IMG/VR virus record: IMGVR_UViG_3300032213_002396
Coordinates: 1 to 46,048 of that record
Source of the DNA: a virus
DNA length: 46,048 nucleotides
Direction: 5' to 3' (one strand)
Position numbers and translations under genes: made by a program. A model generated the notes under the pieces. It was not told where the DNA came from. It made no database searches and saw nothing but the letters and a program-made list of their open reading frames with translations. Below, in pieces: positions 1 to 46,048 of this stretch. How positions within the stretch are numbered: the first letter of the stretch is position 1; each line of letters opens with the position of its first letter.

Positions 1-530
1 AAAAATGTAGTAATTTGACTAGGTCTGACCCATTCTGGTGATGTTACTTTTTTACGTTGACTTAGCATTAAACTTTCTGCTTCGTGACATAAATTATTCA
101 ATTGTCTAATAGCAAATTTAGTCGTGTAGTCTGCTCGTTTATAATATTCACTTAGACCCCATACTGTTCCCTGCAAAATCTCAAAATGATTATGCAGTTT
201 ATTCATCAGATCTTGATTAGGTCTTAGCGTGTCTGGATCACGTAACGTATTATGATTATATATTTCTTTAATTTGATATTCATCGCCAAAGAAATGATTT
301 ATTTCATTTATTGCCCAAAAAAGTTCTTGGCATATAAATTTCAAATCACGCTGACTGTCTGGAAAACCCAAAAAGCAAAAATTCTTTTCTAAATATTTGT
401 TTTGTTGAACAATTTCTTTAAGAGCAGCAAACCAATGTTGAGCCATTTCATGCTCGTAAACATTGATAATATAGTCCAGAGTTTCCGTTTTATCCAACGG
501 ATTTCTTAATGTTACAATTACTTTATTCAA
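1..530 (-). CDS. Unknown protein, 3' end outside window
   Basis: The reading frame stays open from a TTG start at 530 to the left edge (about 176 residues seen) and is the last visible gene of the accessory operon. An in-frame TAG lies just upstream and no ATG fits, so TTG at 528-530 is the only reasonable start. It overlaps the stop of the preceding radical SAM gene in the 8-base arrangement TTGAATAA. The protein begins (M)NKVIVTLRNPLDKTETLDYI and is rich in charged and aromatic residues, with no signal peptide, membrane segment or cysteine cluster. I recognise no family. Its place at the end of an operon of radical SAM and glycosyltransferase genes suggests a role in the same pathway, but that is inference from position only. 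Confidence 0.6.
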   Translation of the reverse strand, partial: MNKVIVTLRNPLDKTETLDYIINVYEHEMAQHWFAALKEIVQQNKYLEKNFCFLGFPDSQRDLKFICQELFWAINEINHFFGDEYQIKEIYNHNTLRDPDTLRPNQDLMNKLHNHFEILQGTVWGLSEYYKRADYTTKFAIRQLNNLCHEAESLMLSQRKKVTSPEWVRPSQITTF

Positions 531-1815
531 TTGAATTCCACCATTCTAATACTTGTGGTCGTTGAGAAAATATATCTTTTATAGTATATGTATCACCGCG
601 AATTTGTTCTAATTGTAACACACGTTTTTTGCCTTTTGCAATAGCCGATTGATATTCTCTGGGCCATTGCTCTTGAAATGTAGGTCTGGTTTTTAGCTGG
701 ACAAGGATATCCTTTAACGGGTTATTCTCCACCAAGGAAAGTATTTCATCTACCCAGGGATCTAAAATTTCTCTGGGCAGGGCTAAAGGTGACATAACTA
801 TGTCCGGGCTAAAACTAAAAATTACTTTCGCGAGAATATCGACTTTTTCTTCTTCTGCAAGTCGCTGGATATTAATAACTTCGAACATGCCGGGCAAAGT
901 GAGCGTAAAGTCAATTCGCATTTGACGTCGGTGACTAGCAATTTTAGTTCCTTGGCGGAAGTTCTCAAGCCATTCATTGTAGTCGAGACCTGTTCTAATG
1001 TATTCTCCAATTGGGCCTGTGCCGTCGATGCTTGCACAAATCTGCCAATCACGAAGCCTGTTGAGAATATCACTATAAAGACTAATGCCTTTATAATTAA
1101 TTCTTGATAAATTAGTGTTATACCTAGCATAGACATTTGGGCCATCTCCTAACTCTATTATTCTTTTCATGTAGCGCCAATGTTGTTCGTACATTAAAGG
1201 TTCGCCACCAACCCAATATACTTCTTCAACTCGATGCTCTTCGACAGCTTGACTAAATTCTGCTTCGACTTGATTATCTTGAAATTGTTCAATTTGTTTT
1301 TTGATGTCAGGTTGCATCCAATTGTTTTTTGGATCCGACCAATTGATCATGTTGTGTTGACGTTGTTCGCTTTCCCATGAACTGCTTAACATGTCTCCAC
1401 ACATTCGACATTTAAAATTACAAAGATTACTGAATCTGTAATCCCAACTCACGGGCTTCATATCAGTCGAACCGTCAGGCTGAGTCCTTTCCATTGCCTC
1501 ATTGTACTTATGGCCAAACAATTGATCAAAATAGCTACGGTAAACAGATGTGTTCAATAACTTATCGTTGCATACTTCACACTCTGGTAGGATTTCCCCG
1601 CGCATCATACGCAGGCGCACGGACTTCATGTGCTCTCCATTCCAATGTTCATCTAGTGTGATAGGTATATACTTTCCTGTACCTGCACTAGTATCAATAT
1701 ACTGTTGAAAATTTTGTGCAGGTTCGCGACTGGCACAGCACATTCTGCGTTCAGTTTGTGGACTTAGATAGGTATGTGTCCATGGTGCAAGACAAAGAGT
1801 AATCGGCTTATTCAT
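523..1815 (-). CDS. Radical SAM protein with N-terminal twitch domain (1 of 6)
   Basis: A 430-residue protein expected to cleave S-adenosylmethionine with a [4Fe-4S] cluster and start radical chemistry on an unknown substrate. The cluster motif CNFKCRMC supplies C132, C136 and C139, and the GGEP motif at 203-206 is the usual SAM amino-group contact. An N-terminal cysteine set, C8, C26-C27 and CEVC (C79, C82), matches a twitch/SPASM-like auxiliary-cluster domain placed before the barrel rather than after it. A later YIRTGLDY segment recurs in the sister proteins. Start ATG at 1815 overlaps the upstream stop by 8 bases (ATGAATAA), so translation is probably coupled. Radical SAM assignment is firm; twitch assignment is good; reaction and substrate are unknown. 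Confidence 0.93.
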   Translation of the reverse strand: MNKPITLCLAPWTHTYLSPQTERRMCCASREPAQNFQQYIDTSAGTGKYIPITLDEHWNGEHMKSVRLRMMRGEILPECEVCNDKLLNTSVYRSYFDQLFGHKYNEAMERTQPDGSTDMKPVSWDYRFSNLCNFKCRMCGDMLSSSWESEQRQHNMINWSDPKNNWMQPDIKKQIEQFQDNQVEAEFSQAVEEHRVEEVYWVGGEPLMYEQHWRYMKRIIELGDGPNVYARYNTNLSRINYKGISLYSDILNRLRDWQICASIDGTGPIGEYIRTGLDYNEWLENFRQGTKIASHRRQMRIDFTLTLPGMFEVINIQRLAEEEKVDILAKVIFSFSPDIVMSPLALPREILDPWVDEILSLVENNPLKDILVQLKTRPTFQEQWPREYQSAIAKGKKRVLQLEQIRGDTYTIKDIFSQRPQVLEWWNSIE

Positions 1816-2557
1816 GAATTATGTTAATTAATCTATCTGCCCATTGTTCATGGCATTGAGTACTGTGATGTGATTTATCAAAAGCATTACTATCTAAGTC
1901 CCAAATTGAATTACATGAATCATTAAAATGCATTTTAATTTTATTATTAATTAGAATTTTTTGTATTTCAATTGAATATGTATCCGCTTTCTGGAAATGT
2001 ATATTATAACATGGAATGTTTAAAAGTTTGAGAATAGTATTAGCTTCAATTATTGAAGACAACCAAGATTCTAATAGATTGTGTTCAGACAATTTTATTG
2101 CATGATGAATTAAGCACTGCGACGGAGAGTTTACTAATTCAAAATGTGCAACATTTTTTTCATATACAAACATCCTATAGGGATTGGGCCATTGCGCTAC
2201 CACAAATTTTGGAGATTTTTGAATATTGTTAACCCAAGATAAAATATTCTTTTTTACAAACATTGCACCAGATGATGCTACGCCCAAATTAACCACTTGC
2301 AATCCTAGTCGACGACTTAATTGATTACTATACACAAATTCATATGGGAGGCCCACTCCTTCAGTATGACTGCACCCAATGGCTATTGCATAACTATCTG
2401 ATATAGTATCAAACTCTTCTGTTCGATAACCTTGACTATTATACACATATTCCACCGTATCTTTGGATACATGACGAATACTTGTCTTTTTATTTGCCCT
2501 AGCTAGTTTTATAACCGGTGAAGCAAAACTATCTAGTAGAGTAAATTGTTCATTCAT
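1808..2557 (-). CDS. SGNH/GDSL-like hydrolase
   Basis: A 249-residue protein with a block I-like IGCSHTEGVGL (in place of GDSL), a following NLGVASSG that fits block II, and a C-terminal DKSHHSTQCHEQWA that can supply the catalytic Asp/His pair. SGNH enzymes are esterases, lipases or sugar O-acetyl-esterases/transferases. Here the nucleophile would be the Ser of GCSH, which is inference. It sits between the second and first radical SAM genes, overlapping both by 8 bases (ATGAATGA at the start, ATGAATAA at the stop). A related protein lies at 40642-41541 on the other strand. Given the glycosyltransferases in the same operon, acylation or deacylation of a sugar is plausible but unproven. A non-catalytic member of the fold cannot be excluded. 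Confidence 0.72.
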   Translation of the reverse strand: MNEQFTLLDSFASPVIKLARANKKTSIRHVSKDTVEYVYNSQGYRTEEFDTISDSYAIAIGCSHTEGVGLPYEFVYSNQLSRRLGLQVVNLGVASSGAMFVKKNILSWVNNIQKSPKFVVAQWPNPYRMFVYEKNVAHFELVNSPSQCLIHHAIKLSEHNLLESWLSSIIEANTILKLLNIPCYNIHFQKADTYSIEIQKILINNKIKMHFNDSCNSIWDLDSNAFDKSHHSTQCHEQWADRLINIIHE

Positions 2558-3758
2558 ACCCCATGGCCTTGGCTATTTCAAAATGCGTATCCATAAAGTT
2601 CTGTTTACGATACTCATCTGTTTGTTTCATTTTTTTAAGAAATTCTGCACCGTCGCTGCCTGATCCATTTTCAATAAATTTAATCACATTGTCAATTTCT
2701 TGTTGATACCTTTCAGATACCCAAAATGTAGTTTTTAATTTATTTAATACTAATTCTTTTGCAATAGGCGTCAGTTGCTGTATGCTCATATGACTAGGAC
2801 TGTGTAACATATTAAAATATACACTATCAAAAGATTTTGTACTTGCCCACGCTAGAAGTTCATCTAAGTAATAGACATTTTGAATATTAATAGTAAAACA
2901 AAGTTGAGTAGTGATGTTGGGTGTATCTACGTTTTTAGCAAAATGTATTCCGTCTATTATTTCATTGGCATCTTCCCACTTAGCCCCATATCGTTCATAT
3001 TCGAATCTGTCACCAACATTGTCAACACTAAAAGCAATATCAACACGACCGAAGTGATTCCATAACGCAGACTTTTCTACGCCCAAAGAATTAACTGTGG
3101 CATTGGTATTGTAGTGTATATCAATATGTTTACTATCACCAGTGTCAACTGCATAACGCAACAACTTCCAGTGTTCTTCGATTAGCCATGGTTCACCACC
3201 AGTAAATTCAAAATACTTAATTTGCGGCAGTAATGTTTTTAAATTTTCCCAAAATGAAGGACTTTCTTCTGGCCATTTGCCTTGTTTTAACCAATTATAT
3301 GCTATATGTTTTTTCTTATCATAGCCCTTAGGCAAATAATCCATTTCTTCAGCAGCCCACTTGCTGCTCGACCAACTGCCACATATACGACATTTAAGAT
3401 TACAAATATTACCTAACTTTAAATCTAGGAACCATAGTTGGTCGGGCTGATCATTTTTCCAATCTACTAACGGGTATAGCTCTTTTAATCTCACTCGGCT
3501 ATTAATTCTTTTACTGTCTTTGCCGGCATCTTCCTCATCCCAACATAATTTACAAGTTGCAGGTTTTTCTCCTGCACGAAATTGTCGGCGTAAATTTTGC
3601 ATATATTCGCTTTTATATGCATCTTCTAATGTATGCGTTCTCAGATTTACGCCCGATATATCTTCCCGCGCAAGACAACAAGGGCGAGCAGTGCCTGCTG
3701 GACTAGCTTCTATACTAATCCACGGTAGCATACAAATGGTGTCTGGTAAGTTGTTCAT
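2550..3758 (-). CDS. Radical SAM protein with N-terminal twitch domain (2 of 6)
   Basis: A 402-residue paralogue of the flanking radical SAM proteins. Cluster motif CNLKCRIC gives C119, C123 and C126; GGEP is at 187-190. The N-terminal domain contains ICMLPW (C9), PCC (C27-C28) and CKLC (C69, C72), the spacing of a twitch/SPASM-like auxiliary cluster. The usual YIRxG segment is replaced by YERYG, and the C-terminus ends near YRKQNF, a weak form of the tail shared by three sisters. Start ATG at 3758 overlaps the upstream stop by four bases (ATGA), so translation is probably coupled. The next gene encodes the SGNH-like protein. Radical SAM identity is firm; the substrate is unknown. Confidence 0.93.
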   Translation of the reverse strand: MNNLPDTICMLPWISIEASPAGTARPCCLAREDISGVNLRTHTLEDAYKSEYMQNLRRQFRAGEKPATCKLCWDEEDAGKDSKRINSRVRLKELYPLVDWKNDQPDQLWFLDLKLGNICNLKCRICGSWSSSKWAAEEMDYLPKGYDKKKHIAYNWLKQGKWPEESPSFWENLKTLLPQIKYFEFTGGEPWLIEEHWKLLRYAVDTGDSKHIDIHYNTNATVNSLGVEKSALWNHFGRVDIAFSVDNVGDRFEYERYGAKWEDANEIIDGIHFAKNVDTPNITTQLCFTINIQNVYYLDELLAWASTKSFDSVYFNMLHSPSHMSIQQLTPIAKELVLNKLKTTFWVSERYQQEIDNVIKFIENGSGSDGAEFLKKMKQTDEYRKQNFMDTHFEIAKAMGYE

Positions 3759-5086
3759 TTTAAGCTGGCTAGTTCAGGAAATGTAGACCAAAAATTTTCA
3801 CCCCTAAGTTTATCTAAACTTTCAATTTCTTCTTTAAATTTTAACCAATGACGAGATTTATCGTCGGCCATTAGTAAGTTGATAACACTGCGGAATCCTG
3901 TCGTTGCCCTTTTAAGACTGTCCAGTGGTTCTAACCATTCTAAGTGTTTTTCGTATGCTGGCCTAACCACTGACTCTTTGAAATGTACAGGTAAGGTATC
4001 TATTCTATACCAGTCTGGACTTTGGCAAACGTTTACATTGAAATCTTTTGCCTTTATAAGTCCAAGATTAGTCCATTCTTTATGAAAATCAAGTACATGC
4101 AAAACATTCATGTTACTGATAGTTGCGGCTATGTAAAAATCCACATGCGGTACTTCTGCAAGCATTTTTTCTCTGTTAGCTATAGTCTGTTTCCAATTAG
4201 TTCCTTTACGCATTAATTCTGCTCGTGCTCCGCTGGCATCTAAGCTGGCTCCCACTCCCACTGTCCTAAAATGTTTCCAATACTCAAATACGTGTTTGTC
4301 TTTATATGCCAATTCGCTAAAGTTTGTATTGTATTGAATACATACATCTGTTCTACCAGCTTCAATAAGTTTTTCTAATAGAACATAATGTTCTTTCATA
4401 ATTAAAGGTTCGCCACCTGCAAAGTAAACTTGTTCAAGATAAGGAATATGTTCTTCCATTTGTGCAATCATATAATCTTCGTCTCCTGCTGCGTACTCAA
4501 TCCGAGCAAGATCTTTACCGTTAACATCTGGCACTCTGTTGAACAATTTTACATGATCATTGTACCAGTTACTACTGAATACTGGACCACAAGTACGACA
4601 GCGAAAGTTACATAAATTGCTAAAACGAACATCCCAATATCTAATTTTGAATTCTGGATGAGTGCCGTCTGCATGTGTCTTATCCACGTCAGCAATATTA
4701 TGGCCATACGTTCTATTAGCATCATAGCGCATACTAAAAAACCCATTTTCTTCTTGTTCGTAGCATTTAGTACACTGCTTGACTGGTTGATCTGCCATCA
4801 TCAATCGTCTAATTTCTTTATAGCCTTCCTGATTCCAGACCTCTTGCATCGAGTTCTTTTTTAAATTTCCGATAGGATGAAAGTATTCTGCAAAACAGCA
4901 AGGGTAGACTCTGCCATCTGGATAAGCATGTTGATGCACCCATGGCAACATGCAAAATGACTTACTATTAGTTAATCTATTAATCTGCGTTTCTGATAAT
5001 GTATCGGGATCTGTAAATAAAGGTTTCCTACTGTTATAGTCATACCCACGTTTATAAAATCTATCAGTTTTTTTGTCTTCACTCAT
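3755..5086 (-). CDS. Radical SAM protein with N-terminal twitch domain (3 of 6)
   Basis: I choose the ATG at 5086 (443 residues) because it makes a four-base ATGA overlap with the upstream stop; an ATG at 5101 would add five residues. After about 40 leader residues comes the clearest SPASM-like block of the set: FCMLPW (C45), DGRVYPCC (C63-C64), GNLKKNSMQEVW, then CTKC (C105, C108). In classical SPASM enzymes such a block follows the barrel; here it precedes it. The radical SAM motif CNFRCRTC gives C159, C163 and C166, and GGEP is at 224-227. The C-terminus LRGENFWSTFPEL belongs to a tail motif shared with the genes ending at 5083 and 7548. The substrate is unknown. Confidence 0.93.
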   Translation of the reverse strand: MSEDKKTDRFYKRGYDYNSRKPLFTDPDTLSETQINRLTNSKSFCMLPWVHQHAYPDGRVYPCCFAEYFHPIGNLKKNSMQEVWNQEGYKEIRRLMMADQPVKQCTKCYEQEENGFFSMRYDANRTYGHNIADVDKTHADGTHPEFKIRYWDVRFSNLCNFRCRTCGPVFSSNWYNDHVKLFNRVPDVNGKDLARIEYAAGDEDYMIAQMEEHIPYLEQVYFAGGEPLIMKEHYVLLEKLIEAGRTDVCIQYNTNFSELAYKDKHVFEYWKHFRTVGVGASLDASGARAELMRKGTNWKQTIANREKMLAEVPHVDFYIAATISNMNVLHVLDFHKEWTNLGLIKAKDFNVNVCQSPDWYRIDTLPVHFKESVVRPAYEKHLEWLEPLDSLKRATTGFRSVINLLMADDKSRHWLKFKEEIESLDKLRGENFWSTFPELASLK

Positions 5087-6432
5087 AATGTGTTGTACCA
5101 ATCTGCCAGGGCAGGAAATGTTTTGCGGAAGTCTTTTCCCCTGCGTTGGTCATATTGTGTATAAAATTCCTTAAAGTCATTGCGTAACTTAGGCATTTCA
5201 AAAGAATCGCTGTGTGGAGTTTTTACTACATCCAGATAGTCAATCAACCGCTGCAAATGATTTATTTCGTGCTCGTGTAGATAGTTATATCCTTTGTGCC
5301 GAATGATAAAATTAGTTAACTGATTTTTGTATTTTTCTCTGATGTCATTAGGGAGAACCAATGGACTTTGAAAACTAGGAAATCGGAGAATATTTAAAGT
5401 AAAATTAGGATAATCTCTACCAAATTCTTTTTTCAACTCGACCATGGTATCTAAAAAGTTTGGCAATGTGTCTAAACACAATGCATTAATTGTACACATT
5501 ATATGTAGGCCGCGAAACTTTTTACTGTTTGCGAGTTTCATAACATTTTCCAACCATAGATTATAATTAAGACCATCTCTTATATATTCTGCTTGATCGT
5601 ATTCACTTTCATTACTAGTGTATAAATCTATTTCTAAATCTTCTACACTATTAATTAACCTGTCAATATCAACTTGATACCCCAAATTACTGTTAATTGC
5701 TAACCGTGTTTGGCTTTTGCCTCTATTAGATTTAAACCAATCAATTAGCTTCCAAGTCTCTGCACTCATTAGAGGCTCCCCGCCTGTAATTCGTAATTCT
5801 TTTAATGTACGATGGAGGTCTGATTCCCACCATTTGTGGAATGCTTCGACATACGGATTATGTTCGCCAAATTTGTACAATTGACTATGGTCATGAGAAT
5901 GAGTAAAATGATTCCTGCCGTCACTAACCAGCCCTGTATAAGGCCCATTGCGTTTGATATCATTGACCCATGTACTACTAAAAGCAGGGTTGCAATAACT
6001 ACAAGCAAACTGACAAGTTCGATCGAAAGCAATTTCAAGAGTTTGAAGGTCGAAGTCCTCTCGTGCGGGTGTTCTATATGCATATGCTAAATCCTCGTCG
6101 TTATAAATTACAGTTTTGTATACACGATCGCTTACGGCATCCCGACCCATGTCCTCAATTTTCCAGCAATACTCGCAACCGGATGGGCGCTCATTTTTTT
6201 GCATCTGTTCGCGCTCCATCTTTTTCTTTTGTGTATTGTGCAATGCTTTTGGATTTTTTTTAATTTCATCTACATCTATTGCATGTGGTAGCGGATGATG
6301 GCAACTAGTGGTTTGTCCGCTGCCCAACCATATAGTAGCATTATACCACTTGGCTCCGCAAAAAGAATTTGATTTGATGTCTATAACTCTTTTTTTATAG
6401 TCTAGATCGGTTTCGTTTTCAATACGAGGCAT
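5083..6432 (-). CDS. Radical SAM protein, variant twitch domain (4 of 6)
   Basis: A 449-residue radical SAM protein with CQFACSYC (C140, C144, C147) and GGEP at 217-220. Its N-terminal domain keeps C25 and CEYC (C86, C89), but the expected CC pair is replaced by SCHHP, so only C44 remains, followed by two histidines. It also carries ALHNT followed by a lysine-rich stretch and NERPSGCEYCW, closely shared with the gene at 7548-8939. These two form a distinct subfamily. YIRDGLNY follows the barrel core, and the C-terminus RRGKDFRKTFPAL repeats the shared tail. Start ATG at 6432 overlaps the upstream stop by 14 bases. A histidine ligand to the auxiliary cluster is possible but is inference. Confidence 0.92.
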   Translation of the reverse strand: MPRIENETDLDYKKRVIDIKSNSFCGAKWYNATIWLGSGQTTSCHHPLPHAIDVDEIKKNPKALHNTQKKKMEREQMQKNERPSGCEYCWKIEDMGRDAVSDRVYKTVIYNDEDLAYAYRTPAREDFDLQTLEIAFDRTCQFACSYCNPAFSSTWVNDIKRNGPYTGLVSDGRNHFTHSHDHSQLYKFGEHNPYVEAFHKWWESDLHRTLKELRITGGEPLMSAETWKLIDWFKSNRGKSQTRLAINSNLGYQVDIDRLINSVEDLEIDLYTSNESEYDQAEYIRDGLNYNLWLENVMKLANSKKFRGLHIMCTINALCLDTLPNFLDTMVELKKEFGRDYPNFTLNILRFPSFQSPLVLPNDIREKYKNQLTNFIIRHKGYNYLHEHEINHLQRLIDYLDVVKTPHSDSFEMPKLRNDFKEFYTQYDQRRGKDFRKTFPALADWYNTL

Positions 6433-7564
6433 TTAAAAGTTCCTTAATTTTAATTGGAAGACTTATATTTTTTCTATGTTCCCACTGTTTTAAAAAGTGT
6501 AAAAATTCTGAAAATAAAGTTTTATTAAATTTTGTTGAAGACAATATACTCAACACGACCTCAACATTTTTTATATTTTTGTTATCTGATAGAGTTAACA
6601 ATACAGTTACTGCTTGTTTTTTAATATTATCCGGAGTTGATTCGATACTTTGTATTCTTGGATATTGGCAATAAGACAAATTCCATGATAAAGTATCTTT
6701 GTATTTTTTTATTCTGGGCAGTACTACTGTAGATGAAAAATTATCAATATCACACAGGGTTAAATTGGTCATTAAACTTAAAATATTAATTTTCACCTTC
6801 TCTCCGCTGTTTTCCAACAAATAGTCTAGATTTTTTAAAAATACCTTGTAATCGATTCCATACCTGATAAATTCTGACATTTCTTCACCGGCATCCAAAC
6901 TAACATTAATCAAAATGCATTTAAATTTTTCTTTGTAAGATAACAGTTTGTCTATTAGATTTTGATCGACCATCAAATTTGAAGTTATATTCAAAATTCC
7001 TTTATGATCTATTAGATCTAAGATATTAAAAAAATTTTTATTTACTAACGGTTCTCCGCCTATTATTCGCAAAGTTTCAAATTTTAAAGAATTTAATAAT
7101 TCTAAATTTTCAACCACTAACTGTTTATTTTTAATATCTATACTGTAGACATGTCGATCTGTAAACAATTGATATTTTTGATCTTGAATATCTTTTTCCC
7201 ACTGACTACTAAACTTTGGATTACAATACATACACTGCATATTGCAGGCATTTCCTATGTTAATTTCAATTTCAGTGGGCGGTTTGTTATTTTTGTAATC
7301 TTGAAATTTTGATATATCAAATTTTTTTAATAGTTGAGTTCTAATACTAGTTCCGTTTACTTTTTCAGAACCCCAACAATAAGAACAACTTGGATCTTGT
7401 ACGTTGTTTAACAAATTCTGTTTCTGCAGATCAATTACTTTATTATAATCGTCACTGAATTTTTCTGGCTTCGCTTTACAGCAACCATACACATAATTAT
7501 AACTAGTATTAATAACTAGTTCGTCCCATTTGGCCGGGCAAAAAGTGTCAGGTAGTTGTTGCAT
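6419..7564 (-). CDS. Radical SAM protein with N-terminal twitch domain (5 of 6)
   Basis: The shortest and most AT-rich member (381 residues, rich in Lys, Asn and Ile). Cluster motif CNMQCMYC gives C107, C111 and C114; GGEP is at 169-172. The N-terminal domain keeps the complete cysteine set: FCPAKW (C9), GCC (C28-C29) and CSYC (C60, C63). AKW and CSYCW resemble the variant subfamily (genes at 5083 and 7548), while the CC pair resembles the other three, so it looks intermediate. It has EFIRYGIDY but lacks the FPE-type C-terminal tail. Start ATG at 7564 overlaps the upstream stop by 17 bases. Its composition differs visibly from its neighbours, which hints at a different evolutionary history. 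The substrate is unknown. Confidence 0.92.
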   Translation of the reverse strand: MQQLPDTFCPAKWDELVINTSYNYVYGCCKAKPEKFSDDYNKVIDLQKQNLLNNVQDPSCSYCWGSEKVNGTSIRTQLLKKFDISKFQDYKNNKPPTEIEINIGNACNMQCMYCNPKFSSQWEKDIQDQKYQLFTDRHVYSIDIKNKQLVVENLELLNSLKFETLRIIGGEPLVNKNFFNILDLIDHKGILNITSNLMVDQNLIDKLLSYKEKFKCILINVSLDAGEEMSEFIRYGIDYKVFLKNLDYLLENSGEKVKINILSLMTNLTLCDIDNFSSTVVLPRIKKYKDTLSWNLSYCQYPRIQSIESTPDNIKKQAVTVLLTLSDNKNIKNVEVVLSILSSTKFNKTLFSEFLHFLKQWEHRKNISLPIKIKELLNASY

Positions 7565-8939
7565 AATATTTGCATTCCTTCCAAAAGTCTACCATTTCTG
7601 GAAATGCCAAAATAAAGTTAGTTCCCCTGCGTCGGTCATGTTCATTGAAAAACTTATAGAAATTTGCTTTCTGTATTTTAACATATTCAGGATCTAATTT
7701 GCTACCTTCTCTCATCCAATCGATCACTCTTTGTAAACGGTGAACTTCATAGTCTTTGAAACCGTGAAATGGAGTTTCAGGTTGTTCCATTTTTGTAATC
7801 ATAAAACTCCACGATGTTTCTAAGCTGTCTATATAACTTTCTGGTAATAGTTGTAAACTTTGCCATTCTGGTTTACGCAGAATCGGAGTATCAAACCACA
7901 CACGCTGATATGTTTTGCTGTGTATCTGCCTGAGTCCCAGTATACAACCTAATAAATTTTGAAGTCCAGTTACGTTTAAATTATTCATAGTAATTATGAA
8001 TGTCAAACTACTACGGTTCGGTACTTCATATAAAAATCGATTAACGTTATTCCACAATCTTTCAAAATTTAACCCATGTCTGATATATTCAGCTTGTAGA
8101 AAAGTAGCATCTATACTAACATACTGCATGAAATGCTCAATTTTTTTATCTTCATTGCTGCATAGTCGTTTTACATAATCCAAATACTTGTCAAACAATG
8201 CAGGCTCAACACTGAAATTAGAAGTTACGTTTAAATGTAGCTTAGGGCTAGGATTTTCTAATACATAATCAAATACTCGATATGTATTTTTATCCATGAG
8301 TGGTTCTCCCCCGGTCATTCGAAAATGTTCTAGTTCACGATATAATTTGGGCCACCAAGACCAAAAAGCATCCACATAGGGATTATCTTCTCTTGCAGGA
8401 ATAACTTTTCTTTCTCCGGTAAAATGACTGGGGTCATTATGCAGAGGGCTTGTGGGAAAAGCACCATTGCGTTCTACATCAGTGGCCCACGTACTAGAGT
8501 ACTGAGGACTACAATAACTACAAGCAAGATTACAAGCATTGTTAAAATTAACTTCCACGTAAGAGGGAAGAACATCTTCCTCCCCAGAAGAATTAACTAT
8601 TGTTTCAAAATCTTTTGCTGCCCACGGCTCACCGCTGCGATAATGCCGATCGCTTAAGTTGCCCAAATCTTCTTGAGTCCAGCAATAACTACATTCTTGT
8701 GGGCGTTCATTGCGTAACATAATCTTGCGCTGCTCTTTTTTATAAGGTGTGTTATGCAATGCACTGGGATTATCTTTTAATAACGTTGAATCAATTTTAT
8801 GTAACGGTGGATGATAACAACTGTTATTAAGGCCTGTGGGCAAATGCAGACTGACTTGTTTCCATTTAGCTAAACAAAGTGAAGGACCTAATTTAGATTT
8901 TGCTTCTTCTGCGGAATTTAAAAATACGCTTTTGGTCAT
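7548..8939 (-). CDS. Radical SAM protein, variant twitch domain (6 of 6)
   Basis: I choose the ATG at 8939 (463 residues), which forms a TGATG junction with the upstream glycosyltransferase stop; TTG at 8945 and GTG at 8942 are in-frame alternatives. Cluster motif CNLACSYC gives C136, C140 and C143; GGEP is at 210-213. The N-terminal domain has LCLAKW (C22), SCYHPP (C41, with Tyr-His in place of a second Cys) and CSYC (C83, C86). ALHNT, a Lys/Arg-rich stretch and NERPQECSYCW match the gene at 5083-6432. EYIRHGLNF and the C-terminal RRGTNFILAFPEM are also shared. It is the first radical SAM gene to be transcribed, directly after three glycosyltransferase-like genes and one small gene. Confidence 0.92.
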   Translation of the reverse strand: MTKSVFLNSAEEAKSKLGPSLCLAKWKQVSLHLPTGLNNSCYHPPLHKIDSTLLKDNPSALHNTPYKKEQRKIMLRNERPQECSYCWTQEDLGNLSDRHYRSGEPWAAKDFETIVNSSGEEDVLPSYVEVNFNNACNLACSYCSPQYSSTWATDVERNGAFPTSPLHNDPSHFTGERKVIPAREDNPYVDAFWSWWPKLYRELEHFRMTGGEPLMDKNTYRVFDYVLENPSPKLHLNVTSNFSVEPALFDKYLDYVKRLCSNEDKKIEHFMQYVSIDATFLQAEYIRHGLNFERLWNNVNRFLYEVPNRSSLTFIITMNNLNVTGLQNLLGCILGLRQIHSKTYQRVWFDTPILRKPEWQSLQLLPESYIDSLETSWSFMITKMEQPETPFHGFKDYEVHRLQRVIDWMREGSKLDPEYVKIQKANFYKFFNEHDRRRGTNFILAFPEMVDFWKECKYYATTT

Positions 8940-9865
8940 CACCAACCTTCGACTCGTCTAATGACATCCAATTCAGTCATTGTTGTTCCCATATTACGAT
9001 GCACTGCTTTATAGTGATGTTTAAAAAATGCGCTTTGATCTGCATCCATGTCAACGATAGGCAACCCTAATCGTGTACGTAATGTTTGTCCGATATTTTC
9101 ACAGGCAGATTCTTCGTCTTTACCAAAACTGTTCCAAAGATATGCAAGGTGATCAAAATCTTGTACTTGTTTATAGTCCCATTCTCTTAACATGGTCATG
9201 TAGGTGCCCAAACGAGCGCCATATATGGCCCACCGCCCATTTTCTACATCTTGCCCCACGCTCTGCCAAATACATAAATGGTCATAATTTCGAGCATGAA
9301 CTTTTTGTTCAAACTCTTGCAAGCTGGGTTTCTTACCACGATCCAAACACATTTTAACACCTTCACGAAAGCCTGCTCGCCAAGCTTGAAAAGGTGTTGC
9401 ATTGGGAAAGGTAGTACTATAGCAGTCATGCATGGGAATATACTTGGGATCAAAACAAAATTCTATTAGAGTTTCGTCTCTACCGTCTGTGGCTTCGTGT
9501 GTTCGCATATTATTAACGAACTCTTTAGTCCAACAACTTATTCCACCATTGCCATACATCAGCCCGTTAACATGATTACGAGCTTTCCACCTAAACACAC
9601 AGTCATGATTACTGTCGTCCAATTTAAGTTGAAGATTAAAAAATTCAGCGTCTGGTATATTGTCACCATCTATTAATACAAATCTTTCGGTGTCGCTGAT
9701 CGCGGCTGCTGCTTTGTGTGCAGCGTCACTGCCTTTTATTCCGTCTACACGTTTGGCCCATGGGATCAAATTTTGAATCTTAATCCAAGACTCTTCTTTT
9801 TTTGGTTCATCATAGGTCAAAAATATACAATCAAGATCTGCAATATCAATAATTTCTGTAGTCAT
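8939..9865 (-). CDS. Glycosyltransferase-like protein (GT-A type)
   Basis: A 308-residue protein with FVLIDGDNIPDAEFF, an acidic DxD-type motif that in GT-A glycosyltransferases binds the metal and nucleotide-sugar. An N-terminal hydrophobic strand (LDCIFLTYDEP) and a Lys/Gly-containing turn follow the usual Rossmann-like start. The C-terminal half is rich in Trp, His and Asp, with no membrane segment, so it is probably cytoplasmic. ATG at 9865 overlaps the preceding stop by 20 bases, and the stop joins the first radical SAM gene as TGATG. The close coupling to radical SAM genes suggests a shared pathway. The donor and acceptor are unknown; the glycosyltransferase call rests on one motif plus neighbours. 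Confidence 0.7.
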   Translation of the reverse strand: MTTEIIDIADLDCIFLTYDEPKKEESWIKIQNLIPWAKRVDGIKGSDAAHKAAAAISDTERFVLIDGDNIPDAEFFNLQLKLDDSNHDCVFRWKARNHVNGLMYGNGGISCWTKEFVNNMRTHEATDGRDETLIEFCFDPKYIPMHDCYSTTFPNATPFQAWRAGFREGVKMCLDRGKKPSLQEFEQKVHARNYDHLCIWQSVGQDVENGRWAIYGARLGTYMTMLREWDYKQVQDFDHLAYLWNSFGKDEESACENIGQTLRTRLGLPIVDMDADQSAFFKHHYKAVHRNMGTTMTELDVIRRVEGW

Positions 9866-10217
9866 AATATTCTATATTTGTGTAATTTTCTTCTTTTTCA
9901 ACTAATAAGGCAGGATTATTTTTTACTACTTTAAACCCTGTTTTGCTTTTAATCAATGCTGGTCTTATACCAAGGTCTTCTGAAAATTTAGCTACAATTT
10001 CTTTGTTAACAATAAGAAATTTATGAGATTTTTCATATACTTCTACCGGTATAACAACGCTGTTTTCTGCCATCGGAATGTCTTTGAATTCAGAACACAC
10101 AGAGACAATTTCCCCGCGGTCGTTGTAGTATGCCCTATACTCAACCGCAAAGTCTGTCGCAGGTTTGATTAAGTCTTGAAATGCTTTTAACAATTCATGA
10201 TCTATAGATTCGCTCAT
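9846..10217 (-). CDS. Small unknown protein
   Basis: A 123-residue protein beginning MSESIDHELLKAFQDLI and ending in a tyrosine-rich YYDYRNY. The body alternates hydrophobic and charged residues (VVIPVEVYEKSHKFLIVN), consistent with a compact alpha/beta domain. There is no cysteine cluster, signal peptide or membrane helix. It overlaps both neighbours by about 20 bases, so it is certainly part of the operon between two glycosyltransferase-like genes. I do not recognise the family. It might be an accessory subunit for one of the adjacent enzymes, but nothing in the sequence shows this directly. Confidence 0.75.
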   Translation of the reverse strand: MSESIDHELLKAFQDLIKPATDFAVEYRAYYNDRGEIVSVCSEFKDIPMAENSVVIPVEVYEKSHKFLIVNKEIVAKFSEDLGIRPALIKSKTGFKVVKNNPALLVEKEENYTNIEYYDYRNY

Positions 10218-11037
10218 AATACTCGATTACCTCGTCTGTAATAAACTTTTTATCATAATAATGTATCGGATGATATTGATTCAAATTATTAATTCTTATC
10301 ATACCTTCATCAAAATTATTATTAACAATATCAGTCCATAATCTATCATCTGACCAATTTTGCATATGCGATTTCATATGAACAAAATTAATAAAATCCA
10401 TGGTTGGTACTGTACAGTTTTCTATTCCATAGACTTGAGCAGTTAATGCATACAGCACATCTGTGCTAGGGCTATTTTCTCTACAATTTTTAAGAACATT
10501 ATTTTTTAAATGTTCCCAATTGGTCAGAATACTTTCTGCCAACTGAAAGAAATATTGTGCTTCCACACTATACCTAAAGTACATCAATCCGTTGTACAGA
10601 TCAGGCAATAGATTGTCGTCAAAAAATTTTCTATGCAATCTAGACGTGCCAGGCGTCTGTTTATAATTTTTACAGCCATAGCTTAAAACAATGTTCTTTA
10701 ATCTAAATGCTGGCATCCAGTGTAATATGCTTCTTGTAAACAATAAATCACTTTCTAATTTAATTGTTTCTTTAAAAGGACTTAAACGAAATACACGAAA
10801 TTCGTTGGCAAACACAGGTGCTGCACTTTGCTCTTCGGTTAATTCAATGACATAGTCAAAAACTTTTTTATGTTTTTCAGTCACTGATTTTGCAGTTTTA
10901 GAATCAACTACCACTGCGTATCCAAAAGTTGGGTGCAGAGATTTTACATTCAATGCTTGGACATATGCTAATTTAAGATAATCTACATCGTCGGTATTTT
11001 GTGCAAATGTTAAAAACCCAATACTCGACTTATTCAT
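10195..11037 (-). CDS. Glycosyltransferase-like protein
   Basis: I choose ATG at 11037 (280 residues, MNKSSIGFLTFAQNTDDVDY) because it overlaps the upstream stop as ATGAATAA, the junction used repeatedly in this operon; ATG at 11052 would add five residues. The N-terminus aligns by eye with the next upstream gene (a GFLTFAQNTDDVDY versus VLFAFNTKNVDY start), so the two are paralogues. KLESDLLF occupies the position of the DxD motif (LLIDVDYFIF) in that paralogue, with Glu-Ser-Asp instead of Asp-x-Asp. The rest is rich in His and aromatic residues, without membrane segments. A nucleotide-sugar transferase is the best guess; the altered acidic motif may change or weaken metal binding. Confidence 0.68.
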   Translation of the reverse strand: MNKSSIGFLTFAQNTDDVDYLKLAYVQALNVKSLHPTFGYAVVVDSKTAKSVTEKHKKVFDYVIELTEEQSAAPVFANEFRVFRLSPFKETIKLESDLLFTRSILHWMPAFRLKNIVLSYGCKNYKQTPGTSRLHRKFFDDNLLPDLYNGLMYFRYSVEAQYFFQLAESILTNWEHLKNNVLKNCRENSPSTDVLYALTAQVYGIENCTVPTMDFINFVHMKSHMQNWSDDRLWTDIVNNNFDEGMIRINNLNQYHPIHYYDKKFITDEVIEYYERIYRS

Positions 11038-11869
11038 GACATACCTCATCAACTAGCTGGCCGAACTCGTCTGACAGAATATAATTCTTATCCATGATGT
11101 GTAAACTTTGCCTTGATACTACATCGCAGCGATTTTCTGTACGTACAACAAAAAAATCATCTTTCTTGCAAATTTCTTTTAATCGATGTTCAATGGTCAT
11201 TAACTTCCATGGTATGCTAGTTTCGGGTACCAAACTATAACCATTTATAATAATATTAGCTATACTAAATGCAAAGTCATTTCTAAAATTGGTATCTCTG
11301 ATACCAAATAGTAGTCTATAATAATTGTAATTGCGTTGAATTCTACCGACTAAATTAAAAAAAATTTCGCTGCGTTTTGATTTTTTAAACAAAACAATTG
11401 TAGCCCACACCATTGGCAAGCTTGCCGGGCCCATATCTCCACCGTCAATCCGTTCGGGAGTTTGCATCTGATACATCAATCTAAAATCAAAATCTTGATC
11501 AAATAGTTTTAATAAATTTTGATCGAAAATGAAATAATCAACATCTATCAGCAGTGTTGTATCATATGGGCTCAATTGATACACAGAGTATCTATCGAAG
11601 TTCTTCCATTCTTGTACTTGAAAATTTAAATCGTAACGAACATTGCCTGTTTGAGCATTATATCTTATAATTTTATCGTAATTAAATTTTGGGTCAGCAT
11701 CTTCATCAGTAACCAGAGTAACCGGCAAATTTAGATATTTTTCAATTAATCGACTGGATCTGTCTGCTAGCGTTACATAGTCAACATTTTTAGTGTTAAA
11801 CGCAAATAGCACAACACCTTTAGACTTTGCGGATTCTTTTGAGTTCGTCATGTTGTTGATGCCATTCAT
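11030..11869 (-). CDS. Glycosyltransferase-like protein with DVD motif
   Basis: A 279-residue protein whose N-terminus contains GVVLFAFNTKNVDYVTLA, followed by a second strand (LPVTLVTDE) and, about 100 residues in, TTLLIDVDYFIFD. Asp-Val-Asp between hydrophobic strands is a typical GT-A metal and nucleotide-sugar site. It is paralogous to the gene at 10195-11037. Two starts are possible: ATG at 11869 (given) and ATG at 11851, six residues later; neither has an evident Shine-Dalgarno sequence, and both overlap the upstream gene. It is the first glycosyltransferase-like gene of the accessory operon. Acceptor unknown; phage DNA, tail protein or a host glycan are all possible. Confidence 0.75.
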   Translation of the reverse strand: MNGINNMTNSKESAKSKGVVLFAFNTKNVDYVTLADRSSRLIEKYLNLPVTLVTDEDADPKFNYDKIIRYNAQTGNVRYDLNFQVQEWKNFDRYSVYQLSPYDTTLLIDVDYFIFDQNLLKLFDQDFDFRLMYQMQTPERIDGGDMGPASLPMVWATIVLFKKSKRSEIFFNLVGRIQRNYNYYRLLFGIRDTNFRNDFAFSIANIIINGYSLVPETSIPWKLMTIEHRLKEICKKDDFFVVRTENRCDVVSRQSLHIMDKNYILSDEFGQLVDEVCHE

Positions 11870-12134
11870 TCATTACACTGTGATAATGTTGTTGAGCCTT
11901 TACTAAAAATGTTTGCTTGTCAATTTTAATTGGATTTTGATATACATCCTCAAGGTAAAACGTATCTTCGGGCCACGTAGCAGCAAATGCCAAAAGATCT
12001 GGTGTAATTTTAAACAAACCGTTATTATACGGCAAGTGTAACTCAGTTAAAATTCGTTCTTTGAGTATACGTTTATTGGATTGGAAGTCGGTGGCTTGCT
12101 TAACTTGAGCTGCAATTTCTTCGATTTGAGTCAT
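11820..12134 (-). CDS. Small unknown protein, first gene of accessory operon
   Basis: A 104-residue protein, MTQIEEIAAQVKQATDF at the start and ELKRIRKV at the end. It is mostly alpha-helical by composition, with Trp-Pro and Tyr/Gln-rich segments in the middle (TFYLEDVYQNPIKIDKQTF), and carries no cysteines. It follows the last tail gene after a 61-base gap that holds a long palindrome and a possible promoter. Downstream it overlaps the first glycosyltransferase gene by 32-50 bases. It could be a leftover small virion or assembly protein, or an operon-specific protein; I recognise no family. Confidence 0.7.
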   Translation of the reverse strand: MTQIEEIAAQVKQATDFQSNKRILKERILTELHLPYNNGLFKITPDLLAFAATWPEDTFYLEDVYQNPIKIDKQTFLVKAQQHYHSVMNEWHQQHDELKRIRKV

Positions 12135-12146
12135 ATGTATAAAAGA

Positions 12147-12176
12147 GTACAGGTATATAGTACTATATACCTGTAC
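12147..12176. repeat. Perfect 30-bp palindrome between tail and accessory operons
   Basis: Every base of 12147-12176 pairs with its mirror position: the left arm is GTACAGGTATATAGT and the right arm its exact reverse complement. As RNA it would fold into a strong hairpin, and on the minus strand it is followed by TCTTTT, so it can act as a terminator for the tail-fibre transcript. It also covers the possible -10 box of the promoter at 12157-12186, so it could instead be an operator for a dimeric repressor. Both roles fit the position. Confidence 0.85.
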
Positions 12177-12186
12177 TGTTTGTCAA
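12157..12186 (-). promoter_or_regulatory. Possible sigma70-type promoter of accessory operon
   Basis: On the minus strand TTGACA (12186-12181, exact -35 consensus) is followed after 18 bases by TACTAT (12162-12157, 4/6 to TATAAT). The start codon of the first accessory gene lies 22 bases beyond the -10 box. The same geometry (TTGACA, 18 bases, TAGTAT) precedes the gp55 gene on the other strand. No ATAAATA-type late box is visible here, so the accessory operon may be expressed early. This is inference from two short boxes. Confidence 0.45.
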
Positions 12187-12195
12187 CTAAATTTT

Positions 12196-13125
12196 TTATA
12201 CCATACTGACTGTTACGGCGCCCCACGTATTTGCTAAATTGGTAGTTGATGGGAATCGAACTACTGGCGCTAACCCCACTGTGCAACTTAATGTGTCACC
12301 TGCAGCAGTGCTACCTGTAGTCGAGCTAAAAAGAGTTGAAGTAATAGTAACTATAGCTCCGTTATCCTGATTGCTGCCAGTGGTACCGTTAGTTCTCATG
12401 GCCATTTCTGCATAATCACCGGTGTAATATGCTGTTGCTGTTGCTCTATTGTATACTTGATTACTTGTAGTAGCTTGATAATAGCCCCGCGTCGTGTTGT
12501 TTGTTGTTGCTGTGACGTTTGTGCTTAGACCGCTACTTGCAACTGCTGTAATTGTACCAAATGTAGTTCCAGTCACAATATTACCTATACTTTGGCTTCT
12601 GCGAGTTCCATTTACATTAGTATAAGTCTGGTCCTGCACAGCAACATATCCGCCGGCGTTAAAAAAGTATCTTGCTTGGTCTGCACTGGCAAAAGTAAAT
12701 GTGGCAGTCCAAGTCTGCGTATTAGATTGATTGCCATTGGCAATCATGCTTTTAGTTAATGTGGAAAAAGTTGATACAGATCCAAACGATGCTGCTGACA
12801 ATGCATTGGTATAAGCTGTACTAACTGCAGATGTCAATGTTGTTAAAAACGAAATAGTAGTGCCTGATGTGGGTGCGCTAATACCAGATCCAGATCCGCT
12901 TTGGTGTGTTCTTGCACTATTTAATGTATTAACTAAACTAGCCCAATTGGTGGCAGCAACAGTACCTGACACTGATACATTAGATACAGCAGTTTGGCCA
13001 TATCCTCGAGTTTGTCTTCCAATGCCCCATACCGTATTAAGTTGTGTGCTTACATTGGCAGCACTGCCGCCTACAATGTTATTAAAATCAGCAGCTTCAA
13101 TTAATCCACCCGATGCGTATGTCAT
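12196..13125 (-). CDS. Tail-fibre or structural protein, Ser/Thr/Ala-rich
   Basis: A 309-residue protein with the low-complexity Ser/Thr/Asn/Gly/Ala composition typical of phage fibre and decoration proteins. It begins MTYASGGLIEAADFNNIVGG and contains a better ordered segment, ADQARYFFNAGGYVA, of the kind found in phage structural proteins that pack as beta-sheets. The C-terminus (LAPVVRFPSTTNLANTWGAV) is hydrophobic. It is the last gene of the tail cluster before the palindrome, 12 bases after the tail-fibre gene at 13138-14790. It probably forms part of the distal tail or a receptor-binding fibre; no enzymatic motif is visible. Confidence 0.75.
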   Translation of the reverse strand: MTYASGGLIEAADFNNIVGGSAANVSTQLNTVWGIGRQTRGYGQTAVSNVSVSGTVAATNWASLVNTLNSARTHQSGSGSGISAPTSGTTISFLTTLTSAVSTAYTNALSAASFGSVSTFSTLTKSMIANGNQSNTQTWTATFTFASADQARYFFNAGGYVAVQDQTYTNVNGTRRSQSIGNIVTGTTFGTITAVASSGLSTNVTATTNNTTRGYYQATTSNQVYNRATATAYYTGDYAEMAMRTNGTTGSNQDNGAIVTITSTLFSSTTGSTAAGDTLSCTVGLAPVVRFPSTTNLANTWGAVTVSMV

Positions 13126-13137
13126 ATTTTGTTCCGT

Positions 13138-14790
13138 TTAACTATTTAATTTTACAATGGCCATTACTGTGCCTTCACCAGGCTCCAGTTTATTTTCTAA
13201 AGCTCGACCAATTACATTAAACGGTGTAACTTCAGCCTTGCTTGCAGCACGAGCCATACCGTTACCTGCACTTACCAGTCTGTCACCTTTTTTAATTTTT
13301 CCAACAACACGCACAGGAACACGACCGCTAACTGCAATCGGAGGATGTGTTTCATTCGACCCAGCCTGACTATTCATTAAATATGCTGCTCGCGTACTCA
13401 CTACCCCAAATACATCGTCACTTAATTCTTCGTCAGCCAATGTAACTTCTTTTTCTCCGCCCATGGTCAACACCGTACCAGGCTGGTAATATGCGTCTGC
13501 TTCAAATCGTTCTGCTAAGTCAGCGTATAGCGCATTAATCGCAGTACCGTTAAAGTATGCACCATTAATATTTCCTTGTGCAAATATTGATCCAGTTAAA
13601 CTCATTCCGCCCGACACTCGAACAGCGCCCGATACGTTACTGGTAGCATTTTCTCCGCCAGTTACTAATAAGTAAGCAGCCGTTGATACATTTCCAGTAG
13701 CTTGTACTCGACCACTAGCAACTACATTTCCAGAAGTTATAACGCTGTTTGATGTAAATAAGTTTCCAGTTAAACCAATGCCGCCAGTAACTCTGACTGC
13801 TCCTGTCACATTGCTGGTAGCATTGTCGCCCTGTGTAGTTTGAATATAACCCGATGTAACAAACGCACCGGTTGTGCTTAAATTTGCGATATTAGTTACA
13901 CCAGTCTGGCCATTTACTGTTAACACTGGAGAAAGAGTGCCCAATACGTTGGCCACAATTTGTAAATTTCCGCCATTCGTATTGTTTATAAGCTGAGTTG
14001 TGTTGCCCGTTATAGAAACTGTAAAATTATTTCCTGAACCAACAGTTAGACCGCTGTTATTGTTTATATTAATTGTGTTGGCAAAAGTGGTAGCGATATC
14101 TGTTCTAGCATAACTACTAGCAGGTTGGCTACCTAAATTATTAGCGTTAGTTGCATTTCCTACGAAGGCAATGTTTCCAACTACAGAAGAAGATGCTAAA
14201 TTAAATCCTGGTTTAATAGTGGTAAATCCAGTTGGACTGTCTGCTGGAGTATATTCTTGATCTCTGCTAATAATACCTATTAACGTTGTTCCAACAAACA
14301 CGTTAACTGCAACGTGATCTGCTACTAGCGGATTACTATCTGCAATTTGGCCTACGCTAACACCAGACTGTCCAACATTACTAGTAAAAGCAGGTCCAAT
14401 TAAAACCCAACTCGCACCATTGTAAATATTTAATTGTTGGGCAGTTGTATCCCACCATGCATTTCCTGTCTTAGATCCAGTAGGCTGTGTATTACTGGAA
14501 GTCATTGTTCCCATTGTACGCCAAGTAGATCCCGTATAAACTTTTAAGTTTCCAGCAAGATCCCACCATAACTGACCTGTTAACGGATTAGGAATAGCAG
14601 AACTATCGCCTCCGCTGGTAGACAAACTGGCAAAATTTTCCAGCATGTGTACTAAGTCCGAGTTCAAAAATGTTCCGTAACCTGCATAGTTTTTACCTAT
14701 TAGGGCTAAACTGGTACTGGTTTGATTAACAGTACCATCTTGAATTGTAGTTAAAAGTGTACCGTTACTTAAAGTTATTGTATAGGCCAT
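13138..14790 (-). CDS. Tail fibre protein with C-terminal chaperone/peptidase-like domain
   Basis: A 550-residue protein. Residues 1-150 carry two WWD motifs (GQLWWDLAGNLKVYTG and GNAWWDTTAQQLNIYNG), a repeat common in marine phage fibres. The middle is low-complexity with two copies of a GAVRVxGGxxLTG module near residues 320-350 and 375-405. From about 420 a domain starts YADLAERFEADAYYQPGTVL and ends AIVKLNS; it resembles the C-terminal domains of phage fibres that act as intramolecular chaperones or self-cleaving peptidases (Peptidase_G2-like), an assignment I hold loosely. A perfect TATAAATA late promoter lies 21 bases upstream. It is probably a receptor-binding fibre expressed late. Confidence 0.8.
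   Translation of the reverse strand: MAYTITLSNGTLLTTIQDGTVNQTSTSLALIGKNYAGYGTFLNSDLVHMLENFASLSTSGGDSSAIPNPLTGQLWWDLAGNLKVYTGSTWRTMGTMTSSNTQPTGSKTGNAWWDTTAQQLNIYNGASWVLIGPAFTSNVGQSGVSVGQIADSNPLVADHVAVNVFVGTTLIGIISRDQEYTPADSPTGFTTIKPGFNLASSSVVGNIAFVGNATNANNLGSQPASSYARTDIATTFANTININNNSGLTVGSGNNFTVSITGNTTQLINNTNGGNLQIVANVLGTLSPVLTVNGQTGVTNIANLSTTGAFVTSGYIQTTQGDNATSNVTGAVRVTGGIGLTGNLFTSNSVITSGNVVASGRVQATGNVSTAAYLLVTGGENATSNVSGAVRVSGGMSLTGSIFAQGNINGAYFNGTAINALYADLAERFEADAYYQPGTVLTMGGEKEVTLADEELSDDVFGVVSTRAAYLMNSQAGSNETHPPIAVSGRVPVRVVGKIKKGDRLVSAGNGMARAASKAEVTPFNVIGRALENKLEPGEGTVMAIVKLNS
13600..13840 (-). repeat. Duplicated fibre module inside tail fibre gene
   Basis: Two copies of a protein repeat lie at about 13783-13830 and 13607-13660: GDNATSNVTGAVRVTGG and GENATSNVSGAVRVSGG. 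The copies are similar at DNA level but not identical, so the duplication is old or has been diversified. Such repeats may lengthen the fibre shaft. Confidence 0.75.
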
Positions 14791-14811
14791 CGTTCATGCA
14801 TCCATTTAGTA

Positions 14812-14819
14812 TATTTATA
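14812..14819 (-). promoter_or_regulatory. T4-type late promoter (exact TATAAATA)
   Basis: The minus strand reads TATAAATA, an exact match to the T4 late promoter consensus recognised by RNA polymerase with gp55. It lies in the 40-base gap between two tail genes, 21 bases before the tail-fibre start at 14790. The window also encodes a gp55 homologue. Confidence 0.7.
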
Positions 14820-14830
14820 TTTCTTTTTAA

Positions 14831-15424
14831 TTACAAATTCGTACTTAAGTTAGTTAAAGTTTGAATTCGAATAGTATAATCAATTTGAATAAGTCTGTTA
14901 AGTGCTTTTTGCACTGGGTGAAAAATTACATGAGTTAAAAGTTTTCCGCTTTCGCTGAGCAATCCCAACTCATCAAACACATAAGTTCCAGACATTGTTG
15001 CACTGTTGTCAAATGCTTGTTGTCCGGCCGGTTCTGTATAATCTAATAGACAACTTACAAAAATATCCGTATAAATCAAACCTGGGGTATGTCTTACTTC
15101 GATATAATTTCTAGCTGGATCTGTGTTTAATGCACTGGTATTGTCAACTATTTTGCTGTAAGTTTGATTGTACAGACTGGCATTCTGCCCAAAAGTATTA
15201 GTAGGCAAGTAAGTAATAACGCCTGTACTATCCACTGCGGTTGCACCGTTACCAAAAGCCATGCTTTGAATGTATCCGATACCTTTATTTGCAATACTTT
15301 GTGACAATGCTTCACTCATATTTTCATAATGAATAGCATTGGGCTTATCAATGATTATTTCTTTGGACGCAGGATCCCAAATTTTAATATGTCCTTGTAT
15401 CATTGTATTTGTTTTATCTAGCAT
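14831..15424 (-). CDS. Tail/baseplate structural protein
   Basis: A 197-residue protein, MLDKTNTMIQGHIKIWDPAS at the start; an internal Met at residue 8 is a second possible start. It contains conserved-looking segments (IGYIQSMAFGNGA, YTDIFVSCLLDYTEP, FDELGLLS, LTHVIFHPV) and ends with alternating hydrophobic residues as in a beta-sheet virion protein. The HIKIWDPASKEIIIDKPN segment resembles the whole C-terminal half of the 50-residue protein encoded just upstream. The gene lies between the giant baseplate protein and the tail fibre, where T4 has gp9-gp11, so a connector or wedge role is likely. No enzymatic motif is visible. Confidence 0.7.
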   Translation of the reverse strand: MLDKTNTMIQGHIKIWDPASKEIIIDKPNAIHYENMSEALSQSIANKGIGYIQSMAFGNGATAVDSTGVITYLPTNTFGQNASLYNQTYSKIVDNTSALNTDPARNYIEVRHTPGLIYTDIFVSCLLDYTEPAGQQAFDNSATMSGTYVFDELGLLSESGKLLTHVIFHPVQKALNRLIQIDYTIRIQTLTNLSTNL

Positions 15425-15434
15425 AAGTGATCCA

Positions 15435-15587
15435 TTAATTTCCAGTTTCTACTATTACTTCACCAGACTCTGGATCTGTAATTTTTACAAAACCACGCAC
15501 ATAAATTCCCGTAGACTCGTTTGGTTTTTCTGGAACAGATTTTTCAAGTTGTTGTTCCAAATTGGTGTTTGTATGGTTATTTATCAT
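15435..15587 (-). CDS. Small protein related to N-terminus of next gene
   Basis: A 50-residue frame, ATG at 15587 and TAA at 15435, fills the gap between the giant gene and the 197-residue gene. It reads MINNHTNTNLEQQLEK and ends VKITDPESGEVIVETGN. The last part matches the start of the next protein (IKIWDPASKEIIIDKPN), so the two share a small motif of the form IxxDPxSxEVI. A late-promoter-like AATAAATA lies 24 bases upstream. It may be a truncated duplicate of the next gene or a separate small virion protein. Confidence 0.6.
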   Translation of the reverse strand: MINNHTNTNLEQQLEKSVPEKPNESTGIYVRGFVKITDPESGEVIVETGN

Positions 15588-15611
15588 GGTATTCTATGTG
15601 CTCGTTGTTAA

Positions 15612-15619
15612 TATTTATT
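15612..15619 (-). promoter_or_regulatory. Late-promoter-like box AATAAATA
   Basis: Minus-strand AATAAATA matches the T4 late consensus at 7 of 8 bases. It lies 24 bases upstream of the 50-residue gene, overlapping the gap after the giant gene, at the same spacing as the other late boxes in the window. Confidence 0.5.
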
Positions 15620-15626
15620 TGTGTGT

Positions 15627-18600
15627 TTATCCCTGCAATCCTTGTCTTAGGAAACTTACCTGCAAAGTATTAGCATTAAATAATCCTCGACCATTAGAAG
15701 CTGTTGTGTTTCCCAGGACTCCGTTAGCTACTGCTTGGGCAGAGTTACCTAAGTTATACCAAATATTCGTTTGAGTGTAAGCAACATTAGATTCAAATGT
15801 ATAATATGTCGTAAACCGTTCATCTGTCAGATTTATTAAAGAATTACTACTAATATACGCAGACGTATTGCTAATCACATTACTGATAGTTCCTACTATA
15901 TTTCCGCCGTTATCGTATAAATCATTTCCAACATTTAATTCAGCTAAGAATATTGTACCGTTTCCTGTGATAATGTTGCTACTGGTACTTGCAGTAATAT
16001 TTCCTGTGTATCGAACAGTAACATTAGATATGTTCGAAGCTATGTAGTATGGAGCATTATTTGCAGAAATATAAGCCCATTCTACTGGAATTCCTTCTGG
16101 CACATTTGGATTTCTCTGTGTAACTGCTAATACTGCAACTGTGTCACTGATTACACTACTAATAGTACCTATTAATTGTTGACCAGTGGTGGTGGACTTT
16201 GTGCTAGAATTGCCCAAAGTTGAAACCACGTCGTTTATGTTTTCGACTCCAGCAAAAATTTGTGTTCCTGCGGGCAAAGTTGTAAAGTTAGTACCAACAC
16301 CTTGCAAGGTGCTACTATAAACATTTACATTTATTGTGCCAACACCTTGCGATCTTGCATACCAAACATAATTTCCAGACTTTGGTATAATTTGATTCTG
16401 GCTTCCATCAATTACTGTATTTCCTACAAAATGATTTTTAGCTCCGGTCCCGCCTGTTCCTCTTCGAATTCTTCCTAAAGTATTAGTTGCATTGTCTTTG
16501 GAATAATAGGTAATCCGCTCACCGTTAATGTAAATAACCCCCGGTTGTCCACCACTAACAGATGGAGTAGCTAGTTTACTAGCATCTGCTACTTGAATGG
16601 TTGTATCAGTCAAACTTAAATTTGCAGATAATGCCGTAGTGCTTGCGCCATCTTCTCTGAGATATGTAAAATTATCATTCATATCTTTAAAAATTTTATA
16701 AGACATCATTGGCCATGCATTTCCATTTGGAGAGGCACTTAGTTTCATTATCGCTGTGGCAATTATCGGAGATGTATTAGATCCTGTTATTATTACTTCG
16801 GGGGTAGTATCATACCCACCACCATTATTAACTACCTGGAACGATCTGGCAGATCCATTTGAATCCAATATTACCTGTGCTTGGCTTTGTGTATAAAATG
16901 ATCCGCCTTGAATCGTTACGCCAATATCTGCCGGGGAATAGCCGCTTCCTGGATCAATAATTTGTATATAATCAAGTTGAATCCCCCCTGCCGTCGACCA
17001 ATCGGTATAATAGCTAGCAGTGGGGTCAGTTGCTATGGTAGTAATCGTCATATCTAGCGTATCGTACACTCTACCAGGAACCATTTCTTCAGGGGCATGA
17101 CTTGCATATGGTCCTACATTATAAACAGTTAAGTTGGCTGTAGAAAATACATTACCTGTAGTAGTCGGTGTCACTACATACCACACTTTATCGTTATAGG
17201 AAATCAAATCACCTTTGTCATAATATCTATTAGCTTTCCACTCAGTGAAGTAACTATAAACAAAAGGACCACCATCAACAATAATGTCTTCTGGTTTTGT
17301 TCCTAACGTGCTATCATTGAAAGCACTGGTTATTTTAGCATCTAAGATAGCATCACTTAGAATAGGAATTCCGTTTTCATCAAACTCCAATGGATCAAAC
17401 AGCGTAGCATCAAAACCATCAGCAGCACTGATTCCTTCCAATGGGGGCTCAGGACCCGAACCACCAAAGCCTCCATTATCACTGAATGTTGGACCTTCTA
17501 CTTTTACTCCAGGATAGTCGATGCCTGATTGCAGTAAAGATAAATCTTTTCCGGGTTGTCCTAATTCAGGCTGATAATATGCTTGAATTCTATCATTTGC
17601 ATTGTTAATATTCTCAATAGGATAAACTGTTAAAAAACTAAGAACATTCGAATTGAATGTTGGGGGCGAAGTAAATGTTTGGTTTACAATATAAGCAACT
17701 CCGTTATAATCAATCACGGTGCCTTGAGTAAATGTAGTGGCCGGCTTCCAATCAACAATGGTTGTAGAATACGTGTATCTGTCGTATACCAACGTAGTCT
17801 TAATATTTCTAACCAATCCGTTAACTAAATTGGCCCGGGCGATGGCGCCGGAACCATTGCCGCCTGTTATAGTGATAACTGGGGTAGTAACATAATCGCT
17901 TCCAGGATATAACAGTATTATCTTTGTTAGCACCCCGTCGGTGATCAACGCTCTTGCTACTGCGTCATTGCCGTTTCTGCTACCTGTAATAGTTATTATT
18001 GGAGGCAGGGTGTAATCTGAACCGCCATCTATTATTTCTATAGAACCTATGCTATACGCATAATTAGATAACCAGTTCGAGTACTCAGGTTGTTGCAACA
18101 ACTTTGCATCTTGAATAAATTCTCCACTGGGGCTTCTTGTAGTTTTTAATACGTTATCGTAGGTTGGCGGAACATCGAAATCTGACACATAGCTGTTATA
18201 ATTATCGTACCCTTGGTAATCTACTACATACTCTCGTAGAGTAGTTTTATACGGTTTGACTTCTTCTATGTACTGCTTATAAAATTCTTGATTTTCTTTA
18301 ATATAAATTGCAGGTTGATTTAATCCCTGAATTTTTTGTAATACATTGATAAAGCTAGTTTTGAACAGCCAATCCACATATTTTTGTTCGTCAAGTATAT
18401 AATTAATGAATACAAAAAACAGATTTAAGAATTCAGAATCGAGTTGATCGATAAAAATGTCATCTTTAAGAGTTTGTAAAATTTGTCTGGTTTCTATTCC
18501 AGGATTCTGGTCAAATCTTATTGTGTCAAAATTATCCGCATCAAACCCTAAACCAAACTCACCTAACGCATAAAGATTTTTCTTTAGTTCAATGGTCCCA

Positions 18601-21600
18601 TCTTGTATTCCTACAGTAATCACGGTATTGGGGTATACCTGAATCATGAACCATTTACCCTGACCATTATTGTTAATCTTGACAAGATCTTGGGATCGAA
18701 GAGTTAAATCATTCAATTGAGCACTGGTTTCAATTGTGTATGTTGGTTTTACTGTTCTATCGAATCCCGGAGCATACCAGTCTTTATACTGCCAATATTC
18801 ACTGGTAGCATAACTCTGAACTCTATTTAAATTCCAAGTGTTTTGTACTTGATAATATGTATAGTCATCGATATTAAATGTTGTGCCAGTGGTAATAGTT
18901 TGATTTACACTATAGGTGACATCATTGCGTCTAATAATTGTATTTGTCAAATATTTAGTATTTGGTTTCCATTCATAAACCACTTTGTCTTTAATATAGA
19001 TGGTCCACAAATTATCCACAGAACTATCACTTTGAACTAGTATTTTGTACCCCATTGGAAGAATGGCAATATTTACATAACTTAGTTCTTCAAGGTTACT
19101 TACAATTAAATCATAAGCACCAGAATTAGGAGTAGGTTCAGGTTCTCCTTCACTTAATCTGGTTAAATCATATCCTTGACTAATAACGTTTAAATCAAAA
19201 ATAGAATTAACATAAAGCACCATTTCTCGAATAGCTTCATTTCTATCGATAAACATGCTTTGTCGTGGCCTAATGTCAATTCCGTATCTATTTTGTACCG
19301 CGAGAGTTGGGTCTGGCACAGGGTTACCGAATCTATCAATCCCACTGGCACTGTCTAATAGCTTATTGTATATGTTATCTGGAATATCTGCAGATTTATT
19401 ATTAGTGTCGGACAGTAATGCATATTCATTATGGATGATGTTACTGTTTAACAACGTTGCATAATCTAAATGAAATATAATATCTCTGCCCACTGCTTCA
19501 TTGACCATATTATAAAGAGCGATCGAGTCGTTTCTCACTGCGGCAAAATATTTTACTCCGCTGTTTTTAGGAGATTCGATATAACTTGCAACAGTCGTGG
19601 TAGGAACAGTTCTTCCAAATTGATTTGTGGATACGGTTGTTTTATTTTTTACCCAGAAATAATATTTTACTGTGGCAAAATTTGTAGCAGGATCTACGTA
19701 ATTTAATGTTACATATGCACCATTTCTACTGTATTTGGGTTCTCCATCGCCGCCGTTTGCAACATACTGACTAGGGGGGTACAAACTTTCTACCCATTCA
19801 TAGACGTCTATACTACTGCCTGGGAATGCTCGGCCCCAGTTTGTAGTCCTATATTTAATACTACCTTGTTCATAATCAACATATCTAACAGTACTTAAAT
19901 CCCACCACAATTGCCCTACTTGTTGATCAGTCCAATAAAGATTATCGTTAACACTTACATTGTCGACGCTAGAATTATTATAGATAGCAGGATCATAATC
20001 AATTTTATAAGTAAGTTCCTGTTCAGCTAAGCCAAGAATTTTACCTTTTGCTGGATCAATATAATCTAGGTTATACTGAACTGTTTGCGTTAGTGCATTA
20101 TAGGTGTATGCTTTAATAATACCATTAATGTCAACGGTAGGTTCTTGACTTCTGAGTACATCCCACCCTAATAAATTTGTTGGGTTAGCAAACTTATACA
20201 CTCTTCCACCATTGAATGCTAACTGTTTATTATTCTTAGACCCGACAATTAATTCGTATTTACTAATAGATATAGCACTACCAAATCCATCATTGGTTTT
20301 TAATCCGTCGTTTGTAGTTGTGGGAATTAACTGCTGTATGAAAGTAAATATGCCTGGATCTTCTATAGAAGATATATTATTTGGCAAATAAGAATAAATC
20401 CATACTGCTCCACTGTCGTCTACTGGTTCGCTAAAGATCGTTAAATCACCATCGAATGTCGTGGGGTTTGGCGTATAAATCTTAGAGTTATCGAAAACCG
20501 TAGATTGTAAAGTCGCTGCGATATCGCTAGCTACTACTAATATATCACTGTTATTGTTTATTTTAACAAGTTTTCCAAAGTAGTCGTATGATTTAGTTGA
20601 ATTATTATAGATAATATCCACTTCAGGGAAAATATCTAATCCCAAATCTGAGATGGCGGTACCTACGCCGGGTAGTATGTTTAACTTGTTAAATGTAACT
20701 TCTGAATTACTGACTAGTTTTAACTTGTTGTTTTCTATACTTGCCGTAATGCCAGGAATCTTAGGCCCGATTGGGTCGCCAAACGCATTCACGTTATTAA
20801 TAGCATTAACAACACTGGCCAACGAAGTATCATTGAATTGCACAGAATAATTATTAATTCTAATAGAATCACCACTTTTTACTGTGGCATTAGCTTTGGT
20901 TCCCACTATTTCGCCGTAAACTTTTCCTTGATTTAAAAATCGGTAAACTGCCCCGTTATATAAGTTAACCTCAGACTGATAAGGAGCTCCGACATACAGA
21001 CTACAACTATTTGTGCATATATCCAGACTATAACCAAATTGTTGATCGGTATATGGTTGTGCTGGTACTATAGTTTGAATTGGGTGGAATACATTAGTTT
21101 CTATAGTTAATATTTTACTTTGCCCAGGTGGGGTATAAAATGTTATTAAATTCAGTGTATTGTTACTAACATACCAATCTATTCCGACAAATTTTTCTAT
21201 ATTGTCGATATATACTCTTGTGTATTGTGTTACTGGTGCTACTGCATTAAAAGTAACCGTAAGATTATCTTGTACAATAAAATTGTTAATTGACCTATTC
21301 CACAAATGAATCGCGCCAGAATTTGTGTACGTTGTAATATTACCACCAATATTAGCGGTCACATCTTCCAATGGAGCGCCAATCAGAATCTGCGACCCAT
21401 CAACTGTTGAGCTCAAGCTATAACCAAATTGACTGCCTGCATTGCCTAATATATTTCCTATTAGGTTATAACCCGGTCTTTGTGAAATAACTATAGTTCC
21501 TGCGGGTGGCGGCAATGTGAACGAAATTGTTGAAGAATTTAAAGTATAATCTCTATAAGGAACATACGTAGCCGACGATCCCTGAACATAAATGGTTTCT

Positions 21601-24600
21601 GCACTTACTGGAACATAAGGTAAAGTAAAAGAGCTGGTCAATCCGTTTGGCGTCAGTGTTACTACACCTTGTTCTGGCACTGTTTCGTCATATCCATAGA
21701 TGTAAACTCTATTGTCATCTGGCGCACTGATGTACAGCCATTTATCGTCTGAACTAATCGCAATGCTAGTCCCAAATTTTCCTATATTAGATCTAATCGG
21801 CGATAATATTTGTGTGTCGGACAATGTTCCAATATTTTCTCTATTGTACACAAAAACATAACCAATACCATTACTACTCTCTGGTGCTCCGATTATCACT
21901 TTAGTATTTCCACTCTCGATAACAGAACCCAGTTTAACTGTGGCATTCGCGGTAGAAGTAAGAGTTACATCCTCTACTAATACACCATTAAAATTAATAA
22001 CGTAGTTAGTAATGGCACCAACATTACCATTATACCCAGGTTGACCAATCACTGCAAAATTGTCATCCGTTGCAAGATTTACCGCAGCACCAAATTGAAA
22101 ATTATTTTCTAAGGTTCCTTTTTGTAATGCTGTAGTTAATTCCCACGGATTTGTCTTATTGTAAACTGCCCAGTCACCTGTAGAATTATAAGAATTTACC
22201 CAAACTTTGTTATTGACTGACCACCCTAATCTAGGAGTCAGATTGGCAATGCCTAGCGGACTATCAGTTTTCATACTGATTAATTTATATAACTGCCCTG
22301 TTTGATTAAATGTGCTAAATCCACGAAGGTCCCCGGCAAATTCAACCACAAAACTAGACAATCCAGTAACATTCTGTACTTTGTAAAATCCAGTAAATTT
22401 GTCTAATCCAGTTAATAAGATAGTATCGTTTTTTAATAAACCATGAGATTTATTTGTGGTTACTTGAACTTTCGAATTCAGTGCATTGCTTAAACTTATA
22501 ATATCAGACTCTGAGTCAGATACTCTATACACGTTCCAATTTTGTTCATAATCTTTTGCTACCCAAATAACTGACCCGGCAGAAATATTATCTATGTCCG
22601 AGTTTAATGTAGATGCATTAGTTAAATCAAATAGTGTAAAATCAACATCATCTATATTAACATACCCAGCTGTTTGAATATCGTCGCTGTAGTCACTGTC
22701 CACAGTTCTGTTTATTAAGAAAGGTGACGACCACGGGACCACGCTGGTTTTATATAACCCTTGACTGTCGGAATAAAGAGAACTAAACAACACAGAATTA
22801 TTAGACCGAACTTCCAAGCTAGTTGGATTACTTAATAAATATTGTTCTTCAAGCACCAGTTCCAAAAATTGATTAGTTCCAGTGCTACCATAAGACCCGA
22901 CCCTGAACGCCCATTCTTCGCTGACTGTCACGTCACTTGGGCGCCCGCTAAAGCTAACTTTACCTAATGCATTGATAGCATTTAGTGTACCTTTTTCTTT
23001 GATAAATCCTTGATAGAATTTCACCTGACTAGTGTCATCTAATCCTAAATCATTTAAATAATTTCGATTTCTATATCCAATTAACCCTAATGCATATTGA
23101 TCAAATTCGCTTTCTAAGTTAATTCTATCGACGTTGTAGAATGTTTCTCCGATTCCTGCATTACGGGCAAAATTATTTAGAAGTCCTGTTTTAATTTTAT
23201 TTTTATCCACTGGCAACCAATCACTGAATTTAAATTCAGTAGTGCCAGGTAAATTTTTACTAGCAGTATAATAAAAACTCTTATACTCAACCAGGTCACC
23301 TTGCAAATAATCTTTATTTTGTCTCCATGCAGCCACATCTGGTTGATTGTAAACAAACCCATATGCGGATAATGTTCCAGTCCATTCTCCGGTCTTAGAA
23401 CCAATAAGTTTTAAACGATACTGTCGTTGTCCCATTATAGGATCGTAAATGATATCATTAAATTGTGTTTTATTATCAAAAATCAAAACATGTTCATATT
23501 GAACTAAATTGAGATCTACGTATCCTATTAAGTCCGTGTCACTGACTAAAGATAACACAAACGTATTATTGTCTCTGGCCACTGTATAGTTGTCTGTATT
23601 CAAAACTTTGTAGTTTTGATTTAAAACTTTTGTACCATAAAATGAATTGTTGATTCCGTCAACTACGGCAGTATTATTAAATAATTTTAAATTATTAGCA
23701 GCAGGACTTAGCACAATAACACTGTTGTTTGTCCACCCCTGTTGTGTCCAAAATAAAAATTCTTTAGTGCTTAATTGCCAATTTTTAATTTGCGCCAAAG
23801 TTTCATCATAATAATCAAATTTGAATCCCTGTAACTGAAGGTATCTTTCATATCCACTAATAAAGTTTGCAACTTGTTGCAGTGTAGTTAATTCGGTGCC
23901 GTAAGGAATATTAATTTTGAAATTTGTAAATTCAGTATAATAGTTAACCGTTTGCTTTTCTGACTTAACTAATAGATAGTCGCCAGTCTGCGAAGGCGGA
24001 ACAATTGTAAAATATGGTCTTGTGTTATCATATCCCGAGATAGTAAATCCATTACCAGTTTTTTCTATGATAACAGCACTGTATCTAGAATTAAAAACAG
24101 GAGTAGATTTATTCAATACCAAAGAATAGTTATCATCTGGAATAATAACTGTTTCATTTGTACTGTTCGGGCTGTTTTGCTCGGCTAAAATTTTTAAATA
24201 ATTTTTTCCGCTAAAACCCGCCATCCTATAAGATAACTGAATAGAATAATCTCTGACAAAGTTTAATAGTGGTGCCCTGTCAGTTACGCCACGGGCTATC
24301 TGATAGTCGCCGATCCAATTTAAGTATCCAGAAGCTCTTGATATATCCCCTGAGGAATTTACATAACCGTTGACATCGATATCTTCTTGTGTAATTCTAT
24401 TATTTGTTCCTGTTATTAAATATTGATCTAAATCAACATTATATCGATATTTGTTTGTTATAATACCATATGCAAAATATTTTCCAGGATTAATTATTGC
24501 AGCCGTATATTGAACTGCAAAAGGATATTCGCTACTGTTTCTCCAAGCAGTTTCTGTTGGGCTAAATTGGCCCATGTTCCAATTATCATTGAATTGAGTC

Positions 24601-27600
24601 GAATCGTAAATATTAGTTAAAAGACCGATTGGCGGCAGCAATTGGCCGTTTTCATTTACTGGAATAAATTTACTCAATCCCGGTCTTGCAAATTTTTTGT
24701 CGATCCCTGCTCTAGGACCAAATGCAACATACCCAGCTTCTAGGTCATCCCATAAAATTTTGTTACCTGATGTGTAAGGTGCAGGACCATAAGTAGATCT
24801 CCACCAGTCCGGTTCTTCGCTGAATCCCAACATTTCCCACGGGGTGGTGTTGGGCCTTTGAGTATCATAAAAATACTGAAAACATGCACGCCACGAACCG
24901 GTCAATTTCTGACCGTCGACTACGTCTGACGCAGTGCTGTAGTTATAACTAAAAGGTGCATCATTTTGATACGTAGTATTCGACACGTAATTTAAATTGT
25001 TAACATTCGCCCATTGCAAATAAAAACGAGATAATAAATTATTATACTGAGATATAGTATATCCCGTATCTCTAAACTTACCTGGAATAGCATCGTAAGG
25101 AGTAACTAGTTTATCACTGTATCGAACTTTAATATTATTGTATATACGAGTTTCTAATTCTAAAACAATATTATCTCTGAAATCGCCAAAACTAGGAGTT
25201 AAACTGCCATCATGTCCTCTGATCATAACTTGTGGTTCTGTATATGTTATGTCAGTGTAAATTGCTGGTGTAAATTTTGGATATATTCCCAATTTGGTTG
25301 GTGTTTCTGGAATCCAGTTACCGTCTGTGTCCTGATACTCAACAATAGTTAGGGTATCGTCAACAGTCAATATTACACTGCTCTTAATAGCGACCCCAGG
25401 CCCTGTTATTAAAAATTCGTAATCACGGCCGTACAACAACTGAACACCATTTAAATAAATTAAAATAGATTTGTTACTTAGAGTTTCGTTTGAAAAGATA
25501 GATGTAAGTTCGTAATTTCTTTGTTGTGGATTAAAAATATTATAAGTGATTACATTTTTATTATCGCCGTATGGTACCATATCACTGTAATACCATGGGA
25601 AAGTTTTATCTTTAACTGCATTTATTTGTTTTATAATATAATCCACTGCGCCCACTGGATCATTGGGATTAATCTGATTGCTATTCCCGGCAATGTTTAT
25701 AAATTTATTTTTAAACCTTGTATACTCTTGTTGAGCATTAATCAATCCAGACACAAAATTATATTTTTCGTCACTTAAAAACATGGCAGCAAAACTAACA
25801 GGTGCGCTCTGCTGTAACATAGTGCCAGACTGATTTTCGATATATAAATCTCTGAGATTGCTTACCCCTGGGTAATTTCCAAGAAAATATAAACTATTTT
25901 TACTCAATGAACCTATATGATTTCGCAATTCCCCTAACGTAGGAGTTGCTAAAGTTCTATTTTGTGCATTTAAGTTTAAATTATCAGGAATTTGGTAAAA
26001 CCCAAGATCGCTGATATTTTTACTATAAACAAGAATATCAACTCTATCGTTAATTTGTAGTTTAGTTTTCTTTATTACAATTAAAATACCATCAGGCACG
26101 TTATACGCAAAATAATCATTGATCGATATTTCTTTAAAATTAACGTATATTAATAAATTAGGCTTAACTGTTGCAACTTCTGGGGCGATGTCAATTTTAA
26201 ATGAATTATCTATACCATCATAGGTAAATGCTATATCTTGCATCTGCCTGGTGGTAGTATTAACATTAGTCCATACATTAAGTTTTGTACTACTACCATT
26301 TGCATTATTTTTATATAACAAGCCTGAATCTATTTTTTTAGTATAAACAACTTTGTCTATACCATAACTAAACGATTCAACATCAAAATTATTGTCAAAT
26401 TGTATGTCGCCTATATTATTAAAATTTTTATAACTTAAAGGAAAACCCAGAACAGGATCAGCTGCACCTGTGCCTGTCTTATAGCTAAAAATCTTTGTGC
26501 CAGTAAATTGTGTACTAGAGTTAATTACTGGGTATTTTGTACTGTCTGAGAAACTAACACCTTCATTATCAAAAACATCAAATAACGGAGGCTGATTTAT
26601 CCCAGTCTTACTTTGTCCCTCAATCCAACTCCCGTCCAAGAAGTAAAAACTTTTACCGTTATTAACTACTCCATTAAAAACACTAACAGTATTAAAATCT
26701 TCTATGTCATCAACAGGTATTAAATGTATTACTTCGTCAGCCAATGGATCACCTGACACATTTTCCAACGTTACTTGCCAGATTTTATTTCTAACTCTGG
26801 AATCTTCGTCTGCAGAAAAAATGATACGCATTCCTTGAACCAGACTAATGCCGTCGACGAAAATAGAAGTTTTACCTTCAACCGACAAAAATGCATTTGT
26901 ATATACTGTGTCAAATATATCAACCGGAGGCTTGGCTTTTTTTCCAAAATTAATTAATTGCAGGTCTGCATCAAATTCTATAATAGGACGTTTTGCTCGT
27001 TGCTCTGAATCAAAAACTTGCGGAATATTGTTATATAAACTAGTTAACTCGATTATATCTTTATGAAACCATCGATTTCGTCGAGTCCACGGATTCAGGT
27101 CTCTGCTAGCTCTGCTAATAACAATATAGTCGGGATCAGACAAACTAGTATTAGTGTCTATGTTTGTACTTCCGTAAAAAGCTCTTCCAATTATATAAGG
27201 ATAAATCGGAGTCCCGTCGCTGGCTTGAGTTGTAAAATATGCATATGTACCGTTTGGAAATTCTGGGGTTACACAGAAACGACCGTTGTATTGATCCAGT
27301 GTACCACTATCTTGTACATAAGAATAATCTTCAATGAATGCTCCTGCAAGGAATTCAAATGTTATAGTTGTTCCGGCCCTTAATGTAACAGCACTACTAA
27401 GTTGAATCTGACTTGCTGTGCCTAAAAATGTTGGTAATCCTGTTGCTGTTTTTAATCCGTTATTAATTATCCATACGCTGCCAGATTCTAATCCAGCAGA
27501 ATTGCTGGTTACTCTCATTCCAGGATTTAACCCGTTAGTACTAGACACGGTAATTAAATTACTATCAACAACATCAGCGGTGACGGTGACAGTCTGTGCT

Positions 27601-29648
27601 ACCGGTCTGAATAGCCCATCATTGGATGATTCATATGAACTTAACATACGAACAATAGAGCTACTCGGATTTAACGGATTTGAGTATCCAAACGGTCCGT
27701 AAATTGGATATCCGTCTGCTGCGAAACCTATGAGCTTACTGTGATTTGTTGCAGGGTCTAAATATCCATTGGTAAAACCTGATACATTTCCCCATGCGTT
27801 GGCTGTAATAAATTTAGAATTTGTATAAACGTAGCGACCATTGTCCAATGGATACCCGCCGTAATTATCTTGACCATTGATTAACACTTGTGTGGTATCG
27901 TAATTCCACTTGCTGCCATCTAATCCAGGCACGGCTGCTCCATTGCTTACGCCATTGATAAGTATTCCTGGTAAAGTTACACCAATTACATCTGCAGAAT
28001 ATGTTAAATTATCATGTTCTCCGGGATTGTTTAATCCAGGTCTGTAAGGGTATTTTAATTTAAGATCTTGAGCAATAATATAATTTGTATTAATATTATT
28101 GGGAAAACTCCCAACTTTTACATTTACACCATCAGGAAAATCTGTGGTAGTTATAGTAAGTTGATCTTGTGCTAAATTCAGACTAGCTGTTGCGTACAAC
28201 ACAAATTTATTGTTTGGACTATAATTTGATTTTGCCTGTGCTTGATTAATCACTAAATCCGCTACTGGAATTAATCGGATTCCAGTTCCTACCCCATCAA
28301 TATAATATTCTTTATTTTGATAAGATGCAGGCACTACACTGGTATCAAAATTAATTTTTAATCCGTTAGTAAAGACAACCCCATTAGGACTAACATAATT
28401 TGTTTTACCAATTATTTCTTCATCTACGTTGATAACATTGCTAGTTGACTCTAAGATTCGAATAATACCAACTTGATTTGCATCTGTACCATCTTGATAA
28501 TATAATGTGGTTAGCGGCGCGGTGATCACAGGTACCTGTTCTAGCTTATCCTCAGAATTTGTAAACCATTCGGTGTTGCCATAATTAATACCTGACAGTA
28601 TTAAAACTTTGTTATTAGTGGGTATAGGCAAATAATAATATAAATTAATTACATAGTCTGATCCGGATGGCGTTAACACCATAGTCCAGATACCGTATCT
28701 TTGATTTTCAGGCACTGTGACAGAGTTAGCTGTCCAATCAGGATCTGTATTATAATTTGGAAAAATTATGTACTTTCCATTTAAATTTGCAACTTGTCCA
28801 TCAATGCCTTTGTAATTGTTTTTAATGTCCGATAACAGTTTGCCTTGTAAATTAGCATAGCTTATTGTGCTTACTAAATCAACTGTTTGTACTATCGGCA
28901 TAGTGATATAGAAATCTTGAGCCGTCGGGGGCGGGACAAAAAATGTCACAGTGCCTACATCTATTCCGTTATTTTCAACGCCTAGTACTTGTCTAGAACT
29001 TAGATTAGTTTGCGAACTAACACCAGACAGTCCAGGATTTGTTTGTATCCAGAAAGGTTTGCCTGGCTGATTAACATTGAATGTATAATTTCCTCCGCGT
29101 GCTAGCACAATGTCTGGATTTGGTGCAGTATTATATCCGCTTATATTATAAACTTGAAGACCGTTTTCAGCATATACGTTAAATGTACGTACTAAGTCTG
29201 CTTCGCCTGCAAATACATTAACCGATTCTGGCCCGTTAGGTAACCAATAGTATTGACTAAAATTAATAAATGCATCAGCGTTAATTCTTGGATTGTAACT
29301 ATAAAAATCGCTTTCCCATAGATTGTCTTGATTGCTGATATTGCCGCCATAAAAATCTATCTTTTGTAAAACTTCAGGATAGGTAGTATGAAAATCTACT
29401 TCGCCTGTTACTTTATTTTTTATAACTACACTAGGTTCCAATTGATAATCTGCACGAAGTGCATTAGGCTCTTTAATGTAAGTATTAATTCCGTTGAATC
29501 CGGGCGCAAATTTTCTTCCAACATAACCGTTGATAGGAACCAAGTTTGGCTCGGTCATTAGCTGATCTAATGTAGCGTTTAAAAATCGCTTATTAGAATC
29601 CGTTTGGAATACTGCTGGAAGAAAATTTATTGTTTTAGTAATTGGCAT
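15627..29648 (-). CDS. Giant baseplate/tail structural protein, 4673 residues
   Basis: A single 14-kb frame, located between gp6 and the fibre genes where T4 encodes gp7 and gp8. The N-terminus (INFLPAVFQTDSNKRFLNAT) is of a type found in large marine T4-like phage structural proteins. Visible parts include: a YHYH-domain-like HSKLIGFAADGYPIYGP near residue 645; five FG-GAP-like repeats (FGxS, then GAP, then GAVY) between about 2520 and 3140, suggesting an integrin-type beta-propeller; four W-x-Y-x-G-D-x-V-x-Y modules like CBM5/12 chitin-binding domains near 2107, 3558, 3967 and 4137; and four GGxGYxxxPxITI repeats between about 3865 and 4285. Near 4400 INGERITYYS resembles a recurrent phage structural segment. 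It probably builds the baseplate wedge rim and contacts sugars on the host surface. Confidence 0.85.
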   Translation of the reverse strand: MPITKTINFLPAVFQTDSNKRFLNATLDQLMTEPNLVPINGYVGRKFAPGFNGINTYIKEPNALRADYQLEPSVVIKNKVTGEVDFHTTYPEVLQKIDFYGGNISNQDNLWESDFYSYNPRINADAFINFSQYYWLPNGPESVNVFAGEADLVRTFNVYAENGLQVYNISGYNTAPNPDIVLARGGNYTFNVNQPGKPFWIQTNPGLSGVSSQTNLSSRQVLGVENNGIDVGTVTFFVPPPTAQDFYITMPIVQTVDLVSTISYANLQGKLLSDIKNNYKGIDGQVANLNGKYIIFPNYNTDPDWTANSVTVPENQRYGIWTMVLTPSGSDYVINLYYYLPIPTNNKVLILSGINYGNTEWFTNSEDKLEQVPVITAPLTTLYYQDGTDANQVGIIRILESTSNVINVDEEIIGKTNYVSPNGVVFTNGLKINFDTSVVPASYQNKEYYIDGVGTGIRLIPVADLVINQAQAKSNYSPNNKFVLYATASLNLAQDQLTITTTDFPDGVNVKVGSFPNNINTNYIIAQDLKLKYPYRPGLNNPGEHDNLTYSADVIGVTLPGILINGVSNGAAVPGLDGSKWNYDTTQVLINGQDNYGGYPLDNGRYVYTNSKFITANAWGNVSGFTNGYLDPATNHSKLIGFAADGYPIYGPFGYSNPLNPSSSIVRMLSSYESSNDGLFRPVAQTVTVTADVVDSNLITVSSTNGLNPGMRVTSNSAGLESGSVWIINNGLKTATGLPTFLGTASQIQLSSAVTLRAGTTITFEFLAGAFIEDYSYVQDSGTLDQYNGRFCVTPEFPNGTYAYFTTQASDGTPIYPYIIGRAFYGSTNIDTNTSLSDPDYIVISRASRDLNPWTRRNRWFHKDIIELTSLYNNIPQVFDSEQRAKRPIIEFDADLQLINFGKKAKPPVDIFDTVYTNAFLSVEGKTSIFVDGISLVQGMRIIFSADEDSRVRNKIWQVTLENVSGDPLADEVIHLIPVDDIEDFNTVSVFNGVVNNGKSFYFLDGSWIEGQSKTGINQPPLFDVFDNEGVSFSDSTKYPVINSSTQFTGTKIFSYKTGTGAADPVLGFPLSYKNFNNIGDIQFDNNFDVESFSYGIDKVVYTKKIDSGLLYKNNANGSSTKLNVWTNVNTTTRQMQDIAFTYDGIDNSFKIDIAPEVATVKPNLLIYVNFKEISINDYFAYNVPDGILIVIKKTKLQINDRVDILVYSKNISDLGFYQIPDNLNLNAQNRTLATPTLGELRNHIGSLSKNSLYFLGNYPGVSNLRDLYIENQSGTMLQQSAPVSFAAMFLSDEKYNFVSGLINAQQEYTRFKNKFINIAGNSNQINPNDPVGAVDYIIKQINAVKDKTFPWYYSDMVPYGDNKNVITYNIFNPQQRNYELTSIFSNETLSNKSILIYLNGVQLLYGRDYEFLITGPGVAIKSSVILTVDDTLTIVEYQDTDGNWIPETPTKLGIYPKFTPAIYTDITYTEPQVMIRGHDGSLTPSFGDFRDNIVLELETRIYNNIKVRYSDKLVTPYDAIPGKFRDTGYTISQYNNLLSRFYLQWANVNNLNYVSNTTYQNDAPFSYNYSTASDVVDGQKLTGSWRACFQYFYDTQRPNTTPWEMLGFSEEPDWWRSTYGPAPYTSGNKILWDDLEAGYVAFGPRAGIDKKFARPGLSKFIPVNENGQLLPPIGLLTNIYDSTQFNDNWNMGQFSPTETAWRNSSEYPFAVQYTAAIINPGKYFAYGIITNKYRYNVDLDQYLITGTNNRITQEDIDVNGYVNSSGDISRASGYLNWIGDYQIARGVTDRAPLLNFVRDYSIQLSYRMAGFSGKNYLKILAEQNSPNSTNETVIIPDDNYSLVLNKSTPVFNSRYSAVIIEKTGNGFTISGYDNTRPYFTIVPPSQTGDYLLVKSEKQTVNYYTEFTNFKINIPYGTELTTLQQVANFISGYERYLQLQGFKFDYYDETLAQIKNWQLSTKEFLFWTQQGWTNNSVIVLSPAANNLKLFNNTAVVDGINNSFYGTKVLNQNYKVLNTDNYTVARDNNTFVLSLVSDTDLIGYVDLNLVQYEHVLIFDNKTQFNDIIYDPIMGQRQYRLKLIGSKTGEWTGTLSAYGFVYNQPDVAAWRQNKDYLQGDLVEYKSFYYTASKNLPGTTEFKFSDWLPVDKNKIKTGLLNNFARNAGIGETFYNVDRINLESEFDQYALGLIGYRNRNYLNDLGLDDTSQVKFYQGFIKEKGTLNAINALGKVSFSGRPSDVTVSEEWAFRVGSYGSTGTNQFLELVLEEQYLLSNPTSLEVRSNNSVLFSSLYSDSQGLYKTSVVPWSSPFLINRTVDSDYSDDIQTAGYVNIDDVDFTLFDLTNASTLNSDIDNISAGSVIWVAKDYEQNWNVYRVSDSESDIISLSNALNSKVQVTTNKSHGLLKNDTILLTGLDKFTGFYKVQNVTGLSSFVVEFAGDLRGFSTFNQTGQLYKLISMKTDSPLGIANLTPRLGWSVNNKVWVNSYNSTGDWAVYNKTNPWELTTALQKGTLENNFQFGAAVNLATDDNFAVIGQPGYNGNVGAITNYVINFNGVLVEDVTLTSTANATVKLGSVIESGNTKVIIGAPESSNGIGYVFVYNRENIGTLSDTQILSPIRSNIGKFGTSIAISSDDKWLYISAPDDNRVYIYGYDETVPEQGVVTLTPNGLTSSFTLPYVPVSAETIYVQGSSATYVPYRDYTLNSSTISFTLPPPAGTIVISQRPGYNLIGNILGNAGSQFGYSLSSTVDGSQILIGAPLEDVTANIGGNITTYTNSGAIHLWNRSINNFIVQDNLTVTFNAVAPVTQYTRVYIDNIEKFVGIDWYVSNNTLNLITFYTPPGQSKILTIETNVFHPIQTIVPAQPYTDQQFGYSLDICTNSCSLYVGAPYQSEVNLYNGAVYRFLNQGKVYGEIVGTKANATVKSGDSIRINNYSVQFNDTSLASVVNAINNVNAFGDPIGPKIPGITASIENNKLKLVSNSEVTFNKLNILPGVGTAISDLGLDIFPEVDIIYNNSTKSYDYFGKLVKINNNSDILVVASDIAATLQSTVFDNSKIYTPNPTTFDGDLTIFSEPVDDSGAVWIYSYLPNNISSIEDPGIFTFIQQLIPTTTNDGLKTNDGFGSAISISKYELIVGSKNNKQLAFNGGRVYKFANPTNLLGWDVLRSQEPTVDINGIIKAYTYNALTQTVQYNLDYIDPAKGKILGLAEQELTYKIDYDPAIYNNSSVDNVSVNDNLYWTDQQVGQLWWDLSTVRYVDYEQGSIKYRTTNWGRAFPGSSIDVYEWVESLYPPSQYVANGGDGEPKYSRNGAYVTLNYVDPATNFATVKYYFWVKNKTTVSTNQFGRTVPTTTVASYIESPKNSGVKYFAAVRNDSIALYNMVNEAVGRDIIFHLDYATLLNSNIIHNEYALLSDTNNKSADIPDNIYNKLLDSASGIDRFGNPVPDPTLAVQNRYGIDIRPRQSMFIDRNEAIREMVLYVNSIFDLNVISQGYDLTRLSEGEPEPTPNSGAYDLIVSNLEELSYVNIAILPMGYKILVQSDSSVDNLWTIYIKDKVVYEWKPNTKYLTNTIIRRNDVTYSVNQTITTGTTFNIDDYTYYQVQNTWNLNRVQSYATSEYWQYKDWYAPGFDRTVKPTYTIETSAQLNDLTLRSQDLVKINNNGQGKWFMIQVYPNTVITVGIQDGTIELKKNLYALGEFGLGFDADNFDTIRFDQNPGIETRQILQTLKDDIFIDQLDSEFLNLFFVFINYILDEQKYVDWLFKTSFINVLQKIQGLNQPAIYIKENQEFYKQYIEEVKPYKTTLREYVVDYQGYDNYNSYVSDFDVPPTYDNVLKTTRSPSGEFIQDAKLLQQPEYSNWLSNYAYSIGSIEIIDGGSDYTLPPIITITGSRNGNDAVARALITDGVLTKIILLYPGSDYVTTPVITITGGNGSGAIARANLVNGLVRNIKTTLVYDRYTYSTTIVDWKPATTFTQGTVIDYNGVAYIVNQTFTSPPTFNSNVLSFLTVYPIENINNANDRIQAYYQPELGQPGKDLSLLQSGIDYPGVKVEGPTFSDNGGFGGSGPEPPLEGISAADGFDATLFDPLEFDENGIPILSDAILDAKITSAFNDSTLGTKPEDIIVDGGPFVYSYFTEWKANRYYDKGDLISYNDKVWYVVTPTTTGNVFSTANLTVYNVGPYASHAPEEMVPGRVYDTLDMTITTIATDPTASYYTDWSTAGGIQLDYIQIIDPGSGYSPADIGVTIQGGSFYTQSQAQVILDSNGSARSFQVVNNGGGYDTTPEVIITGSNTSPIIATAIMKLSASPNGNAWPMMSYKIFKDMNDNFTYLREDGASTTALSANLSLTDTTIQVADASKLATPSVSGGQPGVIYINGERITYYSKDNATNTLGRIRRGTGGTGAKNHFVGNTVIDGSQNQIIPKSGNYVWYARSQGVGTINVNVYSSTLQGVGTNFTTLPAGTQIFAGVENINDVVSTLGNSSTKSTTTGQQLIGTISSVISDTVAVLAVTQRNPNVPEGIPVEWAYISANNAPYYIASNISNVTVRYTGNITASTSSNIITGNGTIFLAELNVGNDLYDNGGNIVGTISNVISNTSAYISSNSLINLTDERFTTYYTFESNVAYTQTNIWYNLGNSAQAVANGVLGNTTASNGRGLFNANTLQVSFLRQGLQG

Positions 29649-29659
29649 CTTCTAATCTA

Positions 29660-32600
29660 TTAATTAATTATAGTATTTACCGTTAAATTTTGTATGTTTA
29701 ATTGTGCCGCAGTAATAGCACTAATAATTTCAATATTATCTACTGTAGCACAACTTATTAAAATTTCATTGGGTTCACTGTTGATCTGTTGCAATGATCC
29801 GTATGTTTGACCAGTGCTATTAGGCACAATAATGATACTGCTAATATTAGGAGCTAATCCTTGTTGAATATACGTCGATAGTTCCGTGAAATAAAATGTT
29901 TCTCCAAAATCCCAATTGCCTACAGCAAAAAATGCATTAATATATGCAAGGACCTGACTTCGAATTTCGCTGTCAGTTAAATTAATATTTGAATTTTTAA
30001 TAATCTTGAATGTAGCTTGAAGCTCAGGCCTGGATTTGCTGCCAAATAACGGTTTAAAGACTGCTGCATTATAAATGATGGCATCACTGACCGATTTATA
30101 ATTTTCTAGATTTCCAAATGCTAGTTTCAGACTTTCTCCCGTTTCTTTTTCAGGTTCTTGCACTTTTCCAGTGGTGTCTAATATCCATTCCCTGTATTCT
30201 GTTTCATATTCTTTCGTTAACACGTACATGTCTATCAGGTTACTTGGACTCGGGTCTATTCTTCTGCTGCCAGGTGCATTGTGTTTATATTGAAAATACA
30301 ACGGCGAGCGACCAACCCTTGCAATGTAATCGCTGCTTTCAATTAATGATCGTGCATTGAGGTTGATAGTTAAAAGATAAAAAACTTCTTCTTCGTATGC
30401 ATAGAAAATCTGCCCTTCGGTGTAGTTATTAATATTTGGAATCACGTCAAACTGATTCCCAACTATAATCACAGAAGATGAAAGAATAGGAGTAAATGTT
30501 ACAAAACTATTATATCCATAAGTCTTCTTAAAAAAAACAAACTTAGTAGGGGGATCGTTGTTTACATCAGGCTGAACTACAGTATTAAAAATATCTGGAT
30601 CGTCGGGTATACCGTCATTATTAATATCGCTGTATGTAACTAATACTTTACTAGCATCTACATATCCATCGGACTCTGCAATTTGGTCGTATATGTACCA
30701 TAAAACATTTTCAGTTAACGGAAGACCTGTATCCGGATCACCGTTAACTTTTAAAATATTCACGCTATCATTTACAGTGTAACCAGTTATTGGATCAAAA
30801 ATCTTTACTCTGTTATCAAAATAGAATTTTGTTTCTCGAATGCTTTCAAAAATATAACTTAGCCCTCTAATTTGTACAGTGTAGATAGAATTTGAAACAG
30901 TAAAGCTCAACAGCCAACTTGCATCCAAATTTTGACCACTAGTAGACCCTTGATAAATTTGACTAAACGGATCAGTCAAGTTTAAATCTTGAGCACTAAT
31001 AGTTTGCCAAGTTTGAGTATTTTGATCGTAACGAATACCAAATTCACTGTAATTACTAATTAAGCCTATTAGCTTAGATATAAATTCTGTTGTAAAAGTA
31101 TTGCTAAATGTGGGTATCACCGTGATAGCCTGAGCAGTTGACGGTAAATTTAAACTCAATTTAACAGGACCTTCTCCATTGCTTAAATTGCCTTGATTGC
31201 CATTGCCTATTAAGTTAGTAATGGAAACATATAATAAAGGTTGTCCATTTTGTGGCACTTGTCCGTTAGCAGGCAAAGGCACTATTTCGTTGCCAGAATT
31301 AAAATAATTACCGGCGCCCGGACTGAATACTATAATACAACCTTCTGTTAAATACCTATTATTTCCTACTACCCCCGAACCTACTGCAACTTTATTTCCA
31401 GAAATTGGAAAATCTAGAAAATAACCAGTACTACTGCCGGATCCCGCAGTACTTCGATTCCAATACAGATTAGTCAATGAAAATCTATTGAAATATTCAT
31501 AATAAAAATGTTGCAAGGTTTTACTACGTATGCTTGGTAAGATTTGATTTTCAATGATTCTATTAATATCCGCAGTTGTACTAAAAGTAAAACTAAGACT
31601 AGAGTCGGCATCTTCTTTATACAACATACCATCTTCAGAAAAAATATTAGTGCTGCTATATCTGCCACTGGTATCAAATATATCTAAATATCTACTAATT
31701 CCGCTACTAGTTCTGTTAACTGCTTTGACTTTACTGATTGTGCTGTAATTCGCATAGGGAAAAGTATTGTAGTCTTCTCCGGTAATCATACGATTTTGTG
31801 TATAATATAGTTGCGGTGCTTTGGTTTTAATTTCGCTGATACTTTCCCTGGGAACAGCATTAGCAACGGTATATTTTAGACTAGCCACAATCGTCAAAGT
31901 TTCTAATCTACCAGCTCGACTAACATACGGTATAGTTAAACGAATGTTGGTCATTTCGTCCGGGGTAATCTTATAGCTCAACCCAGTACTAGTTCTAAAA
32001 TACGTTACAAAACTTCCTACTGGGATAGCAGAAAAAGTTCCATCACCAAACACTAGATCAATTTGATCGCCCGCTCTTGTGTTAACTTGATAACTTTTTT
32101 GTGCTGCATTATTGTTATAGATAATGTTAACTCCGTTAACACTGGGAATCTGATTCCACAATTGCCCGACATTGCCTAAGCTACCAATTTCATATAGCCA
32201 AACATCCGAATTATTAATATTATCAAAGTTAATGCTGGCTAAATTATTAGGCAGGCTTTCGGGGAATCTAAAAGTCTGCGTTTGCAAGGTTCCTTGTTTA
32301 AAATAAAAGAAAAATCCTGTGTTATTACTAGCATTGCCTAAATTGTCATTCTTGTAAATTACATTCAGAGGTCTACCAGGTGCCGGTGCTGCTTCATAGA
32401 TATAACTTTCATCTGCGCTAGTCCCACTAACAACCTCAAAGTTTAAGGCAGCATTTTCAATTTGCGTGTTATATCCAAAAACTGGCAATGTACCAGGAGG
32501 TAAATTTATGTTATATTCTGCGTTTAATACTCCAGCAATAGTATTACTGTTGGCAGGTTTGCCTACTTGCTGATTAGTCGGCAAAGCTGCATTAAGTATT

Positions 32601-33073
32601 GTAATAAACTGCTCGTACCAGTTAACATTTCCATTATCATTCCAGTTTACAATAAGATTAGTAAGATCGATACCGTTGCTGTCTTGTAATCTTTCAGTGG
32701 TTTGAACGCTGTCAAATTTTATAAAACCGTTGGCTGTTTGATTTCGCTTAGGTACATAACTAATTAGTTTTGCTAGCTTTAAAACACTGTCCCTACGCTC
32801 TGCGGTGTCAATAAAATTTTCGCGAGCATTTAAATCTGTGCGAAATGCAAGACTTTGACCTAAAAAAGCAATAAGATCGATTAATGCAACATATTCGCTG
32901 GACTCGATAAAATCATTAAAATTTTCTGGATAGTATATACGCAAATAATCCAGCATGGTTTTACGCAGAGTTTGAAAGTCATAACTTTGAAAATCTGCGT
33001 TTCTAAAAGTTTCGTAAAGAATAGTCCAGTCTTGATTGACTAAAAGACTACTTTGTCTGGTTGTAAGTGCCAT
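29660..33073 (-). CDS. 6: Baseplate wedge protein gp6
   Basis: A 1137-residue protein recognised as T4 gp6-like (baseplate J family) from its N-terminus: DFQTLRKTMLDYLRIYYPEN, then YVALIDLIAFLGQSLAFRTD and NARENFIDTAERRDSVLKLA, which are hallmarks of this family in T4-like phages. In T4, gp6 dimers form the iris-like ring that holds the wedges and opens during contraction. It is considerably longer than T4 gp6 (about 660 residues), with a long central region that may carry additional domains. It follows gp25 after a 45-base gap containing a late-promoter-like box, and has GAGG about eight bases before the ATG. The giant gene follows at once. Confidence 0.92.
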   Translation of the reverse strand: MALTTRQSSLLVNQDWTILYETFRNADFQSYDFQTLRKTMLDYLRIYYPENFNDFIESSEYVALIDLIAFLGQSLAFRTDLNARENFIDTAERRDSVLKLAKLISYVPKRNQTANGFIKFDSVQTTERLQDSNGIDLTNLIVNWNDNGNVNWYEQFITILNAALPTNQQVGKPANSNTIAGVLNAEYNINLPPGTLPVFGYNTQIENAALNFEVVSGTSADESYIYEAAPAPGRPLNVIYKNDNLGNASNNTGFFFYFKQGTLQTQTFRFPESLPNNLASINFDNINNSDVWLYEIGSLGNVGQLWNQIPSVNGVNIIYNNNAAQKSYQVNTRAGDQIDLVFGDGTFSAIPVGSFVTYFRTSTGLSYKITPDEMTNIRLTIPYVSRAGRLETLTIVASLKYTVANAVPRESISEIKTKAPQLYYTQNRMITGEDYNTFPYANYSTISKVKAVNRTSSGISRYLDIFDTSGRYSSTNIFSEDGMLYKEDADSSLSFTFSTTADINRIIENQILPSIRSKTLQHFYYEYFNRFSLTNLYWNRSTAGSGSSTGYFLDFPISGNKVAVGSGVVGNNRYLTEGCIIVFSPGAGNYFNSGNEIVPLPANGQVPQNGQPLLYVSITNLIGNGNQGNLSNGEGPVKLSLNLPSTAQAITVIPTFSNTFTTEFISKLIGLISNYSEFGIRYDQNTQTWQTISAQDLNLTDPFSQIYQGSTSGQNLDASWLLSFTVSNSIYTVQIRGLSYIFESIRETKFYFDNRVKIFDPITGYTVNDSVNILKVNGDPDTGLPLTENVLWYIYDQIAESDGYVDASKVLVTYSDINNDGIPDDPDIFNTVVQPDVNNDPPTKFVFFKKTYGYNSFVTFTPILSSSVIIVGNQFDVIPNINNYTEGQIFYAYEEEVFYLLTINLNARSLIESSDYIARVGRSPLYFQYKHNAPGSRRIDPSPSNLIDMYVLTKEYETEYREWILDTTGKVQEPEKETGESLKLAFGNLENYKSVSDAIIYNAAVFKPLFGSKSRPELQATFKIIKNSNINLTDSEIRSQVLAYINAFFAVGNWDFGETFYFTELSTYIQQGLAPNISSIIIVPNSTGQTYGSLQQINSEPNEILISCATVDNIEIISAITAAQLNIQNLTVNTIIN

Positions 33074-33091
33074 ACCTGTCCTCGTTTTATG

Positions 33092-33099
33092 TATTTATT
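33092..33099 (-). promoter_or_regulatory. Late-promoter-like box AATAAATA before gp6
   Basis: Minus-strand AATAAATA (7/8 to the T4 late consensus) lies in the gap between gp25 and gp6, 18 bases before the gp6 ATG, followed by ATAAAACGAGG that includes the ribosome binding site. Confidence 0.55.
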
Positions 33100-33118
33100 G
33101 AGAACAAAATGTGGTATG

Positions 33119-33496
33119 TTAAAGCATTGAATTTTGTTGATTCATCTGCTGATCGAATGTTAATGCTAATTTAGCAACTTGATTTGTTTGAATATAAATT
33201 AAATCTAATTCTATTTGCAACCCTCTATCGAATTGAGTTACAATTACATTTTGGGCTGCAATCCTGGGATCATTTGCAACAATGCGTTTTATATCTTGCA
33301 TTATTGTATTTTTGCTTTCCTCAGTCAACGGTTCAAATAACATATCCCAAATTACAGTGCCAAATTCAGGATTCATTAACTTTTCACCTTTGCGAATGGT
33401 AAAATGATTTTGCAAATCTCTTTTAACCAATTCAAAGTCGGTTAATCGAAATCGTTTGTTGCTTTCCAAAGTGCTAAATCCGTTGTATAGTGCCAT
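33119..33496 (-). CDS. 25: Baseplate wedge protein gp25
   Basis: A 125-residue protein typical of the gp25/lysozyme-like baseplate family in size and content. RKGEKLMNPEFGTVIWDMLFEPL contains the conserved G-(E)RxMxPxFG stretch followed by the EP motif that in T4 gp25 helps bind gp6 and gp53 and initiate sheath assembly. The second half (IVTQFDRGLQIELDLIYIQ) gives the usual beta strands. It lies between gp5 and gp6, the same order as in many T4-like phages, eight bases after the gp5 stop. Confidence 0.93.
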   Translation of the reverse strand: MALYNGFSTLESNKRFRLTDFELVKRDLQNHFTIRKGEKLMNPEFGTVIWDMLFEPLTEESKNTIMQDIKRIVANDPRIAAQNVIVTQFDRGLQIELDLIYIQTNQVAKLALTFDQQMNQQNSML

Positions 33497-33504
33497 ATCT
33501 ATAT

Positions 33505-35664
33505 TTACCCGATACTAGTTAGATTAGAGCTTTCAACACTAGATTGTATGACAGGTACCTGTGTTTGGCTATATTTTCCGCGATTATAGTAAGTGGCCGC
33601 TGATGTTCCGTTGCCGTCGGCAGTGGGCTGTCCTGTTTTATACCAATTAGTCGCAGCACCAGATCCCACTAAATGAGCAGCGCCGATTATTCCTGCAACT
33701 TCTTCGGCTGAACTATTGGCTGTAATAATACCATTTTTTTGCAATCTTGCATAGTTAGTTTTGGTATAGTTATACATTGCTTTTTCTTGTATAGTACCAT
33801 TTTCTCTGAATAAGTCGGCACTCGATATACCATCTTTTCCAGTCCAATTATTAGGATTGCTTAAGGCTTCAGCAGTTTGGGGAGTTCCGGCTTTAACGTA
33901 TCCTAAATCTTGTAATGCCAATGATCCCAATTGATACTTACCTTGATATCCAGCCGCATTTTGTGCTTGGTATGATCCCCCGCTTTCACTATACCCAACT
34001 TGTGCCATATAAGCGCGAAGTTGATTTTTATCTAAAGTTCCCAGGCTATCAATAGGTTCAGGCTGGGCAATAAAAACCCCAGCTGGTGCTGCTCCTGTTA
34101 AGTTTTCATTAATTGCCTGGGCAGGTCCTACACTGTTAATATCAACAGGGGGATTTATAGGATCGCCCAAAACGTCTTTTGGCAAAGTAGACACTGTTTC
34201 CCTTTGAGTTTGAAATACTGCTGCTGCATTACCTCTGATGTATGGTTCATGAGTTGGGACTTTATAATTACTGGATATTAATGCATTTTGTTGAACAAAC
34301 CATATGCCAGGATTAACAACCTTGGCATCTGGTAATTGATATAAATTTATCCTACTAGGCGGGTTTATTTCTGCTCCGCCACCGCCACCGCCATTTAATG
34401 CGATAGCAGCGCCGTTGACTGCAATGGCTCCGCCTGCCCGTATACCTATAGACTGTTGGGCAACCAAAGACAAGCCCGAACCACTCCGTAGTTGTGCTTG
34501 TTTACCATAAAGATTTAGCGCAGTTTCTGCACTGGCTTGAACTAATTGTCCAGCCATTTTAACACTGCCCACCGCTTGCATATTAATATTACGTCCTGCA
34601 AAAAAACTAATATTATTATCACTGTGCATCATAATATTACCTTGAGTACGTAAGGCAAAATCTTTTGCACCATAGACCAGGATATCTCCTTCTTTAGTAA
34701 GTTCTATCCATGCAGTACCGTTAGAATTTGCAACGTATATAAAACCTTCAGTGTCGTTTAACATTATCTGATGGCCCATTGCTGTTTTCAGTCTGACTAA
34801 ATTATCTTTACCAAATAAATCACCATCATCCATGACAAAGCTATGGCCGCCTACTCTTGTTGTAACATTGTATGTTGCGGGATTAAACTCCCCTGACACT
34901 AGTTTTTGTGCAATATTAGGATCTGTAGCAGGATCCTGACTACCAAACGGTCTGCCAGGCGTACTAAAACCAAACACTGCACTGACTGGATCGCGTTGAC
35001 TGCTGCTACTAATAGCTCCACGAACATTATCACTGTCTAGTCCCTGTACAATCAGTCTGATTGTTTGCGGAATATGTAGTGGTTTTTGTAAATTAGGAAG
35101 AAAACTTGCTTTGCCGTAAACATCTGCACTTTCTACTGTTTCTGCTACAGGATAAAATTTTCCTGGTAATAAGTAAGGGCCTAGTCCTGATTCAGAAATG
35201 CTTTCTTGAGAAATATAACTAAGTTCTACGGAACCAATTGCTGGAGTCATATTTCTTGTAATCGAAGAATTTACGCACGCAAACCAATATCCCTCTTGGC
35301 TTCCTGGAACAAAACAACACAGAACTTCTGTGCCGATATCCGGAGGGGTCATATAAAATCCGTAACTCTGAGTCGAATCTGTAAAAGTATTTTGATTTGA
35401 CTTAGGTTGTGTGTACTCTCCCAATCTACTAGACGTGCTGCCCATAAAAGGGCTGGCATATGATACTAGTTTCCATGATGACGGAAGATCAGGATTTGCG
35501 CCGCCAAATTGAGATATGAAGACTTGCAGTCTTCCTGTCCTGGTATTAGTGTCAATGGCTTTTACTTTTCCGATATAAATTCCGCTGGGTTGTGGAATAT
35601 CTATTTTCGTAGTATCGATGAACGTGGGGTGTTTTGTACCTAAATATGGTTGATTATATGACAT
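33505..35664 (-). CDS. 5: Baseplate hub spike gp5 with C-terminal lysozyme-like domain
   Basis: A 719-residue cell-puncturing spike protein. Residues about 25-140 form the OB-fold domain (GIYIGKVKAIDTNTRTGRLQ, then PDIGTEVLCCFVPG). Residues about 265-440 hold the beta-helix spike: TRVGGHSFVMDDGD, MGHQIMLNDTEGFIYVAN, then short repeats ending in a run of six glycines. From about residue 550 a muramidase or transglycosylase-like domain begins with VGYSESGGSYQAQN, whose ESGG supplies a plausible catalytic Glu. T4 gp5 has its lysozyme between the OB domain and the helix; here it is moved to the C-terminus. The role would be to pierce the outer membrane and degrade peptidoglycan. Start ATG at 35664, three bases after the previous stop. 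Confidence 0.88.
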   Translation of the reverse strand: MSYNQPYLGTKHPTFIDTTKIDIPQPSGIYIGKVKAIDTNTRTGRLQVFISQFGGANPDLPSSWKLVSYASPFMGSTSSRLGEYTQPKSNQNTFTDSTQSYGFYMTPPDIGTEVLCCFVPGSQEGYWFACVNSSITRNMTPAIGSVELSYISQESISESGLGPYLLPGKFYPVAETVESADVYGKASFLPNLQKPLHIPQTIRLIVQGLDSDNVRGAISSSSQRDPVSAVFGFSTPGRPFGSQDPATDPNIAQKLVSGEFNPATYNVTTRVGGHSFVMDDGDLFGKDNLVRLKTAMGHQIMLNDTEGFIYVANSNGTAWIELTKEGDILVYGAKDFALRTQGNIMMHSDNNISFFAGRNINMQAVGSVKMAGQLVQASAETALNLYGKQAQLRSGSGLSLVAQQSIGIRAGGAIAVNGAAIALNGGGGGGAEINPPSRINLYQLPDAKVVNPGIWFVQQNALISSNYKVPTHEPYIRGNAAAVFQTQRETVSTLPKDVLGDPINPPVDINSVGPAQAINENLTGAAPAGVFIAQPEPIDSLGTLDKNQLRAYMAQVGYSESGGSYQAQNAAGYQGKYQLGSLALQDLGYVKAGTPQTAEALSNPNNWTGKDGISSADLFRENGTIQEKAMYNYTKTNYARLQKNGIITANSSAEEVAGIIGAAHLVGSGAATNWYKTGQPTADGNGTSAATYYNRGKYSQTQVPVIQSSVESSNLTSIG

Positions 35665-35667
35665 AAT

Positions 35668-38451
35668 TTAAATGAAATTAGTAAAGTCCACACTGAATTC
35701 TAAATCGCTTAATCCTTCGAATGCTGCGGTCACATCAATATCTGTCACTCCAACATCCAAACTGATAAAATCATTGATTGCAATTTGCTCCGCAGTACTG
35801 GCCAACCCTGCGTATTGAAAATCTCCAATGGAATCAAAACTAGTATTGTAATCTGTGCCCAATGCAGTTGGGCCTTTAAGTAAATCATTAATTCCAGTTG
35901 TTACTTTATCTACTGCAATATTTAATCCTCGACCAACAATGTTGTTAACTAATGAGCCTGCCACTTGTGCTCCTATAGCTTGAAGGAAACTGCCTCCCTG
36001 GCCGTTAGCCAATGCAGTAGCTCCTGCTACTGCAAGATTAACTGCGGCAGAAGAATTAATAGATGGCAACAGAGCAGAAATGTTAGTTCTGGGACCTGTA
36101 AACCTGACTGCTGCATTAACCGTTGGAGTTAATGCATTTGTGAATGCAGTTTCTGTGCGTTGTGCAGCAGAAGGCGTTGCAATTGGTTTTCCCTCTTGAT
36201 CATACAGCAGTTTTGCTAAGGTCAATGATTGCTCAAATTTACCGTTGCTAAAAGAATTGTCAACTGTAATTATTTTATAAACTCCACTAAATTCGCTGTA
36301 TCTATATCTACTATATGTTACGTCTGCTACACCTTTGGTTTCGTCATAATCCACTGGACTTTGAAAGTTTACAAATACATATAGCTCTCCACCGTCCATG
36401 TATAAACTACTGCCTGAACTGTTATTTAAAAATTGACCCGATGGAGAATCCAAACCTTGTCCCATGAAAACATCATCTTGTTTAATAAATTGCGGATCTC
36501 CTATAATTTTTAAACTTAGTGTTATCATGTCCCCTTTTGCCCCTAGCATCAAAGATCTCTGCAGATCTCCTGCGTCTACAGATGCCTGTGGCAGTCCACC
36601 AGCTCTCATAGTTGTCGCAACGTTGTCACTGACTAGTGCAATAGAAGTTGGCGCAACATTCTCTTGTGGTCTTTCTTCAGTATTAGGATTAGGATAAGCA
36701 TTAGCATTGGGTCTAATAGGAATTCCCGTATGTGATTGTGTGCTTTTTGTACGATTTGTGGACATCTCTACTAGATATAAAGTGTTAAAATCTATTTGTA
36801 AATCGATTACGTCTTTATTTTTTCCTGTAAAAATATAATCATATTTTTTTACAAATCCAGGCACACGACCTTTGGGATAAAATGGGTGTTTAGCAGATAA
36901 GTTATATGGCTTTACATAAAATACAATGTCCATGCTGTATCTGTTTTGTGTTGGATCATACTCTCTAATAGAGATACTAGGAATAATTCTAAACCATTTT
37001 AGCCACGTGATGGTATTAGGGTTTCCACCTGACAGAATACTGTCCCGTTGTTGTTGTGTTATTGTTGGGTCTTTTAACTGCTCACTTATATATGCACTGT
37101 TTCTAACTGCCCAATCAATCATTCTGTCAATGGTGGTGCCTGCAGGAATATTTACGGTTGCCCCATCGAATCGAAGTCCCCCTTTGGCAGCGCCCGATGC
37201 TGCCTGCAATTGTGCTCTTTGTGCAGAAGTTGATGTTCCGCTAGCTGGAGCACCTGCTGCATTAACAGGCCCTGTATATAATTTACTGTTGCCTATTTTT
37301 GCATCAAACACAACCCTAACAGTGTTGATTACAGATATTTGTTTTTGTGCTTTTAATGAACTAAAATAACTATTGATAGCGGCGCAGAATCCAGTTATTC
37401 CAAAACTTGAATATTCATTGTTTAATTGACTGGTCAAATCGCCTATTCGGGCCCGGGTGTCAGCCACAATGCTGGCATCAAATGGATCGCTGGACGCGGA
37501 TGCTGCAAATGGTCTAAGTTCTGTGTTAAGGTTTGTAATTTGTCTTTCAAGATTTGCTCTATTAGCAAGTTTTGTAGAAAATTCGTTGTCGCTGGCTGAT
37601 ACCTCAGCTGGACCACCAAATATTTGACTGACTGTGGTAGCAGTGACTGTGGTGCTAACAGGTAAGCTTACATGTGTTTGATTAAATGCCTGATGATTAA
37701 ATGGCACTGCATCAATTTGATATTCTGTGCCTTTTGATGTTAACTTAGACTTGATATTAGTTATCCTAATAGGAATAAATTTTGAATGTTCTTTGAGAGG
37801 CCCGGGCGGACCTCCATCGACACTGCCAAAGAAATCAATTTGTAACATGTAAGGCATTTGCAAATAACTGCCTAATCCTTGATTAACTCTGTTTGCAGCA
37901 TCTAACATTCTATTAATTAAAGTAAACCCCAATGGCTCAATAATAGTAAAACTACATTCGATTAAGTTGCTGTTTCTGTTTCTAGAAGTAGTGTTAACTA
38001 CAGTTTTTACTTTTAAATTTTCAAAATAAAAATCTTCTTCGAACGCAGGATCTCGTCTGAAAGTTTCCCCGTATCTTCCCGCGCTACTAATTAAAACATT
38101 TTGTGGTACATACTTTTTTTGTAATGAACTGTCTTTACTGATCAAATTATTGTAATTTTGTATTCCCATTAAATGTAGGCTCAGACAATAAGTGTAAGAA
38201 TCATATTCTAACAATGGGTTATCAACTACACCTTGTCTGGTATTAGAACCTATAAAAGCAGTAGTGCCAAATATTGCACGACCTTCTGCGTCACGTATTT
38301 GTGCCAACTCAGCTTCATTAGCTGCATCTATTGCCTCATCACCTACAGCTGGAATTAGATCTATCGCAGGAGTGGCAATATTTTGTCTTTCAGCAGGCGA
38401 AATAACTACTGCTGATGCATTAATGGTATTTGATTCTAATGGATTTGACAT
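35668..38451 (-). CDS. Baseplate hub protein (gp27 / late control D-like)
   Basis: A 927-residue structural protein encoded directly before gp5. Recognisable segments are YFENLKVKTVVNTTSRNRN, FTIIEPLGFTLINRMLDAA and LQIDFFG in the first third, and YSRYRYSEFSGVYKIITVD with EQSLTLAKLLYDQEG near 730-770. These resemble hub proteins of T4-like marine phages. The place immediately upstream of gp5 is where a hub that holds the spike (gp27) belongs. A coiled-coil-like stretch (ANLERQITNLNTELRP) lies near 300 and a hydrophobic Ala/Gly-rich C-terminal region near 800-880. AGGA lies seven bases before the ATG at 38451. The gp27 assignment is by position and general look and may be wrong. Confidence 0.65.
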   Translation of the reverse strand: MSNPLESNTINASAVVISPAERQNIATPAIDLIPAVGDEAIDAANEAELAQIRDAEGRAIFGTTAFIGSNTRQGVVDNPLLEYDSYTYCLSLHLMGIQNYNNLISKDSSLQKKYVPQNVLISSAGRYGETFRRDPAFEEDFYFENLKVKTVVNTTSRNRNSNLIECSFTIIEPLGFTLINRMLDAANRVNQGLGSYLQMPYMLQIDFFGSVDGGPPGPLKEHSKFIPIRITNIKSKLTSKGTEYQIDAVPFNHQAFNQTHVSLPVSTTVTATTVSQIFGGPAEVSASDNEFSTKLANRANLERQITNLNTELRPFAASASSDPFDASIVADTRARIGDLTSQLNNEYSSFGITGFCAAINSYFSSLKAQKQISVINTVRVVFDAKIGNSKLYTGPVNAAGAPASGTSTSAQRAQLQAASGAAKGGLRFDGATVNIPAGTTIDRMIDWAVRNSAYISEQLKDPTITQQQRDSILSGGNPNTITWLKWFRIIPSISIREYDPTQNRYSMDIVFYVKPYNLSAKHPFYPKGRVPGFVKKYDYIFTGKNKDVIDLQIDFNTLYLVEMSTNRTKSTQSHTGIPIRPNANAYPNPNTEERPQENVAPTSIALVSDNVATTMRAGGLPQASVDAGDLQRSLMLGAKGDMITLSLKIIGDPQFIKQDDVFMGQGLDSPSGQFLNNSSGSSLYMDGGELYVFVNFQSPVDYDETKGVADVTYSRYRYSEFSGVYKIITVDNSFSNGKFEQSLTLAKLLYDQEGKPIATPSAAQRTETAFTNALTPTVNAAVRFTGPRTNISALLPSINSSAAVNLAVAGATALANGQGGSFLQAIGAQVAGSLVNNIVGRGLNIAVDKVTTGINDLLKGPTALGTDYNTSFDSIGDFQYAGLASTAEQIAINDFISLDVGVTDIDVTAAFEGLSDLEFSVDFTNFI

Positions 38452-38454
38452 CTA

Positions 38455-38757
38455 TTATCCTATAGCTCCAGTTATTGCATCTTTCTTAGGCAAAAAAATC
38501 CTATTGCCTATTTTCATATCAAAAATAGGATCTTTAATAGTATTTGGATTACGCAATGCAAATACCCACCAAAGACTGGCGTCTTGATATAAGTCGTATG
38601 CTAATAAATCAGGTCTAAATTGATAAGTTTTGTTTATAGCAAAAAGTACGTCATCGGGATTTTTTGGTATTACTGGAAAATCAGCAAGATCTAAAAAGTC
38701 TCCATAAAAAGGTGTTTTAGAATATAAACTATTTTTAGAATATTGAATTTCAGCCAT
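38455..38757 (-). CDS. 53: Baseplate wedge protein gp53
   Basis: A 100-residue protein closely matching the T4-like gp53 pattern: FPVIPKNPDDVLFAINKTYQ, then RPDLLAYDLYQDASLWWVFA and NPNTIKDPIFDMKIGNRIFL. These are conserved gp53 segments (tyrosines and the LWW motif) of a LysM-like fold. In T4, gp53 joins wedges into the hexagonal baseplate and contacts gp25 and gp6. The ATG at 38757 overlaps the upstream stop by one base (TAATG), so translation is coupled. It is about half the size of T4 gp53, which is usual in marine relatives. Confidence 0.87.
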   Translation of the reverse strand: MAEIQYSKNSLYSKTPFYGDFLDLADFPVIPKNPDDVLFAINKTYQFRPDLLAYDLYQDASLWWVFALRNPNTIKDPIFDMKIGNRIFLPKKDAITGAIG

Positions 38758-39656
38758 TATAGGAAACCTCCAATCGGTGAATTACCGTTTTGTATTAGTG
38801 CGCCCCTGGAGAATCTATCTAATGTAAAGTTTCTAGCAATGTTTTGCCTACTATATACAGGTTGTAAGTTAATAGCTACTATACTACTTGTTGGCAGACG
38901 AACTGGTCCGCCCATGTTTTGTGTTGGCGAACCAATGACTGTTCCTGAAATATCATTGTAAACAGAAGCTCCTACAGGAATAGATACATAATCAACTTCA
39001 CCGGGCATAGTATGACTAAAAGAAGTAACTACACAAGGAACATGCGGCAAGTATGCAGGACCAAAACCATCCAAGAATACCATAGGAGGAGGACTACCTG
39101 CATTTACATCTCCACCAAAAAACATCTTTGTCACAGTTCTAAAAAATTGTATGACTGCCATCAAATATAAACCGTCTTTGACATTTTGAACTGTAAATTC
39201 TCCATTTATATTAATAGAAGAAACTTCACTACCTTCGTAGAAATAACTAGAATAATTACTGTGAGTTAATGGAGTAGAACCATATTTTGCGTTATGTGTT
39301 ACAGTCAGGGATGGAGTATAGGGAAATATTACTCCGTTAGTTTCTGACAGAGGACGAAGAATGGCATTATCTGCTCTGTTATAAAACAAGTCAGCAGTAG
39401 GTCTTGCCATACTAATTCGGACTCTCCAATCATCTTCAGTGTTCAACGTTGATCCGTCGGTGCCGTTAAAATTAATGTTAAATACACTACCAGCTATATC
39501 TGTCAGAAGTCCATTGGCTCCCGGAGCAAGCCCAGACGACGCTAATCTTGCTCCACTAGATGACGCTGGCCCAGTTGTATTGATTCCACCAGTTGGACTA
39601 TAAAATGCATTTTGATTGGAGCTGTCTCCTGCAAAATTAGAAGTGTTATATGACAT
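38757..39656 (-). CDS. Baseplate tail-tube protein (gp48/gp54-like)
   Basis: A 299-residue protein that opens the leftward tail cluster. The N-terminal 50 residues are Ser/Gly/Asn-rich, followed by WRVRISMARPTADLFYNR, IFPYTPSLTVTHNAKYGS, LTHSNYSSYFYEGSEV, GEFTVQNVKDGLYLMAVIQF and FGGDVNAGSPPPMVFLDGFG. These match the tail-tube/baseplate cap proteins of T4-like cyanophages and pelagiphages, which sit between hub and tail tube. Whether it equals gp48 or gp54 cannot be told here. A late-promoter-like box lies 17 bases before the ATG. It is translationally coupled to gp53. Confidence 0.72.
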   Translation of the reverse strand: MSYNTSNFAGDSSNQNAFYSPTGGINTTGPASSSGARLASSGLAPGANGLLTDIAGSVFNINFNGTDGSTLNTEDDWRVRISMARPTADLFYNRADNAILRPLSETNGVIFPYTPSLTVTHNAKYGSTPLTHSNYSSYFYEGSEVSSININGEFTVQNVKDGLYLMAVIQFFRTVTKMFFGGDVNAGSPPPMVFLDGFGPAYLPHVPCVVTSFSHTMPGEVDYVSIPVGASVYNDISGTVIGSPTQNMGGPVRLPTSSIVAINLQPVYSRQNIARNFTLDRFSRGALIQNGNSPIGGFL

Positions 39657-39673
39657 TTGTTACCCGTTTTAGA

Positions 39674-39681
39674 TATTTATC
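39674..39681 (-). promoter_or_regulatory. Late-promoter-like box GATAAATA
   Basis: Minus-strand GATAAATA (7/8 to the T4 late consensus) lies 17 bases upstream of the first gene of the leftward tail cluster, in the divergent control region. Confidence 0.6.
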
Positions 39682-39710
39682 GAGCCAAAAATAGTAGCTT
39701 ATTATCGCTG

Positions 39711-39740
39711 TTGACATCGCAGCTCATAATATGTTAGTAT
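39711..39740 (+). promoter_or_regulatory. Possible sigma70-type promoter of gp55 operon
   Basis: TTGACA (39711-39716) is followed after 18 bases by TAGTAT (39735-39740), with a start expected near 39747 and a leader of about 20 bases. AAGGATAAAATG at the end of the leader gives a strong ribosome binding site for gp55. The gene for a late sigma factor is expected to be transcribed by unmodified host polymerase, which fits this box. Confidence 0.55.
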
Positions 39741-39748
39741 GCACTAAC
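39733..39748. repeat. Inverted repeat overlapping the gp55 promoter -10
   Basis: GTTAGT and ACTAAC form 6-bp arms around ATGC. The left arm covers most of the -10 box and the right arm the predicted start site, so it could be an operator; it could also give a hairpin at the 5' end of the mRNA. Confidence 0.5.
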
Positions 39749-39767
39749 CGCAGATTTAAAGGATAAA

Positions 39768-40649
39768 ATGAAATCAAATTACTTAAATAATAAAGATATT
39801 CTTAAAGAGATACACAAAAGCAAAAATTCTTATTGCTCATTTAGTGACCCAGAAGTTGCAGACTATGATATGATTCTGCCAGACGTTAAAAAAATTAACA
39901 AAAAAAATATTTTAGATGCTCGAAAATTAAGAGCAGAAAGATTGAGTAAATTAGCGCACGAAGCTGCTGTAGCGGCAACTGGGGAGAAACAAAAAGCAGA
40001 TCAATTTGAAATCAAATATACCAAAATTCCCCAAACTGATGTAGTCTTCCGAATTATGACATGGGAGCATATACCATTAGACGACGTTAAAACTAAAAAA
40101 GCCAAGGACGCAGCCAAAGAGTTGTTTGATGATGAGGATGAAACTTCCCATACCGAATACGACGAAGACGACCCTAAACACAACAAATACGTTAAAGTCA
40201 ATTTCCCGCCGTTTTTTCATTACAAAGTAGATGAAGAAGGTAACCCCATTCTAGTAGGCAAAAGTCATTGGTCGGGCGGAATAGAATCTGGCGCTTTTAG
40301 CAGAGAACATGGTGCAATGACCAATAAGCTAGCTCACATGTTTATGAAATTATGCGAACGTTACGCAACTAGAAGCAATTGGAGAGGGTACACTTATAAC
40401 GATGAAATGCGTAGTCAAGCTTTATTGCAACTCAGTCAAATTGGGTTACAGTTCGACGAATCGAAAAGTCAAAATCCTTTTGCATATTATACCGCTGCCA
40501 TTACCAATAGTTTTACTCGTGTATTAAACATCGAAAAACGTAATCAAAACTTACGCGACGATATTCTAGAATTAAATAATTTAAATCCAAGCTACACCAG
40601 ACAAGGAATGAGTTCTGGTGGTGGAGGCTCTAACTTTTACGATGAGTAA
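39768..40649 (+). CDS. 55: Late-transcription sigma factor gp55
   Basis: A 293-residue protein with the gp55 core near residues 200-270: NWRGYTYNDEMRSQALLQLS, then FDESKSQNPFAYYTAAITNS and FTRVLNIEKRNQNLRDDIL. This is the sigma region 2-like part that recognises the -10 type TATAAATA promoter in T4-like phages. The N-terminus is much longer than in T4 gp55 (about 185 residues total), with an acidic stretch (FDDEDETSHTEYDEDDP) near 120-140 and PPFFHYKVDEEGNP before the core, as seen in marine relatives. It ends in a Gly/Ser-rich tail. Start ATG at 39768 has AAGGA at ideal distance. It would switch on the leftward tail operons. Confidence 0.93.
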   Translation: MKSNYLNNKDILKEIHKSKNSYCSFSDPEVADYDMILPDVKKINKKNILDARKLRAERLSKLAHEAAVAATGEKQKADQFEIKYTKIPQTDVVFRIMTWEHIPLDDVKTKKAKDAAKELFDDEDETSHTEYDEDDPKHNKYVKVNFPPFFHYKVDEEGNPILVGKSHWSGGIESGAFSREHGAMTNKLAHMFMKLCERYATRSNWRGYTYNDEMRSQALLQLSQIGLQFDESKSQNPFAYYTAAITNSFTRVLNIEKRNQNLRDDILELNNLNPSYTRQGMSSGGGGSNFYDE

Positions 40650-41541
40650 CAAAATGGCAGTTTTAAATATAACCGAATCGACATTTGACTTCAATAACGT
40701 TAACCCGTACAGTAAATTATTAATTTCTGGAGACAAAATTATAGACAATAACTATAACTATCATACTTCAATAGCAGATATGACGTCTGAAGAAATTTTA
40801 AATATTGCCAATCAATTTGAATCTATAAATTTTGTCTCGCAAGGGTTTGACACAACATCAGATGCCTACAAAGAATCGTTAATGTTGATAAGAGTATTGT
40901 GTCACAAAAAACTTGTTACAGGGTATGAGCCACCACCTATTACTCAATTTTTATCAATCGACGTTACCAATCGCCCAGATACCCCGGTACTCTGGGTATT
41001 TGGATGTAGTCATAGTCACGGCATTGGGCTAAAACCTGACGAGAAAAATTTTGGCCAGATAGTTGCAGATGTATTAAAAATTCCGTTGTTAAAAATTACT
41101 CGGCCAGGTTCTAGTCTAAATTGGAGTTTTAGACATTTAATTAATGCCGACATTAGGCCCGGCGATCGTGTTATATGGCAAATCACTACTCCAGCTCGAT
41201 TGAGTGTATTTACCAACGGTGGTGTAACAGAAGTTGTATTAAACAACACATTAAATAGGTGTTTGCTCGATGTTAATAATGATGATCAAGTATTTTTCAA
41301 TCATATCAATCTGTTAACTGCTGGAGTTAGATATCTAAGGGCAATAAAGAATCAATTTTTGTTAACTGACCTTACTAGCCGCACTTGTTGTAATTTTTAC
41401 AAATATAAATTAGAATATTCAAAATATCCCGAATATGTGTATCATCCAACCCTATGTCTTGATTACGGATCAGACAGAGTACATGTTGGTCCTTTGAGCC
41501 ACAAGGCTCTTGCTCAACGTATACTAGATCGTGTATACTAG
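40642..41541 (+). CDS. SGNH-like protein in gp55-gp46 operon
   Basis: I choose ATG at 40642, which overlaps the gp55 stop as ATGAGTAA, giving 299 residues; ATG at 40618 would add eight. Near residue 115 it has VLWVFGCSHSHGIGLKPDE, matching the GCSHTEGVGL block of the SGNH-like gene at 1808-2557, then ITRPGSSLNWSFRH and VIWQITTPAR (compare VAQWPNP in the other copy), and C-terminal SDRVHVGPLSHKALA, which can supply the Asp/His pair. So it is a divergent paralogue of an accessory-operon gene. It lies between two core transcription and recombination genes and is probably an insertion of cargo. The substrate is unknown; a sugar or lipid ester is the usual SGNH target. Confidence 0.72.
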   Translation: MSNKMAVLNITESTFDFNNVNPYSKLLISGDKIIDNNYNYHTSIADMTSEEILNIANQFESINFVSQGFDTTSDAYKESLMLIRVLCHKKLVTGYEPPPITQFLSIDVTNRPDTPVLWVFGCSHSHGIGLKPDEKNFGQIVADVLKIPLLKITRPGSSLNWSFRHLINADIRPGDRVIWQITTPARLSVFTNGGVTEVVLNNTLNRCLLDVNNDDQVFFNHINLLTAGVRYLRAIKNQFLLTDLTSRTCCNFYKYKLEYSKYPEYVYHPTLCLDYGSDRVHVGPLSHKALAQRILDRVY

Positions 41542-41545
41542 ATAG

Positions 41546-42562
41546 ATGAGTAATTTATTTAAAAAAGCTGCAATTTTCACAGACATTCACTTTGGACTAA
41601 AGTCAAATAGTCAACTTCACAACGAAGACTGTTTGAATTTCGTTAAATGGGCCACTGCTAAAGCCAAGCAAGAAGGCTGCGAAACCTGTTTGTTCTTGGG
41701 GGACTGGCACAACAATCGAGCCAGTTTAAATATTGTCACGCTAAATTATAGCCTTAGGGCACTGGAGTACCTTAATGACCATTTTGATCGTGTTTATTTT
41801 ATTCCTGGTAACCATGACCTCTATTATCGAGATAAGAGAGACATACAAAGTGTTGAGTGGGCCCGACATCTCCCTAATGTGGAAATTTGTAATGATTGGT
41901 TTAGTGACGGGGGTGTGGTTATTTCTCCTTGGCTCGTTGGTGATGATCATAAACAGATTACCAAATTAAAAGGCAAGTACATGTTCGGGCACTTTGAATT
42001 ACCACATTTTTATATGAATGCCATGGTACAGATGCCCGATCATGGCGAAATCAAAAATGAACATTTTGGAAATTTTGAAAAAGTGTTTACTGGTCACTTT
42101 CATAAAAGACAACAACGACAAAATATTACATATATCGGTAATTGCTTCCCACACAATTATGCCGATGCAGGAGATGATGAAAGAGGCTTATGTATTTTGG
42201 AATGGGATAAAGAACCCCAATACCATGCGTGGCCCGATCAACCCCGGTATCGTGTTTTAGGTTTAGGAGCTATTTTAAATAATGCCGATTCGGTGTTAGG
42301 ACATGGTATGCATGTTCGTGTTAACATAGATATAGACATCAGCTACGAAGAAGCATCTTTTATTAAAGAAACGTTTATGGAGTCTCATAAACTTCGAGAA
42401 ATTACACTGATTCCGCAAAAAAATGCAGATTTAAATGAATTTGCTATACAAGGCAATGTTAATTTTGAAAGTGTAGATCAAATTGTCACTAATCAACTCA
42501 CTGCCATTACCAGTGAACATTATGACAATAAGCTATTGCTAGACATTTATAGAAATTTATGA
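41546..42562 (+). CDS. 47: Recombination nuclease subunit gp47 (SbcD/Mre11-like)
   Basis: A 338-residue metallophosphoesterase with all the Mre11-type motifs in order: FTDIHFG (D13, H15), GDWHNNR near 51, PGNHDLY near 87, GHFELPHF near 148 and TGHFHKR near 182. These coordinate two metals for nuclease activity. In T4, gp47 works with gp46 to resect DNA ends for recombination-dependent replication. Start ATG at 41546 lies four bases after the previous stop. The C-terminal 100 residues would be the region that contacts gp46. The partner gene gp46 follows after one inserted gene. Confidence 0.94.
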   Translation: MSNLFKKAAIFTDIHFGLKSNSQLHNEDCLNFVKWATAKAKQEGCETCLFLGDWHNNRASLNIVTLNYSLRALEYLNDHFDRVYFIPGNHDLYYRDKRDIQSVEWARHLPNVEICNDWFSDGGVVISPWLVGDDHKQITKLKGKYMFGHFELPHFYMNAMVQMPDHGEIKNEHFGNFEKVFTGHFHKRQQRQNITYIGNCFPHNYADAGDDERGLCILEWDKEPQYHAWPDQPRYRVLGLGAILNNADSVLGHGMHVRVNIDIDISYEEASFIKETFMESHKLREITLIPQKNADLNEFAIQGNVNFESVDQIVTNQLTAITSEHYDNKLLLDIYRNL

Positions 42563-43443
42563 AATTTAACACCGAAAGCAAAGATATTATTTTAATAAGT
42601 TATCCGTCGGGAGGATTCGGTAATTTTTTGTATCACGTGTTAACTGAACATGCAGCCCAAACAGTTAAAGTCAATAATAAATTTAATTTTAACTCTATAG
42701 GAAATAGTCATAATACAATTAAGTATACTAGTACTTACTTTCATGAGCCAGATTTATATATTCCCAGGATTACTATAGACCCGTCGGGAAATAGAATTGT
42801 TGTTCTATGTGACAACGGTATACTCAACGATTCCTATATTAAAATATCCAAAGTATTTCCAAATGCAATAGTTGTACGGGCTGTAATAGATCCAGAAATT
42901 CGACCTGTTATATATCAAACTTGCATTGTAAAGGCAATGGAAAGTAGCCCTTTAGAGGAAACCAGAAATCACATTACTACGAATTGGACCGATGGCGACA
43001 AAGATTATTCAGCTCGGGAAAATTTTACATTACTTTACCATAATTGGCCGTTTAAATGGGATACTGTTTCCCAAAAAAACATTGTTAATTTAAGTTTAAA
43101 AAAATTAATCGATGACCCAGTTGCTACTATATTAAATTTAATTCGAGCGTTGGGAATGACTTCTATCAACGATAAAGAATTAACCAATTTATGTTTTGAT
43201 TGGCTTTCTGCAAATAAAAAATATTTTAACATATATCATAAGTGGAAGGAAATCGAAGCCTCTTTAATATCCGATACTCCGGTAGACTTGACGGATATTA
43301 CCGATTTACACGAGCAAGGGTATATTAACTATTGTGTAGAACGTATGTATAATGTTACAATACCCGTGTACGATTATCGTGATTGGTTTATTAACACCAC
43401 TAAAATTAAAGAAATGATTCAATGTTTAAAATTAAAACCTTAA
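42559..43443 (+). CDS. Sulfotransferase-like protein between gp47 and gp46
   Basis: A 294-residue protein beginning IILISYPSGGFGNFLYHVL, which fits the 5' PAPS-binding P-loop of sulfotransferases (YPxSGxxxL type), and containing LSLKKLIDDPVATILNLIRA near 175, like the loop followed by a helix (xxLIxDPxxTxxxLxxxLG) seen in that superfamily. It has no membrane segment. It overlaps gp47 by four bases (ATGA) and gp46 by 22 bases, so all three are translated together. Sulfotransferase is the best guess, but its Gly-rich loop differs from the canonical one, and a kinase-like or unknown P-loop protein is possible. An insert here is cargo in a core recombination pair. Confidence 0.6.
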   Translation: MKFNTESKDIILISYPSGGFGNFLYHVLTEHAAQTVKVNNKFNFNSIGNSHNTIKYTSTYFHEPDLYIPRITIDPSGNRIVVLCDNGILNDSYIKISKVFPNAIVVRAVIDPEIRPVIYQTCIVKAMESSPLEETRNHITTNWTDGDKDYSARENFTLLYHNWPFKWDTVSQKNIVNLSLKKLIDDPVATILNLIRALGMTSINDKELTNLCFDWLSANKKYFNIYHKWKEIEASLISDTPVDLTDITDLHEQGYINYCVERMYNVTIPVYDYRDWFINTTKIKEMIQCLKLKP

Positions 43444-45194
43444 GCGTAAAGAATTTCATGAGTGTAGGCAATGCTACTCAAGGAATCGATTTTGATCGTA
43501 ACGATTTAACTCTTGTGTTAGGCGAAAACTTAGACCTAGGCGGTGATGACAGCGGTGCTCGAAATGGTACTGGCAAGACTACAATTATTAATGCACTGAG
43601 TTACAGTCTGTTTGGTCAAGCGTTGACCAACATTAAAAAAGACAATTTAATTAATAAAACTAACAGCAAAAATATGTTAGTTACAATCGATTTTGAGTCT
43701 GAAGGCCGTTATTACAGAATCGAAAGAGGACGTAAACCAAATATATTAAAGTTTTATATCGACGATGCGGAACTAGAAACCAAAGACGATAACAGCCAAG
43801 GCGACAGCAGAGAAACACAGGCAGAAATTGAAAGACTGCTAAACATGAGTCACGATATGTTCAAACATATCGTCGCCCTTAACACTTATACTGAACCTTT
43901 CTTAAGTCTAAAAGCCAACGATCAACGTACTATTATCGAGCAGTTACTAGGAATTACTGTGCTGTCGGAAAAAGCAGAGTCGCTTAAAGAACAAAATAAA
44001 GTAACCAAAGACGCAATTCAGCAAGAAGAATTTCGAATTAAAGCAGTCAGCGATGCAAATAAAAGAATTCAAGATCAAATTGATGCCCTTGTTCGCCGAC
44101 AAACACTATGGACTAATAAACATCAAGCCGACATTGCTACATTGCAAACAGCATATGATCAACTTGCTGAACTAGACATTGAATCCGAATTAGATGCACA
44201 TAAAAAATTAGCTGAGTTTACTGTAAAAAGTAAAGAAATAGCTGATATGAATACCTTGATTAAACGTTGTGAGCAGGACGAGACCAGAGAAAAACGGGAA
44301 ATTGAAAAGCTTAAAAAAGAAATCTTAGCATTGGAAAATCATACTTGCCATAGTTGTGGACAAGCATTCCATGATGATACACAAGCAGTTATTCTTAAAG
44401 AAAAACAAAAAACACTGCAAGAAACTGCTCTGCAGGCGTTGTCCACTAATACACAATTATTGGAAAATCAAGACGCACTGAATAAACTAGGTACTTTGGG
44501 GCAGAAACCTATAACTTTTTATAAAAATGAAAGCGATGCTTTTGAACATCGAAGCAGCATGGCGTCAGTTCTTACCCAATTAAATGCCAAACAATCCGAG
44601 CAGGATCCGTACATAGATCAAATTAATGAAATGAAAGAAACTGCCGTAGAGGTAATAGATTACGAGTCAATGAACACTTTAGTTCGAGTTAAGGATCATC
44701 AAGATTTTTTACTCAAGCTCCTGACTAACAAAGATAGTTTTATTCGCAAAAAAATTATCGATCAAAATTTAAACTATCTAAACGCACGCCTGGGTTACTA
44801 CTTAGACAAAATAGGATTACCACACACTGTTAAATTCAATAATGATTTAACTGTCAGTATTGAAGAGTTGGGTCGTGAACTTGACTTCGACAATTTAAGT
44901 CGTGGCGAGCGTAATAGACTCATTCTAAGTTTGAGCTGGGCGTTTCGTGATGTATGGGAAAATTTATATCAACCAATTAACTTACTGTTTATCGACGAGC
45001 TTGTCGACAGCGGGATGGATAGTTCAGGTGTTGAAAATAGTTTAGCCATACTTAAGAAGATGAGCAGAGAAAGTAATAAGAGTATCTGGTTGGTGTCACA
45101 CAAAGATGAGCTAGCAGGCCGTGTCAATAACATTCTCACTGTTGTAAAAGAAAACGGTTTTACTAACTATAACACAGATATAAACATAATTTGA
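43422..45194 (+). CDS. 46: Recombination ATPase subunit gp46 (SbcC/Rad50-like)
   Basis: A 590-residue SMC-type ATPase. The Walker A loop is GARNGTGKTT (residues 45-54), preceded by LVLGENLDLGGDDSG. Two long coiled-coil arms surround a zinc hook CHSC (C309, C312). The ABC signature LSRGERNRLIL is near 494 and Walker B LLFIDELVDSG near 522, followed by a switch histidine (VSHKDEL). With gp47 it forms the end-processing complex for T4-type recombination and origin-independent replication. Its ATG lies inside the upstream gene. All ATPase motifs are intact. Confidence 0.95.
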   Translation: MFKIKTLSVKNFMSVGNATQGIDFDRNDLTLVLGENLDLGGDDSGARNGTGKTTIINALSYSLFGQALTNIKKDNLINKTNSKNMLVTIDFESEGRYYRIERGRKPNILKFYIDDAELETKDDNSQGDSRETQAEIERLLNMSHDMFKHIVALNTYTEPFLSLKANDQRTIIEQLLGITVLSEKAESLKEQNKVTKDAIQQEEFRIKAVSDANKRIQDQIDALVRRQTLWTNKHQADIATLQTAYDQLAELDIESELDAHKKLAEFTVKSKEIADMNTLIKRCEQDETREKREIEKLKKEILALENHTCHSCGQAFHDDTQAVILKEKQKTLQETALQALSTNTQLLENQDALNKLGTLGQKPITFYKNESDAFEHRSSMASVLTQLNAKQSEQDPYIDQINEMKETAVEVIDYESMNTLVRVKDHQDFLLKLLTNKDSFIRKKIIDQNLNYLNARLGYYLDKIGLPHTVKFNNDLTVSIEELGRELDFDNLSRGERNRLILSLSWAFRDVWENLYQPINLLFIDELVDSGMDSSGVENSLAILKKMSRESNKSIWLVSHKDELAGRVNNILTVVKENGFTNYNTDINII

Positions 45195-45312
45195 AAAAAT
45201 TGAAAATATTAATTACAAAAACAAAATCTGACACTAAACTTGTAGAAATTTTTGAAAATTTACATTAAGGCATAAATTAAAGTACACATCATGGAATCTG
45301 TGCAAATACAAT

Positions 45313-45747
45313 ATGACTTGGTTATTCGAAGGCTCTGAGGTTGAGAATTTACCCGACAGTTGTGTTGGATTTGTATATCTTATCACAAACAAATCAACAA
45401 ACAAAAAATACATTGGCAAAAAACTGGCAAAATTTAGTAAAACTACACAACGAACAGTAAAATTAAAAAACGGTACAAAAAAGAAAAAGAAAATTCGCTC
45501 AAAGGTTGATTCAGACTGGAGAGATTATTATGGGTCAAGTCCTGAATTAAAAAGGGACGTAGAAACACTGGGATTAGAAAATTTTACCAGAGAAATTCTT
45601 TATTATTGTGAATCAAAAGCAATTTGTAGTTATATTGAAGCAAGAGAACAATTTACCAGGCGTGTATTAGAATCAGATGAGTATTACAACGGCATAATCG
45701 ACTGTCGTATCCATGGCTCCCATATAAAAAATAAGTTAAGCATCTAA
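45313..45747 (+). CDS. GIY-YIG endonuclease
   Basis: A 144-residue protein. GFVYLITNKSTNKKYIGKKL supplies the GIY-YIG-type core (VYL...YIG), a Lys/Arg-rich insert (KKKKKIRSK) follows, then YYGSSPELKRDVE, which with the C-terminal YIEAREQF (catalytic Glu-like) matches small GIY-YIG nucleases of T4-like phages. Such enzymes are often mobile homing endonucleases (Seg type), acting on a site near their own gene. It comes 118 bases after gp46; that gap is very AT-rich and shows no convincing gene. Directly after it lies a possible structured RNA. No DNA-binding NUMOD domain is visible, so it may not be a complete homing enzyme. Confidence 0.87.
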   Translation: MTWLFEGSEVENLPDSCVGFVYLITNKSTNKKYIGKKLAKFSKTTQRTVKLKNGTKKKKKIRSKVDSDWRDYYGSSPELKRDVETLGLENFTREILYYCESKAICSYIEAREQFTRRVLESDEYYNGIIDCRIHGSHIKNKLSI

Positions 45748-46048
45748 GACTGGCACAGGTCAATATCATGTGCCCTATACCTGGATCTCGGATCGCAGGG
45801 ACGGAAGACTCACCGTGCTAGTGAGCACTCAACCACTGCCCGAAAGGATGAAGATTGCTAATGCCGCAATTTGGTTGTTTGAATAGGAATAAAGGCTAAA
45901 AAGACGTAGCAGTGATGCTACACGACTTATATGTATGTTAGCGTATAGATATAAGTCCGCCGTTGTGTAAAGACACAGCTCGAGGTACCGGACAACCGCC
46001 TCTGTAATGCTGTAACGCTAAGTGACTGTGCTACTCGGATGAAGCTCA
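45748..46048 (+). ncRNA. Candidate structured RNA, continues past window
   Basis: No protein-coding frame is seen. G+C is about 47% by hand count from 45781, against about a quarter in the gap before the GIY-YIG gene, as expected for RNA genes in an AT-rich genome. Hairpins read in order: GGCACA/TGTGCC (45752-45774); GTGCT/AGCAC with loop AGTG (45815-45828) or alternatively CTCAC/GTGAG (45809-45825); GTAGCA/TGCTAC closed by a GTGA, a GNRA tetraloop (45906-45921); GACTTATAT/ATATAAGTC, nine pairs (45924-45957); GTTGTGT/ACACAGC closed by AAAG (45962-45979); and GAGG/CCTC enclosing CGG/CCG around ACAA (45982-46002). Strand is assumed from the neighbours. It is not a tRNA by inspection. Large ornate phage RNAs (GOLLD, ROOL type) are one possibility. 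Confidence 0.5.

Follow-up and report, generated by a model that had tools for sequence, protein, structure and literature searches.

Radical-SAM genes are repeatedly listed among the unexplained 'auxiliary metabolic genes' of aquatic viromes. The T4-like genome TARA_ERS488813_N000010 carries 12 of them, which were taken as clients of the Fe-S assembly genes of the phage (PMC5332604), and radical-SAM, glycosyltransferase and RmlD genes are enriched in phages of the Tasman Sea (PMC7150976). In pelagimyophages a host-recognition cluster has been described that contains glycosyltransferases, proposed to alter the host O-chain, together with cassettes of radical-SAM genes (PMC7029224), while 261 viral genes have been reported as 'ahbD' (PMC9301287). 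The protein family NF033640 (N_Twi_rSAM) is defined by sequence and without a function.

The locus considered here belongs to the IMG/VR virus record IMGVR_UViG_3300032213_002396, and by window we mean the whole stretch of 46,048 nt that was analysed. The abundance of radical-SAM genes in TARA_ERS488813_N000010, a single T4-like genome from the environment, has a parallel in twelve large records of our survey with 9-16 family matches each; however, gene order and pathway were not analysed in that study. Like the pelagimyophage cluster, our locus combines a T4-like phage, a tail-fibre neighbourhood, glycosyltransferase (GT)-like genes and radical-SAM cassettes, but the pelagimyophage study mentions its cassettes only as an insertion between two genomes, with no conserved order or function, no g3, g6 or g9 genes (Table 1) and no bacterial counterpart described. 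Although all six radical-SAM proteins of our window are members of NF033640, an ordered five-gene set with GT-like genes lies outside the definition of that family. The first-pass annotation had considered the pathway as not described for phages: as to function and gene order we found nothing published, whereas multiplicity and cassettes of radical-SAM genes had already been reported (PMC5332604, PMC7029224). In the literature searched, which included few subscription journals and preprints, we found no description of the ordered cassette, of its partners or of its bacterial counterpart, and nothing useful tying radical-SAM proteins to phage glycans or to a carbamoyltransferase. The multiplicity of these genes in T4-like environmental phages is thus known.

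On the minus strand, between positions 523 and 8945, six complete and divergent radical-SAM open reading frames (RS1-RS6) and one SGNH-like reading frame follow one another, overlapping their neighbours by 4-19 nt. Six such genes broken only by one SGNH-like gene is what had been read from the sequence at first, and the same arrangement was found here. All six proteins exceed the curated cut-off of NF033640 (170 bits) in profile searches, with 192-401 bits over nearly the full length, and this is by far their best family, in agreement with the N-terminal twitch assignment made previously. One CxxxCxxC and one GGEP motif are present in each protein, and four N-terminal cysteines (C-x(17-18)-C ... 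CxxC), located before CxxxCxxC, align across RS1-RS6, as had been noticed for the single copies. The aligned cysteines are the auxiliary-cluster cysteines of a twitch/SPASM-like domain. CxxxCxxC and GGE assign RS1-RS6, at the level of sequence, to the radical SAM superfamily, and both SAM cleavage and [4Fe-4S] binding are predicted from the motifs. The SGNH call for g2 is weak, its Pfam match being below the gathering score, and the family names of g2, g4, g8, g10 and g11 derive from similarity or appearance.

Table 1. Position of the cassette genes, flanking genes and putative transcription signals in the window.
Feature	Position	Strand	Description	Evidence or location
g6	3..530	-	Conserved protein adjoining RS1; N-terminal part only, off window edge	
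RS1	523..1815	-	N_Twi_rSAM, core, last radical-SAM gene	NF033640, 299 bits
g2	1808..2557	-	SGNH/GDSL-like, accessory, RS2-RS1 slot	Lipase_GDSL_3, E 6e-5
RS2	2550..3758	-	N_Twi_rSAM, core	NF033640, 339 bits
RS3	3755..5101	-	N_Twi_rSAM, core; TTG start as listed	NF033640, 401 bits
RS4	5083..6432	-	N_Twi_rSAM, core	NF033640, 294 bits
RS5	6419..7564	-	N_Twi_rSAM, optional, RS6/RS4 slot	NF033640, 192 bits
RS6	7548..8945	-	N_Twi_rSAM, core, first radical-SAM gene of the operon	NF033640, 317 bits
g3	8939..9865	-	GT2-like, invariant DGDN	Directly before RS6
g9	9846..10217	-	Small conserved protein	Between g1 and g3
g1b	10195..11052	-	GT8-like, ExD motif	Profile match to glycogenin, E 4e-4
g1a	11030..11869	-	Paralogue of g1b, invariant DxD	Alignment; clusters with g1b
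g11	11820..12134	-	Small conserved protein that opens the overlapping operon	
Hairpin	12146..12177	-	Terminator-like; 14-bp stem, T-rich tail	Between g10 and g11
g10	12196..13125	-	Tail-fibre-like structural protein, flanking	Sequence and position
g8	13138..14790	-	Tail-fibre-like structural protein, flanking	Sequence and position
TATAAATA	14812..14819	-	T4-type late-promoter-like	21 nt upstream of g8

Since the pairwise identity among RS1-RS6 is 19-33%, the six genes are not recent duplicates. In a maximum-likelihood tree of 105 rows, a quick tree with some long branches, each of them forms one clade across phages (support of 98, 97, 92, 95, 99 and 99 for RS1 to RS6, respectively), so that a recent identical duplication is ruled out by identity and monophyly together. 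Decayed copies are also ruled out: the seven cysteines are intact in 699 of 706 distinct orthologues of the RS proteins and GGE in all 706. The description of divergent copies with intact active sites in one overlapping operon was therefore correct. RS3 has a mean column identity of 71% among 24 orthologues; by sequence, no useful relatives of RS3, g3, g6 or g1a were found in the PDB.

Gene order was surveyed in IMG/VR, whose contigs are fragments with unknown hosts, taking the longest open reading frames as gene calls. With RS3 as query 41 loci were fetched, in which the core RS genes are single-copy by best match and identity. The order RS6-(RS5)-RS4-RS3-RS2-RS1 is present in every one of the 34 loci holding all five core genes, the remaining seven being truncated by the end of their contig; RS5 was found in 9 of the 41. 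The conserved unit is composed of five core genes, RS6-RS4-RS3-RS2-RS1, with RS5 as an optional member. Because this sample had been chosen by a radical-SAM gene, a second survey was made with its neighbour g6, which is not a radical-SAM gene and has at least 545 viral relatives. The strict order refers to the best 80 of these loci: 56 have the full core order, four are without RS2, and most of the remaining ones are cut by the contig end. The two samples overlap partly (L127 and L018, for example, are one contig). Nearly all contigs of sufficient length show the core order. Order conserved in independently fetched sets of loci rules out that these are random copies. Of the order of all six genes, whose conservation had been put forward as a test of a pathway, the five-gene part stands (34/34 loci), while RS5, present in 9/41, does not belong to it; similarly, the suggested multi-step pathway fits the order conserved in 34/34 and 56/80 loci, but not as a six-gene unit. 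The content between the core genes varies among loci, with other radical-SAM, SGNH, GT-like and hydroxylase genes, and the region is thus plastic but with a kept core order.

Two further queries reached additional groups of phages. A marine clade (L289 onwards) has the order g11-g1-g1-g9-g3-RS6-RS4-RS3-RS1-RS2-g2-g7, where RS1 and RS2 are swapped. A third clade (L209-L288) has the same g11-g1-g1-g9-g3 head followed by an RS6-like gene, and downstream of it the genes are different, with RS3-like radical-SAM genes or one radical-SAM gene only. RS6 occurs in clades A and B of these phages and in part of clade C. The head and the RS6-type gene, which the third clade retains, are therefore the most widely kept part, the downstream radical-SAM genes being modular. 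Twelve large records (157-374 kb) carry 9-16 matches to the radical-SAM family each. In the Phages collection the relatives of RS3 were only weak (Vibrio phages K566/K567 and one marine fragment) and there were none of RS4, g1b, g3 or g6; no relatives were found in plasmids. The carriers of the cassette are many uncultured phages of giant or jumbo type. In the window we recognised, naming them from sequence, T4-type baseplate, tail and recombination genes (gp6, gp25, gp5-like, gp46/47) and a virion protein of 4673 aa, and among its closest relatives in culture, judged by gp6, are the jumbo phages Phosso, SCTP-2, Atu_ph07 and Munch (about 35%).

The limits first assigned to the unit (523-8939) proved too narrow, as it extends to GT-like genes on one side and to g6 and a carbamoyltransferase on the other. 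The overlapping operon, which sits after the tail-fibre genes, consists of g11, two GT8-like genes, g9, g3, the radical-SAM genes and g6; from g11 to g6 neighbours overlap (median gaps of -4 to -23 nt), and the only consistent gap is the one between g10 and g11, with a median of 56 nt. The invariant DxD motif of g1a was recognised by alignment, and a search of the profile library gave no match for it. For g3, whose mean column identity is 74%, weak Pfam GT2 matches were obtained in 7 of 20 members, and in its model, of medium confidence (pLDDT 76), GT-A proteins are among the top matches, none of them significant. The small protein g9, whose mean column identity is 42%, separates g1 from g3 in clades A-C. 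Full-length relatives of g6 have about 360 aa, and the protein has conserved His and Glu residues; its AF2 model (pLDDT 89) has no fold match in the PDB and matches only phage proteins in BFVD. Beyond the core there are genes for a NodU-type carbamoyltransferase (g7), SGNH proteins, a DegT aminotransferase (g30) and an epimerase (g53): among the 59 longer loci of clade A, the carbamoyltransferase occurs in all, SGNH in 50, a DegT/DnrJ/EryC1 aminotransferase in 43 and an NAD epimerase in 33. Going by these family assignments, GT-like and putative nucleotide-sugar enzymes are gathered in one unit, as in clusters for the modification of surface glycans.

Bacterial counterparts exist as well. The Bacteriovoracaceae genome L056, on a contig that also carries Obg and Lgt (by sequence), has within about 10 kb radical-SAM genes grouping with RS6, RS4 (twice), RS3, RS2 and RS1; it follows that the five RS types either predate this phage group or moved, in one direction or the other, between phages and bacteria. 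The N_Twi_rSAM family is present in 39 of 77 sampled Bacteriovoracales genomes, with up to 12 copies, and in several of them the genes adjoin GT2 genes and g3 homologues with 31-39% identity (one of them with an hhalign E of 4e-55), which indicates that the pairing of radical-SAM genes with g3 is independent of tail fibres. In the Bacteroidota L064, L082 and L084 an RS3-like radical-SAM gene and a NodU-type carbamoyltransferase gene lie in surface-polysaccharide clusters together with GT2s, NAD epimerase and UDP-sugar dehydrogenase genes, and L064 additionally has ABC-type export genes. These clusters resemble the cassette in joining a radical-SAM gene and a carbamoyltransferase with epimerase and GT genes; however, they mostly have a single RS3-like gene, not five, and no g1, g9 or g6. 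It should be noted that no obvious glycan locus was seen at the Bacteriovoracales clusters L056 and L118, that many bacterial radical-SAM relatives sit alone, and that a Pfam tally of the bacterial neighbours gave modest counts of GT, SGNH and carbamoyltransferase genes, i.e. a weak association.

The conserved ordered set and its relatives in predatory bacteria argue for a real multi-step pathway, most likely for an unusual surface sugar. We favour a glycan because the GT-like g1b and g3, the genes g7, g30 and g53 and the carbamoyltransferase neighbours in Bacteroidota point to it together, and we consider it just on the probable side that the cassette is a modular biosynthetic operon for assembling a glycan, of the host surface or of the virion, and tailoring it by radical chemistry. 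The starting points of this proposal are observations: the identities of the genes, their intact active sites, conserved order, overlap and neighbourhood, and the bacterial orthologues; from them we infer the glycan substrate, the chemistry, the order of the steps and the destination of the product. The GT-like proteins g1a, g1b and g3 would assemble or supply a glycan or nucleotide-sugar substrate, on which five obligatory twitch radical-SAM enzymes and the optional one could relay successive radical steps, for example epimerisation, dehydrogenation, deoxygenation or C-C bond formation. Further decorations might be added by the products of the SGNH, carbamoyltransferase, DegT aminotransferase and epimerase genes. 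The product would most likely be placed on the host surface glycan, for receptor masking or exclusion of rivals, or on the tail fibres of the virion. In favour of the proposal are the glycogenin (GT8) profile match of g1b and the overlapping operon g11-g1-g1-g9-g3-RS...-g6, and the site of the cassette after tail fibres, with GTs, is like that of the pelagimyophage host-recognition cluster (PMC7029224); against it are the weak GT assignments of g1a and g3, the modest tally of bacterial neighbours, the clusters L056 and L118, the many bacterial relatives that sit alone and the situation in Atu_ph07 discussed below. It is a possibility, although a rather doubtful one, that the series of at least five twitch radical-SAM enzymes in phages and Bacteriovoracales makes a novel sugar polymer or glycoprotein controlling adsorption or rival exclusion.

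We also evaluated whether the substrate could be a protein, i.e. whether a RiPP-like set of radical-SAM enzymes post-translationally modifies a protein of the phage, be it a tail fibre, g9 or some other component of the virion. We regard this as unlikely, but it deserves weight. The cassette lies directly after tail-fibre genes and contains the small conserved g9, and Atu_ph07, a cultured jumbo phage of Agrobacterium C58 related by structural genes, has at the matching position (gp165-gp172) three radical-SAM genes, a g6-like protein and a virion-like protein that has CHSSCHASCHNSRSRR, a RiPP-like tail of Cys-His-Ser repeats, at its end. As in our cassette, there are several radical-SAM genes and a g6-like fold after a giant virion protein and tail genes. 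The radical-SAM set is a different one, and its place beside the tailed virion-like protein suggests protein modification instead. The g6-like fold (Foldseek E 1e-7) was taken as gp166 from its length of 300 aa, and since a sequence search for g6 found no relative in Atu_ph07, this link rests on structure and length. However, the radical-SAM proteins of Atu_ph07 are below the N_Twi_rSAM cut-off, no GT-like partner was recognised there, and the Cys-His-Ser-tailed protein in the cluster is a further difference: in the loci of clade A, no Cys-rich C-terminal tail turned up close to the cassette. Moreover, no PqqD/RRE-like domain was found with Pfam and NCBIfam among the phage neighbours scanned, a precursor would find no space between the overlapping RS genes, though a peptide of another type, such as g9, may take that part, and the bacterial clusters with g3 are without tail fibres.

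That the cassette serves to make a modified nucleoside or a small molecule, such as a cofactor, a signalling or anti-defence molecule, or to hypermodify DNA, is in our opinion still less probable. Several radical-SAM genes clustered with genes for aminotransferases, amidinotransferase-like proteins and kinases are a typical sign of small-molecule pathways, and homologues of dCMP deaminase and thymidylate synthase lie nearby (g55, by sequence); nevertheless, no DNA-modification family was recognised, and nucleotide genes are common T4-type neighbours, here outside the overlapping operon. The reading of such genes as haem ('ahbD') or generic Fe-S auxiliary metabolic genes, which draws on a weak similarity to NirJ/AhbD-type SPASM proteins and on the 'ahbD' genes of PMC9301287, is hardly tenable and was rejected on profile scores, the proteins falling far short of the cut-offs of all haem families (NirJ models give 13-29 bits versus cut-offs of at least 500) but well exceeding that of N_Twi_rSAM, with the auxiliary domain at the N-terminus and no haem-pathway neighbours seen at the loci. 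Many of the 'ahbD' genes of that study may instead encode N_Twi_rSAM-type proteins.

With regard to viromes in general, a large share of viral radical-SAM genes need not be scattered hitch-hikers: five distinct ones form an ordered, gene-overlapping operon kept across deep divergence, whose bacterial counterpart is found in the predatory Bacteriovoracales and which has a distant analogue in the cultured phage Atu_ph07. It becomes a testable question which sugar or protein is modified by five successive radical enzymes and what its role is in the binding of the phage to the cell.

Concerning transcription signals, TATAAATA is the one exact copy of the T4 late-promoter motif that the window contains, where 8.6 copies are expected by chance, and across loci the exact motif was not consistently found at the radical-SAM operon. 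Hairpins similar to the terminator-like one between g10 and g11 were detected by a strict scan in 8 of 39 distinct g10-g11 intergenic sequences.

The octamer TATAAATA occurs once in the 46-kb window, whereas 8.6 copies would be expected, and it is scarce in the related loci too (0.18 per 10 kb). Because it is so rare and its single copy is sited before a tail-fibre gene, these data suggest that TATAAATA is a T4-type late promoter, avoided at other positions. In phage clades A and B, whose loci carry the cassette, another octamer, TAAATATA, is unusually often no more than 150 nt away from a start codon (57/159 in clade A, 37/46 in clade B), and it is possible that it represents a second promoter motif. 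Sites of TAAATATA are present upstream of g4 (a neighbour gene) and of the tail-fibre-like genes g8 and g10 in loci of both clades.

Features of the window and of related loci (L, coordinates within each locus)
Feature	Coordinates	Remarks
TATAAATA	window 14812-14819	ahead of tail-fibre gene
Single ORF, 4673 aa	window 15627-29648	between gp6 and tail fibres
Second SGNH-like ORF	window 40618-41541	plus strand; among replication/recombination genes
GIY-YIG-like small ORF	window 45313-45747	adjoins gp46; called from sequence appearance
Amidinotransferase-like gene	L036:4956-5933; L197:14065-15084	called from sequence appearance
gp170, virion-like protein	L208:37119-38009	Atu_ph07; flanked by radical-SAM genes
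Radical-SAM cluster	L048:17989-23478	OZ196521 (Vibrio phage K566, cultured)

In Atu_ph07, a cultured jumbo phage of Agrobacterium, a 13-kb virion protein gene occupies the position equivalent to that of the 4673-aa ORF. The C-terminus of its gp170 is formed by Cys-His-Ser repeats, CHSSCHASCHNSRSRR, and looks like a substrate tail for radical-SAM proteins.

In several loci a gene of amidinotransferase-like appearance is found close to the cassette; the L036 and L197 copies had no match in Pfam. The K566 cluster comprises three annotated radical-SAM genes and two hypothetical genes; 5 kb from it lies an annotated PagP homologue.
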